From contig NC_015703.1 of NCBI RefSeq assembly GCF_000218895.1, forward strand, positions 3,671,001-3,735,000: 64,000 bases of DNA, given 5' to 3'. The stretch's first letter is position 1. The number at the start of each line of letters is the position of its first letter. The notes beneath the pieces are model-generated. The model was not told the origin of the DNA. It was given only the letters and a program-made list of their open reading frames with translations, and did no database searches. The position numbers and the translations under genes were made by a program. This DNA comes from Runella slithyformis DSM 19594 (GTDB lineage: Bacteria > Bacteroidota > Bacteroidia > Cytophagales > Spirosomataceae). Positions 1-64,000 of the stretch are shown piece by piece.

Positions 1-976
1 CGGTCACGGTGGGAAGTTCGTAATCGGTCCCTTCAAAGCCAATGACCCCAAAAGGGGATACCACCACGGCGGTACCGGCCCCAAAGGCAGCTTCTAAGCG
101 ACCTTCTTTCAGCGCATCAATGACTTCTTTGACCGACACCTTACGTTCCTCTACCGGAATATTCCAGTGATGCGCAATGTCCACGATGCTGTTGCGGGTT
201 ACCCCGTTCAGAATGGTATCAGAAGTGGCCGGAGTGACGAGCTTACCGTCGATGACAAACATGACGTTCATCGTACCGGATTCTTCCACAAAGGCGTGAT
301 CGCGGGCGTCGGTCCAGATGATCTGGTCGTAGCCCTGTTGTTGAGCCAAACGGGCGGGATACAATGACCCGCCGTAGTTGCCGGCGCATTTGGCGGCACC
401 TACGCCCCCTTCGGCGGCGCGGATATAGTGTTGTTCTACTTTGACACGGGGAGGTTTGGAATAGTATTTACCCACCGGACCGGTAAAAATGATGAATTTA
501 TAGGTATCTGACGGTTTTACCCCGATGTACGCATCGGTGGAGAACATGTACGGACGAATATACAAAGAGGAATCGGGCGCGGTCGGAATCCAGGCGGCAT
601 CGGTACGCAGTAATTCGGTGAGTCCACCCATGAAAATTTCTTCGGGCACTTCCGGCATGCACATACGCGCGGCTGATTTGTTAAAACGCGCCCAGTTGTC
701 CAACGGACGGAACATCAGCGGCTCGCCGGCTTCGTTCTTGTAGGCTTTCATTCCTTCAAAGATCGCCTGACCGTAGTGGAGAGCGGCAGTTGCGGGACTG
801 AGGCTTAGGTTGGCATAGGGAGCAATTTGAAGGTTGGTCCACTCGCCGTTGATATAGTCGGCGACAAACATGTGGTCTGAATAATGGCGACCAAATACCA
901 AATTGTCGAAATCTACTTCATGGATACGCGAAGCTTCTACGCGTTGGATTTCCATGGCCAAGGTGTCCGTTGTCAT
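1..976 (-). CDS. ilvE: Branched-chain amino acid aminotransferase, 3'-truncated by the window edge
   Basis: PLP fold-type IV aminotransferase that interconverts Leu/Ile/Val and their 2-keto acids in the cytoplasm. The reverse strand opens with ATG at 976 (MTTDTLAMEIQ) and stays open to base 1, giving 325 codons without a stop; the C-terminus lies outside the window. Visible family signatures are 'LHYGQAIFEGMKAY' near residue 66, the PLP-lysine region 'GAAKCAGNYGGSL' and 'EESGTMNVMFV'. It is transcribed away from the repeat cluster at 1158-1328. The family assignment is firm; direction (biosynthesis or degradation) cannot be told from sequence. Confidence 0.95.
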   Translation of the reverse strand, partial: MTTDTLAMEIQRVEASRIHEVDFDNLVFGRHYSDHMFVADYINGEWTNLQIAPYANLSLSPATAALHYGQAIFEGMKAYKNEAGEPLMFRPLDNWARFNKSAARMCMPEVPEEIFMGGLTELLRTDAAWIPTAPDSSLYIRPYMFSTDAYIGVKPSDTYKFIIFTGPVGKYYSKPPRVKVEQHYIRAAEGGVGAAKCAGNYGGSLYPARLAQQQGYDQIIWTDARDHAFVEESGTMNVMFVIDGKLVTPATSDTILNGVTRNSIVDIAHHWNIPVEERKVSVKEVIDALKEGRLEAAFGAGTAVVVSPFGVIGFEGTDYELPTVT

Positions 977-1157
977 TGTGTTGGTGGTTTTTACTGTATG
1001 TAAGCGGTTTATAGATCTGATTTTTATGAATCAACTGTTTTAGTACTGCCTTTATTGGGATGAATACTGAAATTAGTTGTCAATGCAAATATTTTTAAAA
1101 TTCCCCGGAAAGACAAGAAAATATCGGTTTAGTTATCAAAAAAAACGTCTTGAATCC

Positions 1158-1328
1158 GTAGGGGCAGGCCTTGCGTCTGCCCTATTCAACATTTCCGGGC
1201 AGACGCAAGGCCTGGCCCTATTCAACATTTCCGGGCAGACGCAAGGCCTGCCCTATTCAACATTTCCGGGCAGACGCAAGGCCTGGCCCTATTCAACATT
1301 TCCGGGCAGACGCAAGGCCTGCCCCTAC
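1158..1328. repeat. Palindromic repeat element with internal 35/36-bp tandem array
   Basis: Two perfectly complementary 25-bp arms bound the element: 1158-1182 (begins GTAGGGGCAGG, ends GCGTCTGCCC) and 1304-1328. Between them a unit starting 'tattcaacatttcc', followed by a copy of the right arm, is repeated four times with starts at 1183, 1219, 1254 and 1290 (period 35 or 36). The same arms bound elements at 38405-38493 and 49876-50307. The right arm supplies the stop codon of the adenosyltransferase gene (TAG, 1325-1327). The strong stem could also end transcription. Confidence 0.9.
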
Positions 1329-1879
1329 GATGATTTGCGACCGGCCCATTTAATTTCTTCTACCCCCAATTCCTGTGCCATTTTTCGCGAAAGCACAAAT
1401 AAATAATCAGAAAGGCGATTGAGGTACCGGATCACTTCCGTTTCGACGGGTTCGGATTCATTAAGCGCAATGACCAAACGCTCCGCCCGACGGCATACCG
1501 TACGGGCTACGTGTCCAAACGAAACCGACGGATGCCCGCCCGGCAGTATGAATGAGCGCATGGGTTCCAGTACCTCATTCATTTCATCCATGGCAAGTTC
1601 CAATGCCGTAATGTCTTCTTCATGCAGGTCAGGGATGAAATGTTTCTTGTTATCCGGTTCAGAGGCCAAAATAGAGCCAATGGTAAACAGACGATCCTGA
1701 ATGTATTTCAGAAACTCACGACGAACTTCGTTGACGGGCTGGTCCCGTACCAGACCAATGTACGAATTGAGTTCATCGACGGTCCCGTAGGTATCAATGC
1801 GCAGATCAGCCTTACTGACCCGTGTTCCTCCCACGAGAGAAGTGGTGCCTTTATCACCCGTTTTAGTATAGATTTTCAT
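1325..1879 (-). CDS. Cob(I)alamin adenosyltransferase, PduO type
   Basis: Transfers the adenosyl group of ATP to cob(I)alamin, making adenosylcobalamin. The 184-residue protein is normal length for the PduO-type family. It begins 'MKIYTKTGDKGTTSLVGG', the family's N-terminal ATP-binding segment, and holds the later conserved stretches 'YGTVDELNSYIGL', 'FILPGGHP' and 'ARTVCRRAER'. ATG at 1879 starts exactly at the family N-terminus. The gene stands alone, with no cobalamin synthesis genes nearby, so it probably works in salvage. Its last codons run into the palindromic repeat, which provides the TAG stop. Confidence 0.93.
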   Translation of the reverse strand: MKIYTKTGDKGTTSLVGGTRVSKADLRIDTYGTVDELNSYIGLVRDQPVNEVRREFLKYIQDRLFTIGSILASEPDNKKHFIPDLHEEDITALELAMDEMNEVLEPMRSFILPGGHPSVSFGHVARTVCRRAERLVIALNESEPVETEVIRYLNRLSDYLFVLSRKMAQELGVEEIKWAGRKSS

Positions 1880-2120
1880 GTAGTTGTGGTACGGAGGCTC
1901 AACACTCGTCGGCCATGCCGTAAATTAGTTCAATGTATCTGTCAGTTTTTGTTCCAACAAACTAATCCTTAAAACGGTTTAAAATCTATGCTTTTCGTGT
2001 AACTTGAACGATGAAATAAGAGTGATTTTATCAGGGAAGGATAATTCAAAAATCAGATTCAAAAATTCGTCATTCGTCCAAAGCCGCTTACAGCGCAATA
2101 AAAGCAAAAAGACTTCAACA

Positions 2121-2543
2121 ATGGAAACTGCCTTTCAAATAGCCAATGCCCTCGTATTGCCTCAATGGCTTCTGATGATCGTTGCCCCGCGTTGGGGTGT
2201 AACGCAATGGCTGGTACGCTCGTACCTGATTCCCGTTTTATTGGCGTGTCTGTACGCGTATTTTATTTTCAGCGGCGGGCCGTTGGATTTCAATGACTTC
2301 AGTACGTTTGAGGGGGTGAAAAGCCTGTTTTCAAAAGGAGGTGATGGCGCGGTACTGGCAGGTTGGATTCACTATTTAGCCTTTGATTTGGTGGCGGGAA
2401 TCTTTGTTCTGAAAGATTCGCAGGAAAAAAATATTGGGCACGGATGGATCGTGCTTCCTCTTTTTTTCTGCTTTATGCTGGGGCCGATTGGATTGCTGGC
2501 TTATTGGATTATTCGGGCGATGAAGACGCGGCAGGTAAGTTGA
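2121..2543 (+). CDS. ABA4-like (DUF4281) membrane protein
   Basis: About 140 residues with four hydrophobic segments, one beginning 'ALVLPQWLLMIVAPRW' and the last near 'WIVLPLFFCFMLGPIGLL'. The 'P.W.LM...P' opening and 'GPIGLLAYWIIR' ending match the ABA4-like family, named after a plant protein needed for neoxanthin synthesis; the bacterial role is not established. The reading frame is open from 2004, but the upstream 39 residues are charged and unlike the family, so ATG at 2121 is preferred. Its 3' end overlaps the convergent Uma2 gene by 35 bp. Confidence 0.75.
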   Translation: METAFQIANALVLPQWLLMIVAPRWGVTQWLVRSYLIPVLLACLYAYFIFSGGPLDFNDFSTFEGVKSLFSKGGDGAVLAGWIHYLAFDLVAGIFVLKDSQEKNIGHGWIVLPLFFCFMLGPIGLLAYWIIRAMKTRQVS

Positions 2544-3090
2544 TTTTTTTGTAAACTACTGATATGGGTAATTTTACGTTTAGTGCCGGCAAGTCAATGG
2601 TTTCTTTCAAATCACTGTAGAAATCTACGTACCAACGTTTTCCTTCACGGTTGAAAACTTCCACCAAACATTCTTCCTGTTCGATGATTAAATAATATTG
2701 TAACGTTGGGATTTGCGTGTATTCAGCCAATTTGGTCACATGATCTGTGTTAATACTGCTTTCCGACAATACCTCAACAATAAAAATCGGTTCGGTTGCG
2801 TATTTTTTTTGATTACCGCTTTCGTGAAAAATGAAAAAATCAGGAATTCTAAACGCTTTTCCTCCTTTTACTTGCAGCTTTACGGCATTTTGAACAAAAA
2901 TAAAAGGTTGGTCTTCCAAAAGACCACGCAGATAAAAATGAATATTACCCGCAATTTGATTGGCAGATACTGATTCTCCCGACATTTCAATAATTTCTCC
3001 GTTTACGTACTCAAAACGTCCTGCATTTCGCTCACAAAAAGCAAAGTATTCTTCGACGGTATATGTTTTTTCGGCTATTGTTTCCATCAC
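2509..3090 (-). CDS. Uma2-family (DUF820) PD-(D/E)XK nuclease-like protein
   Basis: 193 residues. Family hallmarks are the N-terminal 'YTVEEYFAFCERN..RFEYVNGEIIEMSG', a middle 'RIPDFFIFHESG' (PD motif) and 'PIFIVEVLSESS' (E.K-like core strand), then 'YTQIPTLQYYLIIEQEE'. This is the restriction-endonuclease-like fold of Uma2 proteins, which occur in many copies in cyanobacteria and Bacteroidota and whose role is unknown. Two further paralogues lie in this window (16665-17231 and 58101-58733). Start is ATG at 3090, or at 3087 one codon later. It is tail-to-tail with the ABA4-like gene, overlapping it by 35 bp. Confidence 0.85.
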   Translation of the reverse strand: MMETIAEKTYTVEEYFAFCERNAGRFEYVNGEIIEMSGESVSANQIAGNIHFYLRGLLEDQPFIFVQNAVKLQVKGGKAFRIPDFFIFHESGNQKKYATEPIFIVEVLSESSINTDHVTKLAEYTQIPTLQYYLIIEQEECLVEVFNREGKRWYVDFYSDLKETIDLPALNVKLPISVVYKKINLPAASSSPE

Positions 3091-3205
3091 AACTTACTTC
3101 GTTTCTTCAAAAATACGGGTTCTTCTTTAGACGAGCAACTATTAGATTTTTCCCCTTTTAACCTTATTATACTAAAATCGAAACAGAAAATTTTAACGAA
3201 AGATA

Positions 3206-4921
3206 ATGGAAAACGAACTCCGCAGCCAGGACTGGTTTGGCAAAGAAGGTAAAGACGGTTTTATTTACCGCAGTTGGATGAAAAACCAAGGCCACGCGCC
3301 GCATCAATTCAAGGGGAAACCCGTCATCGGTATTTGTAATACATGGTCTGAAGTAACCCCCTGCAATGCCCACTTTCGGGATCTGGCACAAAGCGTTAAA
3401 AATGGAGTGTATGAAGCGGGAGGATTTCCCCTGGAGTTTCCGGTGATGTCGCTCGGAGAAACACTCATTCGGCCTACGGCCATGTTGTACCGCAACCTCG
3501 CCAGTATGAGCGTAGAAGAAAGCATCCGTGCCAACCCCTTTGATGCTATCGTGTTGCTGACCGGTTGTGATAAAACCACTCCTTCGCTCATTATGGGGGC
3601 GGCGAGTGTGGATTTACCCACCATAGTATTGCCCGGCGGCCCCATGCTGGCGGGACGTTTTCAGGGAAAAGCCATCGGTTCGGGTACAGACGTATGGCGT
3701 TTTGCCGATGACCTGAAAACGGGTAAAATGACGCCTGAAGAATTTGAAGAAGCCGAGAGCTGTATGAGCCGCAGTATCGGCCACTGCTCCACCATGGGAA
3801 CGGCCTCTACCATGGCCACCATGGCGGAAGCGTTGGGATTGACCCTGCCGGGATTATCGGCCATTCCTGCGGCTGATTCGCGTAAAAAAATGAACGCCCA
3901 CATGACGGGAATGCGCATTGTGGAGATGGTTAAAGAAAACCTGACGCTTTCTAAAATATTGACCAGAGAGGCGTTTGAAAATGCCATTATGCTTAATGCA
4001 GGCGTAGGAGGCTCTACCAACTTTGTACTGCACATGCTGGCCATTGCGGGTCGGATAGGTGTGGACCTGACGCTGGATGATTTTGATCGGGTAGGGTCTC
4101 GGATGCCGTTCCTGTTGAACGTAATGCCTTCCGGTAAGTACCTCATGGAAGATTATTTCTACGCCGGAGGGTTGCAGGTGGTCATCAATGAAATGAAGGA
4201 ACATCTGCACAAAAATGTCATTACGGTAAATGGAAAATCATTGATTGATAATTCACTAAATGCTAAAAACTGGAATCCTGACGTGATCGCCTCCGGAGAG
4301 TCACCCATTTTGGAGGAAGGCGGTATTGCGGTCATTAAAGGAAACCTGTGCGAAAACGGTGCGGTTATCAAACCGTCGGCCGCTTCGGCGCACTTAATGA
4401 AGCATAAAGGAAGAGCTGTGGTGTTTGAGACCATCGAAGATTATCATGCCCGGATCGAAGATCCCGAGCTGGATATTGACGAAACCTGTGTGATGGTGCT
4501 CAAAAATGTAGGACCTAAGGGGTACCCCGGAATGCCGGAAGTGGGAAATATGGCATTGCCCAAAAAACTGCTGGAAAAAGGCGTTACCGACATGGTACGC
4601 ATCTCCGACGCCCGCATGAGCGGCACGGCTTACGGAACGGTTTTGCTGCATGCCTCTCCGGAAAGTGCCATTGGCGGAAATCTGGCATTGGTGGAAAACG
4701 GTGATCTGATCGAGATCGATATTCACGAACGCTATATTCACTGGCACGTTTCCGATGAAGAGATTGCCCGCCGTCGCGCGGCTTGGACGCCGATTGATCT
4801 GGGCTATAACCGGGGACATAATAAACTTTACATTGAGCACGTCACTCAATCCCACGAAGGCTGTGATTTTGACTTTTTGATCGGTAGCTCAGGACATAAA
4901 GTTAACAGGGAGTCTCACTAA
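3206..4921 (+). CDS. IlvD/Edd-family dehydratase (sugar-acid dehydratase likely, dihydroxy-acid dehydratase possible)
   Basis: 571-residue iron-sulfur dehydratase. Likely cluster ligands are Cys53 ('VTPCNAH'), Cys121 ('TGCDKTTP') and Cys194 ('IGHCSTMGTAST'). The family members are true IlvD (valine/isoleucine synthesis), Edd (6-phosphogluconate) and the sugar-acid dehydratases for arabinonate or xylonate. The short N-terminus and the stretch 'MGTASTMATMAEALGL...PAADSRKK' look more like the sugar-acid group than biosynthetic IlvD, and no ilvB/ilvC genes adjoin it. The substrate is an inference. A strong bidirectional terminator follows directly. Confidence 0.85.
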   Translation: MENELRSQDWFGKEGKDGFIYRSWMKNQGHAPHQFKGKPVIGICNTWSEVTPCNAHFRDLAQSVKNGVYEAGGFPLEFPVMSLGETLIRPTAMLYRNLASMSVEESIRANPFDAIVLLTGCDKTTPSLIMGAASVDLPTIVLPGGPMLAGRFQGKAIGSGTDVWRFADDLKTGKMTPEEFEEAESCMSRSIGHCSTMGTASTMATMAEALGLTLPGLSAIPAADSRKKMNAHMTGMRIVEMVKENLTLSKILTREAFENAIMLNAGVGGSTNFVLHMLAIAGRIGVDLTLDDFDRVGSRMPFLLNVMPSGKYLMEDYFYAGGLQVVINEMKEHLHKNVITVNGKSLIDNSLNAKNWNPDVIASGESPILEEGGIAVIKGNLCENGAVIKPSAASAHLMKHKGRAVVFETIEDYHARIEDPELDIDETCVMVLKNVGPKGYPGMPEVGNMALPKKLLEKGVTDMVRISDARMSGTAYGTVLLHASPESAIGGNLALVENGDLIEIDIHERYIHWHVSDEEIARRRAAWTPIDLGYNRGHNKLYIEHVTQSHEGCDFDFLIGSSGHKVNRESH

Positions 4922-4932
4922 ATAGAAAGCTT

Positions 4933-5005
4933 AAACAAAGGCGTCCGACGGGCTGGGCCGGTACGCCGATGCGGCCCCCGTTCAAACCGTCGGACGCCTT
5001 TGTTT
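4933..5005. terminator. Bidirectional terminator with perfect 19-bp stem
   Basis: Arms 4933-4951 (aaacaaaggcgtccgacgg) and 4987-5005 are perfectly complementary, with A-rich and T-rich outer ends so it can work on both strands. The 35-nt loop holds a second short stem (gggccg/cggccc). It lies between the convergent dehydratase and ppx genes, and its right arm overlaps the ppx stop codon by two bases. Confidence 0.9.
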
Positions 5006-5936
5006 ATTCCTCCCCAACCACCCACTCCATTATTCCTTCTTTAAGGGCGTAGGTCGAGCTGCGAATTTGTGGGATGTTCAGGCTTCTCAGTACGTGATCG
5101 ATCAGCACAACACCCGGTACGATCATGTCGACGCGCAATTCGATCATTCCCGGAATCTTCATGCGTTCATCATGATTTTGGGTGGTCAGGAGATGATATG
5201 CGCGGTAGAATTCCGCCGTAGAGATTTCAAAATGGGTTTGGGCAGGGTCGGGCAAATGACCATAGCGATGCATGAAATCCATATCCACCAGTGTATCAAA
5301 CGAGCCCGAGGAACCCACTAATACCTGTGGAGCGTATTGATGTGCGGCATTGACGAGCGGTAAAAGCTGCTCCTGAAAAAAAGTATGCATCCGCTGAATG
5401 GCCGAGGGAGAAATGGGGTCGGTCAGGACAAATTGCTCCAGCAAACGTTGACCGCCTATTTCAAAACTGTGCTTCCAAAAGATGCGTGAAGCATTGCAAA
5501 TGATAAACTCTACGCTGCCTCCGCCGATGTCCATGATGACTGACATTTGTGGGCCCAAATCAATGCCTTGGCGTACTCCCCGGTAGATCAGCTCCGCCTC
5601 TCGATCGCCCGAAATGACTTCGATGGTGATTTGGGTTTCTTTTTTGACCGTTGTGCAAAAATCGGCCTCATTTTTTGCATTTCGAATGGCGCTGGTACCG
5701 ATGGCTTTGGTTTGGGCAGGCTCTACACCGAATTCATTTATTTTCTGACGAAACTGCTTTAATACATTAACGGCTCTTTGAATGGCTTCTTCGGTGATAA
5801 TGCCTTGATTGATACCTGCTTTGCCGATTTTAGCAGGGGTTTGGGCCTTAAAAACAGGCTGAACTCCTTCCGACGTTTTTTCAACGATCAGTAGATGGAA
5901 TGTATTGGTCCCAAGGTCAATAATGGCGTACTTCAT
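5004..5936 (-). CDS. Ppx/GppA-family exopolyphosphatase
   Basis: 310 residues with an ASKHA/actin-like ATPase fold. It opens 'MKYAIIDLGTNTFHLLI', the first phosphate loop, followed by 'AIGTSAIRNAKN', 'ISGDREAELIYRGV' and 'VIMDIGGGSVEFIICN', all conserved in exopolyphosphatase/pppGpp phosphohydrolases. At this length it is the short single-unit form common in Bacteroidota, lacking the C-terminal HD domain of E. coli Ppx. It probably hydrolyses polyphosphate or pppGpp in the cytoplasm; which substrate cannot be settled from sequence. It is divergent from rpsU. Confidence 0.9.
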   Translation of the reverse strand: MKYAIIDLGTNTFHLLIVEKTSEGVQPVFKAQTPAKIGKAGINQGIITEEAIQRAVNVLKQFRQKINEFGVEPAQTKAIGTSAIRNAKNEADFCTTVKKETQITIEVISGDREAELIYRGVRQGIDLGPQMSVIMDIGGGSVEFIICNASRIFWKHSFEIGGQRLLEQFVLTDPISPSAIQRMHTFFQEQLLPLVNAAHQYAPQVLVGSSGSFDTLVDMDFMHRYGHLPDPAQTHFEISTAEFYRAYHLLTTQNHDERMKIPGMIELRVDMIVPGVVLIDHVLRSLNIPQIRSSTYALKEGIMEWVVGEE

Positions 5937-5997
5937 GCGATGAAAGGGGATAAATAGACGGTATGTGTAAATAACTTAAACAAAAACACAAATAAAG

Positions 5998-6028
5998 TTG
6001 ATTTTTTAAAAGCAGACTTTTATTTTTG
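5998..6028 (+). promoter_or_regulatory. Bacteroidota-type promoter for rpsU
   Basis: TTG at 5998-6000 and TATTTTTG at 6021-6028 are separated by 20 nt, matching the Bacteroidota -33/-7 consensus (TTG, 19-21 nt, TAnnTTTG). They lie 37 nt upstream of the rpsU start. Confidence 0.65.
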
Positions 6029-6064
6029 CAGTCCGTTTCAAAAAAGATATAAACATAAACACAT

Positions 6065-6259
6065 ATGCTCCTCGTACAAATCAAAGAAAACGAATCAATT
6101 GACAAGGCATTAAAACGTTTCAAGAAGAAATTTGAAAAGACCGGAGTTTTGAAAGAATTGCGTTCACGCTCTGCTTTCGAGAAAAAATCCGTAAAACGTC
6201 GCCAACAAGTGATTCATGCCTCTTACGTGCAAAAAATGCGCGAAGGCGAAGAATTATAA
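6065..6259 (+). CDS. rpsU: 30S ribosomal protein S21
   Basis: 64-residue, strongly basic small-subunit protein. The sequence '[22 protein letters not shown]' followed by the 'KKSVKRRQQ' tail region is typical of S21, and its length is normal for the family. Single-gene unit with its own promoter upstream and a Rho-independent terminator directly after. Confidence 0.97.
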
Positions 6260-6287
6260 GCGATTCTCAGCACAAGATATATATAGC

Positions 6288-6318
6288 AAGGCACTGTGAT
6301 CCGTCACAGTGCCTTTTT
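6288..6318 (+). terminator. Rho-independent terminator after rpsU
   Basis: Arms aaggcactgtga (6288-6299) and tcacagtgcctt (6304-6315) form a perfect 12-bp stem with a 4-nt loop, followed by T residues. It also faces the end of the convergent YciI gene. Confidence 0.9.
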
Positions 6319-6324
6319 CCGCTT

Positions 6325-6612
6325 CTAGATGTTTGCCATTTTAAAGGGCTTTACATCAATTTTATCCCATACATTGCCGGTCACGTACGGGTCATTCTCA
6401 AGCCAATGGTGCAATTGGGCTTCTTCTTCAAAATCGACCAGCATCATTGATCCGATCATCTTACCGTCAAGGTCCAGTAATGCGCCTCCCAAAACAAAAT
6501 TTCCGTTGGATTTCAAGAGTTTAGCGCCGGCTATGTGACGTTCTCTAACCGCCATTCGACGGTGGTGGGCCTGTTCGTCCGTAAAGTCGTAAGCATGAAT
6601 TACGTAAAGCAT
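6325..6612 (-). CDS. YciI-like (YCII-related) protein
   Basis: 95-residue ferredoxin-like-fold protein. It begins 'MLYVIHAYD', continues 'RRMAVRERHIAGAKLLKSNGNFVLGGALLD' and ends 'WLENDPYVTGNVWDKIDVKPFK', the standard YciI layout with its conserved His (ERH) and the DPY segment. The family has been linked to stress and small-molecule chemistry but the role here is unknown. Convergent with rpsU, separated by the shared terminator. Confidence 0.88.
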   Translation of the reverse strand: MLYVIHAYDFTDEQAHHRRMAVRERHIAGAKLLKSNGNFVLGGALLDLDGKMIGSMMLVDFEEEAQLHHWLENDPYVTGNVWDKIDVKPFKMANI

Positions 6613-6744
6613 AAGAAGGGTAAGAAATGTGTTATAAAGTGTCGGTTAGGTAAGCAAATAAAAAAGGATTAGAAAATCAGGGAGAACATCTGTTCTTGAT
6701 CCTTAATCTCTAACCCTTTCAATAATGGTACTGAAACGCTTAAT

Positions 6745-8751
6745 TTATTTTACCTCAGTTTCGCTGGTCGCTTCTTCTTGGTTTTCTTCTTTGATCAAAT
6801 CGTTGCTGTTTTCAGTATTCATGTATGCCTGATAGACAGTTTCCCGTTCAAAAGGTCGTTTCCCGATCAAACGTTCCAAGTCACTTTGGAACAGAATTTC
6901 TTTTTCCAACAATTCTTTGGCGATCACTTCCAATGCTTCGCGGTGCTCAGAAAGCAGGGCATGACAGCGATCATACGCCTGAGCAATGATTTTACGCATT
7001 TCTTCATCGATCATGCGAGCGGTTTCTTCCGAATACGGCTTGTTAAACGAATACTCCGACTGCTTGGAATCGTAGTAAGACATGTTGCCGATTTTGTCGT
7101 TCAGACCGTAGACTGTCACCATGCTGTGCGCCAATTTCGTTACCCGCTCCAAGTCGCTGAGTGCGCCGGTAGAAACTTTACCGAAAACGACATCTTCGGC
7201 CGCCCGGCCTCCCAACGTCATGCACATTTCATCCATGAGTTGCTCGGTACGGTAGAGATACTGCTCACGCGGCAGGTACTGGGCGTATCCTAAGGCGGCT
7301 ACACCGCGAGGTACGATCGTGACTTTCACCAAGGGATCTGCATGCTCCAGGAACCATCCTGCTACTGCGTGACCTGCTTCATGATAGGCAACGATTTTCT
7401 TTTCATCGGGTGAAATAAGTTTGTTCTTTTTCTCCAAACCACCGATTACCCGGTCCATGGCATCCTGAAAATCCTGCATGGTTACCTCTTCCCGGTCACG
7501 GCGGGCGGCGATCAGTGCCGCTTCGTTACAGACGTTGGCAATTTCAGCCCCCGCAAAACCGGGCGTTTGTGCGGCCAGTTTTTTAGGATCTACGTCGGGA
7601 GAAAGCTTAATGGGCTTTAAGTGTACTTTGAAAATAGCCTCACGTCCGATGATATCCGGTTTGTCGACCGAGATCTGACGGTCAAAGCGACCGGGACGCA
7701 ACAGCGCAGGGTCCAATACATCCGGACGGTTGGTCGCAGCCATGATGATAATGCCTGAATCGGTTGCAAAACCGTCCATTTCTACCAGCAGGGAGTTCAG
7801 GGTATTTTCGCGCTCGTCGTTGGCACCGGGCATAGCGCCCCGGCCCCGTGAACGACCTACGGCATCGATCTCATCAATAAAGATGATACACGGTGCTTTT
7901 TCTTTGGCCTGCTTGAACAGATCACGTACCCGAGCGGCACCGACCCCCACAAACATTTCCACAAAGTCAGAGCCTGAAAGCGAGAAGAACGGTACACCGG
8001 CTTCACCGGCAACGGCTTTGGCAATCAGGGTTTTACCGGTTCCGGGAGGGCCTACCAAAAGCGCGCCTTTGGGTATCTTCGCGCCAAGCTTGGTAAACTT
8101 GCCGGGGCTTTTGAGGTAATCTACAATCTCTTTGATCTCTTCTTTGGCTTCTTCCAGGCCGGCCACATCACTGAACGTGATTTTGACTTTATTTTCGGCA
8201 TCAAAAAGGGTAGCACGTGAACGACCGATGTTGAAAATCTGACCGCCCGGCCCACCGCCGCCCGTCATTCGGCCCAGTAAAAAATACATGGCCAAAATCA
8301 TGATGATCAGGAAGCCCCAAGTACTCAGGAAGCCGGTCCAGTCACTTCTGCGATCAAAATCGTAGTCGATGGAATCGCTGTCGGGCTTGAGTTTTTGGAA
8401 ATCATCCAAAAATTTATCCGCCGAAGTAACCTCAAATTGAAACTGAGGGCCTGTATTTCCAAAATAGGGCTTATCAGCGAAAAGAGCGCGGTATTTCGGG
8501 TCCTCCATTGCTTTTGGAGTAAGCGTAACCTCTACAAATTCATTATTGACAATGACGATACTTTGCACTTCATGTGCCTGAACCATCTTCTCAAATTTCT
8601 TTTGGGTAATGGGCCTTACCGCAGTATTCTTACTGAAGAAGGTAATCCCCAAAATTGCTAACACCAATGCCGCAATAATCCACCCCTGATACCCGGAACG
8701 GCGTGGATTGCGGTTATTGGAGTTTAGCGGATTTCCATTGTTTTCGGACAT
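6745..8751 (-). CDS. ftsH: ATP-dependent zinc metalloprotease FtsH
   Basis: 668-residue membrane-anchored AAA+ protease that degrades misfolded membrane proteins and regulatory targets. Order of parts: transmembrane helix near 24-38, periplasmic domain, second helix near 143-159, Walker A 'GPPGTGKT' at 234-241, Walker B '[11 protein letters not shown]' near 289-299, and zinc site 'HEAGH' at 457-461. The acidic, Glu-rich C-terminal tail is typical of Bacteroidota. The order ftsH, rsfS, then divergent birA is common in this phylum. Confidence 0.98.
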
Positions 8752-8946
8752 AATAATTGAAACGTTAACGGTTAATGGTTAATAATTAATCGTTTGGCCA
8801 GTCAAAAACCAATGAACAATGGGTCGATGCTGCGGGGACGAAAAACAATTAACAAATGGTTGATTGAAAACAGGTATGGTCTACTTTACTAACGTTGAAT
8901 TTGTTGACGACATTAAGAAAACAAGAATTTCCTGTCTAATGTTCAG

Positions 8947-9330
8947 TTAAGCAAATTCCTCTTCAACATATGTAACTGTTGCATCTCCCCAGAGTTGCTC
9001 AAGTCCGTAAAATTCGCGGCGTTCTTTCTTGAAAACGTGAACAACAACATCCACATAATCAATCAAAATCCATTCTTTGGCTTCACGCCCCTCTCGCTGC
9101 CAGGGCAATGAATTGGTGATTTTTTGTACTTCATCCTCGACGGAGTCAGCGATAGCGTCTACTTGGGTGTCGGAGTTACCCGTACAAATAACAAAGAAGT
9201 CGGTTATGGAGTTTTTTATTTCGCGCAGGTCCATCACTACGATATCCACTGCTTTTTTTTCCTGCATTCCCTTTACAACCAGCCGGCACAGTTCCTCTGA
9301 AGATATAACGTTCGATTTGCGTTGTTTCAT
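8947..9330 (-). CDS. rsfS: Ribosomal silencing factor RsfS (Iojap/YbeB)
   Basis: 127 residues. It binds ribosomal protein L14 and blocks subunit joining when nutrients are low. Signatures are 'DIVVMDLREIKNSITDFFVICTGNSDTQVDAIADSVEDEV' and 'REAKEWILIDYVDVVVHVFKKERREFYGLEQLWGDA', both diagnostic. It lies upstream of ftsH on the same strand (195-bp gap) and divergent from birA (46-bp gap). Confidence 0.96.
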   Translation of the reverse strand: MKQRKSNVISSEELCRLVVKGMQEKKAVDIVVMDLREIKNSITDFFVICTGNSDTQVDAIADSVEDEVQKITNSLPWQREGREAKEWILIDYVDVVVHVFKKERREFYGLEQLWGDATVTYVEEEFA

Positions 9331-9376
9331 GCGTAAGTTTTAAATTGCATCATTTCAATTCTAAAATTAAAAAATT

Positions 9377-10135
9377 TTGTACAAAAGTAAGCCCAAAACC
9401 CTATTTATTGGAAAAAAAATACATTATCTGCCATCTTGTCAGTCGACGAACGACGAAGCGGCTGATTTACTGCGCCAAGGCCGGGCCTTGGAAGGGATGG
9501 TTGTCATAACTGATCATCAAACGGCAGGCCGCGGACAAAGAGGTAATCGATGGTTTTCAAAACCCGGAGAGAATTTTACGTTGTCCGTGGTCTTATGTCC
9601 GCGCTTTTTAACGGCAAACGAACAGTTTCGCTTAAACATTGCAATATCTTTAGGAGTCTTTGATTTTTTAGCCCCTTATTTCGATTCTTCTTTGACCATC
9701 AAATGGCCTAATGACCTATACATAAAAAATCAAAAGCTGGGAGGAATACTGATCGAAAATATACTACAGGGGGGCCGAGTTGAAAGTTCAGTTATCGGTA
9801 TAGGTTTGAATATCAATCAATTGGATTTTGAAGAAGGCAGGGCTACCTCACTCCGATTGGCCACCGGAAAAGAGTATGCGCCGGATGAGCTTCTGCCTGA
9901 GTTGCTGTCGTCGATTGAAAAAAACTATCTTTTGCTGAGAAACCGGAAGTATGACCTTCTGAAAACACGTTATTTGCAGCATATTTTTCGTTATCAGGAG
10001 CCGCATCTCTTTCAACGCAGAGGGGAAGAAGTCGAGGGGATTATTATAGGCGTGGCCGAAACGGGGCATTTGGCCGTTCAGATCAATAATAAATTAGAAT
10101 ATTTTGATTTTAAGGAAATCAGTTATGTGTTTTAA
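9377..10135 (+). CDS. birA: Biotin--[acetyl-CoA-carboxylase] ligase
   Basis: 252 residues. It activates biotin with ATP and attaches it to carboxylase carrier lysines. Visible are 'LPSCQSTNDEAADLL', the biotinyl-AMP loop 'GRGQRGNRWFS', 'KWPNDLYIKNQKLGGILIE' and 'VIGIGLNIN'. There is no N-terminal HTH, so it is the non-repressor type. No ATG precedes the conserved N-terminus in frame; the usable start is TTG at 9377. The last codons overlap the start region of gldD. Confidence 0.95.
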   Translation: MYKSKPKTLFIGKKIHYLPSCQSTNDEAADLLRQGRALEGMVVITDHQTAGRGQRGNRWFSKPGENFTLSVVLCPRFLTANEQFRLNIAISLGVFDFLAPYFDSSLTIKWPNDLYIKNQKLGGILIENILQGGRVESSVIGIGLNINQLDFEEGRATSLRLATGKEYAPDELLPELLSSIEKNYLLLRNRKYDLLKTRYLQHIFRYQEPHLFQRRGEEVEGIIIGVAETGHLAVQINNKLEYFDFKEISYVF

Positions 10136-10814
10136 TCAAGTGAGGTTTGCCGTTGATAACGGAGAACAGAAAACGGAAAACGGGGAAAGAGGTGTTGGAA
10201 AAGCTACAAAAATAGAGAAAGGCTTCATCGGAACTTTCTTCTTGTACCTTTTACCTTTATACCTATTGGTGAGTTCCTGCAATTCTGCCACTCCTGATTA
10301 TGTCCCCAAACCCAAAGGTTATCCCCGGATGGATTTGCCTCCGCAGACCTATCAGTTACTCAAAGAAGACCACCCGTATTCGTTTGAATATTCCAAAAGC
10401 GCCGTGATTTTACCCGACACGTTCAGAATGGCCGAACCGCACTGGATCTTTGTGGCTTATCCGACATTGAATGCCAGTATTCAATTAACGTATAAACCGG
10501 TACAAAACAGTTTGCAGCGCCTGTCGGGTTTCATAAATGATGCCTACCGCCTCGCAGGAAAACACCAGGTCCGAGCTACCGGCATGCGTGAGCGGGTCAT
10601 CAGGACGAAATCAGGACAGACGGCGGTGGTGTTTGATCTGTCAGGCGATGTACCGAGTTATACGCAATTTTTTACAACCGATTCTACCGCGCATTATCTT
10701 CGTGGGGCGCTGTATTTTACGGTAGCTGATAAACAGGATTCGCTGCAACCGGCCATTGATTATCTCAAAAAAGATGTGATGCACCTGCTTAATACCCTGA
10801 AGTGGAAAAAATAA
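10125..10814 (+). CDS. gldD: Gliding motility lipoprotein GldD
   Basis: Outer or periplasmic lipoprotein required for gliding in Bacteroidota. After a hydrophobic stretch and lipobox 'LLVSSC', the sequence 'PDYVPKPKGYPRMDLP', 'YSFEYSKSA', 'ASIQLTYKPVQNSL', 'TQFFTTDSTAHYLRGALYF' and 'DYLKKDVMHLLNTLKWKK' follows GldD along its whole length. The start is uncertain: ATG at 10125 overlaps the birA end and gives an unusually long (about 30-residue) charged region before the hydrophobic core; GTG at 10140 is an alternative. No gldE is adjacent. Confidence 0.88.
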   Translation: MCFNQVRFAVDNGEQKTENGERGVGKATKIEKGFIGTFFLYLLPLYLLVSSCNSATPDYVPKPKGYPRMDLPPQTYQLLKEDHPYSFEYSKSAVILPDTFRMAEPHWIFVAYPTLNASIQLTYKPVQNSLQRLSGFINDAYRLAGKHQVRATGMRERVIRTKSGQTAVVFDLSGDVPSYTQFFTTDSTAHYLRGALYFTVADKQDSLQPAIDYLKKDVMHLLNTLKWKK

Positions 10815-10860
10815 AGGCCGCTGATGCGCGACCTTGCAATGACTTTAAAGGGTTGTCTCC

Positions 10861-10999
10861 TTATTTTATTTCCCTAAAATATCTTATTGAATACGGTATA
10901 GTCCATGGGTTTGCCTTTGCGGTAGGGTACTGAGCCTGCATTTTACCCACGTCCGGCGCACGAGAAATGATCACCACTTTTCCGGCTTCCGTATCTGCT
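10861..10999 (-). pseudogene. Possible C-terminal remnant of an unrecognised gene
   Basis: On the reverse strand, in a frame different from the prenyltransferase that ends at 11000, a stretch of about 46 codons runs to TAA at 10861-10863. It reads 'SFFKADTEAGKVVIISRAP', 'VGKMQAQYPTAKANPW' and 'TIPYSIRYFREIK', protein-like in composition, with no start codon of its own. It may be the tail of a gene lost next to the prenyltransferase. The family is not recognised; chance is possible. Confidence 0.3.
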
Positions 11000-11905
11000 T
11001 TAAAAAACGATCCATACCATACTGACCATGCCAACCAACGTGATGATTTTGCATAAACTGCTCAATGCCCCGAATTCCCGTTTTGTATCCGCATACACTA
11101 GCCGGTAGACCAGCCAACTGATCAAAATGGCCAATCCGACAAACATCCATCCGAGCTTTGGATTATTGAGCCAATGAGCCGCGACAAAAAGAAAAGGGAT
11201 GAACAAGCCGATAAGCGCATAGAGAAAGAGTTTGGTCCGCGCTATTCCCCAAACGATCGGCAGGGTACGGCACCCGTGCGATACATCGCCCCGCACGTCT
11301 TCCATGTCTTTGATGATTTCTCGGATGAGTGTGATACCAAAGGCAAAAAGGGCGTAGAGAAGTACCAAATTGCGGTTTTGGGGATAGTAGACGGCCAGAA
11401 TAAGCAGCGAAAGGGCTGTCAGCAGTGATACGATCAGATTGCCGATGAAGGGGCGCTTTTTGAAATAAGAGGCGTAAAACCAAAGCAGCGTCACAGACAG
11501 TACACTGATCACAAAAATCCATTTGCCAACCCACAACCCCAAAAGACAGCCCATGACGCTCAATACCTGATGCGACCCCATGGCAACCCGACGCTTGAGG
11601 TAGCGACCGATGATGACTCGTTCGGGTTTATTAATAAGATCTATCTTGATGTCAAAGTAATCGTTGATAATGTACCCCGCTGCTGCGATGAGTACCGTAG
11701 AAAGTGTAATGAAGAAAATAGCAGGCTCGCTGAATACCGAGCGCCAATCGTGGGTAGGGCCAATCAGAAAAATGCGTGCCATGTACTGGGTCACAGCAAT
11801 GATCAGGAGGTTGGGCCAGCGAATGAGCCTCACAAATCCAAGCGCTACATCTTTTATGGTCAGTCGTTTTTTCAAGGAGAGATGGGATATCAATGGATCA
11901 ATCAT
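11000..11905 (-). CDS. UbiA-family prenyltransferase (geranylgeranylglycerol-phosphate geranylgeranyltransferase-like)
   Basis: 301-residue polytopic membrane enzyme that moves a prenyl chain from its diphosphate to an acceptor. Both Asp-rich motifs are present: 'NDYFDIKIDLINKPER' (first) and 'REIIKDMEDVRGD' (second). Around eight to nine hydrophobic helices surround them. Bacteroidota proteins of this type are usually annotated as geranylgeranylglycerol-phosphate geranylgeranyltransferases, but acceptor and product here are unproven. Divergent from bshA (138-bp gap). Confidence 0.85.
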   Translation of the reverse strand: MIDPLISHLSLKKRLTIKDVALGFVRLIRWPNLLIIAVTQYMARIFLIGPTHDWRSVFSEPAIFFITLSTVLIAAAGYIINDYFDIKIDLINKPERVIIGRYLKRRVAMGSHQVLSVMGCLLGLWVGKWIFVISVLSVTLLWFYASYFKKRPFIGNLIVSLLTALSLLILAVYYPQNRNLVLLYALFAFGITLIREIIKDMEDVRGDVSHGCRTLPIVWGIARTKLFLYALIGLFIPFLFVAAHWLNNPKLGWMFVGLAILISWLVYRLVYADTKREFGALSSLCKIITLVGMVSMVWIVF

Positions 11906-12043
11906 GCGCTTAACTCAACATAAAACACAGAATTTTTTTGAAGCGTTTCGAGACTTCATAAAATCTTTACCTATCCTAAGGAGAAAAAGTTGGATTTTTT
12001 TTGTTGCAGTTATAATTGAGACCATTTAACGCTCTGTTTACGC

Positions 12044-13204
12044 ATGAAAATAGGTATAGTTTGTTATCCTACCTTTGGAGGTAGTGGGGTAGTGGCCACC
12101 GAGTTAGGCAAAGCTCTGGCTGCCGTTGGACACCAAGTTCACTTCATCACTTACTCCCAGCCTACCCGTCTGGATTTCTTCAGCGAGAATATCTTTTATC
12201 ACGAAGTACATATCCCCAATTACCCGCTTTTTCAATATGCGCCCTACGAATCAGCGCTTTCCAGTGCTATGGTCAATGTAGTTAACGACGAAAAACTGGA
12301 TGTGTTGCATGTGCATTACGCCATACCGCATGCGTCATCAGCGTACTTGGCGAAGCAGATATTAAAGTCGCAGGGAATTCACATTCCTTTTATTACTACC
12401 CTCCACGGAACCGATATTACGCTGGTGGGAAGAGATGCCGCATTCGGACCGGTTATTACGTTCAGTATCAATGCCTCCGACGGCGTAACGGCTGTTTCGG
12501 AGTTTCTGAAAAATGCGACCAATGATTCCTTTCCCATTACCAAAGAAATTGAAGTGATTCCCAACTTCATTGATCTGAACCGTTTTAAAAAGCAGAAAAA
12601 AGATCACTTTAAACTGGCGATTTGTCCTAACAACGAAAAACTGCTCGTACATACGTCCAATTTCCGTAAGGTAAAACGCATCGAAGACATTGTGTTGATG
12701 TTTGATCAATTGCGTCATATCGTACCGTCCAAACTTTTACTTGTCGGCGACGGCCCGGAGCGCAGTCGCATTGAGTACATGTGCCGGGAAATGAAGCTGA
12801 TGCACGATGTACGCTTTTTAGGTAACCTGGATGCCATTGAAGAAGTATTGTCGGTAGCGGACCTGTTTGTGATGCCGTCGGAAACGGAAAGTTTCGGACT
12901 TGCCGCCCTCGAAGCCATGGCCTGTGAAGTGCCGCTTATTACTTCTAATGCGGGCGGACTGCCCGAACTTAATATTCAGGGAGTGACCGGATTTATGAGC
13001 AACATAGGTGACATTCAGGATATGGTCAAAAATGCTGCTTTCATTTTACAGGAAGAAAATCTGCCGCGTTTCAAGGAAAACGCGTTGGCAAGGGCAAAAG
13101 AATTTGATCTGACCAATATTCTGCCTCAATACGAAGCCTACTATGAACGCGTAGTATCCGAAAGCAGAGAAGCGCAGGAAAGAGAATTGAAGGTAGTAGG
13201 ATAA
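12044..13204 (+). CDS. bshA: N-acetyl-alpha-D-glucosaminyl L-malate synthase BshA
   Basis: 386-residue GT4 glycosyltransferase catalysing the first step of bacillithiol synthesis from UDP-GlcNAc and L-malate. It starts 'MKIGIVCYPTFGGSGVVATELGKAL', with 'HVHYAIPHASSAYLAKQIL', 'TTLHGTDITLVG' and the nucleotide-sugar site 'MPSETESFGLAALEAMACEVPLI' following, all typical of BshA. A possible promoter is TTG 11990-11992 with TATAATTG 12011-12018. No bshB or bshC lies nearby. Confidence 0.95.
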   Translation: MKIGIVCYPTFGGSGVVATELGKALAAVGHQVHFITYSQPTRLDFFSENIFYHEVHIPNYPLFQYAPYESALSSAMVNVVNDEKLDVLHVHYAIPHASSAYLAKQILKSQGIHIPFITTLHGTDITLVGRDAAFGPVITFSINASDGVTAVSEFLKNATNDSFPITKEIEVIPNFIDLNRFKKQKKDHFKLAICPNNEKLLVHTSNFRKVKRIEDIVLMFDQLRHIVPSKLLLVGDGPERSRIEYMCREMKLMHDVRFLGNLDAIEEVLSVADLFVMPSETESFGLAALEAMACEVPLITSNAGGLPELNIQGVTGFMSNIGDIQDMVKNAAFILQEENLPRFKENALARAKEFDLTNILPQYEAYYERVVSESREAQERELKVVG

Positions 13205-13258
13205 AAAGAATTTCTTACCTTTCGCCCGCTGTTTATCATTCGTCACCAACTAAAAACA

Positions 13259-14017
13259 ATGAGAAAAAATTTACTGCTGATTGCGCTGTTTGCTTTTTCG
13301 TTGACTGCCTGTACCCGTTATTTTGTTGCCAAGCCCGTACAACTCCGCGCCATTGCTGTCAGTGATACGTCGGCTGCTCCGACCGGGCTGCTGTCAGAAC
13401 AGATTGCTTCGTATCTCCAACCTTATCACGATAGTTTGGAAGCCCGCATGACGGCGGTGTTGGTAAAATCGCCGCGCAGACTTACCAAAGGCGTTCCTGA
13501 ATCGGAGTTGGGAAATCTGATGGCGGATATGCTTCGGGAAATGGGACAGGAGCGCTTGGGAAAACCTGTAGACGTGGCCATTACCAACAACGGAGGTATT
13601 CGTACTGACTTTCCGGCGGGCAATGTGACATTGGGCAACGTATACGAAGTAATGCCTTTTGACAATGAATTGGTGGCCATCACGCTGTCCGGCCCAACCA
13701 TGCAAAAGGTCATTGAGTATCTGGCCCAACGTAAAGAGCCGCAATCGGGTCTGAAATTGGTCATCGACAAAGCAACCAATAAACCGCTGGAGGTCTCCAT
13801 CGGTGGCAAACCGCTTGATCTTAACAAAACCTATACCCTTATCACCAGTGACTACATGGCCGTAAGCAGCGATATGGCGGCCATCGTCAAAACCAATCAG
13901 GGATTTGAGGTGCTGCATTATCTGATGCGCGATGCCATTGCCGACTATTTGCGGCGAAAAGGCCAACAAAATCAGGAACTTGACCCCAAAAAGGACGGGC
14001 GGACCAGCGTACAATAA
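13259..14017 (+). CDS. 5'-nucleotidase C-terminal-domain lipoprotein
   Basis: 252 residues: signal peptide with lipobox 'FSLTAC', then the 5'-nucleotidase C-terminal (substrate-binding) fold, seen as 'ESELGNLMADMLRE', 'VDVAITNNGGIRTDFPAGNVTLGNVYEVMPFDN' and 'YTLITSDYMA'. In most bacteria this domain is fused to a metallophosphatase domain. Here the catalytic half is the next gene, nine bases downstream, so the pair likely forms a split periplasmic UshA-like nucleotidase. Confidence 0.9.
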   Translation: MRKNLLLIALFAFSLTACTRYFVAKPVQLRAIAVSDTSAAPTGLLSEQIASYLQPYHDSLEARMTAVLVKSPRRLTKGVPESELGNLMADMLREMGQERLGKPVDVAITNNGGIRTDFPAGNVTLGNVYEVMPFDNELVAITLSGPTMQKVIEYLAQRKEPQSGLKLVIDKATNKPLEVSIGGKPLDLNKTYTLITSDYMAVSSDMAAIVKTNQGFEVLHYLMRDAIADYLRRKGQQNQELDPKKDGRTSVQ

Positions 14018-14026
14018 CCTAAAATC

Positions 14027-14947
14027 ATGAAAAGAAGACTATTTCTCAAAAACATATTGGGGACCGGCGGTGCGATTGCCTTAGGACAATGGCCGTTGGA
14101 AACGTGGGCGGCTACCAATGCACCATCCCTGAAGGTGACCATTTTGCATACCAACGACCAACACAGTCGGTTGGAGCCTTTTCCCAAAACAGATCGTTTG
14201 GCAGGAAGGGGGGGAGTGGTCAACCGGGCGCGTATCCTGAGTAAGATCAGGGCAGAAGAAGCCAACGTCCTGCTGTTTGATGCGGGCGATATTTTTCAGG
14301 GAACTCCTTATTTTAATTTCTATAAAGGTCGCCCCGAAATCGAATTGATGAGCCGAATGGGTTACGACGCCGTTACGATGGGAAACCATGATTTTGACGG
14401 CGGCCTGGACTTATACGTAAAGCAGATCAAAGACTACGCTAAGTTTCCGGTGTTGGTGGCCAATTATGACTTCAAAGGAACCGCAATGGAAGGTTTGGCG
14501 CAGCCCTATAAGATCTTTACGGTACAGGGTGTAAAGATTGGAGTGTTTGGCTTGGGCATTGACCCTAAAGGGCTGATCCCGGAAAAGCTGTTTGGCGGTA
14601 CCAAATACCTTGATCCCATCAAGACCGCCAACGAAACGGCCGCTTTCCTGCGCAACGAAAAAAAATGCAGTCTGGTGGTTTGTCTTTCGCATTTAGGTTA
14701 TAAAATGAGTGAGGGCGAAGTATCGGATTTGATCATGGCTCCCCAAACCAAAGACATCGACCTGATCATCGGCGGTCACACCCATACGTTTCTCAATGAA
14801 CCTACAGCCCTTAAAAACCTCGCCGGCAAACCCGTGCTGGTCAATCAGGCCGGTTGGGGAGGCGCCAGCCTAGGACGCCTTGATTTTACCTTCGATCGGG
14901 TATCCAGGCAGGTCTTTTACACAAGTCAGGAAGTGGCAGTACAGTAA
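14027..14947 (+). CDS. Tat-exported metallophosphatase (5'-nucleotidase catalytic half)
   Basis: 306 residues. A twin-arginine signal 'KRRLFLKN' and hydrophobic stretch 'ILGTGGAIALGQ' precede the calcineurin-like domain. Metal ligands appear in 'LHTNDQHSRLEP', 'LLFDAGDIFQGTPYFN', 'VTMGNHDFDGG', 'VVCLSHLGY' and 'LIIGGHTHTF', in the canonical order. It stops where the C-terminal domain would begin in UshA; that domain is the gene just upstream. Likely dephosphorylates nucleotides or related phosphoesters in the periplasm. Confidence 0.9.
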   Translation: MKRRLFLKNILGTGGAIALGQWPLETWAATNAPSLKVTILHTNDQHSRLEPFPKTDRLAGRGGVVNRARILSKIRAEEANVLLFDAGDIFQGTPYFNFYKGRPEIELMSRMGYDAVTMGNHDFDGGLDLYVKQIKDYAKFPVLVANYDFKGTAMEGLAQPYKIFTVQGVKIGVFGLGIDPKGLIPEKLFGGTKYLDPIKTANETAAFLRNEKKCSLVVCLSHLGYKMSEGEVSDLIMAPQTKDIDLIIGGHTHTFLNEPTALKNLAGKPVLVNQAGWGGASLGRLDFTFDRVSRQVFYTSQEVAVQ

Positions 14948-15157
14948 CAAGGCTTTGTTAAATTGCTTTTAATACTTCCTTTATTAATGTAATTTGTGCT
15001 GTAGAATAGCTATTTTGAGCTATTTTGGTTTTGTAAAAAGTTATTTTGCGTCAAAAGTGTATTTTGCCGAAAAACGGCTTTCCTGATTCGTTTCGGCGGT
15101 ATGAGTGAGCGGTTTTTTCGCAATAATTCATAAACGAACGACCATTAACTTATTCTT

Positions 15158-16603
15158 ATGAATAGCAATCATCCACTGAAGGTTTCCTCCGAAGTCGGCA
15201 CGTTACGCAAACTCCTCATTCACAGTCCGGATCGCGGATTAGGCAAAGTGGTACCCTCTAAAGCGCAGGATTGGCTTTTTGAGGACATTGTACATCTTGA
15301 CACCATGCGGCGCGAAGAGTATGATTATTACGTAAAAATTCTGCTGTATTTTCTGGACCCTGAAAAAGTAAAAGGGAAGATCAACGAGATAGATTCCGAT
15401 GCTTCACGGGCATTTTATAAACCGGGAAGCCCTGAATATTTTAATTCAGATAAAGTGGTGGATATCCAGAAATTGTTGGCCGAAATCCTCGAAAACGAAA
15501 CCATACAGACCAAGTTGATCGCGTCTATCTGCGCGGTCGAGCGCTGCTCGTTCAAAATACAGCAAAAGCTCAAAGAATACGATTCATTGGAGTTGGCTAA
15601 AATCCTGATTTCGGGTTCTTTGCCCGATAAATCCATGATCTTTGCTCCCGTTCCTAATTTTATTTTTACGAGAGATATCGGTATCGTGATCAATGAGTAC
15701 ATTCTGCTCAATAAACCCGCCAAAACAGCCCGGACCCGGGAGTCGCTGTTGACGCAGTATATTTTCTTTTATCACCCTATGTTTGAGAGGTATCGGGAAA
15801 ATATCATTGAAATTCCCGACAACGAGCATCATTTTCTTTTGACCGAAAGCGACCTCAAAAGTGATTACTATCGCTCAACGCTCGAAGGCGGCGACGTAAT
15901 GATGGTGGCACCCCGACATTTGTTGATCGGTTGCAGCGAACGCACCACACTTTATGCGGCACAGCAGGTGATGAAAGCCCTGTTTGAGCGCAATGCCGTG
16001 GATACTATCACGATTGTGAAAATCCCCAAAAAGCGTGATTACATGCACATTGATACGGTGTTTACGCAGGTAAAACGTAACATGTGGGTATTGCTGGGAG
16101 ACATTGCCCGGCAGGGTGATGAGGCAAAAAAAAGGGATGTATTGCATTTCTTTGCGCCCAAAGAAGATCCTGACCGGTTGCAAATCATGCAGTTTAATAA
16201 GGGATGGGAAAATAAACCGACCGAAATCGAGAACCTGGAAGACCTGTTGGCCGACATCAGCAAAAACGATTTGGGGTGTAATGAACCTGTGCAGTTTATT
16301 TATTCGGGAAACAATGAGTTTCCGTTTGGAGCCCGCGAACAGTGGACCGATTCCTGCAATTTGCTGGCGCTGAAAGACGGCGTAGTGATCGGTTATGACC
16401 GCAACGACAAAACCCTGGAGGCCTTCCGGACGGCCGGCTTCAGAACCGTTCGGGCCAAAGACCTGTTGGATGAATTTGAGGCAGAAATTTCTTCTGCTGA
16501 AACCATTACAGACACCTTTATTATGCTGCCGTCGGCCGAGTTGTCGCGGGCGCGGGGGGGCTCACATTGCATGAGTTTACCGATTTTGCGGGATGATTTT
16601 TAG
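15158..16603 (+). CDS. Arginine-deiminase-like amidinotransferase-family hydrolase
   Basis: 481 residues of the guanidine-modifying superfamily. Catalytic features: 'FTRDIGIVIN' (substrate Asp), 'STLEGGDVMMV', 'MHIDTVFTQV' (His) and Cys471 in 'GGSHCMSLPI'. It starts 'EVGTLRKLLIHSPDRGL', like arginine deiminases, but is about 70 residues longer than the usual 410, with extra helical sequence near residues 60-155. Likely converts arginine to citrulline and ammonia. CtlX, a citrulline-related hydrolase, lies one gene downstream, so the two may form one arginine-degrading route. Confidence 0.88.
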   Translation: MNSNHPLKVSSEVGTLRKLLIHSPDRGLGKVVPSKAQDWLFEDIVHLDTMRREEYDYYVKILLYFLDPEKVKGKINEIDSDASRAFYKPGSPEYFNSDKVVDIQKLLAEILENETIQTKLIASICAVERCSFKIQQKLKEYDSLELAKILISGSLPDKSMIFAPVPNFIFTRDIGIVINEYILLNKPAKTARTRESLLTQYIFFYHPMFERYRENIIEIPDNEHHFLLTESDLKSDYYRSTLEGGDVMMVAPRHLLIGCSERTTLYAAQQVMKALFERNAVDTITIVKIPKKRDYMHIDTVFTQVKRNMWVLLGDIARQGDEAKKRDVLHFFAPKEDPDRLQIMQFNKGWENKPTEIENLEDLLADISKNDLGCNEPVQFIYSGNNEFPFGAREQWTDSCNLLALKDGVVIGYDRNDKTLEAFRTAGFRTVRAKDLLDEFEAEISSAETITDTFIMLPSAELSRARGGSHCMSLPILRDDF

Positions 16604-16664
16604 TCAATTCCCTGTTTTGATTCATCAGTTTTATGGCTAATTTTAGGATAAAATTAAACAAGCT

Positions 16665-17231
16665 ATGATAACCACATTAGTCCAAACTGACGCATTGCCT
16701 ACTGACCTTCAAACGGTAGAAGAGTTTGAGCATTGGCAACGCCAACACGTGTCGGAAGGCAGTTTTGAATTTTTAGATGGCAGAATTATTCAAAAGGAAT
16801 CCATGAAGCAGGATGAAGCTTTTATTGCAAACTTTTTGTTGCGCACTTTTATGCAAACAACAGCATTTCAAAAAGGAGATATGCTGTTGCCGGAGTTAGA
16901 CTCTTACGTAAGTGAAACCCGCAAAAGAGTGCCTGATTTGAGTTACTTTACCGTCGACGAAATTCAGCAAATGCGTCAAAAGGTGAGGGTAAAATCTAAA
17001 TTTGCCATCGAGATATTGTCTGATTCAGAATCTTTTGAAGATGTGATTGAAAAAGTACAGGATTATTTTGATGCAGGGGGGCTGTTGGTGTGGTATATCG
17101 TGCCTAAACAACAAAAAATATACGTTTATGTGAGTCCTGATGAATCGAAGGCTTTCAAAGGAAACGAAATAATTGCAGCAACGCCTGTGATTCCTGATTT
17201 TCAGTTTGAGGTAGCCCAAATGTTTTCCTAA
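16665..17231 (+). CDS. Uma2-family (DUF820) PD-(D/E)XK nuclease-like protein
   Basis: 188 residues. 'VEEFEHWQRQH..EGSFEFLDGRIIQKESM' matches the family N-terminus; 'RVPDLSYF' and 'KSKFAIEILSDSES' give the PD...E.K core; 'YFDAGGLLVWYIVPKQQKIYVY' follows. It sits between the two amidinotransferase-family genes on the same strand, apparently as an unrelated insert. Function is unknown. Paralogues occur at 2509-3090 and 58101-58733. Confidence 0.85.
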   Translation: MITTLVQTDALPTDLQTVEEFEHWQRQHVSEGSFEFLDGRIIQKESMKQDEAFIANFLLRTFMQTTAFQKGDMLLPELDSYVSETRKRVPDLSYFTVDEIQQMRQKVRVKSKFAIEILSDSESFEDVIEKVQDYFDAGGLLVWYIVPKQQKIYVYVSPDESKAFKGNEIIAATPVIPDFQFEVAQMFS

Positions 17232-17252
17232 AAATCAGAAAAAGAAATTGAT

Positions 17253-18194
17253 ATGTCACACAAAATGCAACCCCAAGCCACATCGCACATTCTGATGATT
17301 CGACCTGTGCGGTTTGCGTTTAATGAAGAAACGGCGGAAAGCAATGCTTTTCAGAACGTTGAGATGGCCGCAAAGACCAAAGAGGCTGCCCAACAGGAGG
17401 CCTTGGAAGAGTTTGACCACATGGTGTCGCAGCTTACGGCGGCGGGTGTGGAGGTGATTGTCTATGAAGATACCCCGGAGCCTTTTACGCCCGATTCCAT
17501 TTTTCCGAACAATTGGATTTCCTTCCATCAAAGCGGTAAGGTAGTACTGTATCCGATGCAGGCCCCAAACCGTCGCTTGGAACGCCGTATGGATATTATT
17601 GATGACCTGCGAAATCGTTTTCACGTTGAAGAGATCATTGATCTGTCTTCGTTTGAGCAGCAGGAAAAATACCTTGAAGGAACGGGCAGCATGGTGCTCG
17701 ACCGGCGCTATAAAATTGCCTATGCCTGCCTTTCCCCCCGTACCCATCAGGAGGTGCTGGATGCGTTTGTGGAAGCAACCGGATATAAGGTGGTAACATT
17801 CAACGCAGTAGACGCCAATGGAAAAGCAGTCTATCATACCAACGTAGTAATGTGCGTCGGTGATGCTTTTGCCGTGGTGTGTCTGCAATCCATTCCTGAT
17901 CCTGATGAGCGTCTGATGGTGCGGGAAGAACTTGAAAAAACGGGGAAACAGGTGATTGAAATCACCTTGGAGCAAATGAACAGTTTTGCGGGTAATATGC
18001 TGATGGTCAATAACAAACGCGGTGAAAAAATACTGGTGATGTCGACGCAGGCGTTTGAATCACTGACCGCCAAACAACGGGATGAAATCGACGACTACGC
18101 GGTGCTCTTACACGTTGATCTCTCGGTCATTGAAGGCAACGGCGGCGGCTCGGCCCGCTGCATGATGGCAGAAGTACACCTGCCCGAAAAATAG
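17253..18194 (+). CDS. ctlX: Citrulline utilization hydrolase CtlX
   Basis: 313-residue amidinotransferase-fold hydrolase. 'ILMIRPVRFAFNEETAESNAFQ' at the N-terminus, 'DSIFPNNWISFH', 'LEGTGSMVLDR', 'YHTNVVMCVGDAFAV' (His) and Cys303 in 'GGGSARCMMAEVHLP' match CtlX. The family acts in citrulline breakdown to ornithine in some Bacteroidota; the reaction here is inferred. It lies 21 bp after the Uma2 gene and close to the arginine-deiminase-like gene. Confidence 0.88.
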   Translation: MSHKMQPQATSHILMIRPVRFAFNEETAESNAFQNVEMAAKTKEAAQQEALEEFDHMVSQLTAAGVEVIVYEDTPEPFTPDSIFPNNWISFHQSGKVVLYPMQAPNRRLERRMDIIDDLRNRFHVEEIIDLSSFEQQEKYLEGTGSMVLDRRYKIAYACLSPRTHQEVLDAFVEATGYKVVTFNAVDANGKAVYHTNVVMCVGDAFAVVCLQSIPDPDERLMVREELEKTGKQVIEITLEQMNSFAGNMLMVNNKRGEKILVMSTQAFESLTAKQRDEIDDYAVLLHVDLSVIEGNGGGSARCMMAEVHLPEK

Positions 18195-18204
18195 ATTTTT
18201 TAAT

Positions 18205-18345
18205 ATCTGCCAAGTCCGGACGACCCCGTCTAGGCGACCCCGTCTAGGCGACCCCGTCTAGGCGACCCCGTCTAGGCGACCCCGTCTAGGCGACCCCGTC
18301 TAGGCGACCCCGTCTAGGCGACCCCGTCTCAAAGACTTGGCAGGT
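18205..18345. repeat. Palindromic element with a 14-bp minisatellite in its loop
   Basis: Arms atctgccaagtc (18205-18216) and gacttggcaggt (18334-18345) pair with one mismatch. The loop holds the unit cgaccccgtctagg starting at 18221, 18235, 18249, 18263, 18277, 18291 and 18305, plus a final partial copy at 18319. A sibling element without expansion lies at 18461-18503 and shows where the array grew. Confidence 0.93.
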
Positions 18346-18377
18346 ATGGTTGAGTTATCCCACAAAACGACGGGGGA
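18346..18377 (-). repeat. Duplicated 3' end of the downstream ligase gene
   Basis: This stretch repeats the last codons of the ligase gene that ends at 18513. Reverse-strand reading gives 'RRFVG' and TAA at 18355-18357, against 'RRFVG' and TAA in the gene, with matching bases on both sides of the stop. With the adjoining palindromic element it forms a tandem duplication of the gene end plus palindrome. Confidence 0.75.
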
Positions 18378-18384
18378 TCTTCTC

Positions 18385-18443
18385 GCTGCTCTTTCGGATT
18401 TACAATCCGAAAGCAGGCTGATGCGGGATTTAAAATCCCGAAT
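18385..18443. repeat. Two short palindromic hairpins
   Basis: ttcggatt/aatccgaa (around 18393-18411, 3-nt loop) and cgggatt/aatcccg (around 18424-18440, 3-nt loop) lie side by side between the two larger palindromic elements. Similar small hairpins are common intergenic repeats in Bacteroidota; no gene is seen here. Confidence 0.6.
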
Positions 18444-18460
18444 AGCTGTAGTTTTTTAAT

Positions 18461-18503
18461 ACCTGCCAAGTCCGGATGGCTCCGTTTTAAAGACTTGGCA
18501 GGT
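18461..18503. repeat. Palindromic element, unexpanded copy
   Basis: Arms acctgccaagtc (18461-18472) and gacttggcaggt (18492-18503) are perfectly complementary with a 19-nt loop. It sits 9 bp after the ligase stop codon and can act as its terminator. Same family as 18205-18345. Confidence 0.88.
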
Positions 18504-18512
18504 ATCGTTGAA

Positions 18513-20183
18513 TTACCCCACAAAACGACGGGTGATATTCTTTGCTTTTTCGCGGGTTTCGGTGATGAGCGGATGAACGGGTTGAGCAACCATTTCCAGC
18601 ACATCTTCAATCGTATCCTTAAACAACAGACCGACGGGCAATTCGTGTTTTTCGTCGTCGCTGATCTTCAACACGGCCGTTGGCTTTACCTTTCCTGAAG
18701 CAGAAAGCTGACTGAACGTGCGGCGTGCTTCCATGTAGGCTTCCGTGGTGGCTTCAAATTCCACGTTCTGTAACGTACGTTCAGCAAGTTTCTGCGCAAT
18801 GTCAGCGTCCAGCGTCGAGAGCAGCTTCCGCAGATGAATCGTATCTTTACCCGTGCGGATACGCTCACGCAGGGATTGGCGAATCAGGTAGGTGATGGCA
18901 TGGGTGACGTCCAGACCGATCTCGGCCATCTGTTTGAAGATCAATGAGGTCGGCGACATCCCCGGCAGTGTATTGGGGTCGTGGAGCAGCACGCGTCCGT
19001 CGGGAGTAAGAAATCCGTCAATGCGGGCCACGGCATTCATGCCCAGTTTCTCAAACACCAACGCAATGTTGTATTGAATCTTTTGATTGTTTTCCAGGGC
19101 AGTTCTGACCGGGATAAACTTCCGCGTAACGTTCAGCTTGTATTTGGTCTTGAAATCGAATGTCTGATTTTCGTCCATTTTGGCAATTTCGGTCGGCGGC
19201 AGCGCAATGACAGTGCCATCATTGTCCTGAATTACCCCGCAGGAAAATTCCTGACCGGTCATAAATTCTTCCAGCAATACCTGATCTTCCGCATTAATGG
19301 AAAGTAAGGTAAATGAAGAATGAAGGGAAGCGTCCAGCTTATCCAACAGGTCGAGAGGATGGTAAATAGTTTCCTGCGTTTCCTGAATCACTACGGGATA
19401 ACCGATGCTCTCGTCCAGGTTTCCTATGCGTTGGGCAAAGGTGTGTTTTTCGGCCTCTGACCAACTTCTCCAGTCGTCGGCCCGTATTTCCAACGAAAAA
19501 AAGCATTGATTGACGGCTTTGGCAAAGGCATCTGCGCTGTCTTCTTTCACGATCGCCACGCCGATGGAAGAGCCCTGATGCGGAGCTTTGACCACAATCG
19601 GTAATCCAACGGCCGCTTTAGCTTCCTCAAATTTTTGTGAGATATCGGCCCCATGCCATTCTTCCCAACGCACCACGGCCATTTTTTTCTCCTGCCCGTT
19701 GGCACGGGCAATTTGCTCATTTTGCAGGATCTTATCAATGCTCACCGCTGACCCTAATAATCCCGGGCCCATGTACGGCATTTTATGCCATTCCATAAGT
19801 CCCTGAATGGCACCGTCTTCGCAGTCGGGGCCGTGGAGGATAATAAAGGCAAAATCGAAATATTTTTTGAAATCCTGCGGTTGGATCGGCGTGCCGATGC
19901 CGTGCATCAACGCCTCCAATTCGGCGGGCGAAAGTTGCTGCTGCAACGATTCAATGTACACTTCAAAGCCACCTTCTCTGAAGGCGGGACCCGGATAAAA
20001 AGCGCGAATACCGGAATGGTAAAGGGTGGATTCATCGGTCAGGATAAAATTACCGAGACTGTCTACAAACACCAAAACGGGCGTAAACAGTGCTTTGTCC
20101 ATGTTTTCGTAGGCCGTTTTACCGCCTGCATAGGAGATTTCGCGCTCACGCGCGGGTCCGCCAAAAAAGATTCCGATACGCAC
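18513..20183 (-). CDS. D-alanine--D-alanine ligase-like ATP-grasp enzyme, long form
   Basis: 556 residues, against 300-370 for ordinary Ddl. It starts 'MRIGIFFGGPAREREISYAGG' (N-terminal Ddl fold). ATP-grasp segments include 'FDFAFIILHGPDCEDGAIQGLM', 'PYMGPGLLGSAVSIDK', 'PIVVKAPHQGSSIGVAIV', 'LEEFMTGQEFSCGVI' and 'RIDGFLTPDGRVLLHDPNTLPGM' (metal-binding Asp/Asn). Extra sequence lies near residues 225-290, and about 120 residues follow the catalytic core. It may be the cell-wall ligase or a related dipeptide ligase; with no second ddl in view this is open. Its 3' end is duplicated at 18346-18377. Confidence 0.8.
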   Translation of the reverse strand: MRIGIFFGGPAREREISYAGGKTAYENMDKALFTPVLVFVDSLGNFILTDESTLYHSGIRAFYPGPAFREGGFEVYIESLQQQLSPAELEALMHGIGTPIQPQDFKKYFDFAFIILHGPDCEDGAIQGLMEWHKMPYMGPGLLGSAVSIDKILQNEQIARANGQEKKMAVVRWEEWHGADISQKFEEAKAAVGLPIVVKAPHQGSSIGVAIVKEDSADAFAKAVNQCFFSLEIRADDWRSWSEAEKHTFAQRIGNLDESIGYPVVIQETQETIYHPLDLLDKLDASLHSSFTLLSINAEDQVLLEEFMTGQEFSCGVIQDNDGTVIALPPTEIAKMDENQTFDFKTKYKLNVTRKFIPVRTALENNQKIQYNIALVFEKLGMNAVARIDGFLTPDGRVLLHDPNTLPGMSPTSLIFKQMAEIGLDVTHAITYLIRQSLRERIRTGKDTIHLRKLLSTLDADIAQKLAERTLQNVEFEATTEAYMEARRTFSQLSASGKVKPTAVLKISDDEKHELPVGLLFKDTIEDVLEMVAQPVHPLITETREKAKNITRRFVG

Positions 20184-20256
20184 GGGTTTATTGAGTGATT
20201 TAGTGAATGACTGATTGAATGAATGTGCAAAGGTAAATGGTTGAAGTTGTCAGCAC

Positions 20257-21168
20257 CTATTTCGATGAGAAATAATCAAAAGCCGCTTTGGCCACTTCAG
20301 CAATGACTCGGTCGCTTTCTTTATCGCTCTTTTTTGTATTGGAATAGAAAGTGCTGATAATAAAGTGTTTACCATTGGGTAGTGTCACGATACCGATGTC
20401 GTTGGTAGCGGCAGTAATGCCCTCGCTGTTGACCCCCGAAAGCCCCGACTTATGCGCCACGATGGTGCCCGCAGGTAACAGCCCTTTGATTTTCTGAGCA
20501 CCGGTAGTGGCTCCTGTTAACGTTTGCCACATAAAAGCATGACTTGCAGGAGAAAGAATTTTCTTTTGATAAAACTTCTCCAATAATTGTACGGCTGACC
20601 AGGGAGTTGTCCAATTGGAAAATTGGGCCTTGACATCTTTGTGCATTTGTTCTTCCGTGGTCATGATGGCTACGTCGGTCATACCGATGCTTTTGATGTA
20701 ATTATCGACTACTCGGGGGCCGCCCATGATCCTGAATAAAATATCGCACCCGTTGTTGTCACTTTGCGCCACCGTAAATTGGAGCAATTCACTGAGTGGA
20801 ATCTCTACGTTTCCATTGGGGTATTTTTCACGCAACGGGCTCCAAGTATCAGGCAGCAGGTCCTTCTTTAGAATAAGTATCTTCTGGTTCAGCTTCAATT
20901 TTCCCTGATCGACCTGATTCAGGATGGCCAGCCCCAAATGAAATTTATACACACTCTGCATGGCAAAATGAACGTGATTATTGAGCGTAAGCGTATCACG
21001 ATTATTCAATCCCGAAATACCAATGCCTAAAGTGCCGTCGGTGGCCGAAACGATTTGCCTGATTTTTTGTTTCAAAGACTCGATTTGACCAAATGTACAA
21101 TACGAAGTCAGGCTGATAAAAAGCGTAAGAAACCGGGTTTTCAGTGGAATGGTTTTGATGGTGTACAT
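20257..21168 (-). CDS. Class A beta-lactamase, subclass A2-like
   Basis: 303 residues with a signal peptide ('FLTLFISLTSYCTFGQ'). Active-site elements: Ser72-Val-Tyr-Lys75 ('AMQSVYKFHL'), Ser136-Asp-Asn138, a Glu near 172 in 'TTEEQMHKD', and Lys239-Ser-Gly241. The 'TEEQMHKD...WTTPW' omega-loop region resembles PER/CepA-type enzymes of Bacteroidota, which often act on cephalosporins; the actual spectrum is unknown. It follows the ligase gene on the same strand and has no mobile-element genes beside it, so it is probably chromosomal and intrinsic. Confidence 0.9.
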   Translation of the reverse strand: MYTIKTIPLKTRFLTLFISLTSYCTFGQIESLKQKIRQIVSATDGTLGIGISGLNNRDTLTLNNHVHFAMQSVYKFHLGLAILNQVDQGKLKLNQKILILKKDLLPDTWSPLREKYPNGNVEIPLSELLQFTVAQSDNNGCDILFRIMGGPRVVDNYIKSIGMTDVAIMTTEEQMHKDVKAQFSNWTTPWSAVQLLEKFYQKKILSPASHAFMWQTLTGATTGAQKIKGLLPAGTIVAHKSGLSGVNSEGITAATNDIGIVTLPNGKHFIISTFYSNTKKSDKESDRVIAEVAKAAFDYFSSK

Positions 21169-21398
21169 AGTAAAGAAAAAAAAGAGTATTGTTTACGAAA
21201 ACTCACCGTGCAGCCGTGCTTTAGCCAAATGCAAATTTAGAGTAGTTTAGGCTGTGACCGTCATTTTTTCTATGAAATAAGCATCCGGATGGGTGTGCCA
21301 ACGGGCATCTTCGGCATCCCGGTCGTAGCATTTGCGGAGAGGTGGCGGAGCGTATATTTCATTTTATCATAGGTTTTTTGACTCTAATTTTTACTACC

Positions 21399-22019
21399 TT
21401 ACCTTGGGTTGGGAATGGTCGCTTTCAGGCGATAACGCAACACTACTTTTTTACCCGATATTTTTTCTAACATAGGCTTTAAAATCAGGTTGGCGTTTTG
21501 TTTGGTTTGGTTCAGAATTCCCATGTCAAGCGCCGATTGTTGGATTTGTTTTTCGGCCTGTCGGTAGGCTTCCTGGACCAATTTGGCCTCTTCCGTAAAG
21601 GCGTATTCGGTGTTGTATACTTTTGATTTGGTGTGGTCAATTTTATAAGTACAGAGTTCAGGTTCAGGCAGATGAATCACCACGGTATCGGATTCGGTCG
21701 TAATGTCGGAGGTAGTGATTTTCGTTAGGTCAATGCAGCCGATGGCTTCGCCCTGTACGATCAAAATCGCTTTCGGATTGGGAAACCATTGGACGATCTG
21801 CTCGTGCTCTACAATGTCTTTAAAATTATAACGGACCAACTCCAGTTTTCCCAATGACTGCACCTCTTCCAGCACCATGGCGTGGGTAGTTTCCGTCTCT
21901 TCGGAGGATCCGAGAGAAAACCATTTTCCGGTCTTCATCCCTTCCCAAACGGAGATGATTCCGACGATAATAATGGCAAAAAGCAACAGACGAAGTAACA
22001 AACGGACGACAGCGGTCAT
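21399..22019 (-). CDS. DUF4230 membrane-anchored protein
   Basis: About 206 residues from ATG at 22019 (MTAVVRLLLR). One N-terminal transmembrane helix (LLLFAIIIVGIISVW) is followed by a soluble domain with 'VLEEVQSLGKLELVRYNFKDIVEH' and a C-terminal 'AEKQIQQSALDMGILNQTKQNA', typical of DUF4230. The frame is open 23 codons further upstream, but that part lacks the family pattern and would put a long stretch before the membrane helix. Function unknown. Divergent from pyrG. Confidence 0.8.
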   Translation of the reverse strand: MTAVVRLLLRLLLFAIIIVGIISVWEGMKTGKWFSLGSSEETETTHAMVLEEVQSLGKLELVRYNFKDIVEHEQIVQWFPNPKAILIVQGEAIGCIDLTKITTSDITTESDTVVIHLPEPELCTYKIDHTKSKVYNTEYAFTEEAKLVQEAYRQAEKQIQQSALDMGILNQTKQNANLILKPMLEKISGKKVVLRYRLKATIPNPR

Positions 22020-22184
22020 GGAGTACAGGGATTTGAAAAGTAAAAGTAAGAAAGTTGAACCAAAATGTGGGCGGCAAACTATTTTCAAGATTTTATTAAT
22101 TTTTTTATCGTTGGTTATCAGGTTTTTACGTCAAAATTCAGCACCCCTCTTAATGTCCGATAGTGACTCAGTGGTGAATTTTAG

Positions 22185-22192
22185 TACCTTTG
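22185..22192 (+). promoter_or_regulatory. Candidate -7 promoter element for pyrG
   Basis: TACCTTTG matches the Bacteroidota -7 consensus TAnnTTTG 35 nt before the pyrG ATG. No clear TTG was seen at the expected -33 position, so it rests on the -7 box alone. Confidence 0.4.
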
Positions 22193-22202
22193 TATCCCGT
22201 AA

Positions 22203-23912
<1,710 letters not shown>

Positions 23913-23929
23913 ATAAAGCAGTCGCTCGC

Positions 23930-24034
23930 GTCTCGCAAGTGACTTTATCAGCAGGCCTTCGGCCTAAAGAACGGCTGGAAGCCTGTCAATAATTATCACG
24001 CCTTGGGTCGCCCCGTCGCAAGTCGCGAGCGATT
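23930..24034. repeat. Imperfect palindromic intergenic element
   Basis: The outer arms around 23931-23950 (contain tcgctcgcg) and 24014-24034 (contain cgcgagcga) pair imperfectly. Inside are a short hairpin (aggcc ttc ggcct) and 'ggctggaagcctg'. It lies between the convergent pyrG and ribD genes and holds no gene. Confidence 0.6.
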
Positions 24035-24037
24035 GCA

Positions 24038-24068
24038 AAAGGAGCCGATTATCGGCTCCTTTCGTTTT
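24038..24068 (+). terminator. Rho-independent terminator between pyrG and ribD
   Basis: Arms aaaggagccga (24038-24048) and tcggctccttt (24052-24062) are perfect with a 3-nt loop; 'cgttttt' follows. A-rich sequence on the left side may allow weak action on the other strand. Confidence 0.85.
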
Positions 24069-24084
24069 TCAGGGCTAAGGTTGC

Positions 24085-25146
24085 TCACTCTTTCTCGTAA
24101 TAAGCCAGCCAGTCGGTACCTATTTGTTTTTGGGTAATCAACCGAACTCCCGTGGGCAACAGCGGAGCCGAAGTGCCTTTACGGATAGGAGTGGGACTTG
24201 TAAACACCCTGATCTCATCAAAATGCCCGTCGTTCAAAAATGCCTGAAGGAGTTGGGCACCGCCTTCTACCAGCACGGACTGTATCTTCCGTTTATGCAG
24301 GTCGGATAAAAAACGGTCGATAAAATTCTCGTCAAAATTAATCTGTACAAACGTAGTTTCTCCTTCTTCTTCGTTGCTGAAGGCATTATAGAGTAGCGTT
24401 TTTTGAGTATTGTCAAACACATGAAGCTCGTGCGGCAGGCGTAAAGTGCGGTCAAGAACAATACGGATTGGATTCGGCCCCGTCCACAGACGGGCGTTGA
24501 GTTGGGGATTATCATTGAGGGCCGTGTTGGTACCGACCAAAATCGCATCTTCCTGCGTGCGCCATTGGTGACTCAACGTTCGCGACTGTCGGCAACTGAT
24601 CATGAGCGGTTGTTTGTCTTCGTCGGCAATAAAGCCGTCGGCAGTTTGGGCCCATTTCAGAATGATATACGGACGTTTTTGCTCAAAAAAAGTAAAAAAA
24701 CGGGCATTCAATGTGCGGCCTTCCTCAGACAACACTCCCGTAATGACCTCTATACCCGTCTCCCGTAACTTCTCAATTCCTTTCCCCGCCACCAGTGGAT
24801 TCGGGTCATCGTTGCAGATAACGACGCGTTTTACCCGTTTTTCGATCAACAGATCGGCGCAGGGCGGGGTTTTGCCAAAGTGAGAGCAAGGTTCAAGCGT
24901 CACGTATACCGTGGCTTCGGGTAGGAGAGGAGCGGAGTTTTGTGCCAGTGCGTCATTGACGGCATTGACCTCGGCGTGTCTTTCGCCATAGCGTTGATGC
25001 CAACCTTCTCCGATGATTCGGTCATTGCTGACAATCACGCAGCCTACCATCGGATTAGGGCTAACCCTGCCGCGTCCGAGGGTGGCAAGTTCCAATGCAC
25101 GGCGCATGTATAGGCTATCCATGGGTTGTAAGGAGTCGTTCATCAA
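24085..25146 (-). CDS. ribD: Bifunctional riboflavin biosynthesis deaminase/reductase RibD
   Basis: 353 residues, two domains. The deaminase half has the zinc site 'RHAEVNAV' and 'YVTLEPCSHFGKTPPCADLL'. The reductase half begins near 'RPYIILKWAQTADGFIAD' and carries 'DAILVGTNTALNDNPQLNAR' and 'SVLVEGGAQLLQAFL'. Catalyses steps two and three of riboflavin synthesis. The first Met pair at 25146/25143 or 'MDSLYMRRALELA' a few codons on are all possible starts. Divergent from tyrA. Confidence 0.95.
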   Translation of the reverse strand: MMNDSLQPMDSLYMRRALELATLGRGRVSPNPMVGCVIVSNDRIIGEGWHQRYGERHAEVNAVNDALAQNSAPLLPEATVYVTLEPCSHFGKTPPCADLLIEKRVKRVVICNDDPNPLVAGKGIEKLRETGIEVITGVLSEEGRTLNARFFTFFEQKRPYIILKWAQTADGFIADEDKQPLMISCRQSRTLSHQWRTQEDAILVGTNTALNDNPQLNARLWTGPNPIRIVLDRTLRLPHELHVFDNTQKTLLYNAFSNEEEGETTFVQINFDENFIDRFLSDLHKRKIQSVLVEGGAQLLQAFLNDGHFDEIRVFTSPTPIRKGTSAPLLPTGVRLITQKQIGTDWLAYYEKE

Positions 25147-25212
25147 AAGTCATTGGTAATTGAATGCAACAAATTAACAAAACAAAAAGCCGGATTAAAA
25201 ACCGGAACTCCC

Positions 25213-25220
25213 TACTTTTG
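25213..25220 (+). promoter_or_regulatory. Candidate -7 promoter element for tyrA
   Basis: TACTTTTG fits TAnnTTTG and lies 49 nt before ATG at 25269. Because it falls inside the longer possible reading frame from 25164, it supports the downstream start. Confidence 0.45.
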
Positions 25221-25268
25221 CAACCCAATAGAAGTGATTCCTTCACTGATTCTTTAATTTATTCAAAA

Positions 25269-26126
25269 ATGATTACCACTATCATCGGTATTGGACTGCT
25301 TGGCGGCTCGTATGCCCTTTCATTACGGGACAAATACCCAAAAATGCATTTTATCGGAGTGGATGCTTCCGAAGTTCACGGACGTTTGGCGGTAGCTAAG
25401 GGTATTGTTGACGAAGTACTTCCGATGGAAATCGCCATTCCCAAATCAGATCTGGTCGTATTGGCTGTACCTGTCAATTATATTGTAGAACTATTGCCGC
25501 AGGTATTGGATTTAATTCACGGTAAAGCCACCGTAGTAGATCTGGGTTCTACCAAACGGCTTATCTGTGAAGTAGCCGACGCCCATCCGCATCGGCATCG
25601 TTTTGTGGCGGCGCACCCGATGGCAGGAACCGAGAATTCGGGCCCTTCGGCGGCTTTTCGTGAGTTATTGCCCGAGAAAAATGTCATTCTCTGCGATTGT
25701 GAAAAAAGTGATGCCGACAGTGTAGCGCTCGTGGAAGCTCTTTTCAGGGACATTGGCATGAAACTCCACTACATGACCCCCGCTGAGCACGATCTGCATT
25801 TGGCGTATGTGTCGCATTTGAGCCACGTGACGTCGTTTGCGCTGGGATATACGGTGTTGGAAAAGGAAAGAGACGAGCAAAATATCTTTGATATGGCAAG
25901 TACGGGTTTCAGCTCAACCGTACGTTTGGCCAAAAGTTCACCCGCGATGTGGGCACCTATTTTTGACCAAAACCGTGAAAATCTCTCACGGGCGCTGGGT
26001 GATTACATTGAGTTTTTGCAGCAATACAAAACCTTTATTGATGACCGCGATATTCAGGCAAGCGTTGATTTTATGCAACGCGCCAACGAGATTCGGCGGA
26101 TACTGTCGGGAATTGAGAAAAAGTAG
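25269..26126 (+). CDS. tyrA: Prephenate dehydrogenase
   Basis: About 285 residues. Converts prephenate to 4-hydroxyphenylpyruvate in tyrosine synthesis. The start 'MITTIIGIGLLGGSYALSLR' is the NAD-binding GxGxxGG fold at the very N-terminus as expected. Later come 'VVDLGSTKRLICE', 'FVAAHPMAGTENSGPSAA' and 'HLAYVSHLSHVTSFAL' with the catalytic His. The frame is open from 25164, but those 35 residues are low-complexity and contain a likely promoter, so 25269 is chosen. No chorismate mutase or ACT domain is fused. Confidence 0.93.
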   Translation: MITTIIGIGLLGGSYALSLRDKYPKMHFIGVDASEVHGRLAVAKGIVDEVLPMEIAIPKSDLVVLAVPVNYIVELLPQVLDLIHGKATVVDLGSTKRLICEVADAHPHRHRFVAAHPMAGTENSGPSAAFRELLPEKNVILCDCEKSDADSVALVEALFRDIGMKLHYMTPAEHDLHLAYVSHLSHVTSFALGYTVLEKERDEQNIFDMASTGFSSTVRLAKSSPAMWAPIFDQNRENLSRALGDYIEFLQQYKTFIDDRDIQASVDFMQRANEIRRILSGIEKK

Positions 26127-26193
26127 GGCTTTTTCTATACTCCTTTAGCAAATGTTCGGGGGGCGGCTCATTAGATAAAGTAACAAACTCGCT

Positions 26194-26201
26194 TACATTT
26201 G
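26194..26201 (+). promoter_or_regulatory. Candidate -7 promoter element for the carboxylase gene
   Basis: TACATTTG fits TAnnTTTG, 46 nt before the ATG at 26247. No convincing -33 TTG is seen. Confidence 0.4.
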
Positions 26202-26246
26202 TGTCTGATTATACAAATCATCCCTGAATCGAGCTAATCAACAACT

Positions 26247-27800
26247 ATGACGAATCAACCTGCGAACCGGAACCAAATCCTGGATACAAAAAACGAGGAG
26301 GCATTGCTCGGTGGCGGTGCCAAACGAATTGCTCAACAACACAAAAAAGGAAAGTTACACGCCCGCGAACGGGTAGAATTGCTGCTCGATGCAGGTTCGT
26401 TTGAAGAGATCGGCAAGTTTGTGATGCACCGCTGCAAAGATTTTGGACTGGAAAAAGAGTACTATTTAGGCGATGGCGTCATCACAGGCTACGGCACCAT
26501 TGACGGTCGGTTAGTGTACGTATTTGCGCAGGATTTTACGGTTTTTGGTGGCTCGCTGTCCGAAACCCACGCCGAAAAGATCTGTAAGATTATGGATCTG
26601 GCCATGAAAAACGGCGCTCCGGTGATTGGTTTAAACGATTCCGGCGGAGCCCGTATTCAGGAAGGAGTAATGTCGTTGGCGGGTTATGCCGATATCTTTT
26701 ACCGCAATACGCTGGCGTCGGGCGTCATTCCGCAGATTTCTGCCATTATGGGCCCCTGTGCGGGCGGAGCGGTGTATTCGCCGGCCATTACGGATTTTAT
26801 CATGATGGTTGAAAATACGTCGTATATGTTCGTGACCGGGCCTAATGTGGTCAAAACCGTAACCCACGAAGACGTAACCTCGGAAGAACTTGGCGGAGCC
26901 ATGACCCATGCCACCAAATCGGGCGTGACCCACTTTGTGAGCGCCAACGAGGTAGAATGCATTACGGATATTCGCCGACTGCTGAGTTATATTCCTCAAA
27001 ACTGTGAAGAAGATGTGCCCATGCTACCCTATGCCGGCGGGGACGAAAAGAGAGTGAAATTAAATTCCGTGATTCCCGACAATCCCAATCAGCCGTATGA
27101 TATGCGAGAGGTCATCGACGAAATCGTGGACGGAGGCAGTTTTTGGGAGGTACATAAATATTTTGCCGAAAATATCGTGGTAGGCTTTGCCCGCCTGGGA
27201 GGTCGCAGTATCGGTATTGTTGCCAATCAACCTGCCGTATTGGCGGGGGTGTTAGACATTGACTCCAGTACCAAGGGGGCGCGGTTTGTGCGTTTTTGCG
27301 ACAGTTTCAACATCCCGTTGCTGGTATTGGAAGATGTGCCCGGCTTTTTGCCCGGTACCGATCAGGAATGGAACGCCATCATTACCAATGGAGCCAAGTT
27401 ATTGTACGCTTTTTGCGAGGCAACGGTGCCGCGCGTAACGGTCATTACGCGCAAAGCCTACGGTGGTGCCTACGACGTAATGAACTCCAAACACATCGGC
27501 GCCGATATGAATTATGCCTGGCCAAGTGCCGAGATCGCCGTGATGGGCGCGGGAGGAGCGGCTGAGATCATTTTCAAAAAAGAAATTGCCGAAGCAGCCG
27601 ATCCGGCGGCCAAATTGCAGGAAAAAATACAGGAATACACGACCAAGTTTGCCCATCCCTACCGGGCCGCTCACCGGGGGTACGTGGATGAGGTGATCTA
27701 TCCGGAGCAGACCCGGGAAAAACTGCTGAGAGCGTTCAAAATGCTCGAAAACAAAGTGGCAATCTTGCCTAAGAAAAAACACGGAAACATACCTCTGTAA
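26247..27800 (+). CDS. Acyl-CoA carboxylase beta subunit (propionyl-CoA carboxylase-type carboxyltransferase)
   Basis: 517-residue carboxyltransferase. '[23 protein letters not shown]' at the N-terminus, '[25 protein letters not shown]', '[14 protein letters not shown]' and '[20 protein letters not shown]' form the N-terminal half; '[17 protein letters not shown]' and '[19 protein letters not shown]' lie in the acyl-CoA half. It transfers CO2 from carboxybiotin to propionyl-CoA, acetyl-CoA or a related ester. The biotin-carrying alpha subunit is not in the window, though birA is 16 kb away. Confidence 0.93.
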
Positions 27801-27804
27801 GAAA

Positions 27805-27842
27805 ACAGGCAGGGAGTGAATTTTGGTTTACTCCCTGCCTGT
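27805..27842. terminator. Bidirectional hairpin terminator
   Basis: Arms acaggcagggagt (27805-27817) and actccctgcctgt (27830-27842) are perfectly complementary with a 12-nt loop. It lies between the convergent carboxylase and AraC-type regulator genes. Confidence 0.85.
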
Positions 27843-27851
27843 ATCATAAGA

Positions 27852-28430
27852 CTAAAGCTGCGGTTTCTTCATCGCTGTAAAATCGGAATGGTATTTGGTC
27901 TTCAGTTTACCGGGCGTGATTTGGTAACGCTTCTTAAATACCAAAATAAATTTGATTGGCTCTGAGTACCCCAACAATTCAGAAACTTCTTTGACTGAAT
28001 ATTCTTCTTTTTCGATCAGATTTTTGGCCTGAATCAATTTTTGTGTCTTAAAGTACTGGTAATAGGGCTCGCGGTATACCTTCTTGAAGATTGATTTAAA
28101 CTTTGACTGGCTCAGACCAAGGCGCTGAGCGGCTTCATCTACCGAGGGTATTTTGCTGGTGATGTGATTTGTTATTTCATTATGCAGAACAGAAAGCTGT
28201 TCTATAATTGATACACTTACTTTCTTACCGTGAAAGGTGCCCGGAATTTTAGGGGAAATTTGGTGAAAATACTCGTTTTCTCTTTTATCTTGAAAACAAC
28301 TGAACGAAATCCCTTTTTGAAGTAAAAGATTAAAAACAGTTTCGGCATCTTCCTTTGAAATACGAATCTCCAACGTGGAAATATTTTTTTCGTCAATTGA
28401 TAAATCAGTAGAAGGGAGTAAAGTGGTCAT
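27852..28430 (-). CDS. AraC-family transcriptional regulator
   Basis: 192 residues. The C-terminal half holds two HTH segments: 'SVDEAAQRLGLSQSKFKSIFKKVY' and 'SVKEVSELLGYSEPIKFILVFKKRYQITPGKLK', the AraC/XylS DNA-binding domain. The N-terminal part (about 90 residues) matches no ligand-binding domain I recognise. A 1.3-kb AT-rich gap lies upstream, so its target is not obvious. Confidence 0.85.
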   Translation of the reverse strand: MTTLLPSTDLSIDEKNISTLEIRISKEDAETVFNLLLQKGISFSCFQDKRENEYFHQISPKIPGTFHGKKVSVSIIEQLSVLHNEITNHITSKIPSVDEAAQRLGLSQSKFKSIFKKVYREPYYQYFKTQKLIQAKNLIEKEEYSVKEVSELLGYSEPIKFILVFKKRYQITPGKLKTKYHSDFTAMKKPQL

Positions 28431-29199
28431 TAAATAATAAGCAGTTAGAGGTTAGATAAAAATTACCGAGTTTTTCATTTCGTTGAGTCGTAATTTTTTC
28501 TTTGTTCTGACTTGCAAAAAAAATGATTGGGTGTCCACTCGTGCAATGGGAATAAGAATGCTTTTTTAAGTAACCTAAACGGGTATTTCGTTAAAAATGA
28601 GCAACAGCTGTATCCCTAAATTTTGAAAGCAAAAACCACAGAATTTATTTTACCTCAAAGGTATATTTTTAATGAATATAAAAAAAGTTATAGGCAAAAA
28701 TAGAATAGATTTTTGTAACGGTTAGCAAAATCAGGGAGGGCTAAGTACTCAGAGATTTAAATTATTGCCTGTTTTTTCAATAGAAAAGGTCAGTTTGCGG
28801 TAATAATAAATGGTATTTTCGCTGTCTAAACTACCGATATAAAGAAGATATACTTATTTTTTTACCTGAAACTCTTTAAAAATAACGTGCCTGTGGAATT
28901 TGAAAGTATGAAATCTATGCTGTTTTGCGAAATATAAACCTGATTAAGGAAATTAAGTAAGATATGTTATATAGCCGGGAGCGGTTATATAACTGCTTTT
29001 TTGACGTTCATTTAATAAAAAAGGCGATAAGCTACTTACGAAATTTACTTATTTTGGTCCTAAATTAAGCAGGTAGGCCTTAATAAGACATGAATGTTGA
29101 AAGCATATATACTTAATCGTTTGTAATAATAGAGCAAATCCTTTCTTTTTTTAGTAAGATTTACTTAGTTGTTTTTATTGCCCTTGAAGAACGGCTTAT
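28431..29199. other. AT-rich gene-poor intergenic region
   Basis: About 770 bp upstream of the AraC-type gene with no convincing coding frame on either strand. It is markedly more AT-rich than flanking genes and contains scattered T and A runs. No RNA gene or clear inverted repeat was recognised. It runs into a broken reading frame at 29200-29565. Confidence 0.5.
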
Positions 29200-29565
29200 T
29201 TATATGTCAATTCGTTTTTTTTGTCTATAGTTTTTATAGGAAATTTCTTGGTTTTCACTGATTTTGCGCCAGGGGCCTACGTCTTTCAATGTGAAAACTT
29301 CGTTTAAAGAGGTAGTTTCTCCCGGCTGATTTGAATTTAACAAATAAAAACCTGTTTGGAATTCTTGGCACTAAAAAGCAGGGAGTCGGTATCCATCAAT
29401 TGTCTTAAGTAATTTCTGCCAAAAAGAAATTTTGTGCTGATAACCCGCACGCTCAATTATAAATGGCGTAACTTTCGGCGGAATAATGCTAAAAGTAGGA
29501 CAGACAAAGAAAATAACAACTATATGTTGCCTGAGAATAAAAAAGTGTTGTGGGCCATGCAACAT
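29200..29565 (-). pseudogene. Broken gene of unknown family with one in-frame TAG
   Basis: From 29565 the reverse strand is open for 64 codons to a TAG at 29371-29373. In the same frame it continues for another 56 codons to TAA at 29200-29202. Text on both sides is protein-like: 'ISFWQKLLKTIDGYRLPAF' before the stop, 'CQEFQTGFYLLNSNQPGETT' and 'EVFTLKDVGPWRKISENQE' after it. In such AT-rich DNA one stop in 121 codons is unusual. Family not recognised. The true start is unknown. Confidence 0.4.
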
Positions 29566-29749
29566 TCCCGAAAAGAGTTCCTTCTTTGTTTTACCTAAAT
29601 TTAAAAAGTAAAAGATAAAATGTATTTTACGGGAGAGAGATTCTAAAACGTACTTTGTAAAAATTTCTTCTCCCCTAATACAGAGACGGTCTTGCTGCGA
29701 GGGTTGTTAGTGAGAACAGACATTGCTGTGAGGTTAAACAGATACGTCC

Positions 29750-30367
29750 ATGAAAAAACTTCTTATTCTCTTGATTTTGTTTTGCGACTGTGTGTTTTCT
29801 CAAGTTCAGAAAGTAGGCGGAAGTTGTGAAGATTGTGAACTGATCTACGAAGGAATGCCCAAAGAACTTAATTGGCAAATCATCATGGCCGATGCCGGCG
29901 AACCGGGTGAACGCATGGAAATCAGTGGCATTATTTATCAAAAAGATGGTAAAAAGCCTGCCGCCGGCGTGATTTTGTACGTATACCACACCGACGTAAA
30001 AGGCGAATATACGCCTGCTGCCGGGCAGGTACACGCTCGTAAGCACGGGCATTTGCGCGGTTGGGTACAAACCGACGCACAGGGTCACTACAAATTCAAT
30101 TCCATCCGCCCTGCTGCTTACCCCATCAGAAAGTTTGCAGCGCATATCCACCCCATTATCAAAGAGCCCGGTAAAAATGAGTATTGGATTGATGAATACC
30201 AATTTGAAGGAGATTCTTTATTAACGCAAAAGGACCGAGACAATGCCCGGAATCGAGGAGGCTCAGGCATTATCACATTAACCAAAAACGAAAAAGGAAC
30301 TTGGATTGGGAAAAGGGATATTGTTCTGGGAAAGAATGTTCCTGATTGGGGACCGCTTAAAAATTAA
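29750..30367 (+). CDS. Intradiol ring-cleavage dioxygenase-like exported protein
   Basis: 205 residues with an N-terminal signal peptide (MKKLLILLILFCDCVFS). The core resembles the protocatechuate/catechol 1,2-dioxygenase beta-sandwich: 'ISGIIYQKDGKKPAAGVILYVYHTD', 'GEYTP', 'LRGWVQTDAQGHYKFNSIRPAAYP' and 'AAHIHPII', which supply likely Tyr/Tyr/His/His iron ligands. Export is unusual for the catechol enzymes, so substrate is unclear. It lies divergent to nothing nearby and ends at a shared terminator with the molybdenum hydroxylase operon. Confidence 0.82.
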   Translation: MKKLLILLILFCDCVFSQVQKVGGSCEDCELIYEGMPKELNWQIIMADAGEPGERMEISGIIYQKDGKKPAAGVILYVYHTDVKGEYTPAAGQVHARKHGHLRGWVQTDAQGHYKFNSIRPAAYPIRKFAAHIHPIIKEPGKNEYWIDEYQFEGDSLLTQKDRDNARNRGGSGIITLTKNEKGTWIGKRDIVLGKNVPDWGPLKN

Positions 30368-30466
30368 TTCCCCTTTTTTGAAATCATAACTTTTTGAATA
30401 CCAGCACTTTTACATTTAAAACTTACCTTTTTATTTTTTGCGATTTCCTTTTGACGAAATACAAAA

Positions 30467-30508
30467 GAGGTTGCGGTGTCTGCACTGCACGGGTGATCCC
30501 GCAACCTC
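30467..30508. terminator. Bidirectional hairpin terminator
   Basis: Arms gaggttgcgg (30467-30476) and ccgcaacctc (30499-30508) are perfectly complementary with a 22-nt loop, between the convergent dioxygenase-like gene and the molybdenum hydroxylase large-subunit gene. Confidence 0.75.
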
Positions 30509-30517
30509 GGTATAAAT

Positions 30518-32764
30518 TTACGATTTAGGCATGGTCAATTCTTTCGCAAAAGGCTGATTGTAATAGCGTTTGCCCGTTGTTTTAAATAATGCATTGGCCA
30601 CCGCTCCGAAGACCGGCGGAAAAGGCGGCTCACCTAAACCCGTCGGGTCAAGGTCGCTTTCCACAAAATGCACGTCTATCTTCTTCGGTGCTTCATGGTG
30701 GCGAATCATACGGTAAGTATGGAAATTATTCTGTTCGGGAGTACCGTCTTTGTGGGTTAATGCTCCGTAAAAAGAGTTTCCGATGCCATCCACTACAGCG
30801 CCCTGCACCATATTTCGAGCCGCATCGGGGTTGACCACCACGCCACAATCAACGGCAGAAGTGACCGACTCCACATACGGCTGTCCGTCTTTCATGACCA
30901 TATCCACCACGTGGCCGGCATACGAAGCATGACAGAAATAGGCAGCTACTCCTCGTTTTTTACCCGCATTTTCGGGTTTGCCCCAGCCCGATTTTTCTTT
31001 CAGCAGTTCCAGAACGCCGATGTATCGGTTGGCATCGTAATCATTATTTTTTCCCACCGGGTTTTCTTTCGCTTTTTTCAGCAATTCCAGGCGAAGTTGG
31101 ATGGGGTCTTTGCCCATGGCTTCGGCCAATTCGTCTAAAAACGACTGCTCAGCCGCTGCGTTGAAATTGGAACGCGGCGCCCGAAAGGCCCCGATGGTTA
31201 CATTGGAGGGAATTTCCCAGCCTTCGGCCAAATAATTATCCACTGCCCCGGCGGGAAACCGATTGGCATGAACCGGATTTTCGGGGATACCGCCCCCTTT
31301 GACGTGAAAGCCGATCAGGTTTTTATTGGAGTCTAACGCGGCCCGGTAGGTGGCCGTGTACATGGGGCGATAGATTCCGTAGGTCATGTCATCTTCGCGG
31401 GTGTACATGAGTTTGACGGGCGCTTTGACTTTTTGAGAGATACGGGCCGCTTCAAACATATACTGCGCATAGGCCCGGCGACCAAAACCTCCGCCCATAC
31501 GGGTCATCTGAATTTCGATCTTATCGGCCGGCAGGTTTAACAGTTTGGACAGCGTAGGCTCTGCCCAGCCCGGAGCCTGAATAGGTCCGGCCACTACTGC
31601 TTTATCTTCCATCACGTGGGCGAAGAAATTCATCGGCTCCATGCAGTTGTGGGCCAAAAACGGGGCATTGTAGGTGCGTTCAATGATCAGCGCCGCATTT
31701 TTGAAGGCCGTTTCGGGGTCGCCGTCTTTTCGCAACTGCTGCGCCGGTTTTTGGGCATATTCTGCCATTAGTTCAAATTGATTGCCCGTGGTTTCCAGTC
31801 GGCCCGGAACGGTCACTTCCCTTTTTCCGCCCCTGCCCATCATGGTTTCTTTTACGTCGCCGGCAGGTTCCCACTGCACGATCAGTTTTTTGCGGGCATT
31901 CATCACTTCCCACGTGGTATTGCCCACCACCGCAATCAACTCGTTGAAAGTACGGGTATCAAACCCGCCCTGCTCGAAACCGTCGTCATAGAGTTTAAAA
32001 CTGAACACCTCTTTAATGCCCGGCATTTTGAGGGCGGCAGCGGCATCAAATGATTTGAGTTTCATACCAAAGGCCGGCGGATGCTGGATCATGGCGATCA
32101 ACATTCCGTCAGTGCGGTAATCCATCCCAAAAAGCGGCTTGCCGGTGACTATTTTTTGCCCTTCTACGTTTTTCTTTGATTTTTTGACCACCGAAAAATC
32201 TTTCGGGGCTTTCAACTTGACCTCTTTGGGCACCGGGACGGAAGCGGCTTTCGCGGCCATTTCGCCGTAGTTTGCCGATTTGCCGCTCGAATGCGACAAA
32301 ATGCCTGCTTTGGTGGTGATTTCAGCGGCCGGCACGCTCCACGTTTGCGCCGCCGCTTCAACGAGCATTTGTCGGGCCGAAGCACCGGCAGTTCTCAGAG
32401 GTTTCCAGTACATTCGGATCGAATTACTTCCTCCCGTAAACTGCGGTCCTAATTTGACGTTGTCGTGCGGACCCATTTCCACCACCACGTTTCTCCAATC
32501 CGCGTCCAATTCTTCGGCAACCATCATCGGCAGCGAAGTCATGACGTTTTGCCCGAACTCGGGGTTGGGACAAAGAATTTTAATGACATTATCGGGCGTA
32601 ATTTTGATATAGCCCGTCAGTTCTGACCATTGCTCGGCAAGCGTTGATTCCTGCATTTTTTCGGCCGCTTTTGCCTGCGAAAACCAACTGAAACTAAGCA
32701 TCATTCCCCCTCCCGCCAAGGCAGAAGATTTGAGGAATGAACGGCGATTTTGGGTGTTTTTCAT
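30518..32764 (-). CDS. Molybdenum hydroxylase large subunit, Tat-exported (isoquinoline 1-oxidoreductase/aldehyde oxidase type)
   Basis: About 748 residues from ATG at 32764. The N-terminus 'NRRSFLKSSALAGGGMML' is a classic twin-arginine signal; starting at the upstream in-frame codon (32857) would bury it, so it is not used. Molybdopterin-binding features include 'MTRMGGGFGRRAYAQY', 'IGAFRAPRSNFNAAAEQSFLDELAE' and 'GLGEPPFPPVFGAVANALF' with the catalytic Glu. It oxidises an aldehyde or N-heterocycle in the periplasm; substrate unknown. The 2Fe-2S subunit gene is directly upstream in the same operon (38-bp gap). Confidence 0.9.
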   Translation of the reverse strand: MKNTQNRRSFLKSSALAGGGMMLSFSWFSQAKAAEKMQESTLAEQWSELTGYIKITPDNVIKILCPNPEFGQNVMTSLPMMVAEELDADWRNVVVEMGPHDNVKLGPQFTGGSNSIRMYWKPLRTAGASARQMLVEAAAQTWSVPAAEITTKAGILSHSSGKSANYGEMAAKAASVPVPKEVKLKAPKDFSVVKKSKKNVEGQKIVTGKPLFGMDYRTDGMLIAMIQHPPAFGMKLKSFDAAAALKMPGIKEVFSFKLYDDGFEQGGFDTRTFNELIAVVGNTTWEVMNARKKLIVQWEPAGDVKETMMGRGGKREVTVPGRLETTGNQFELMAEYAQKPAQQLRKDGDPETAFKNAALIIERTYNAPFLAHNCMEPMNFFAHVMEDKAVVAGPIQAPGWAEPTLSKLLNLPADKIEIQMTRMGGGFGRRAYAQYMFEAARISQKVKAPVKLMYTREDDMTYGIYRPMYTATYRAALDSNKNLIGFHVKGGGIPENPVHANRFPAGAVDNYLAEGWEIPSNVTIGAFRAPRSNFNAAAEQSFLDELAEAMGKDPIQLRLELLKKAKENPVGKNNDYDANRYIGVLELLKEKSGWGKPENAGKKRGVAAYFCHASYAGHVVDMVMKDGQPYVESVTSAVDCGVVVNPDAARNMVQGAVVDGIGNSFYGALTHKDGTPEQNNFHTYRMIRHHEAPKKIDVHFVESDLDPTGLGEPPFPPVFGAVANALFKTTGKRYYNQPFAKELTMPKS

Positions 32765-32802
32765 TCTTTTTTGCTGATTTTTTAGAGCCTCAAGGGTAGT
32801 AA

Positions 32803-33258
32803 TTATACTTTGGAGGCGGTTTTGATGGCTTCTTTGATGCGCAGGTAGGTACCGCAACGGCAGATATTTCCACTCATGCCGGCTTCAATATCGGCATCGC
32901 TCGGATGGGGGTTGCTTTTCAACAAGGCCACGGCACTCATGATCTGTCCCGACTGACAGTAGCCGCATTGCGCTACATCGTGTTCGAGCCAGGCTTTCTG
33001 AACGGGATGATCGCCGTTAGCCGATAAGCCCTCGATGGTGGTGATCTCCTGTTTGCCGATTGCTGACACAGGCAAAACGCACGAACGAACCGCCTTTCCG
33101 TCTAAATGGACCGTACAGGCGCCGCATTGAGCCATGCCGCACCCGAATTTGGTACCGGGTAGGTTCAGATGATCTCGCAATACCCAGAGAATGGGGGTAG
33201 AAGGGTCTAAATCCACCGGGCGGATTTTACCGTTGATCTTAAGATTATATTTAGCCAT
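32803..33258 (-). CDS. 2Fe-2S subunit of molybdenum hydroxylase
   Basis: 151 residues. The N-terminal plant-ferredoxin-type cluster motif is '[20 protein letters not shown]' with a fourth Cys in 'RSCVLPVS'. The C-terminal helical cluster has '[19 protein letters not shown]' and '[17 protein letters not shown]'. It passes electrons from the Mo centre. No signal peptide is seen, so it is probably exported as a passenger with the Tat-signal-bearing large subunit. It is the only such small subunit in the window although two large subunits are present. Confidence 0.93.
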
Positions 33259-33365
33259 GAGCGCAAATAAATTATTGTAAAAGTTGTAAAAGTAATGGGA
33301 TTTATCTTTAAAAAGTTACGATTTTCAAATGAATACTTACATAATTCAAACGATAAAAGTAAGTA

Positions 33366-34268
33366 TCAATTGGAGTGTAAGGTGCGGTACTCGTTGGGCG
33401 TTTGTCCCGTTCGGTCTTTAAAAAAGCGGCTGAAGTGCTGAGGATATTTAAACCCCAATTCATAAGCAATCTCATTGACGGTTTTGGTCCGGTCAAAAAT
33501 CCGCTCTTTCGCTGCTTCCAGCAACTTGAATTGGATGTATTCCTGCGCCGTTTTTCCCGTTTCTTTTTTTACCAAATCACCGAAATAGTTTGCCGATAAA
33601 TGTAAGCGTTCGGCACAAAAGGCAACGGTAGGCAAGCCGGCCGTTTGCGATTCTTTTGATTGAAAATACTCGTTCAATAAAACCTCAAATCTGCCCAGAA
33701 TGTTGTTATTTACATGATCGCGGATAATAAATTGTCGGTCGTAAAAACGGACGCAATAGTTTAAAAACAGTTCGATATTGGAGACAATCAATCGTTTACT
33801 GTGCTTGTCAATGGCCCGTTCCAATTCATAATTAATTTTCGAGAAACAATCCAACACAATCTTCCGCTCCTCTTCCGACAAATGAAGCGCTTCATTGGAT
33901 TGATAGCCAAAGAACGTATAATCCTGCATGTGCCGCCCGAGAGAAGTGCCGAGCAGCAGATCAGGATGGAAGACCAGCGCATATCCCTTGGGCTGATAGG
34001 TTTCTCCGTTACTGTTAACGCCCGCTACCTGTCCGGGTGCCAGAAAAACCAGCGTACCTTCCTGGTAGTCATACGTATGCCGACCGTACACCAAATCACC
34101 GCATTTTACATCTTTCAGAAAAATCGTATAAAAGCCGAAATACATCCGCGAACCCTGTCGAGGTGCCGCCTTCGATAAGTCAACGACACTCACCAGCGGG
34201 TGGTGCGTTTCATTATTGTTGAATAGGTTGTAATCACTTATTGTGTCAAATCGTCGCAGACTGTCCAT
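33366..34268 (-). CDS. AraC-family transcriptional regulator
   Basis: 300 residues with an N-terminal cupin-like sensor region ('YGRHTYDYQEGTLVFLAPGQVAGV') and a C-terminal AraC domain: 'TVAFCAERLHLSANYFGDLVKKETGKT' and 'TVNEIAYELGFKYPQHFSRFFKDRTGQTPNEYR'. It is divergent from the aldo/keto reductase gene (151-bp gap) and lies behind the molybdenum hydroxylase small-subunit gene, so it likely controls one or both. Confidence 0.9.
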   Translation of the reverse strand: MDSLRRFDTISDYNLFNNNETHHPLVSVVDLSKAAPRQGSRMYFGFYTIFLKDVKCGDLVYGRHTYDYQEGTLVFLAPGQVAGVNSNGETYQPKGYALVFHPDLLLGTSLGRHMQDYTFFGYQSNEALHLSEEERKIVLDCFSKINYELERAIDKHSKRLIVSNIELFLNYCVRFYDRQFIIRDHVNNNILGRFEVLLNEYFQSKESQTAGLPTVAFCAERLHLSANYFGDLVKKETGKTAQEYIQFKLLEAAKERIFDRTKTVNEIAYELGFKYPQHFSRFFKDRTGQTPNEYRTLHSN

Positions 34269-34419
34269 ATCGCTTTTGAATTAACTAATTCAAAGTTAGT
34301 GTTTTATTGAATCCTATTCTGATGTATATATCCCAATCAGTAATCTTGGTAGAAAAATCCGTAATCTGTATACTGCGCAGGCCAATTAATGATAAGACCT
34401 TTGCAGAGTAAAGAAATAA

Positions 34420-35265
<846 letters not shown>

Positions 35266-35494
35266 TTAGCAGGAAGAAACCTCCGCCCATAAAAGGTTTT
35301 TTCCAAAAGGCCAAAACGAAGGTGAAGAAATGTTTGTAAGAAATAAAAATAAGGGAGGATTGGTCCATTCAATGGAAAAGCTCCACCGAATGATTTACTT
35401 TTAACATTGTAATGGTTCTGCATGTGCATCTTTACTGAAAACAGCCGCAAAATAATCTGTTTAAAATCATCCTGAGATCTTTCCTTTACCGAAC

Positions 35495-37744
35495 ATGGAA
35501 AAAGTAAAAACAACCTACAATCGTCGTTCATTCCTCAAAGCCTCAGCCCTTTCCGGTGGAGGAATGATGCTCAGTATTGGCTGGTTATCAAGTTTTAAAT
35601 CAGCCGAAACTCAGGGACTGACTAATCTTCCTCTTGATTTTAATGAACTGAACGGTTTTGTGAAAATTACCGCCGATAACGTCATCAAGATTATGTCGCC
35701 TAATCCCGAAGGCGGGCAGGGCGTAAAGACTTCCATGCCCATGATCGTAGCCGAAGAACTGGACGTGGATTTTTCAAAAATCGTCATCGAACAGGCCGAT
35801 CTGGACACCAAGCATTTTACCCGACAGTTTATCGGAGGCAGCCAGGCGATCCATCAGGGTTGGAAACCACTGCGTACCGCAGGAGCCACGGCGCGGCAAA
35901 TGCTCATGGAAGCGGCGGGCAAAACATGGAGCGTGCCCGTAGAAGAAGTAAGCACTGAAGCAGGCGTATTGTACCATAAAAAGTCAGGAAAAACGGCCAA
36001 GTATGGGGAGATGGCTACGGCCGCTGCCCAAATTCCCGTTCCGAAAGAGGTAAAGTTAAAAAACGTCAACGAGTTTAAAATCATCGGTAAAAGCCAACGC
36101 AACGTTGATTTAGAGAAGATTGTCAGCGGCAAACCGTTGTTTGGCATTGATACCCAAAAAGAGGGAATGCTCATTGCCATGATCGTGCATCCGCCGGCCT
36201 TTGGCATGAAATTCAAATCAACTGACGATGCAGCCGTCCGAAAAATGAAAGGGATCAAGGACGTTTTTCCCGTTAAGATTTTTCATGACGATTACGAACG
36301 GCAGTATTTCGATACCACTACTTTTTTGGAAGTGGTGGCCATTGTGGGGAATTCTACCTGGGAGGTAATGCAGGCAAAAAAAGCCCTGGAAATCGAATGG
36401 GAGCCGTTTGCCGATTATTCCGAAAAGAAAAATATGCTGGGCCGAAAACTGACAGCCAAAGTGCCGGCAGGCTTGGAAAGCACGGCCGACCATTATTCAA
36501 AAATGGCGACAATGGCCGATAAGCCGGCGACCGTTCGGCGCAAAGACGGAGACCCCGAAACGGCCTTTAAAAACGCGGCAAAAGTGCTGGAAAGAACCTA
36601 TACGGGGCCTTTTTTGGCGCACAATTGCATGGAACCCATGAACTTCTTTGCGCACGTCACCGAGGAGAAAGCTGAATTGGCCGGTCCGATCCAAAAACCC
36701 GAAAATACCGAATTGGCTTTATCGGCGCGTTTGGGAATGCCGGTAGAGAAAATTGATATAAAAATGACGCGCCTCGGGGGAGGCTTCGGGCGACGTTCGT
36801 ACGCACACTGGTTGATCGAAGCGGCCCTGATCTCTCAAAAAATGAAAGCCCCTGTGAAGTTGCTCTATACCCGGGAAGATGATATGACGTCGGGTATTTA
36901 TCGCTCGGCTTATTCGGCTACCTACCGGGCGGCGTTGGATGCCAACAATAATTTGATTGGCTTCCACGTCAAAGCCGGCGGAGTGCCGGAATCGCCTTTG
37001 TTTGCCAATCGTTTTCCGGCCGGCGCGGTGGAGAATTATTTGGCCGAAGACTGGAGTATCGAAACCAATCTTACCGTGGGCTCTTTTCGGGCTCCGCGCT
37101 CCAATTTTATGGCCGCGGCCGAGCAGTCTTTTTTGGATGAAGTGGCCGAAACGGCAGGAAAAGACCCCATTGCTTTCCGCTTGGAATTATTGAAACGAGC
37201 CAAAGAAAGTCCCGTTGGCAAAAACAACGAGTACGAACCGGAGCGTTATGCCGGTGTTTTGGAACTGGTTCGGGAAAAATCAGGCTATGAACAAACCAAA
37301 AACTCCAAGAACTTGGGCGTTTCGGCCTATTTTTGCCATGATTCGTACGCCGCTCATGTGTTTGATCTGGAAATGAAAGAGGGTATACCGGTTGTAAATA
37401 AGGTGTTTTGTGCCGTAGATTGCGGTATCGTGATCAATCCCAATGCGGCCAAAAACATGACCGAAGGTGCCATCGTGGACGGCATTGGTACAGCTTTGTT
37501 TGGGAATATGACCTTCACGAAGGGCGTACCTGATAAAAGCAATTTTAACAGGTACCGCATGATCCGTATGAATGAAGCCCCCAAGCAGATTAATGTGCAT
37601 TTTGTACAAAACACCATTGACCCTTCCGGAATGGGCGAACCGGCCTATCCGCCGGTGTTCGGAGCGTTGGCCAATGCCCTTTACAAAGCGACGGGAAGGC
37701 GATTCTATAATCAGCCTTTTAATTCGGCCTTACCTGAGCAATAA
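35495..37744 (+). CDS. Second molybdenum hydroxylase large subunit, Tat-exported
   Basis: 749 residues, closely similar in layout to the protein at 30518-32764. Tat signal 'NRRSFLKASALSGGGMMLSI'. Shared core: 'KMTRLGGGFGRRSYAHWLIEAAL', 'VGSFRAPRSNFMAAAEQSFLDEVAE' and 'SGMGEPAYPPVFGALANALYKATG' with catalytic Glu. No 2Fe-2S subunit gene adjoins it, so it either shares the one at 32803-33258 or uses one elsewhere. Likely a diverged duplicate with different substrate range. Confidence 0.9.
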   Translation: MEKVKTTYNRRSFLKASALSGGGMMLSIGWLSSFKSAETQGLTNLPLDFNELNGFVKITADNVIKIMSPNPEGGQGVKTSMPMIVAEELDVDFSKIVIEQADLDTKHFTRQFIGGSQAIHQGWKPLRTAGATARQMLMEAAGKTWSVPVEEVSTEAGVLYHKKSGKTAKYGEMATAAAQIPVPKEVKLKNVNEFKIIGKSQRNVDLEKIVSGKPLFGIDTQKEGMLIAMIVHPPAFGMKFKSTDDAAVRKMKGIKDVFPVKIFHDDYERQYFDTTTFLEVVAIVGNSTWEVMQAKKALEIEWEPFADYSEKKNMLGRKLTAKVPAGLESTADHYSKMATMADKPATVRRKDGDPETAFKNAAKVLERTYTGPFLAHNCMEPMNFFAHVTEEKAELAGPIQKPENTELALSARLGMPVEKIDIKMTRLGGGFGRRSYAHWLIEAALISQKMKAPVKLLYTREDDMTSGIYRSAYSATYRAALDANNNLIGFHVKAGGVPESPLFANRFPAGAVENYLAEDWSIETNLTVGSFRAPRSNFMAAAEQSFLDEVAETAGKDPIAFRLELLKRAKESPVGKNNEYEPERYAGVLELVREKSGYEQTKNSKNLGVSAYFCHDSYAAHVFDLEMKEGIPVVNKVFCAVDCGIVINPNAAKNMTEGAIVDGIGTALFGNMTFTKGVPDKSNFNRYRMIRMNEAPKQINVHFVQNTIDPSGMGEPAYPPVFGALANALYKATGRRFYNQPFNSALPEQ

Positions 37745-37770
37745 AGAGCATATAAGTAAAAAACTGTCGT

Positions 37771-38400
37771 ATGAATACCAATGATTTCCTCCTTTTTGCA
37801 TTTGCTACTTTAATGCTCAATCTTACGCCCGGCACCGACATGATTTATGTGGCTACGCGCAGCACTACGCAAGGTACCACAGCGGGAATTGTATCGGCGT
37901 TAGGAATTGCGGGCGGGTGCTTGGTGCATACTTTTGCCTCAGTTGTGGGACTTTCCGTCCTGATCTCAGAATCTGCCGTGGCATTCAATGTCGTCAAATT
38001 TCTGGGGGTTGGGTATTTGTGCTATTTGGGAATTACCTCATTGATAAGCAAAGAAAAACTACCGACTCCAGCCAAGCTTGAATCAACGCCTCTGAAAGAA
38101 ATCTTTTGGCAGGGAGTGTATACCAACGTCTTGAATCCGAAAGTAGCCTTATTTTTCTTGGCATTTTTACCCCAGTTTGCCGATACGCACTCCGACGATT
38201 TTAAGTGGCAGGTGTTGGGATTGGGAGCGTGGTTTAATGTTTCGGGAACGCTGGTAAATATTTTGGTAGCTGTATTGTTTGGAAAAGCAGGAAGTTATCT
38301 AAACCAATTTCCTCATTTTTCGCGCATTCAAAATAAAATGACGGGAGGGATGATGCTGGGTTTGGGTGTCTGTTTAGCGTTTGCCAAACGAGCGGAATAA
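37771..38400 (+). CDS. LysE-family translocator
   Basis: 209 residues with about six hydrophobic helices. 'NLTPGTDMIYVATRSTTQGTTAGIVSALGIAGG' is the family's N-terminal signature; 'GVYTNVLNPKVALFFLAFLPQF' is the conserved mid-region. Members export amino acids or homoserine lactones; substrate unknown. It follows the second molybdenum hydroxylase by 26 bp, so it may be co-transcribed. Confidence 0.92.
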   Translation: MNTNDFLLFAFATLMLNLTPGTDMIYVATRSTTQGTTAGIVSALGIAGGCLVHTFASVVGLSVLISESAVAFNVVKFLGVGYLCYLGITSLISKEKLPTPAKLESTPLKEIFWQGVYTNVLNPKVALFFLAFLPQFADTHSDDFKWQVLGLGAWFNVSGTLVNILVAVLFGKAGSYLNQFPHFSRIQNKMTGGMMLGLGVCLAFAKRAE

Positions 38401-38404
38401 AAAT

Positions 38405-38493
38405 GTAGGGGTAGGCCTTGCGTCTGCCCGTTTTTGTGTCTGCCCGCTTTTGTAAGGATATAAAAAAAGGGCGAAGGTAAACCCCGCCCCTAC
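38405..38493. repeat. Short palindromic repeat element
   Basis: Left arm 38405-38429 is nearly identical to the arm of the element at 1158-1328 (one G to T change). The right arm at 38469-38493 is degenerate but ends in the same 'gcccctac'. It fills the gap between convergent genes and probably terminates both. Confidence 0.75.
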
Positions 38494-38509
38494 ATAATAC
38501 GATATTTGA

Positions 38510-39064
38510 CTAGTCCTCGTCTTCTTCGTCGCTGGTGAACGAATACAACGTTGTATCAAGTTTCAGGCGACCGTTATTAAAATCGTCGATAAATTTCGTA
38601 ATGACTTCATCGGTTACGGCTTCAATATTCAGGCAGGCATCTACTCCGACACCATACTCAAACTCGGGCTCAATTTCCAGGTGTTCTTTTACCTTCACTT
38701 CCTCCTCCTCTTCAATGGATTCGATAAGTTCCGTAATAAGTTCTTCGGCTTCTTCTTCTACGGCCGGACTGATCTTATAGCCGGGAGCGCGTTCGTCCAA
38801 CGGCAAGTAATCAGGATATACTTTTTGGGCTTGTTCTACGGCTTTTTCGTAGACCAAACTGCTGTGGTGAAGGCGCAGCGTATAGATGATGGCATCATAA
38901 ATAACCTCCTGTCCTTTATAATTGCCCACAAACTGGACATGTGCCAATTCTCCGTTTTCGGAGGTGCTGACATCTTCGTCATCGCAATGAATGAAGTTGG
39001 TGCCGGCCTCAAGACACTCTTCTTTCAGCAATTTGATTTCTTCAGGGTTATATCCTTCATTCAT
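38510..39064 (-). CDS. Acidic conserved-looking hypothetical protein
   Basis: 184 residues, very acidic, with a Glu-rich stretch near residues 100-128 ('VEEEAEELITELIESIEEEE') and an acidic end 'SDEEDED'. Middle part: 'VIYDAIIYTLRLHHSSLVYEKAVEQAQ', 'YPDYLPLDERAPGYKISP'. No signal peptide or membrane helix. Likely cytosolic. I recognise no family. Codon use and length fit a real gene, and it is flanked by a terminator-like repeat. Confidence 0.7.
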   Translation of the reverse strand: MNEGYNPEEIKLLKEECLEAGTNFIHCDDEDVSTSENGELAHVQFVGNYKGQEVIYDAIIYTLRLHHSSLVYEKAVEQAQKVYPDYLPLDERAPGYKISPAVEEEAEELITELIESIEEEEEVKVKEHLEIEPEFEYGVGVDACLNIEAVTDEVITKFIDDFNNGRLKLDTTLYSFTSDEEDED

Positions 39065-39167
39065 AGTCGTAATCTGATTTTAAGATGAGTAAGAGTTGGT
39101 AAAGTAACCGAATCATTACTGAAAATCAAAGAATAGTTGGCAAATTTGGGACAAATAACCCTAGGGT

Positions 39168-40271
39168 ATGACGAATGAATTTTTTAAAGATCAGCTCAAA
39201 GTAGTTGAATTGGCAAGTGTTTTGGCAGGCCCTGCCGTCGGAATGTTTTTTGCCGAATTGGGGGCTGAAGTACTGAAAATAGAAAATAAAAAAACGGGCG
39301 GGGACATGACGCGTTCATGGAAACTTCCGTCTGAAGAGGCGGCTTCTCCGTTTTCGGCCTATTACGCAAGTGTTAACTGGAATAAAAAAACATATCTGCT
39401 TGATTTAGAAGAAGCCCACGACCGTGAGCAGGCGCACGCATTGCTCCGGGATGCCGATATCGTGATCAGTAACTACCGAACGAAGGTAGCCGAAAAGCTG
39501 GGCGTTGACTATGCAACGCTCGCTGAGCGTAACCCAACATTGATCTTTGCTCAACTGAATGCATTTGATGCCCACAGCGAACGGCCCGCTTTTGATGTAG
39601 TGCTTCAGGCCGAAGCCGGGTTTCTGTATATGAACGGTGAAGCTGACGGCCCGCCCGTCAAAATGCCGGTAGCCTTGATTGATGTCTTGGCGGCGCATCA
39701 GTTAAAAGAAGGTATTTTATTGGCGTTACTGCGCCGAACTCACACCGGCAAAGGGGCGTATGTCTCGGTTTCTTTATTTGATTCGGCAGTAGCGTCGTTG
39801 GCCAATCAGGCAACCAATTGGCTGATGGCGGGGCATATTCCCCAACGAATGGGAACGCAGCATCCTACCATTGCGCCTTATGGAGATATGTATCAGTGTA
39901 AGGACGGAAAGTCTATCGTACTGGCGGCAGGCACCGAAAAGCATTTTCAACAGCTCTGTGAAGTATTGGGTTTGTCCGAGTTATTGACCGAAACATCGTT
40001 TAGTACCAACGCGGCCCGCGTCAGAAATCGAGTCTCCCTGAATAGCCGGTTGGCAGAAAAAATTGTTCATTGGAAGGCAGAATCATTGCTTGGTAAGCTG
40101 GAAGAAAGAAGTGTTCCTGCGGCAGTGATCCGTACCCTGCAGGAGGTGTTTGAATTGCCGGCCGCTCAGGCGATGGTCTTAGAGGAAATACTGCCGGACG
40201 GAACTGTCAGCAAAAGGGTCAAAACGGTGGCATTTGAGGTGGATGAACGTTCACTAAAGTTTATTTCTTAA
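39168..40271 (+). CDS. CaiB/BaiF-family CoA transferase
   Basis: 367 residues, class III CoA transferase. 'KVVELASVLAGPAVGMFFAELGAEVLKIENKKTGGDM' at the N-terminus contains the family pattern; 'VNWNKKTYLLDLE', 'LGVDYATLAERNPTLIFAQLNAF' and 'FDVVLQAEAGFLYMNGE' (catalytic Asp region) follow. Substrate unknown. Its last codons and stop (TAA 40269-40271) lie within the displaced coaE 3' fragment, indicating that it was once convergent with, and overlapped, coaE. Confidence 0.92.
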   Translation: MTNEFFKDQLKVVELASVLAGPAVGMFFAELGAEVLKIENKKTGGDMTRSWKLPSEEAASPFSAYYASVNWNKKTYLLDLEEAHDREQAHALLRDADIVISNYRTKVAEKLGVDYATLAERNPTLIFAQLNAFDAHSERPAFDVVLQAEAGFLYMNGEADGPPVKMPVALIDVLAAHQLKEGILLALLRRTHTGKGAYVSVSLFDSAVASLANQATNWLMAGHIPQRMGTQHPTIAPYGDMYQCKDGKSIVLAAGTEKHFQQLCEVLGLSELLTETSFSTNAARVRNRVSLNSRLAEKIVHWKAESLLGKLEERSVPAAVIRTLQEVFELPAAQAMVLEEILPDGTVSKRVKTVAFEVDERSLKFIS

Positions 40272-40367
40272 ACAGCAAATGCAGTTTCCACACCTGCGGA
40301 ATCAGCAATCGGCTCTCATCATTGTAAATTATAAAGTCGGCGATTTGCCGGCGCTCTTCGTCGGAGA
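40261..40367 (-). pseudogene. Displaced 3' end of coaE (dephospho-CoA kinase)
   Basis: 107 bp matching 44598-44704, the real coaE 3' end, without gaps; a hand count gives 94 identical positions. Reverse-strand reading gives 'ERRQIADFIIYNDESRLLI' followed by 'PQVWKLHLLFKK' and stop, differing from CoaE at only four conservative positions (Glu/Lys, Phe/Tyr, Ile/Val, Arg/Lys). It has no start or upstream coaE sequence. It marks the far edge of the island. Confidence 0.92.
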
Positions 40368-40371
40368 GGTA

Positions 40372-42592
40372 TTAATGGGCCGCAAAGTGTTTTTGATTGC
40401 TTCCATTTATACCGTTTTGTTGTTCCCAAAGCATCGAATATTGCCCATTATGATTGGTCAGTAATTGTTCATAGGTTCCTTCTTCTACCAATTTACCCTC
40501 GTGCAGCACCACAATTTTATCAGCATTTTTAACCGTACTCATGCGGTGAGCAATCAAAATGACAGTAATGCCTTCCTGACGCAATAAATGGAGGGTACGT
40601 TGCACAAATTGCTCTGAATGAGCATCTAAGGAGGAGGTAGCTTCGTCTAAAATCAAAATTTGCGGAGTGCGGTATAAGGCTCTTGCAATAGCTAATCGTT
40701 GCCGTTGACCTCCCGAGAGATTTGCCCCTCGTTCTCCCAATTGGGTTTGAAAGCCATTGGGGAGTTTTTCAATAAAATCAGTAATGCCCAACAGGTTGCA
40801 GTAAAAAATAAGTTTTTTCATGTCGGGTTCATACTCTCCCACCGCAATATTTTCAACAACTGTGCCGGCAAACAGGTCGATTTGCTGCGGTACAACGCTT
40901 ACCATCTGACGCAGACTGACATTGTCCAGGTAATTGATATCATAGCTACCTATAAAAATGTTGCCTTCCCGCAAGGGGTATAAATTTTGGAGAAGGGATA
41001 ATAACGTAGATTTACCACTGCCGCTTTCGCCCACTACTGCGTTAATTTTCCCTTTAGGAAGCAGTAAACTCAATTTATCAAATACTGTTACTCGTGCCCC
41101 GTAGCGAAAAGACACCTCTTTAAATAGAATATCCCCCATCATGTCAGGCGTTAACAGAATTTTGTTGGCGGTCGCTTCGCGTTCCAAATCCATGATTTCA
41201 AACAACCTGTCGGCAGCAATGAGGGCATCCTGCAGGGTTTTATTCATGCCGATAAGCCCCGAGGCCGGTCCGGTAAAATACCCGATCAAAGAATAAAACG
41301 AAAGCAGTTCGCCGGGAGTCAATGTATTGTCCAACACAAAACCTGATCCCACCCAAAGCAGTATAATGGTGAATACCCCCGTAATCAGGGCTGAAGCATT
41401 ACCAATGTACAGCCCTCGGGTAGCGGTGAAATAAATGGTGCGCAGCAAACCGATAAAGCGATTTTCTGTTTTTAGATTGGCAAATTCTTCAAGGCCAAAA
41501 CGTTTGATGGTAGCAACGTTGTTTAAAGACTCCACCAGTTGGGTTTCCAACTCAGCGCTGTTTTCCATCAATTTTTGCGATTAATGCGGTTGGCGATGAA
41601 GTACGTAAAGGCGTAAAACGGAATAATGCCCAGCATGATCAATGCCAGTTTCCAGTCGTAGGTAAACATTAATCCGAAAGAAAACAGCACAATAAATACA
41701 TCGACAACCAAATTTAGCGCTACATCGTTAAGGAAAACCCGAATTTTGACGGCGTCATTGACCCGTGAAATAATCTCTCCTACGCGCATCGTATCAAAAA
41801 ACGATTGCGGCAGTTTGAGCAAATGTTTATAATAGCCTAAAATCAGTTGAGCATCGATTTGTTGGCCGGTTTTGAGGGCGAAAAGTGTTTTGCCCGAGCC
41901 GATGAACAATTGCAACAGGGTAATTGCCATCATGCCGATACTCATCAGATTCAGCAAGTTACGATTACCTTCCACCAATACATTGTCTACAATCTTTTGG
42001 ACATAGATAGACGTGGCAAGCCCCAAAACGGTATAGATGATGGCTCTGAAAAGAGCTTCCAGCATTACTGAGCGGTGGGGACGAATAAGCTGCCAAAACC
42101 GGGCAGCTACGGATGTTTTTTCGTTGCCCTGCTGAAAGTCATCACCGGGAAGGAGCAATACTAATACCCCCGTCCACATTTGCAAAAAAGCATCATGGGT
42201 TTTCCTGGAAATATTTCCATCGGCGGGATCCATGACGGTGAGGTATTTTTCTGAAACATCATAAATAACGATGTAATGGTGCAATCCCGCTCCCGATGCT
42301 TCTGCTTGGGCGGCCGGTCCGTTTGTGGGCAAAGGTGTATTAATTACAACGTGGGCAATAGCGGGTTTAGGGATTTTTTGCAGGCTTTCGGGTGTGCCTT
42401 TTACCCCTTTTGCCTGAAAACCCAATCGATTGGCTGCTTCGATCATTCCGAGCACATTGGTGCCTCTTTTGTCAGTACCGGCGTATTGGCGAATTCGGGC
42501 AATGGGCATTTGTAATGCGCGGCTACCGATGCCAAACACGCCGCACCGCAATCCGTAATATCATGCTGTTTTATTTCTGTTTGTTTTTTCAT
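40372..42592 (-). pseudogene. C39-peptidase-containing ABC exporter (bacteriocin type), two frameshifts
   Basis: Full-length frame would begin ATG at 42592 (MKKQTEIKQHDITDCGAACL, with catalytic Cys) and give about 740 residues: C39 peptidase, six-helix membrane domain, ATPase with 'VVGESGSGKSTLLSLL' and 'GANLSGGQRQRLAIARALYR'. Two breaks are seen. Near 42508-42518 the frame shifts between 'ASVAAHYK' and 'LQMPIARIRQ'; loss of one 7-bp repeat (TTACAAA) would explain it. Near 41570-41576 an A5 run lacks one base between 'RINRK' and 'LMENSAEL'. Such transporters cleave double-glycine leaders and export the peptide. Ends 4 bp from the island edge. Confidence 0.85.
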
Positions 42593-42613
42593 AGGCTGTA
42601 TTTTCTTCGCTTA

Positions 42614-42889
42614 TTATAAGGAAGTGGCAGAATGCGGAGAGGCTTCCGTTCGATTTGGATTTAGCCAATCTTCTACTTTATCGAAAAGCAGTTGAGACAA
42701 AGTTCGGCGGGTAACCACAAATCCGGCCTGTAAGGTCATGCCCTTTTGCAGGCGCGTTTCATAGCCATTTTGAAGTTTTAAGGCGGTTGTTGCTAAACGA
42801 CATTTGACCCGAAAAAAGGCCTCATTGGGTTTTGAAGCGCCTGAGGCAGGCGGTATTGTAAAGTCTTTGGCAATATCTGTCAATGAAAC
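42614..42889 (-). pseudogene. C-terminal fragment of an HlyD-type membrane fusion protein
   Basis: About 90 residues: 'FFRVKCRLATTALKLQNGYE', 'LQKGMTLQAGFVVTRRTLSQ' and 'LLFDKVEDWLNPN' form the usual C-terminus of bacteriocin-export membrane fusion proteins. The N-terminal anchor and coiled coil (some 300 residues) are missing; upstream bases belong to a CPBP fragment in another frame. It lies 21 bp before the exporter start, the normal order. Confidence 0.8.
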
Positions 42890-43124
42890 AATAACCAAAA
42901 ATAATCCCAGTAAATAGCATATTGATTACATAAAGCCAGTTATAAGAGTGACTAATTGAAAAAAATAATGCAGATATTACTATTCCAATATTTTCGTTTT
43001 TGAAAATTCGCTTAGATAATTTTATAATACTATATTGAAAAATTAGTGTTTCTATTATAGGTACTACTAATACTACTACAATAAATAACTGTATATCTGT
43101 AAGTTTAGACAAATCAGCCCCCAT
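42890..43124 (-). pseudogene. CPBP-family intramembrane protease fragment
   Basis: Reading from ATG at 43124: 'VVLVVPIIETLIFQYSIIKL' (E.xxFQ form of the EExxxR motif), 'VISALFFSISHSYN' (conserved His) and 'MLFTGIIFGYCF'. The match ends near 42890, where membrane-fusion sequence starts in another frame. In-frame residues ('LFGFISEVIGNTNAL') extend upstream of the ATG to a stop near 43173 without a start codon, so both ends appear lost. CPBP proteins often give immunity to or process bacteriocins. Confidence 0.65.
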
Positions 43125-43323
43125 TAAAGCATTGGTATTGCCTATAACTTCAGAAATAAAACCAAATAAATTTTAAACTAATAATTGGATAAAAACGAAA
43201 CAAATAATAAAAACGAAAATGTTTGATTTTGAAGTGAGTAATTCAAAAAATATGACTATTCTATTTTGAATTACTGATAATTTATTTATTTCAGTATTCA
43301 TCTCAATTGACAGAATTTAGTAT

Positions 43324-43360
43324 CTACAGAAGGTAATCTAACTTAGATTACCTTCTGTAG
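43324..43360. terminator. Perfect 18-bp-arm palindrome after the peptide genes
   Basis: ctacagaaggtaatctaa (43324-43341) and its exact complement (43343-43360) flank a single base. It lies 24 bp after the stop of the second peptide gene on the reverse strand and would end the regulator-peptide transcript. A-T-rich flanks favour termination. Confidence 0.85.
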
Positions 43361-43383
43361 AATATAATTGAACTTTTTCAAAA

Positions 43384-43608
43384 TCAGTGACCAGCAGTAC
43401 CGTATTTTTCTATATTACTTTCTCGCCACTTGTTAAACTCACTCCAAAGCCCCTCTGCAGCAGTTACTGCCCCTCTGACATAGAGCCCTACAGCGTAGCC
43501 AAAACCATAGTGAGTTTGGTCGCCGCCATTCGATTCTATAAGTTCTGTTTGATTTAAAGAAGTTACTGAATACTTGCTTAAATCAAGGTTTGAATTTTTA
43601 TTGTACAT
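43384..43608 (-). CDS. Double-glycine-leader peptide (bacteriocin-like) 1
   Basis: 74 residues from ATG at 43608 (alternative two codons upstream). Leader of 29 residues ends 'SLNQTELIESNGG', with the pattern Leu-12, Glu-8, Leu-7, Gly-2, Gly-1 for C39-peptidase cleavage. Predicted mature peptide is 45 residues, starting 'DQTHYGFGYAVGLYVRGA' and ending 'RESNIEKYGTAGH', Gly/aromatic-rich, without Cys. No known bacteriocin family is recognised. The exporter nearby is broken, so export may depend on another transporter. Confidence 0.75.
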   Translation of the reverse strand: MYNKNSNLDLSKYSVTSLNQTELIESNGGDQTHYGFGYAVGLYVRGAVTAAEGLWSEFNKWRESNIEKYGTAGH

Positions 43609-43631
43609 AACCAATTAGTTTTAATGTTTAT

Positions 43632-43841
43632 TTATTTTTTTTCGTAATTATAAGGTTTACCATTAACAGCATCATTAAAGCCCTTTGAGATATCATCCCA
43701 ATTTGAAATAATTTCCTCTGCTAACCACATACCAAGTGCCCAAGGAGTCCAAGATTTAGGTTTAGCTCCCCCGTCAATTTCTAACAATTCACTCTGACCA
43801 ATTTCAGATACTCCATATTCGTTCAATTCCAACGTTTTCAT
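43632..43841 (-). CDS. Double-glycine-leader peptide (bacteriocin-like) 2
   Basis: 69 residues from ATG at 43841 (frame open to 43868). The 25-residue leader ends 'IGQSELLEIDGG' (Ile-12, Glu-8, Leu-7, Ile-4, Gly-Gly). Predicted mature peptide is 44 residues: 'AKPKSWTPWALGMWLAEEII' then a hydrophilic part ending 'KPYNYEKK', likely helical with three Trp. It lies 23 bp before peptide 1, so the two could be a two-peptide system. Function inferred from layout only. Confidence 0.75.
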   Translation of the reverse strand: MKTLELNEYGVSEIGQSELLEIDGGAKPKSWTPWALGMWLAEEIISNWDDISKGFNDAVNGKPYNYEKK

Positions 43842-43878
43842 AATTTTAAAAGGTTTTTTGTAAAACATTTATTGAGCG

Positions 43879-44265
43879 TCATTGGGGGCGGTGTTGGCCA
43901 ACGGTGCTTTCATGACGTTGTAAACATAAATCAGAGTCAATGAAATAAAATTTCAGTGGACTGATTATTTTTTCAGCGTGGCTTGCTGCAATATAGCCTC
44001 CGTCGATGTGGGTGAGGTCGGTATTGCTGAGGGGCGTAATACCGTAAGTAAACTCAAAATGTAGCGGTTGGGTATAATAGTAGGTTTGCCAAACGGGGTC
44101 ATATTCAATAGGGATATTCATGTCGCGCAGCTCTTTTAAATAGTTGTACACCTGCCGTTCGGTTACGCCCAATTTCACGGCAAGTTGTTTGGGGCTTTCT
44201 GTGGTGCCTTTGCTGATAAGGTGATGTAATTTCCTATATCGTTGAATTTGTTCAGTTAATGGCAT
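43879..44265 (-). CDS. HTH regulator with a C-terminal double-glycine-leader motif
   Basis: 128 residues from ATG at 44265 (MPLTEQIQRYRKL; frame open to 44301). Residues about 10-50 form an HTH of the DeoR/HTH_11 type ('ESPKQLAVKLGVTERQVYNYLKELRD'). After 'YDPVWQTYYYTQPLHF' the protein carries 'LSNTDLTHIDGG' at 79-90, matching the leaders of the two peptide genes downstream (Leu-12, Asp-8, Leu-7, Ile-4, Gly-Gly). A 38-residue tail follows. First gene of the peptide operon, so probably its regulator; a cleavable peptide at its end is a hypothesis. Confidence 0.72.
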   Translation of the reverse strand: MPLTEQIQRYRKLHHLISKGTTESPKQLAVKLGVTERQVYNYLKELRDMNIPIEYDPVWQTYYYTQPLHFEFTYGITPLSNTDLTHIDGGYIAASHAEKIISPLKFYFIDSDLCLQRHESTVGQHRPQ

Positions 44266-44597
44266 ATTTAAAAGCACATTACTTGAATTTTTGCTATTCA
44301 AAACCCTATTATTCTATCCTATATTTTTTTAAGTATAACATTTTTTATCACAAATAAAAAATTTGATTTTGTCCATTTTCATGAGTAAATTATTTAGATA
44401 CCACACCACAAATAAAATTTATCCTTAAGTGTATTTGTTACTTGAAAGAAAGGTATATAAAACAAAAAATAATCAAAAATGTAAACCTATGTCTATGAAT
44501 AAATATAGGGCCTACGCTTTGCAGAAAGGCTCAATAAAATTGAATAAAAGGGGAAAATTGGAAGAATATAAAATACAGAAGGTTGCCTTGCCAATGA

Positions 44598-45185
44598 TTA
44601 TTTCTTAAACAATAAATGCAGTTTCCACACTTGCGGAATCAGCAATTTACTTTCGTCATTGTAGATTACATAGTCGGCGATTTGTCGGCGCTCTTTGTCG
44701 GAGATTTGTCGGGCAATAATGTCGCGGATTTCTTTTTCGGAGCGCTGGGGGTCGCGCTGTAATACGCGGGTTACGCGCAGGGCCACGGGAGCATCGACCA
44801 CGATCACTTTATCCAGGGCGTTGTTTTGGCCCGCTTTGGCCATGATGGCGGCTTCTTTTACCACGTAGGGAGCCGCCGCATTTTGTTTCATCCATGCTTC
44901 GGTATCTTCTCTTACTCGTGGATGAACAATGGCATTCAGTTGTTGCAGCAGGGAAGGATTTTGAAAGACTTGACTCGCTACCCAGGCGCGGTTATAGGTG
45001 CTGTTGGCTGTATACGCCTCATTACCCAATAATTCAATCACAGAACGTTGGAGTTGGTGGTCGTGATTCAGCAGCCATTTGGCGCGCTCATCGGCGTAGT
45101 AGACGGGTACTCCCAACGCCGAAAAAATCCGACATACCATGCTCTTGCCTGAGCCAATACCGCCTGTCACACCGATTTGAAGCAT
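44598..45185 (-). CDS. coaE: Dephospho-CoA kinase
   Basis: 195 residues. Phosphorylates dephospho-CoA, the last step of CoA synthesis. P-loop 'GVTGGIGSGKSMVCRIFSALG' at the N-terminus, then 'YYADERAKWLLN', 'IVHPRVREDTEAWM', 'KEAAIMAKAGQNNALDKVIVVDAP' and lid region 'RDPQRSEKEIRDIIARQ'. Last gene of the nusB-ytxH-DUF1573-yajC-ybbR cluster. Its final 107 bp have a second, displaced copy at 40261-40367, so the C-terminus was probably supplied by the integrated island. The gene is intact. Confidence 0.96.
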   Translation of the reverse strand: MLQIGVTGGIGSGKSMVCRIFSALGVPVYYADERAKWLLNHDHQLQRSVIELLGNEAYTANSTYNRAWVASQVFQNPSLLQQLNAIVHPRVREDTEAWMKQNAAAPYVVKEAAIMAKAGQNNALDKVIVVDAPVALRVTRVLQRDPQRSEKEIRDIIARQISDKERRQIADYVIYNDESKLLIPQVWKLHLLFKK

Positions 45186-45268
45186 GTGCTTAAAGGGTTA
45201 GTTTGGGATTACCGATTTTCGATTGTGGAATTCCGAAGAAGTTTGAAATGAGCCTTTGAAAAAAACAG

Positions 45269-46048
45269 TTATTTCTTTTTGGATTTCTTCTTTTCGGCCT
45301 TTTCCTTTTTGGCAGCCGGTAGGTTAACTTCTTCGGTTGCAGGAGCGGCAGGAGGAGTACTGCCCAATAATTCCGCTACTTCAAAACTCACAAACACACG
45401 GTCAGCACTCGCTTTCAGCAGTGGGGATTGGGGATAGCGAATGAGAAGTTCTTCGTCGTAGTTGCCGCGTATTTTTTTTGCCGGCACGCGTACAAGGATG
45501 GTATCGGCAATATCAGTGACCAAAGAAGCCGGTCCGTCAAAGGTGACGGTGGAAGGGCGCAGATTAATGAAACTGGATACCACAAACCGAGGTAAGAGAT
45601 CCAAATTGGCGCTGTCGGCCCTTAATACCGTCGTTTTTACCATTCGTTCTTCAAAATCCAGACTGTTGATATCGAGCATTACGTTGGTCATTCGAACATC
45701 CTTTACCTGCTCGTGCATCAGGGTTGTCAATAGCGCAGAGTTGAGGCTGCGGGTAACAAGGGGATTGGTAATTGGGTACTGTACGGGAGAAACTGTAAAG
45801 GAAAGGGATTTTCGGAGCAGTGTCCAGCCGTTTCCGTTCAGCGTTGCCGTTACACTTTTGGGAAGCGGAGTGATGGGAATATAGAGAGAATCGTTATAGG
45901 TCAAATGAATGGGGTACTGCACCTGAAGGGTGTAGCCTTCCTTATTGAGCTCATTAAAAAGCCAGATGATCGTAGCCGCAACCATACTTAAGAGGAGGAT
46001 GCGGCTACGGGAAGGTTGGGAAGAAAGCGGTAGTTGCGCCACGTTCAA
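45269..46048 (-). CDS. YbbR-like (CdaR-type) domain protein
   Basis: 259 residues. One N-terminal membrane helix ('ILLLSMVAATIIWLFNEL') then beta-rich repeats: 'YPIHLTYNDSLYIPI', 'PKSVTATLNGNGWTLLRKSL' and 'LRPSTVTFDGPASLVTDIAD', similar to YbbR repeats. The C-terminus is Lys-rich ('KKEKAEKKKSKKK'). In Firmicutes CdaR controls diadenylate cyclase; no such cyclase is in view. Same strand as yajC and coaE, likely one operon. Confidence 0.7.
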   Translation of the reverse strand: MNVAQLPLSSQPSRSRILLLSMVAATIIWLFNELNKEGYTLQVQYPIHLTYNDSLYIPITPLPKSVTATLNGNGWTLLRKSLSFTVSPVQYPITNPLVTRSLNSALLTTLMHEQVKDVRMTNVMLDINSLDFEERMVKTTVLRADSANLDLLPRFVVSSFINLRPSTVTFDGPASLVTDIADTILVRVPAKKIRGNYDEELLIRYPQSPLLKASADRVFVSFEVAELLGSTPPAAPATEEVNLPAAKKEKAEKKKSKKK

Positions 46049-46127
46049 TCAATGTGTTTTTGTCAGTAGGCCGGGGATGATGAATAAAGATTCGTCTCTG
46101 TATGCTACACACCTGACCTGCTGATTC

Positions 46128-46439
46128 TTAGGATGCACTCGTACCTGCCAAACGAGAAACGGACGATTTCTCAAATTTCATTTTTGTGCCTTTGCTGCTG
46201 TCTACCTCAAGCGTAACGGTGGTTTCATAGACCGATACTACGGTGCCGTGCAAGCCGCCGATGGTGATTACTTCATCCCCTTTTTTAAGTTCTTCCAAAA
46301 ACTTCTTCTGGTCTTTCTGCTTTTTTTGTTGTGGACGAATCATAAAAAAGTAGAACACGCCGATGATCCCTGCCCAAAGCAGAAGTTGATAGATCATGGA
46401 AGATTGGCCTCCGGCCTGTAAAAAAATGCTGTTCAGCAT
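46128..46439 (-). CDS. yajC: Preprotein translocase subunit YajC
   Basis: 103 residues. An N-terminal helix ('[26 protein letters not shown]') is followed by '[22 protein letters not shown]', the YajC signature. Accessory subunit of the SecDF complex in the inner membrane. Next to the DUF1573 lipoprotein gene on the same strand. Confidence 0.95.
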
Positions 46440-46478
46440 GGGTTTATGGTTATGAGTGAAAGGTTAGTTAGAAATGAA

Positions 46479-46919
46479 TTAAATAGAGCCAGTTGCCGTG
46501 GAATCCTTCGCCGCTTCTACATCTGCTTTGAATTGTATATCGGTGGTGGCAGGATTGGTATTGGCAAAAATGGTGACGGTTTTAAACTGTTGTCCCTGTT
46601 TACCTTTGCTGTTGAAGCGAACCAAAATGGCCCCTTCTTCGCCCGGGCCGATGGGCTCACGGGGCCATTCCGGAATGGTACAGCCGCAGGAAGCGCTTAC
46701 GTTGTTGATGATGAGGGGAAAGTCACCCGCATTCTTAAATTTATACGTATGTTCTACCTGTTGCCCTTCTTTGAGCGTACCGAAATCAGTGTTTTTAATG
46801 TCTTCTGCAAACTCAAATTTGGGAAGTTTATCGTCCAGACTGCTCGTGGCAGATTTTTCCTGATTGCTTCCACAGGAAAAAAGGGCAATACTCAGTAATG
46901 TTAAAAAAATGTATCGCAT
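46479..46919 (-). CDS. DUF1573 lipoprotein
   Basis: 146 residues. Signal peptide with lipobox 'IALFSC' precedes a single Ig-like DUF1573 domain: 'FGTLKEGQQVEHTYKFKNAG', 'PLIINNVSASCGCTIPEWP' and 'GAILVRFNSKGKQGQQFKTV'. Family members are abundant in Bacteroidota; function unknown. Overlaps no neighbour; 12 bp before the YtxH-like gene's end. Confidence 0.9.
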   Translation of the reverse strand: MRYIFLTLLSIALFSCGSNQEKSATSSLDDKLPKFEFAEDIKNTDFGTLKEGQQVEHTYKFKNAGDFPLIINNVSASCGCTIPEWPREPIGPGEEGAILVRFNSKGKQGQQFKTVTIFANTNPATTDIQFKADVEAAKDSTATGSI

Positions 46920-46931
46920 ACTAGGCCGAAA

Positions 46932-47234
46932 TTAAGCAGTTTGTCCTTTGATTTGAGCCATTAGTCGGTCTACATCTTCCAGTAAACGTTCCGCTTTTTC
47001 GCGGGCATCGGTGACCACTTTCTGCCCTTCGGCTTTGGCCAGGCTGTCGGGCAGATCTTTACCTTCCAGTAGGTCCGCAATCAGTCCCTGCAATTGTTCA
47101 CGGTATTTTGAAAGACGGTACGACAGTTTGTCACGCGTAATTTCACCTTTTTCAGGAGCGTACAGCACTCCGATGGCGACACCGGTAGTGACACCGGCCA
47201 GAAATGATATCAGTACTCTTGATGAATTGCTCAT
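46932..47234 (-). CDS. YtxH-domain protein
   Basis: 100 residues. N-terminal glycine-rich helix 'VLISFLAGVTTGVAIGVLYAPEKGEITRDKLSYRL' is the YtxH signature; the rest is charged and helical, likely coiled coil. Small membrane-associated protein sometimes linked to stress. Function unknown here. Between nusB and the DUF1573 gene on the same strand. Confidence 0.87.
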   Translation of the reverse strand: MSNSSRVLISFLAGVTTGVAIGVLYAPEKGEITRDKLSYRLSKYREQLQGLIADLLEGKDLPDSLAKAEGQKVVTDAREKAERLLEDVDRLMAQIKGQTA

Positions 47235-47297
47235 GTGTTTTGATTTTAATTGTTTTCAGTTCAGTGCTGCCGGTAAAAGCTCGTCTTTCCCCCGGAT

Positions 47298-48470
47298 TTA
47301 TTTATTATCCAACAATCCCCTTCCGCTTTTGCGGATTTTTCCTTCTTTAATCAGCGTTTTGGAAAGAGTATCTAAGATTCCATTGACAAATTTACCACTT
47401 TTTGGCGTACTATATTCTTTAGCGATTTCAATTGCTTCGTTTATTGTCACCTTTACGGGGATTCCGGGGAAGCTCATCATCTCGGAAACGCTCATTTTCA
47501 GGATCAAATAGTCCATCGGGGCCAGTCGTTCCAAATCCCAGTTTTTGAGCGGCTCGGCAATGATCTGCTCAATTTCGTCGTTGCGGGTGATGGTTTGCTC
47601 AAACAACTCTTCCATAAAAAAGCGGTCTTCCTCCCAATCATCGGTCAACGGAACCAGTTGCAGACCCGTTTCTTCGATGGTGGATTTCAGCGATTTGTTA
47701 GCCATTTTACGGGCAAGATCGCCGTTTTCGCTCCAATACAGATCGTTGAGTTCAAAGAAAGTGACCACTTCTTCATTTTTCAGAATGACCTCTTTGAGGG
47801 CATTCAGCATGAGTTGAAGGTCTTCTTCGGGGGTATGTTCTTTGGTTTCACAATACGCACGATAGGCGTCATCATTACGAAATACATCCCGAAAGAGGGT
47901 ACGGACGAGCCCGGTAGTTTCTTTTCCCCAGGTAATGCCGCGCCGAATAAATTCGTTTTCCAGGGTTTTATTTTCGGTCAGGGCAATGACTACCCGATTG
48001 GTATCAAAACCGGCTACTTTCGAGAGTGGCTTATTGTCAGGATCGTCGTATTGCCGTTCGCGCTCACCCTGCGAAAGAGCGCCTAATTCAATGAAGAGCT
48101 GTAAAAGAAGCAGATACGTATTATAGATGGCTTCGACTTCGGGCGTTAACTGCCGGGAGATGCGCTGCTTATCTTTTTTGAATAAATCCTGATAATACCT
48201 TAGCGCATTTTTGGCCGTGACAAAGGCAGCAGGCGGGGTATCTTCATCTTGGGTAATATCGCCTTTGCGGTAATTTTCCTCCAATAAAAGTGTGGTCATT
48301 TTTCGCATTCCTTCCAATTTCCGGGGATCTTGGGGGGTCATGGAATTGAGGTCCGGCCTGAATGATTCCGAAATGAAATCAAGGGCCAATTGATAGTCTG
48401 CCTCGCGGGCAGCTTGCAGAGCGTAAAGGGATTGCAGCACCTTTACGCGCAGGTGTCTTCGACTTAACAT
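47298..48470 (-). CDS. nusB: Transcription antitermination factor NusB, long form
   Basis: 390 residues, against about 140 in E. coli. It begins 'MLSRRHLRVKVLQSLYALQAAR', then carries a long insertion typical of Bacteroidota, and ends with the usual NusB core 'WDLERLAPMDYLILKMSVSEM' and 'INEAIEIAKEYSTPKSGKFVNGILDTL'. Acts with NusE in ribosomal RNA antitermination. First gene of the nusB-to-coaE run on the reverse strand, divergent from recA. Confidence 0.95.
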   Translation of the reverse strand: MLSRRHLRVKVLQSLYALQAAREADYQLALDFISESFRPDLNSMTPQDPRKLEGMRKMTTLLLEENYRKGDITQDEDTPPAAFVTAKNALRYYQDLFKKDKQRISRQLTPEVEAIYNTYLLLLQLFIELGALSQGERERQYDDPDNKPLSKVAGFDTNRVVIALTENKTLENEFIRRGITWGKETTGLVRTLFRDVFRNDDAYRAYCETKEHTPEEDLQLMLNALKEVILKNEEVVTFFELNDLYWSENGDLARKMANKSLKSTIEETGLQLVPLTDDWEEDRFFMEELFEQTITRNDEIEQIIAEPLKNWDLERLAPMDYLILKMSVSEMMSFPGIPVKVTINEAIEIAKEYSTPKSGKFVNGILDTLSKTLIKEGKIRKSGRGLLDNK

Positions 48471-48685
48471 TCAGTCTTAAAATTTGTGCAAATAAGCAGC
48501 AAGGAAAAGAACTTGCTTGTGTTTCCGGGCGCAAAGGTACATTAAATAACCCAATTTTTCCAAGTTTACTCGTGACTCCGGAGATAAATCGGAAGCAGAA
48601 GGGTCCGTTCAGGGACTGAATTTTTGCACTTATTTTTATTGTTCCAATAAAGAAAGAACCCGCCTTGCATAGGCCAAAAAAAGAG
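48471..48685. other. Intergenic region between nusB and recA
   Basis: The 330 bp between the two divergent genes hold no coding frame I can support. Apart from the recA promoter candidate at its right end, no hairpin or LexA-like site was recognised. Confidence 0.5.
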
Positions 48686-48716
48686 TTGGGAATGTCACAG
48701 AAAAACCGTAATTTTA
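48686..48716 (+). promoter_or_regulatory. Candidate promoter for recA
   Basis: TTG at 48686-48688 and TAATTTTA at 48709-48716 are 20 nt apart, one base off the Bacteroidota TAnnTTTG -7 consensus, about 85 nt before the recA ATG. Confidence 0.45.
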
Positions 48717-48800
48717 CTTCTATAATGGTGGCTACTTAAGGTAGTAAAATTTCGTCAGTACTAAAATTTATAATCAGCTGTAAAGCAACAATTTAATCCA

Positions 48801-49859
48801 ATGGCAGACAACAAAGAACAGAAGTTTAAAGCCCTGCAGACAACACTTGAGAAGCTGGATAAAGCCTATGGAAAAGGCACCGTGATGCGTCTCAGTGACA
48901 AAAAAGTAATGGACGTGGAAGTCATTTCAACGGGTTCCGTTGGGCTGGACTTAGCGTTAGGAATCGGCGGATTGCCACGCGGACGGGTCGTTGAAATCTA
49001 TGGCCCTGAATCATCAGGAAAAACCACGCTGGCCATGCACTGCATAGCCGAAGCACAAAAAGCCGGCGGCTTGGCAGCATTCATTGATGCCGAGCACGCG
49101 TTTGACCGTACTTACGCCCAAAAATTAGGGATTGATACGCAAAATTTATTGATTTCACAGCCCGATAACGGTGAACAGGCTCTCGAAATTGCCGAACATC
49201 TGATTTCCTCCGGTGCCATTGACATCATCGTGATCGACTCTGTCGCCGCGCTGGTGCCGAAGGCCGAAATCGAAGGTGAAATGGGGGACAGCAAAATGGG
49301 TTTACAGGCCCGTTTGATGTCGCAGGCATTACGTAAGCTGACCGGGGTAATCAACCGGACTAACTGCTGTTGTATCTTTATCAACCAGTTGCGTGATAAA
49401 ATCGGGGTTATGTTCGGAAGTCCTGAAACAACCACCGGCGGTAACGCGTTGAAATACTACGCATCGGTGCGTTTGGATATCCGCCGTATCGGTCAGATTA
49501 AGGAAAGCGCTGACAATATTACCGGTAACCGTACCAAAGTGAAAGTGGTGAAAAATAAACTGGCACCGCCGTTTAAGGTCATCGAATTTGATATCATGTA
49601 CGGAGAAGGTATCTCTAAAGTGGGCGAGATCATTGACTTAGCGGTCGAATTGGAGATCGTTAAAAAATCCGGTTCATGGTTTAGCTACGATGGTAATCGC
49701 CTGTCGCAGGGACGTGATGCCGTGAAACAGTTGCTGAAAGATAATCCGGAACTGACCGAAGAACTGGAAGCCAAAATTCGGGCCAAAGTCAACGAAGATG
49801 AAAATGCGCTCATCGATACCCTTGAGCCAAACATCGTGGATGATGGTAAACCGGAATAA
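48801..49859 (+). CDS. recA: Recombinase RecA
   Basis: 352 residues. Walker A 'GPESSGKT' at 68-75, Walker B '[21 protein letters not shown]', DNA-binding loops near '[17 protein letters not shown]' and '[23 protein letters not shown]', and an acidic C-terminus. Intact and normal length. Catalyses strand exchange and LexA-type cleavage. Followed by a large palindromic repeat array. Confidence 0.98.
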
Positions 49860-49875
49860 GGTTTAAATACAAATG

Positions 49876-50307
49876 GTAGGGGCAGGCTTTACGTCTGCCC
49901 TTTTTTTGTGCAATTGTGCTTTACGTCTGCCCTTTTTTTGTGCAATTGTGCTTTACGTCTGCCCTTTTTTGTGCCGTCCTTTTTATTCTTCTGTTTTGTA
50001 TATTTTTTGTTAAAAAACAGTCGGATAGGTATGCTTTACAGACGCAATACCGAGCAGAATTATGTGACAATACCTGATAGACACAATACCGGGCAGACGC
50101 AAGGCCTGATAGACACAATACCGGGCAGACGCGAGGCCTGATAGACACAATACCGGGCAGACGCAAGGCCTGATAGACACAATACCGGGCAGACGCAAGG
50201 CCTGATAGACACAATACCGGGCAGACGCGAGGCCTGATAGACACAATACCGGGCAGACGCAAGGCCTGATAGACACAATACCGGGCAGACGCAAGGCCTG
50301 CCCCTAC
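49876..50307. repeat. Palindromic repeat element with a 7-copy 32-bp tandem array
   Basis: Left arm 49876-49900 and right arm 50283-50307 are near-complementary 25-bp sequences of the same family as 1158-1328. After the left arm, two more degenerate copies of 'tttacgtctgccc' plus T-runs follow. Then a 32-bp unit beginning 'tagacacaatacc' and containing 'gggcagacgcaaggcctg' is repeated seven times at 50078, 50110, 50142, 50174, 50206, 50238 and 50270. Units alternate mainly between 'acgcaagg' and 'acgcgagg'. All three reverse frames stay open across the array; none looks like a gene. Confidence 0.93.
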
Positions 50308-50312
50308 GGGGG

Positions 50313-51452
50313 TTATTTTAAAATTTCTCTTGAAATGACCAGTTTCTGAATTTCGCTCGTTCCTTCGCCGATGGTGCAGAGTTTACAGTCACGGTAAAAT
50401 TTTTCCACGGGAAAATCTTTCGTAAACCCGTACCCACCAAAGATCTGAATCGCTTCATTGGCTACGCGAACCGACACTTCCGACGCGTAATATTTGGCCG
50501 TTGCACTTTGCAGCGTGACCGTTTCACCGCGATCTTTGCGATCAGCGGCGTCGTACACGAGTAGCTTTGCCGCTTCAATTTCAGTAAACATATCGGCCAA
50601 TTTAAAGGCAATCGCCTGAAATTGTGAAATAGCTTTTCCAAACTGATGGCGTTCTTTGGAGTAAGCCAACGCCGCTTCATACGCACCAATGGCCGTTCCT
50701 AAACTAAGGGCGGCAATGGAAATGCGGCCGCCATCCAATATTTTCAGCGACTGAATAAAACCTTCTCCCACTTCTCCCAGCACCTGACTTTCGTGGACCC
50801 GACACTCCTGAAAGATCAGTTCGGCCGTTTCAGAAGCACGCATACCCAGTTTATCTTCCTTTTTTCCCGCCGAAAAACCCGGTGTATTCCGTTCGATGAT
50901 AAACGCCGTAGCACCGCGTTTATCGCCCGGCGCTCCGGTTCGGGCAATCACAACGGCTACATTACCACTTTTGCCGTGGGTGATGAAATTTTTAGAGCCG
51001 TTCAGGACCCAATATTCGCCGTCTTTCACGGCAACGGTCCGCATATTTCCGGCATCAGAGCCTGTATTGGGCTCTGTCAGACCCCACGCACCGATCCATT
51101 CTCCGGAAGCCAGTTTCGGTAAGTATTTTTGTTTTTGAGCTTCATTGCCAAACATCAATATATGGTTGGTACATAGTGAGTTATGGGCTGCCATTGAAAG
51201 GCCGATGGAAGGGTCTGCCTTACTTAATTCTACAATCGCCGTTACGTACTCTCGATACCCTAATCCCGCACCGCCGTAGGATTCGGGAACAAGGATGCCC
51301 ATCACCCCCAAAGTACCCAGTTGGCGGAATAGTTCTGTGGGGAAATATTGACGTTCATCCCAGTCTCTAACGTGCGGCAGGATTAGGCGTGTGGCAAAAT
51401 CGCGGACTGATTGTGCAATCAATTCTTGGTTTTCTTTAATTTCTGCGATCAT
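50313..51452 (-). CDS. Acyl-CoA dehydrogenase
   Basis: About 379 residues from ATG at 51452 (MIAEIKENQELIAQSV); the frame is open 20 codons upstream but that part is not family-like. FAD-binding and catalytic stretches: 'GAWGLTEPNTGSDAGNMRTVA', 'GSKNFITHGKSGNVAVVIART', 'YSKERHQFGKAISQFQAIAFKLADM' and 'IFGGYGFTKDFPVEKFYRDCKL' with catalytic Glu near 'IGEGTSEIQKLVISREIL'. Short- or medium-chain type. Convergent with recA across the repeat. Confidence 0.95.
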   Translation of the reverse strand: MIAEIKENQELIAQSVRDFATRLILPHVRDWDERQYFPTELFRQLGTLGVMGILVPESYGGAGLGYREYVTAIVELSKADPSIGLSMAAHNSLCTNHILMFGNEAQKQKYLPKLASGEWIGAWGLTEPNTGSDAGNMRTVAVKDGEYWVLNGSKNFITHGKSGNVAVVIARTGAPGDKRGATAFIIERNTPGFSAGKKEDKLGMRASETAELIFQECRVHESQVLGEVGEGFIQSLKILDGGRISIAALSLGTAIGAYEAALAYSKERHQFGKAISQFQAIAFKLADMFTEIEAAKLLVYDAADRKDRGETVTLQSATAKYYASEVSVRVANEAIQIFGGYGFTKDFPVEKFYRDCKLCTIGEGTSEIQKLVISREILK

Positions 51453-51851
51453 GGTTGTACAAAGTGAAAGGTGCTGTTGATGATTGAGTTTTTTTAATAT
51501 ACACAAACTCAACGCCGGTACCAGCCGCTTGTTATTTAACGGTTAAAGAACCCGGATTCTGAATTTGGCAGTGATTGACTCACGGTGCGAAAGAATTTTA
51601 GGAGAATAGCAAAAAGGTTCGAAAAAATTTGTCTTAACAACGAATTGGCAGGTAATATTTTTTCATGAAAAAATAGGGGATTTGCCGTAAAATCATTTAT
51701 ACTTCTATAATTATGGGTTTGATTTAGAGGGATTGTTAAAATTGTTCTAATTTTGAGGCGAATTAACGGGCTAAAAAAAATACAATTTTCAGATACGATA
51801 TAATTAGCACTTCCAAAAGATAAAAACTAAAAACCAACTAACGAAAGGGTT
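51453..51851. other. AT-rich intergenic region upstream of ugd, with candidate -7 element
   Basis: About 400 bp between divergent genes without a coding frame. TAATTTTG at 51748-51755 fits the Bacteroidota -7 consensus; the nearest TTTG (51718-51721) is 26 nt away, longer than usual. A long 5' leader of about 90 nt would result. No hairpin of note was recognised. Confidence 0.45.
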
Positions 51852-53168
51852 ATGAAAATAGCAGTAATTGGAACCGGATACGTAGGGCTTGTTACAGGAA
51901 CATGCTTTTCTGAAACGGGGATTCAGGTAATGTGTGTTGATATCGACATTAAAAAAGTTGAAAAGTTAAACAACGGTATCATTCCGATCTATGAGCCGGG
52001 GCTGGATGTACTTTTTCACCGCAACGTGGCCGAAGGCCGGTTGAAGTTTACGACCAATTTGGCCGAAGGGATCAAAGATGCACAGGTGATTTTTCTGGCA
52101 TTACCTACGCCTCCCGGTGAGGACGGCTCCGCTGACTTGAAGTATATTCTGAAAGTAGCCGATGATTTGGGGCAGATCATGGAAGAATACGCCGTGATCG
52201 TTGACAAAAGTACCGTACCCGTCGGAACGGCCGAAAAAGTAAGTGCGGCCATTGCTAAAAATGCCAAAGTAGATTTTGATGTCGTCTCCAACCCGGAGTT
52301 TCTTCGGGAAGGGGTTGCCGTCGAAGACTTTATGAAGCCTGACCGGGTAGTGGTAGGAACTCGCTCGGAACGGGCAAAAAAAGTAATGGAGAAACTGTAC
52401 GCACCGTTGGTCCGCCAGGGAAACCCCGTTATTTTCATGGATGAGCGCTCGGCTGAAATGACCAAATATGCCGCTAACTCGTTTCTGGCCATGAAGATCA
52501 CGTTTATGAACGAGATCGCTAACCTTTGTGAATTGGCCGGCGCTGATGTAGACAATGTGCGTAAAGGAATCGGAACGGATAGCCGTATCGGAAAACGCTT
52601 CCTGTTTGCAGGAATCGGATATGGTGGAAGCTGCTTCCCGAAAGACGTTCAGGCATTGGCCAAAACGTCGGAAGAGTATAACTACGAGTTCAAAGTCTTG
52701 AAATCGGTAATGGAAGTAAACGAGGCACAAAAAACCAAAATGATCCCTTTGTTGAAAAAACATTTTAACGGGGATCTGAAAGGCAAGACCATTGCCGTTT
52801 GGGGATTGTCTTTTAAGCCGTACACCGACGATATTCGTGAAGCTCCCGCTTTGGAGAATATTAATATTCTGCTGGAAGAAGGGGCAAAAGTCATTGCCTA
52901 CGATCCTGAAGGAATGGAAAATGTACGTAATTATGTGTTAGGCAATAAAATCACTTATGCACACACGCCTTATGCGGCCTTAGACGATGCTGAAGCGCTG
53001 ATGATTTTTACGGAATGGCCCCAATTCCGTACGCCGGAATTTGAGAAAATGGCGTTGTTAATGAAAAGTAAAGTCATTTTTGACGGTCGGAACGTCTACG
53101 AACTCGACCACATGAAAGAGCTTGGCTTTACGTATTATTCGATTGGAAGAGAAACTGTAAATGCATAA
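51852..53168 (+). CDS. ugd: UDP-glucose 6-dehydrogenase
   Basis: 438 residues. Oxidises UDP-glucose to UDP-glucuronate with two NAD. N-terminal 'MKIAVIGTGYVGLVTGTCFSE' is the Rossmann site; 'STVPVGTAEKV', 'NPEFLREGVAVEDFMKPDRVVVG', 'AEMTKYAANSFLAMKITFMNE' and the catalytic Cys in 'GIGYGGSCFPKDVQAL' follow. The decarboxylase gene six bases on uses its product, so the pair makes UDP-xylose for exopolysaccharide or glycan synthesis. Confidence 0.97.
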   Translation: MKIAVIGTGYVGLVTGTCFSETGIQVMCVDIDIKKVEKLNNGIIPIYEPGLDVLFHRNVAEGRLKFTTNLAEGIKDAQVIFLALPTPPGEDGSADLKYILKVADDLGQIMEEYAVIVDKSTVPVGTAEKVSAAIAKNAKVDFDVVSNPEFLREGVAVEDFMKPDRVVVGTRSERAKKVMEKLYAPLVRQGNPVIFMDERSAEMTKYAANSFLAMKITFMNEIANLCELAGADVDNVRKGIGTDSRIGKRFLFAGIGYGGSCFPKDVQALAKTSEEYNYEFKVLKSVMEVNEAQKTKMIPLLKKHFNGDLKGKTIAVWGLSFKPYTDDIREAPALENINILLEEGAKVIAYDPEGMENVRNYVLGNKITYAHTPYAALDDAEALMIFTEWPQFRTPEFEKMALLMKSKVIFDGRNVYELDHMKELGFTYYSIGRETVNA

Positions 53169-53174
53169 CAATAC

Positions 53175-54146
53175 ATGAAAAGAGTTTTAATCACAGGCGC
53201 GGCAGGGTTTTTAGGGTCACACCTTTCTGACCGTTTTATTAAAGAGGGCTATTACGTGATCGCGATGGACAACCTCGTGACGGGCGATTTACGTAACATT
53301 GAACATTTGCGTTCAAACCCTCATTTTGAATTCATTCATCACGATGTATCCAAACATATCGTGATTGATGGCGACTTGGATTATATTCTCAATTTTGCTT
53401 CGCCGGCAAGTCCGATCGATTACCTGAAAATTCCGATCCAAACCTTAAAAGTAGGTTCGTTGGGTACGCACAATTGCCTGGGCCTTGCCAAAGCTAAAGG
53501 GGCGCGTATCTTGGTGGCCTCCACTTCTGAAGTATACGGTGACCCGTTGGTACACCCCCAAAATGAAGAATATTGGGGCCACGTCAATCCGGTCGGATTG
53601 CGCGGATGCTACGACGAAGCGAAGCGTTTTCAGGAAGCGATCACAATGGCGTATCACCGTCACCACGGCGTTGAGACGCGTATCGTGCGCATCTTTAATA
53701 CCTACGGTCCCCGTATGCGCCTAAACGACGGACGGGTATTGCCTGCTTTCATCGGACAGGCGTTGCGCGGCGAAGACCTGACGGTTTTCGGGGATGGCTC
53801 ACAAACACGCTCTTTCTGCTATGTCGACGATCTGGTAGAAGGTATCTATCGTTTGTTGTTGAGCGATTATGCTATGCCGGTCAACGTCGGAAATCCTGCC
53901 GAAATCACCATCGGTCAGTTTGCCGAGGAAATCATCAAACTGACGGGAACCTCTCAAAAAGTAATCTACAAGCCGCTGCCGCAGGATGACCCGAAACAGC
54001 GTCAGCCGGATATTACGTTGGCGAAAGAAATCCTGGGTTGGGAGCCGAAAGTGTCCCGCGAAGAAGGATTAAAAATTACCTACGATTACTTCAGAAACTT
54101 GCCGGAAGAGCGCCTCTACGAAGAGTCAAATCACCGCCAGTTCTAG
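53175..54146 (+). CDS. UDP-glucuronate decarboxylase (UDP-xylose synthase), SDR family
   Basis: 323 residues, extended short-chain dehydrogenase. '[17 protein letters not shown]' (NAD site), '[19 protein letters not shown]', '[17 protein letters not shown]' and the catalytic '[12 protein letters not shown]' (YxxxK), then '[19 protein letters not shown]', all diagnostic of UXS. It turns UDP-glucuronate into UDP-xylose. It begins six bases after ugd and shares its transcript. Confidence 0.95.
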
Positions 54147-54168
54147 GAATTAGCTCCTGGAAGTATAC

Positions 54169-54232
54169 TCACGCAAAGACGCGTAGAGGCAGAGAGAATC
54201 TTTGCTCCTTCGCGACTTTGCGTGATTTTTTT
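54169..54232. terminator. Hairpin terminator between the UXS and HHH genes
   Basis: Arms tcacgcaaagacgcg (54169-54183) and cgcgactttgcgtga (54211-54225) pair with one mismatch; a T run follows on the + strand. The sequence type ('cacgcaaagac... ctttgcgtg') recurs as intergenic hairpins in many bacteria. Confidence 0.75.
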
Positions 54233-54233
54233 G

Positions 54234-55211
54234 TCAAAACGCCAGATAAGGCGCTATTTTATTAACAAGCTTCTCGTCTAAAATCTTGATATTCAGCAGA
54301 TCCTGCGGTGTTTTATAGGCTCCATGCTGCTCCCGATACCGTACAATGATCTCGGATTGGCGCTTGGAAAGATACGGAAGCCGATCCAACTCTTCGGGCG
54401 AGGCGGTATTGATGCTGATCTTCTGAACGCCGGAGCGCACTTGGGCAAAACGATGCAGCTCACTCAGCGCCAGAGAATCCAATCCAAAAACTTCCGCATA
54501 TTGTGCTGTGGAGGCAAAACCGCCCAACCCATCCCGAAATTTTATAATTCTGGCGGCCAATTTACTCCCAATTCCTTTCAATCGAATCAACTGACTGGTG
54601 TCAGCACTATTGATATCAAACGGTACCAATGCGGGTTTGGTAAACGCAGGTTTCGGAGCCGAAGGAGTAAAAGACGGGGCTGCTGCGGCGGGTGGATTTG
54701 AAGCGGCGGCAAACGCTTTCTTTTCGGGAATGCTGATATAGGGTTCGAGGCGCTCGTACAACGTCGGTGCTAACCCGTAAATCTTTTGCAGGTCTTCTTT
54801 TTGGCGAAACTGCCCGCCTTTGCTGCGATACTTTACGATTCGTTCGGCAATGAATTTCGGTAGGCCCAACTCCTGAAATTGCGCCGCTGAAGCCGTATTG
54901 GGATCAAAATAAAACAACGACAGCGGCTGTTCGGGATTTTCTTCACGGTCTTTTTGCGAATAATCGGCTCGATTTGATTGGGAATAATCCGGCTTTTCAG
55001 GTTGAATTTTCTCCAAAATGGCCAACAAACTATCCGCTTTACGACTGTCGGCTTCGGGAATAACGGTCGATTCTTCGGATGTAAGACGGTCGTAGGTCAG
55101 CGGCCCGAACCAGCATAAGATCATTACGACGGCCATCGCCAAAAATCCCCGTGCCTGACTGCGCGTAAGGCCAAATTCATCGCGAATAAGGGAGAGAAGC
55201 CGTTGGAACAT
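54234..55211 (-). CDS. Helix-hairpin-helix (ComEA-like) membrane-anchored protein
   Basis: 325 residues. N-terminal membrane helix ('GFLAMAVVMILCWFG'), a low-complexity Asp/Gln/Glu region, then three HhH-type units: 'NTASAAQFQELGLPKFIAERIVKYRSKGG', 'NSADTSQLIRLKGIGSKLAARIIKFRDGLGG' and 'NTASPEELDRLPYLSKRQSEIIVRYREQHG'. These bind DNA non-specifically. ComEA is the DNA-uptake receptor; whether this one has that role is unproven. It is convergent with the UXS gene. Confidence 0.88.
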   Translation of the reverse strand: MFQRLLSLIRDEFGLTRSQARGFLAMAVVMILCWFGPLTYDRLTSEESTVIPEADSRKADSLLAILEKIQPEKPDYSQSNRADYSQKDREENPEQPLSLFYFDPNTASAAQFQELGLPKFIAERIVKYRSKGGQFRQKEDLQKIYGLAPTLYERLEPYISIPEKKAFAAASNPPAAAAPSFTPSAPKPAFTKPALVPFDINSADTSQLIRLKGIGSKLAARIIKFRDGLGGFASTAQYAEVFGLDSLALSELHRFAQVRSGVQKISINTASPEELDRLPYLSKRQSEIIVRYREQHGAYKTPQDLLNIKILDEKLVNKIAPYLAF

Positions 55212-55250
55212 GGAAAATCAGAGACGTATGCAACGGCTTTTTGACTTAGA

Positions 55251-55283
55251 TTGTATCATTACGTCACAAATTCCCTAATTTTG
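55251..55283 (+). promoter_or_regulatory. Bacteroidota-type promoter for glyS
   Basis: TTG at 55251-55253 and TAATTTTG at 55276-55283 are 22 nt apart, a good match to the -33/-7 consensus, 48 nt before the glyS ATG. Confidence 0.6.
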
Positions 55284-55331
55284 CGCGCTTATATCATCTT
55301 GAATAATCGATAACCAACGAATAACGTACCC

Positions 55332-56831
55332 ATGAGTCAAGCACCGGCGACTTCTTTACAGGACATTGTGGCGCACGCCAAAGAATATGGATTTGTATTT
55401 CCTTCTTCTGAGATTTATGACGGTCTACAGGCCGTTTATGACTACGGTCAAAACGGCGTAGAACTGAAAAATAACCTCAAAAATATCTGGTGGAAAGCCA
55501 TGACGCAGCTCAACGACAACCGCAGCGGCGGACCGATCGTGGGCATCGACGCGGCAATTTTCATGCACCCGCTTACGTGGAAAGCTTCCGGGCACGTAGA
55601 CGGTTTCAACGACCCGATGATCGACAACAAAGATTCCAAAAAGCGTTATCGTGCCGATCAATTATTGGAAGGAAAAGCGGAACAATATGTGGCCGACGGA
55701 CAACCCGGAAAAGCGCAGGAATTGCTGAATGAAATGGGGCGGCTGTTGGGAAATAACGAACTCGAAGCGGTACGCGAACTCATCATTGCCGAAGGCATCA
55801 AATGTCCGATCTCGGGCACGTCCAACTGGACCGAAGTGCGTCAGTTCAACCTGATGTTCAGCACGCAGGTGGGCTCGGTAGCCGAAGATTCCAACCAGAT
55901 TTATCTCCGTCCCGAAACGGCGCAGGGAATTTTTGTGAACTTCCTCAACGTGCAGAAATCAGGTCGAATGAAGATTCCGTTTGGCATTGCTCAAATCGGA
56001 AAAGCCTTTCGGAATGAAATCGTGGCGCGACAGTTTACGTTTCGGATGCGGGAGTTTGAACAAATGGAAATGCAGTTTTTTGTACGTCCCGGCACCGAAA
56101 TGGAATGGTACGAAAAATGGCGCGATACCCGTCTGAAATTCCACCAAGCAGTGGGTCTGCCCGCCGAAAAACTGAAATTTCACATTCACGAAAAATTGGC
56201 GCACTATGCCAATGCCGCCGTGGATATTGAGTATCAGTTTCCGTTTGGTTTCCGCGAGATCGAAGGAATTCACTCTCGCACCGATTTTGACCTGAAAAAT
56301 CATCAGGAACTTTCTAAAAAGAAACAACAATACTTTGATAACGACCTCGACGAAAACGGTAAGCCTTTCGGAAACTACATTCCGTACGTGGTCGAAACCT
56401 CGGTAGGGGCCGACCGCCTGTTTTTGGCAGTCTTCTGCAATGCTTATACCAAAGAGATCGTAGGCGAAGGTGATGCCCAAAAAGAGCGGACAGTGCTGAA
56501 ACTGCACCCCGCGTTGGCTCCTTTCAAAGCGGCGATATTCCCGTTGGTGAAAAAAGACGGTTTGCCCGAAAAAGCGGAAGAAATCGTCAAAGCACTCCGG
56601 GGCGAATTCCGGGTGTTTTATGAAGAGCGCGATGCCATCGGCAAGCGCTACACGCGCCAAGACCTGATCGGTACGCCGTTCTGTATTGCGGTCGATTACC
56701 AAACCTTGGAAGATGATACCGTCACCATCCGCCACCGCGACAGCATGGAGCAGGAGCGTGTACACATCAGCGAGTTGAAAGCCAAGATCGGCTATGCCGT
56801 GTCGGAGCAGCGGATATTGGAGTTGATATAA
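55332..56831 (+). CDS. glyS: Glycine--tRNA ligase, single-subunit class II type
   Basis: 499 residues. Class II motifs: 'IYLRPETAQGIFVNFLNVQKS' (motif region), 'IPFGIAQIGKAFRNEIVARQFTFRMREFEQMEMQFF' (motif 2; shown here as IPFGIAQIGKAFRNE then FRMREFEQMEMQ) and 'ETSVGADRLFLAVF' (motif 3). The C-terminal anticodon domain has 'LAPFKAAIFPLVKK'. This is the dimeric form, not the alpha2beta2 form of E. coli. Charges tRNA-Gly. Followed by a rRNA-type hairpin terminator. Confidence 0.97.
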   Translation: MSQAPATSLQDIVAHAKEYGFVFPSSEIYDGLQAVYDYGQNGVELKNNLKNIWWKAMTQLNDNRSGGPIVGIDAAIFMHPLTWKASGHVDGFNDPMIDNKDSKKRYRADQLLEGKAEQYVADGQPGKAQELLNEMGRLLGNNELEAVRELIIAEGIKCPISGTSNWTEVRQFNLMFSTQVGSVAEDSNQIYLRPETAQGIFVNFLNVQKSGRMKIPFGIAQIGKAFRNEIVARQFTFRMREFEQMEMQFFVRPGTEMEWYEKWRDTRLKFHQAVGLPAEKLKFHIHEKLAHYANAAVDIEYQFPFGFREIEGIHSRTDFDLKNHQELSKKKQQYFDNDLDENGKPFGNYIPYVVETSVGADRLFLAVFCNAYTKEIVGEGDAQKERTVLKLHPALAPFKAAIFPLVKKDGLPEKAEEIVKALRGEFRVFYEERDAIGKRYTRQDLIGTPFCIAVDYQTLEDDTVTIRHRDSMEQERVHISELKAKIGYAVSEQRILELI

Positions 56832-56848
56832 CGGATCCAAAGTTCTTT

Positions 56849-56951
56849 AACCGCAAAGAGCACGAAGAATCGCGCAAAGGGCACAAAGCATTGTGAACTT
56901 AGCCGTCCGCGGCTGCGGTGTCTTCTTTGGGTTCTTTGCGGTTGTTTTTTT
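56849..56951. terminator. Long hairpin between glyS and the HAAS-type membrane gene
   Basis: Arms aaccgcaaaga (56849-56859) and tctttgcggtt (56933-56943) are perfectly complementary and are followed by a T run. The inner part holds 'cgtccgcggctgcgg'. Same sequence style as 54169-54232; probably a dispersed repeat used as terminator by convergent genes. Confidence 0.7.
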
Positions 56952-57672
56952 ACACCATCGTTACTTTAAACCGCTCGCGATAGAGTTGGTAAAAACTGAG
57001 GGAGTATGCGATGTAGAAGCAGGTAATGGCTGCGATGAGGGATAGAGGGCCTTGTTTGAGGATGCTATAATTATCGCTGAAAGGAACTCTAAAGGCCATC
57101 TGTCCTGCTCCCAGAATAAATGTGATCCTTAGACTGATTGCATGGCCTTTTAATGAAGCAAAGAATCTTCTCCGATGGGAAATATAAAGCCACAATGCGT
57201 AAATAAATTGGGGTAAAGCCATAAAAACGGGAGCAAATACACAAATCATAATGGCCCATTTAAAATATGGCCTCGGCACCAAATAAGCAAATTGAAATGT
57301 AAGTAGTCCCACTAAAAGCGTACTTACAAGAGTAGGCCAACGGAAATAATCTTTTATAATTTGCCAATGCCTATCAGAGATTGCTTCTGATAAGTTGTCT
57401 TCATATTCATCTTGCAATTTTCTCAAACCAAACTCAGCCTCACCTGTCTCCCAAACGCCATAATGATCCCATGTGCGAGCCGGTCGCTTGTAGTTAACAA
57501 AGTCGGCATGTACCTCTCCGAACGCCTCTCCAAAAGTTTGCCCCTGACCCATGCGGTCTTCGATGGCCAAAATATAATGATCCAACAGCTCTTCGTACAG
57601 GTCCTGGTATTTGATACCGCCTGCGATGATTTCTTTACTGATCAGGTCCAATTGTTCGGTTGTTAACTTCAT
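56950..57672 (-). CDS. HAAS-type membrane protein (DUF1700-like), partner of PadR regulator
   Basis: 240 residues. The N-terminal helical part ('ELLDHYILAIEDRMGQGQTFGEAFGEVH') fits a HAAS-type signalling domain; six or so hydrophobic helices follow. Such proteins are co-transcribed with PadR-family regulators and probably respond to membrane conditions. Its ATG overlaps the stop of the PadR gene by 4 bp (57669-57672), so translation is coupled. Confidence 0.7.
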   Translation of the reverse strand: MKLTTEQLDLISKEIIAGGIKYQDLYEELLDHYILAIEDRMGQGQTFGEAFGEVHADFVNYKRPARTWDHYGVWETGEAEFGLRKLQDEYEDNLSEAISDRHWQIIKDYFRWPTLVSTLLVGLLTFQFAYLVPRPYFKWAIMICVFAPVFMALPQFIYALWLYISHRRRFFASLKGHAISLRITFILGAGQMAFRVPFSDNYSILKQGPLSLIAAITCFYIAYSLSFYQLYRERFKVTMV

Positions 57673-58007
57673 CCGAGAGAAGGTTTAAGGTTTAGGATTT
57701 TTTGGAGGTTTGAGACAAAATCGGTCAGTTCCGACACGGCACTTTGGGCCTGTTGATGGCCGTTTTCGGTGAGTTTATAATACTTTCGGTTACGACCATC
57801 TACCAGCGCATTTTCGGTGGTCAATACGCCTTCGGCTTCCAGTTTATGCAGGGTAGGGTAGAGCGCCCCCTCGGTGAGTTGAAGTTCTCCCGCCGTGATT
57901 TCGCGTACCCGTTGCGTGATTTCGTAGCCATACATGCGCTTGTTGTCCTGCAATAATTGCAGCACGATGGCACTCAGGCAGCCTTTGAGGTAGGTTTGTT
58001 GTTGCAT
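57669..58007 (-). CDS. PadR-family transcriptional regulator
   Basis: About 112 residues from ATG at 58007 (MQQQTYLKGCLSAIVLQLL; the frame is open to 58040). Winged-helix features: 'MYGYEITQRVREITAGELQLTEGALYPTLHKLEAEG' and 'DGRNRKYYKLTENG'. It likely represses itself and the membrane protein gene that overlaps its 3' end. Divergent from the third Uma2 gene. Confidence 0.9.
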   Translation of the reverse strand: MQQQTYLKGCLSAIVLQLLQDNKRMYGYEITQRVREITAGELQLTEGALYPTLHKLEAEGVLTTENALVDGRNRKYYKLTENGHQQAQSAVSELTDFVSNLQKILNLKPSLG

Positions 58008-58100
58008 GGCGCAAATATACATGAGATTTTTACATACCAAATTTTCTTATGTATAAAATTTTATCTTTTTCTGTATTTTTGTACCGTAAACTTCAGGCAA

Positions 58101-58733
58101 ATGACGGCACTACCCAAAAAATACTATACCCCCGAAGAATACCTGGAACTGGAGGAGAAAGCCGCCTATAAAAGCGAATACTTCAACGGTCAGATCTACC
58201 CGATGGGCGATTTTGAAGGAGATACCCCCGAAGCTATGGCGGGTGCCAAACCGGCACATAATGCCATTCGGGAGAATCTTTCGATTGAAATTGGCTCTTT
58301 TTTGAGAAAGAAAAGTTGTCGCTCGTTTTCAAGCGATCAGCGGGTATTTATCCCTTCCAATGGATTGTATACCTACCCTGATTTAGTAGTGGTTTGCGGA
58401 AAACCGGAGTTTTCAGACGTCCAAACCAACAGTTTGACCAACCCTGTATTGATTGTAGAAGTGCTGTCACAAAGTACCGCCAATTACGACAGAGGCGAAA
58501 AATTTGAACTTTTCCGTGATATCCCCACGTTTAGAGAATATCTTTTGATCGATTCCCGTCGGGTGTGGGCGGAGTTGTGGCGAAAAAGCAACGAGGGAAT
58601 TTGGTCATTGGTATTTGAAGGAAAATCACCGGAATCATTACTCTTTTTAGAAACCATCGGGATGGAACTGTTGCTGTCAGACCTGTACGTCAACACGGAA
58701 GATTTGCCCGAAACGGTTTTTGAAATACGATAA
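58101..58733 (+). CDS. Uma2-family (DUF820) PD-(D/E)XK nuclease-like protein
   Basis: 210 residues from ATG at 58101 (MTALPKKYYTPEEYLELEEK); the frame is open earlier but that part is a non-family sequence in AT-rich DNA. Core: 'YKSEYFNGQIYPMGDF', 'YTYPDLVVVCGKPEF' (PD) and 'NPVLIVEVLSQSTANYDRGEKFELFRDIPTFREYLLID'. Most similar to the typical cyanobacterial/Bacteroidota Uma2. Third paralogue of this family in the window. A hairpin terminator follows. Confidence 0.88.
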   Translation: MTALPKKYYTPEEYLELEEKAAYKSEYFNGQIYPMGDFEGDTPEAMAGAKPAHNAIRENLSIEIGSFLRKKSCRSFSSDQRVFIPSNGLYTYPDLVVVCGKPEFSDVQTNSLTNPVLIVEVLSQSTANYDRGEKFELFRDIPTFREYLLIDSRRVWAELWRKSNEGIWSLVFEGKSPESLLFLETIGMELLLSDLYVNTEDLPETVFEIR

Positions 58734-58752
58734 ACAACCCTAAATAACTTAT

Positions 58753-58806
58753 GAGAAAGGACTGAAAGATACCCGAAAGCGTCTTTCGGTCCTTTCTCTT
58801 TTTTTT
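58753..58806 (+). terminator. Rho-independent terminator after the third Uma2 gene
   Basis: Arms 58753-58769 (gagaaaggactgaaaga) and 58782-58798 pair over 17 bp with one mismatch and a 12-nt loop; an eight-T run follows. Confidence 0.88.
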
Positions 58807-58829
58807 CATTGTCCACCATTATTTTCGTT

Positions 58830-59984
58830 ATGTATAACCTTCAGTTTTGGCTTCTTTGCATCAGTAACTTTCTGTTTTCGGCGAGTTTCCAGATGATGAT
58901 TCCTGAATTGCCCGATTACCTGACCGCCATGGGCGGCAAGGAACACATCGGCCTCATCATTGCCCTTTTTACACTTACGGCGGGTCTTTCGCGGCCGTTC
59001 AGCGGTAAGCTTACCGATACCGTCGGACGTGTGCCTGTGATGGCCTTTGGGTCGTTGGTGTGTTGTGTGTGCAGTTTGTTTTATCCTTTTATTCACGTGG
59101 TATGGGCGTTTCTGCTGCTGCGGTTTCTGCACGGTTTTTCGACCGGCACCAAACCCACCGCTACGGCTGCCTACGTCGCCGATATCATTCCCGAAAATCG
59201 CCGGGGAGAAGCGGCGGGGATGTTGGGCATTTTTACGGCCACGGGTATGTCCATCGGGCCGTCGATCGGCAGTTATCTGACGCTGTGGTTCGGCATCAAT
59301 GCCATGTTTTACGTGGCGGCGTCCTTTGCGCTGATCTCGATACTGATTCTGCTTAATATGAAGGAAACCCTCGTGGACAGGCAACCCTTCAGTCTGAAAC
59401 TTTTCAAGATATCCCGCCGCGATATTTTTGAGCCTCGTGTGCTGAGCGTATTTATCGTGATGTTTTGCGTATCGTTTTCGTCGGGTGTTATCCTTACCCT
59501 CGTGCCGGATATGAGCAAAACTCTGGGTGTAGCCAACAAAGGACTGTTTTTTACGGTCTACACGGTGGCTTCTTTACTGATTCGGGTTGTGGCCAGCAAG
59601 TCCTCCGACATTCACGGGCGGGTACCGGTCATGATTATTTCCACCGTTATTTTAGCTGTGGGCATGACTGTTTTAGGCTTTACCCAAACCACATTCGGTT
59701 TCTGGGCAGCGGCCATTCTTTTTGGCTTTTCATGGGGCCTGAATACACCCACGCTGACGGCATGGACCATTGACCTGAGCCATCCCGAATACCGGGGGCG
59801 GGCGTTGGCTACCATGTACATCGCATTGGAAGCGGGCATTGGCGTAGGAGCCTGGTGGTCAGGCTGGTGGTACGCCGGTGATGTGCATAACATGGCTTTT
59901 GCCTTTTATGTGTCGGCGGTTCTGGCGGTGGTATCGTTGGGCTATTTGCTTTGGTGGAAGCGTACGAATCGGATTCTTGCCTGA
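58830..59984 (+). CDS. MFS transporter
   Basis: 384 residues from ATG at 58830 (MYNLQFWLLCISNFLF); an earlier TTG at 58809 is less likely. About 12 hydrophobic helices. Family motif A-like 'GKLTDTVGRVPVMAFGSL' after the second helix, repeated in the second half as 'SKSSDIHGRVPVMIISTV'. 'RFLHGFSTGTKPTATAAYVADIIPENRRGEAAG' resembles drug-efflux members. Substrate unknown. It precedes the ccm genes but is separated by 107 bp. Confidence 0.9.
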   Translation: MYNLQFWLLCISNFLFSASFQMMIPELPDYLTAMGGKEHIGLIIALFTLTAGLSRPFSGKLTDTVGRVPVMAFGSLVCCVCSLFYPFIHVVWAFLLLRFLHGFSTGTKPTATAAYVADIIPENRRGEAAGMLGIFTATGMSIGPSIGSYLTLWFGINAMFYVAASFALISILILLNMKETLVDRQPFSLKLFKISRRDIFEPRVLSVFIVMFCVSFSSGVILTLVPDMSKTLGVANKGLFFTVYTVASLLIRVVASKSSDIHGRVPVMIISTVILAVGMTVLGFTQTTFGFWAAAILFGFSWGLNTPTLTAWTIDLSHPEYRGRALATMYIALEAGIGVGAWWSGWWYAGDVHNMAFAFYVSAVLAVVSLGYLLWWKRTNRILA

Positions 59985-60091
59985 TAAAAATGAAAAACTA
60001 ATGACTTCTCTCAGTACAACGCGTTGGTTTGTGTCGTAATTTTGACGCGCCAACGACCCATCTTCCTATGGTGCCGTTGTAACTGACAACA

Positions 60092-60754
60092 ATGCAAGAA
60101 CTTAGAACCCTGATTGGAAAGGAAATCACGCTGGAATGGCGGCAGCGCTACGCCCTTAACGGCATGTTGCTGTACATTGTAAGTACCGTTTTTGTGTGCT
60201 ATTTGAGCTTTCGACTCAAATCCAATCAACTCAATCCGCTCACGTGGAATACCCTTTTCTGGATCATTGTGCTGTTTACGGCCGTGAGTGCCATTTCCAA
60301 AAGTTTTACGCAGGAGCGTGCCGGTCGGTTGCTCTATTATTATACTTTAGCGAGTCCTCGGGGCATTATTCTCTCTAAAATTCTGTACAATTCGGCCCTG
60401 ATGCTGATTTTATCGTTAGCGGGTTTTGGATTTTATGCGTTTGTGATGGGCAATCCCGTAGGAGATTTGCCGATGTATCTGCTTACCATTGTATTGGCAA
60501 GCATTGGGTTTGCCTCTACCCTTACGATGGTGGCGGGTATTGCATCAAAAGCTGAAAACAACGCCGCGCTGATGTCTATTCTGAGTTTTCCCGCCATTAT
60601 TCCGATGCTGTTGATGGTGATGAAATTAGCCAAGAACGCCCTCGACGGCTTGGATCGGAGCGTAAGCGGACAGGAAATCATGGTATTGTTGGCGCTGGAT
60701 GCGATTGTAATCAGTTTGTCATTAATTTTGTTTCCTTATTTGTGGAGAAGTTAG
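60092..60754 (+). CDS. ccmB: Haem exporter protein CcmB
   Basis: 220 residues with six hydrophobic helices. 'ELRTLIGKEITLEWRQRYALNGMLLYI' and 'KSFTQERAGRLLYYYTLASPRGIILSKILYN' are the CcmB signatures. Membrane subunit of the CcmAB ABC transporter that provides energy for releasing holo-CcmE in cytochrome c maturation. CcmA is not in the window. First gene of the ccm cluster here. Confidence 0.92.
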   Translation: MQELRTLIGKEITLEWRQRYALNGMLLYIVSTVFVCYLSFRLKSNQLNPLTWNTLFWIIVLFTAVSAISKSFTQERAGRLLYYYTLASPRGIILSKILYNSALMLILSLAGFGFYAFVMGNPVGDLPMYLLTIVLASIGFASTLTMVAGIASKAENNAALMSILSFPAIIPMLLMVMKLAKNALDGLDRSVSGQEIMVLLALDAIVISLSLILFPYLWRS

Positions 60755-60839
60755 TCATAATGACTGTTTTAAAACGTTTTATATATTAAAATCAAAAGAG
60801 CGGATGTTTGAATACTTCGTTCATCGTTGAGCATTAACT

Positions 60840-61499
60840 ATGAAAAATAATTGGTGGAAAGTACTGGCCGTTGTTTTGTTGACGTACGGGTTTTATTTTG
60901 GATTGATGGGCGAAGTTCCCCGTCGTAATATTCTCAATGAGAGTATTCGAAACGTGTATTTTCACGTGTCGCTTTGGTTTGCCACGACCTTGTTTCTGTT
61001 GACATCAGCGATTTTTTCCATTCGCTACCTGCGTTCCAACAACCTGACCGACGATATCAAGGCCGTAGAATTTACCAATGTTGCGTTGCTATTTGGTGCC
61101 CTCGGTTGTGCTACGGGCTCGCTCTGGGCGCGGGTAACCTGGGGGGATTGGTGGCCCAACGACCCCAAACTCAACAGCGTAGCCATCAGTATGCTGATGT
61201 ATTTTGCCTATACCGTACTGAGAAGTTCCCTGGAAGATGAACAGAAAAAAGCGCGGATTTCGGCCGTTTATAACATTTTTGCCTTTGCCGTTTTTATTCC
61301 GCTGATTTATATATTGCCCCGGATGACCGATTCACTCCATCCCGGCAACGGTGGCAACCCCGCCTTTGGCGAATACGACATGGACAACCAAATGCGACGG
61401 GTATTTTACCCCATCATCATTGGCTGGATGCTGCTCGGAACCTGGATCGCTACGCTGCGCATTCGCGTGCGGGTGCTCAACAACGCTGTAAATGATTAA
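60840..61499 (+). CDS. ccmC: Cytochrome c biogenesis protein CcmC/CcsA
   Basis: 219 residues. 'RNVYFHVSLWFATTLFLLTSAIFS' (conserved His), 'WARVTWGDWWPNDPKLNSVAI' (the WWD-type tryptophan-rich haem-binding loop) and 'LPRMTDSLHPGN' (second His region). Moves haem to CcmE on the periplasmic face. Downstream of ccmB and 23 bp before ccmD. Confidence 0.94.
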   Translation: MKNNWWKVLAVVLLTYGFYFGLMGEVPRRNILNESIRNVYFHVSLWFATTLFLLTSAIFSIRYLRSNNLTDDIKAVEFTNVALLFGALGCATGSLWARVTWGDWWPNDPKLNSVAISMLMYFAYTVLRSSLEDEQKKARISAVYNIFAFAVFIPLIYILPRMTDSLHPGNGGNPAFGEYDMDNQMRRVFYPIIIGWMLLGTWIATLRIRVRVLNNAVND

Positions 61500-61522
61500 C
61501 CATTCACAACTTGATAAACACT

Positions 61523-61747
61523 ATGAGAACTATATTGTATTTTTTTCTTTTTACACTGGTAACAAATGTAAACCTCTTTGCTCAACAATCTGTTGTTCAG
61601 GAGACACCGATGGCCGATCAAATGCGCGCCGACGGAAAGATTTGGGTTGTTGTAGCGGTAATTTCAGTGATTTTTGCGGGGATTATTGCCTTCTTGATGA
61701 GTATAGACCGGAAAGTGTCGAAGCTTGAAAAACAATTGAAGAAATGA
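61523..61747 (+). CDS. ccmD: CcmD-family protein
   Basis: About 74 residues from ATG at 61523 (MRTILYFFLFTLVTNVNLFA), with a signal or first helix and a second helix 'IWVVVAVISVIFAGIIAFLMSIDRKVSKLEKQLKK', the CcmD pattern. An in-frame TTG at 61511 is an alternative start. Holds CcmC and CcmE together in other bacteria. Its stop codon TGA overlaps the ATG of the antitoxin-like gene (ATGA, 61744-61747). Confidence 0.83.
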   Translation: MRTILYFFLFTLVTNVNLFAQQSVVQETPMADQMRADGKIWVVVAVISVIFAGIIAFLMSIDRKVSKLEKQLKK

Positions 61748-61953
61748 GCATCTTAGATTTAGTAGCGAAACTCGAAAAATTGCCTCCGGAAAAATTGGCA
61801 GAAGTAGAGGATTTGGTAGATTCATGGATGAATGAACAGCCTCTTGTGGCAATTCCTGAAAAGCGGCAATTTGGGGTATTTAAAGGGAAAATAACTATGT
61901 CTGATGACTTCGATGAGCCATTGGAAGACTTTCAAGAATATATGTATCCGTGA
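61744..61953 (+). CDS. DUF2281-family antitoxin
   Basis: 69 residues. 'LEKLPPEKLAEVEDLVDSWM' and 'RQFGVFKGKITMSDDFDEPLEDFQEYM' are the standard DUF2281 halves. Antitoxin of a VapBC-like pair with the PIN protein that follows. ATG overlaps the ccmD stop, and its TGA overlaps the toxin GTG (61950), so three genes are translationally linked. Likely blocks the toxin active site and binds its own promoter region. Confidence 0.87.
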   Translation: MSILDLVAKLEKLPPEKLAEVEDLVDSWMNEQPLVAIPEKRQFGVFKGKITMSDDFDEPLEDFQEYMYP

Positions 61954-62333
61954 AATACCTGCTTGACACTCATTCGCTCATTTGGTTTACCGAAGGCAAT
62001 CCAAAGTTGCCGGAAGCGACGAAAGCAGTTATCGAAGATATAGATACCATATGTTTTGTCAGTGTAGCTTCTTTTTGGGAAATAGGCATCAAAATCAGTT
62101 TAGGCAAATTAAAATTGGATATGCCTTTTGTTGATTTGGAAAATTGGGTTGTTAATAACAGAATTACTATTTTGCCAATAAGTTTTGAAAACATAATCCA
62201 GCTTTCTCAGCTCCCGTTTCATCACCGCGACCCATTTGACCGCACCCTAATCGCCCAGGCTTTAAGTGAAAAATTAACCGTGATTACAAAAGAAAAACTT
62301 TTTGAAGAGTATGGCGTAATGCGCCTTTGGTAG
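61950..62333 (+). CDS. PIN-domain RNase toxin, VapC type
   Basis: 127 residues from GTG at 61950. Acidic PIN active-site residues: Asp6 in 'YLLDTHSLIW', Glu in 'ASFWEIGIKISLGKL' and Asp in 'HHRDPFDRTLIAQAL'. Cleaves RNA when freed from antitoxin. It sits with its antitoxin between ccmD and ccmE, on the same strand, an unusual place for a toxin-antitoxin pair. The gene is intact. Confidence 0.92.
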   Translation: MKYLLDTHSLIWFTEGNPKLPEATKAVIEDIDTICFVSVASFWEIGIKISLGKLKLDMPFVDLENWVVNNRITILPISFENIIQLSQLPFHHRDPFDRTLIAQALSEKLTVITKEKLFEEYGVMRLW

Positions 62334-62353
62334 AATCAAAAATCAGTACAACA

Positions 62354-62788
62354 ATGAAAAAAATACATCTTTTCGGATTGATCGTTATTGCCATTGCCAT
62401 CGGAATCATTATTTCAACCTACGGCAGTGCAAGTACATACTCCAACTTCACCGAAGCCGAAGAATTGGCCAAGGAAGGAGAAACGTCGGAGGTACATGTG
62501 GTGGGTAAATTAACCAAAGATACCAATGGTCAGATCGTGGGCATGAAATATGACCCGATCGCGGATGCCAACCGGTTTGAATTTATGTTGGTCGATACCA
62601 ATAAAGTAGTGAAGAAAGTGGTCTATCTGAGTCCTAAACCGCAGGATTTTGATAAGTCGGAACAGGTGGTGGTGATCGGTCGGATGCAGAAGGATTATTT
62701 TGAATGCAACAAGATCCTGATGAAATGCCCGTCAAAATACACCAACGAAGCGCCTGATTTTAAGGAAGCGACGGCGGAGAAAATATAA
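62354..62788 (+). CDS. ccmE: Cytochrome c maturation protein CcmE, CxxxY type
   Basis: 144 residues from ATG at 62354 (MKKIHLFGLIVIAIAIGIII; the frame is open to 62327). One helix anchors an OB-fold: 'VHVVGKLTKDTNGQIVGMKY', 'FEFMLVDTNKVVKKVVYLSP'. The haem attachment site reads Cys125-Pro-Ser-Lys-Tyr129 ('MKCPSKYTNE') in place of the usual His-x-x-x-Tyr. Carries haem to the ligation complex. The preceding toxin gene separates it from ccmD. Confidence 0.93.
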   Translation: MKKIHLFGLIVIAIAIGIIISTYGSASTYSNFTEAEELAKEGETSEVHVVGKLTKDTNGQIVGMKYDPIADANRFEFMLVDTNKVVKKVVYLSPKPQDFDKSEQVVVIGRMQKDYFECNKILMKCPSKYTNEAPDFKEATAEKI

Positions 62789-62794
62789 ATAACA

Positions 62795-62840
62795 AACCAA
62801 AAGCGTCAGTAGAAAAAGTGAATTCCTGACGCCTTCGGTT
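62795..62840. repeat. Hairpin between ccmE and ccmF
   Basis: Arms 62795-62809 (ends aagcgtcag) and 62826-62840 (begins ctgacgcctt) match at 13 of 15 positions, with a 16-nt loop. No T run follows, so it could be a weak terminator, an mRNA-stability element or a dispersed repeat. Confidence 0.6.
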
Positions 62841-62854
62841 CAACAACCCAACTC

Positions 62855-64000
62855 ATGACTCTCGGAAATTTAGGACACCTTCTCGTAATTCTTTCCTTCG
62901 TAATGGCCCTGGTCGCTACGTATGCGTATTTACGAGCCACTCTTTTGTCGACAGATAACCTACAGGTAGAAACGTGGAAGCGTTTTGCCAGAGGTTCGTT
63001 TTACATTCACGCGGCGGCCGTGATCGGCGTGTGCGTTACGCTTTATGTTATTATTTATGGACATCATTTTGAGTACCATTATGCGTGGAGCCACTCATCA
63101 AGGGCGCTTCCGTGGTACTATATGCTGTCGTGTTTTTGGGAAGGACAGGAAGGGAGCTTTATGCTCTGGATGTTCTGGCAGGCGGTTTTGGGCGTGATCC
63201 TGATCCGTACCAACAAGCTTTGGGAAGCACCCATGATGACGGTCTATGCGTTGGTGCAGGCCTTTCTGACGTCCATGATTTTGGGCGTCATCATCCCCGG
63301 TTTTGATTTTAAGATCGGCAGTACGCCGTTTTTGACTATTGCAGAAGCCAATCCCGATGCGCCGTTTCTGCAACTGAACCCTGATTTTATTCCCAAAGAC
63401 GGAAACGGGCTCAACCCGTTGTTGCAGAACTATTGGATGGTGATTCACCCGCCTACATTGTTTTTGGGCTTTGCGCTTACGTTGGTGCCTTTTGCGTATC
63501 TGATGGCCGGGCTTTGGCGTAAACAGGTGGTGGAATGGCTGCGGCCTGCCCTGCCCTGGACGCTTCTGACGGGCGTTGTTCTTGGTGTGGGAATTTTGAT
63601 GGGGGGCTATTGGGCCTACGAAACGTTGAGTTTCAACAGCTACTGGAGTTGGGACCCCGTCGAAAATGCCGTGTATGTGCCTTGGCTGATCGTAATCGCG
63701 GCCCTGCACACAATGATTATTGCCAAGAAAAATGCCACGGCGCTAAAGACCTCGGTGATTTTGATCATCGCTCAGTTCATTTTGATCCTGTATTCGACTT
63801 TCCTGACCCGCAGCGGAATCTTGGGCAATGCCTCTGTTCACTCGTTTACCGATTTAGGACTTTCCGGCCAATTGCTGCTTTATCTGTTTGCCTTTATCAT
63901 TGTGGCTATTGTATTGAGCGTGCGGGCCTGGAAACTGATGCCTTCTGATAAAGATGAGGTATCGACCTACTCGCGGGAGTTCTGGCTTTTTATGGGGGCG
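62855..64000 (+). CDS. ccmF: Cytochrome c haem lyase subunit CcmF, cut by the window edge
   Basis: 382 codons from ATG at 62855 to the end of the window with no stop; the C-terminus is outside. Eight or more helices. 'CFWEGQEGSFMLWMFWQAVLG' near the N-terminus, 'NYWMVIHPPTLFLGFALTLVPFAYLMAGLW' (conserved His-Pro-Pro), and the WWD-type segment 'SYWSWDPVENAVYVPWLIVIA'. Ligates haem to apocytochrome c with CcmH. Last gene of the ccm run in view. Confidence 0.95.
   Translation, partial: MTLGNLGHLLVILSFVMALVATYAYLRATLLSTDNLQVETWKRFARGSFYIHAAAVIGVCVTLYVIIYGHHFEYHYAWSHSSRALPWYYMLSCFWEGQEGSFMLWMFWQAVLGVILIRTNKLWEAPMMTVYALVQAFLTSMILGVIIPGFDFKIGSTPFLTIAEANPDAPFLQLNPDFIPKDGNGLNPLLQNYWMVIHPPTLFLGFALTLVPFAYLMAGLWRKQVVEWLRPALPWTLLTGVVLGVGILMGGYWAYETLSFNSYWSWDPVENAVYVPWLIVIAALHTMIIAKKNATALKTSVILIIAQFILILYSTFLTRSGILGNASVHSFTDLGLSGQLLLYLFAFIIVAIVLSVRAWKLMPSDKDEVSTYSREFWLFMGA

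Follow-up and report, generated by a model that had tools for sequence, protein, structure and literature searches.

The coaE end occurs twice

In the genome of Runella slithyformis DSM 19594, direct repeats flank a block of peptide-export genes, and one of the two copies terminates an intact gene, coaE. How did this block come to lie beside coaE, and which of the two coaE ends is the original one? The region was analysed within a stretch of 64,000 nucleotides (NC_015703.1, positions 3,671,001 to 3,735,000), which is called the window here; coordinates count from its first letter, and numbers for genomes (G) and loci (L) are used where they have to be told apart. An ungapped match of 107 bp in the same orientation had been described for 40261-40367 and 44598-44704, and we confirmed it with 94 of 107 identical positions. 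One edge of the repeat is the coaE stop codon and the other is a sharp loss of identity at 40367/44704, 107 nt upstream, where 8 identical bases lie at the hard outer boundary. With the 107-nt repeat as query, the 6.9-Mb genome gave two places in all (E <= 0.001), the second copy at 1.7e-32. The preliminary description had counted four changes in 34 residues between the two ends; the count is right (E/K, F/Y, I/V and R/K), but not all of them are conservative, since E/K reverses the charge. No tRNA gene was found within the window, and a scan of 36000-50000 gave no Rfam family at the gathering threshold. The features are as follows.

39168..40271, plus strand: family III CoA transferase, the native convergent neighbour, with its stop inside the displaced tail (PF02515, E 6.5e-95; convergent with coaE in 5 of 12 congeners)
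40261..40367, minus strand: displaced native coaE 3' end, last 34 codons and stop, now a fragment (94/107 to 44598-44704; aligned through the coaE/CoA-transferase junction of five congeners)
40372..41571, minus strand: peptidase-containing ABC exporter (PCAT), C-terminal part (PF00005, PF00664; 82.5% identity with the intact G002 exporter over its residues 340-728)
41568..42551, minus strand: PCAT middle part in another frame, C39 and membrane region (PF00664, PF03412; frame change against the intact G002 exporter)
42443..42592, minus strand: PCAT N-terminal C39 start in a third frame (PF03412 just under the cut-off; comparison with the G002 exporter)
42614..42898, minus strand: HlyD-type adaptor, reduced to a C-terminal remnant (similar to the G002 HlyD, 399 aa, over residues 325-395; no Pfam match)
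42822..43124, minus strand: CPBP/Rce1-like membrane protease, apparently truncated (by eye) and running into the HlyD remnant (PF02517, E 1.2e-11)
43384..43614, minus strand: putative peptide precursor with a GG-type leader (by eye; no family match)
43632..43868, minus strand: putative peptide precursor with a GG-type leader (by eye; 24-residue leader match to a G002/G005 peptide; no family match)
43879..44301, minus strand: HTH protein with a GG motif near the C-terminus (PF08279, E 7.6e-7)
44302..44597, no strand: AT-rich spacer from the cluster to the coaE stop (G+C 0.31 in 44250-44749)
44598..44704, minus strand: current coaE 3' end, probably the incoming one (7 of 13 differences derived here, against four congeners)
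44598..45185, minus strand: coaE, dephospho-CoA kinase, intact (PF01121, E 4.2e-41)

The block is an insertion beside a native coaE end

In 5 of 12 congeners (G010, G006, G001, G004 and G009), coaE and the CoA transferase are directly convergent between the same outer neighbours. These are empty sites, and the 4.2-kb block between the two coaE ends is an insertion, as had been proposed; relatives without the insert, which the preliminary description had suggested looking for, thus exist. Other genes separate coaE from the CoA transferase in G011 and G012, a sodium:solute symporter gene (PF00474) adjoins coaE in G003 and G007, a related cluster follows coaE in G002 and G005, and the contig of G008 runs out 0.9 kb past coaE. 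In G011, about 1.3 kb of other sequence interrupts the CoA transferase (L025 6535-8908).

The stranded tail and the CoA transferase of the window align continuously through the junction of all five empty sites. Thus, the stranded coaE end occupies its native position. The CoA transferase ends within the displaced copy (stop at 40269-40271) and overlaps the coaE end by 11 nt, in agreement with the preliminary description. That description had also reconstructed the same overlap before the insertion, and this part did not stand: in the five empty-site congeners an earlier TGA ends the CoA transferase, which leaves no overlap with coaE. The corresponding window codon (40251-40253) is TCA, and the window frame continues into the coaE tail.

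The cargo is a partly broken peptide-export cluster

All on the minus strand and in this order, the insert encodes an HTH protein and two putative GG-leader precursors, remnants of a CPBP-type protease and of HlyD, and a C39-ABC exporter spread over three frames. The C39 peptidase and ABC exporter domains (PF03412, PF00664 and PF00005) are present over the three frames, so the content is a peptide-secretion cluster, as had been noticed from the sequence, though a partly broken one. Compared with the intact G002 gene, the window exporter has two frame changes. The leaders of the two precursors were assigned by eye alone, and family models gave no match to them. The HTH protein has matches in 31 other genomes of the family (222 in total, E <= 1e-6). 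The window cluster probably has no self-sufficient function. At 2.82 Mb the genome has a further exporter locus, whose exporter frame is open over 735 aa. On the far side of the cluster, 4 bp (40368-40371) separate the exporter stop codon from the displaced coaE tail.

The G+C content is 0.42-0.53 in 36000-42500 and in 44500-50000. The peptide part of the cluster (42500-44750) goes down to 0.29 and is clearly AT-richer than the exporter part and the flanks.

The same genome has a second broken exporter cluster (L118, about 5600-11500), which overlaps the end of lipA by 4 bp; a different gene follows lipA in G006, G004 and G001. This cluster was considered as a second case of a displaced end and was rejected, with the last 300 bp of lipA uncopied in the locus (chance matches of 12-19 nt) and no drop of identity at the lipA end.

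Which coaE end is new

The 13 differences between the two copies were polarised with G006, G010, G001 and G004 as outgroups. Seven are derived in the current coaE end, four in the stranded copy, and two are ambiguous. Three of the four derived changes in the stranded copy are synonymous and the fourth is common to G010, and the stranded copy has neither a stop nor an indel. Since its derived changes are few and mostly synonymous, selection probably kept it working as a coaE end until recently, although the numbers are small. Its recent function, which the preliminary description had proposed, is thus well supported.

The two copies could instead have arisen at one place, the coaE end being duplicated locally as the cluster was inserted and the far copy decaying afterwards, with no second lineage involved. 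In a tree of the 107 nt the two window copies are mutual nearest relatives (ultrafast bootstrap 93), and they have 5 sites in common against the four nearest congeners, which is what such a duplication would give. However, a non-coding copy is expected to gain more changes, mainly non-synonymous ones, and the stranded copy has four, at most one of them non-synonymous, versus seven in the working gene. Under neutral decay of the stranded copy, the probability of no more than one non-synonymous change in four is 0.03-0.07, the range reflecting the transition bias; if all 13 differences arose in the copy, the probability of no more than five non-synonymous changes is 0.002-0.014. Both values rest on small numbers. 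Local duplication with decay is disfavoured by the direction and the kind of the changes, and also by one of three tails in another genus (see below), and we regard it as improbable.

The pairing of the two copies also bears on their source. It had been expected that a tree would place them in different lineages; at this sampling they pair together, and therefore any donor would be a close, unsampled relative. The nearest coaE end is that of G006, with 97/107 identical positions to the stranded copy and 93/107 to the current end. G006 has no such cluster, and no donor for the current coaE end was found.

A second cluster after coaE in two congeners

In two congeners, G002 and G005, coaE and the symporter gene are separated by an intact cluster composed of an HTH_3 regulator, a GG peptide, an HlyD of 399 aa and an exporter of 742 aa. 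Where the cluster is absent, the spacing between coaE and the symporter gene is 55 bp (G003) or 24 bp (G007). Between G002 and G003, the last 163 nt of coaE have 30 differences and the 437 nt upstream have 28 (permutation p 0.001); between G005 and G003, 44 differences are found in the last 216 nt and 25 in the 384 nt upstream (permutation p 0.001). From the exporter end on, the far side is again close to G003, with an identity of 91-99% for G002 and 88-98% for G005 in full 107-nt windows. The far join lies inside the last codons of the exporter, which continue as the sequence that follows coaE in G003. A stranded coaE tail was searched for in G002 and G005, and none was found. A perfect inverted repeat of 13 bp (L022 from 5232, L023 from 9794) is located after coaE in G003 and in the last codons of the exporter in G002 and G005.

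G002 and G005 gained a related cluster after coaE separately, with another exchange point, further upstream in coaE, and another far join. It seems, then, that a coaE end came in with a cluster on two occasions, and that neither the exchange point nor the far join was the same in both. The cluster parts that adjoin coaE differ between the window and G002/G005. A shared origin of the coaE-linked clusters of the window genome (G000) and G002/G005 is not claimed, because the exporter tree of eight sequences is unresolved (supports 31 and 34) and the coaE-side parts differ.

A test for mosaic coaE genes gave p <= 0.01 in 5 of 11 pairs: G002-G003, G005-G003, G006-G001, G010-G004 and G000-G006. coaE looks mosaic in G006-G001 and G010-G004 though both pairs are without an insert. 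Between the window species and G006, the 3' part of coaE is less divergent, with 40/261 versus 93/338 differences (p 0.009); this is the reverse of what G002 and G005 show and a point against import. Relatives are about 20% divergent along coaE, and the exchange point in the window species was not locatable. Because just two of the five significant pairs involve G002/G005, the mosaic structure was demoted from proof of import to supporting evidence.

Repeats at exporter ends in other genera

Forty-eight exporter loci were selected, 40 from genomes outside Runella with a located coaE and 8 from Runella and G166; 47 were testable, and L119 was left out as too short. The 500 bp past each exporter stop were compared with the upstream region. 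A direct repeat beginning 2-59 bp past the exporter stop was found in 5 of the 47 loci, namely the window, G149, G148, G146 and G166. These repeats are 90-329 nt long and 87-95% identical, and 3.1-4.8 kb separate the matched exporter part from the partner upstream of it. The five loci represent three lineages rather than five independent events; G149, G148 and G146 belong to one genus (g22) and may go back to one event. As controls, 500 bp located 3 kb downstream gave zero matches in the 47 loci, and the stretch past coaE gave matches in 2 of 40 regions, all inverted but one direct piece of 22 nt. Dispersed direct repeats were also more frequent near exporters (9 of 40 regions) than near coaE in the same genomes (1 of 40; Fisher p 0.014). 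This excess was set aside, since some of these repeats lie inside clusters and may be paralogues, and the repeats at the exporter stop were used instead.

In g22 the repeat is the 3' end of a convergent gene of 349 aa (BNR_2 match just below the cut-off), the full copy of which begins 5 bp past the exporter stop. The G146 tail is identical to the G149 gene at 89/92 positions and to its own gene at 85/92. The G149 tail is nearest to its own gene (160/173), as a local duplication would predict, and the G148 tail has 82-83/111 to all three g22 genes. Thus one of the three tails, that of G146, supports import and speaks against local duplication, being nearer to another species than to its own gene; G149 points the other way and G148 shows no preference. 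In G166, which is of another genus, a direct repeat of 329 nt with 89% identity (L135 7840-8156 / 13466-13794) is the end of an HTH_3 regulator and flanks a peptide-export cluster.

The regulator stop is 11 bp from the tail in G146 and 3 bp from it in G148, and 14 bp from the coaE stop in G002/G005; therefore, several cassettes span from the regulator stop to the exporter stop. Such a regulator is absent from the window cluster, and G149 is without the regulator-stop arrangement at that place. In G009 (L119), an extra peptide/CPBP module and a truncated HlyD start lie ahead of a full HlyD-exporter pair, and two direct repeats are seen (408-532/2593-2718 and 1838-2119/3730-3996).

How the cluster entered

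The preliminary description proposed site-specific integration at the 3' end of coaE. In this reading, an integrative element with an att core about 107 nt before the coaE stop carried a replacement end, and its recombinase was lost or acted in trans. The geometry is the same as that of the prophage e14 in icd, with the displaced tail on the far side, and the hard boundary of the repeat with its 8 identical bases would suit an att core. A run of this length, however, has a chance of about 0.36 at 88% identity. The genome has 18 matches to the tyrosine recombinase domain (PF00589), none in the window and the nearest 136 kb from coaE, so the earlier remark that no integrase is seen holds for PF00589; the scanned insert proteins of the window and of G002/G005 contain no recombinase domain. 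A coaE match was found in 216 of 222 family genomes, and two matches are present in the window genome and otherwise in G095 and G049 alone: G095 has one coaE gene in two adjoining pieces, and the second match of G049 has 29% identity and is on another contig. Among the other 215 genomes with a coaE match, none had a recognisable displaced coaE tail (one query, E <= 0.001, at which short or very divergent tails could escape). Other elements at the same coaE boundary, which had been expected, were not seen among the 216 genomes with a coaE match. Moreover, the exchange point in G002/G005 is elsewhere and leaves no tail, and the repeats at other genes in other genera are not expected from one att specificity. 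In the literature, as judged by titles and the beginnings of abstracts, no report of coaE as a site of integrative elements was found. Site-specific integration is therefore unsupported. It is nevertheless the main rival explanation, since e14/icd shows that an integrase could make such a geometry, and we consider it rather unlikely.

Another way to the same flanking duplication, again without a recombinase, would be a single crossover of a circular molecule that carried a coaE 3' fragment and the cluster, as in plasmid-type insertion-duplication. By itself this does not give the arrangement in G002/G005, which have no second copy. A plasmid source was rejected as no plasmid record matches the region closely at megablast sensitivity, a search from which records of this genome may be left out. 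A viral source was rejected as well, with no coaE relative in viral_contigs. We think the circular molecule quite unlikely.

Host recombination is favoured because the exchange points, the far joins and the target genes vary, and because of the G146 tail. The explanation that we prefer, to which we give slightly better than an even chance, is import of the cluster by homologous recombination anchored in coaE together with a non-homologous join at the exporter end. The donor would be a closely related Runella outside the sample, in which the cluster already followed coaE. The GG-peptide export cluster, partly decayed, would have entered beside coaE together with the coaE 3' end of the donor. 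The incoming DNA would have paired with the recipient inside coaE by ordinary homologous recombination, and its other end, the exporter 3' end, would have joined the recipient coaE 107 nt before the stop without extended homology. The outcome would be an intact coaE with a new end, followed by the cluster and, next to the native CoA transferase, by the stranded native end. At the far join, identity is lost abruptly 4 bp past the exporter stop in the window and at the exporter end in G002/G005. The cluster is broken yet the stranded tail is intact; the breaks may be older than the import, or so short a tail may not be informative. As to the route of DNA uptake, a ComEC-family gene is present in the genome, and likewise in 10 of 14 control genomes; it is no proof of competence.

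Relation to known systems

The closest likeness is e14 in icd of Escherichia coli K-12. A displaced tail of 163 bp is described there (PMC6379469), with 12 substitutions, 10 of them synonymous, and 11-bp direct repeats as the recombination site (PMC4759930). As described there (PMC6379469, PMC4759930), e14 has in common with the Runella case an insert at the 3' end of a housekeeping gene, a replacement end, a stranded old end and mostly synonymous differences. They differ in that e14 is a prophage with site-specific recombination at the 11-bp repeat, whereas in the Runella case neither a recombinase nor a second tail-bearing coaE site was found and the exchange points vary.

In the type VI effector-immunity arrays of Vibrio cholerae, displacement of modules has been reported and homology-facilitated illegitimate recombination has been proposed (PMC5361080). 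These modules (PMC5361080) resemble the import preferred for Runella in having one homologous anchor, one non-homologous join and older genes that remain downstream; the Vibrio anchor is part of the secretion locus, whereas the Runella anchor would be a housekeeping gene beside the cluster. Homology-facilitated illegitimate recombination has been demonstrated experimentally with transformation and conjugation (PMC3240628). The same type of join is proposed for Runella, where it is read from sequence.

The bacteroidetocins are a Bacteroidetes example of GG-peptide clusters with a peptidase-containing ABC exporter (PMC6671954). The theme of peptide secretion is common to both, the exporter and GG-leader type of Runella having been assigned from the sequence. 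In the Runella cluster the exporter is frame-broken, the adaptor is a remnant and the peptides are putative.

Significance

If the import reading is true, a small cluster of the competition type can enter beside an essential gene without damage to it and without encoding a recombinase, by carrying a replacement end for the gene. The stranded end would then be a record of the event, which keeps the old allele of the recipient and puts the events in order. It is also conceivable, though doubtful, that the regulator-peptide-protease-adaptor-exporter cassettes of the Spirosomaceae are recombinase-free mobile units with near-fixed ends (regulator stop and exporter stop), which replace the 3' ends of neighbouring genes via host recombination and leave dateable scars. 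Exporter-end repeats in two other genera hint at a way for peptide-export loci to spread that searches for integrases would miss.
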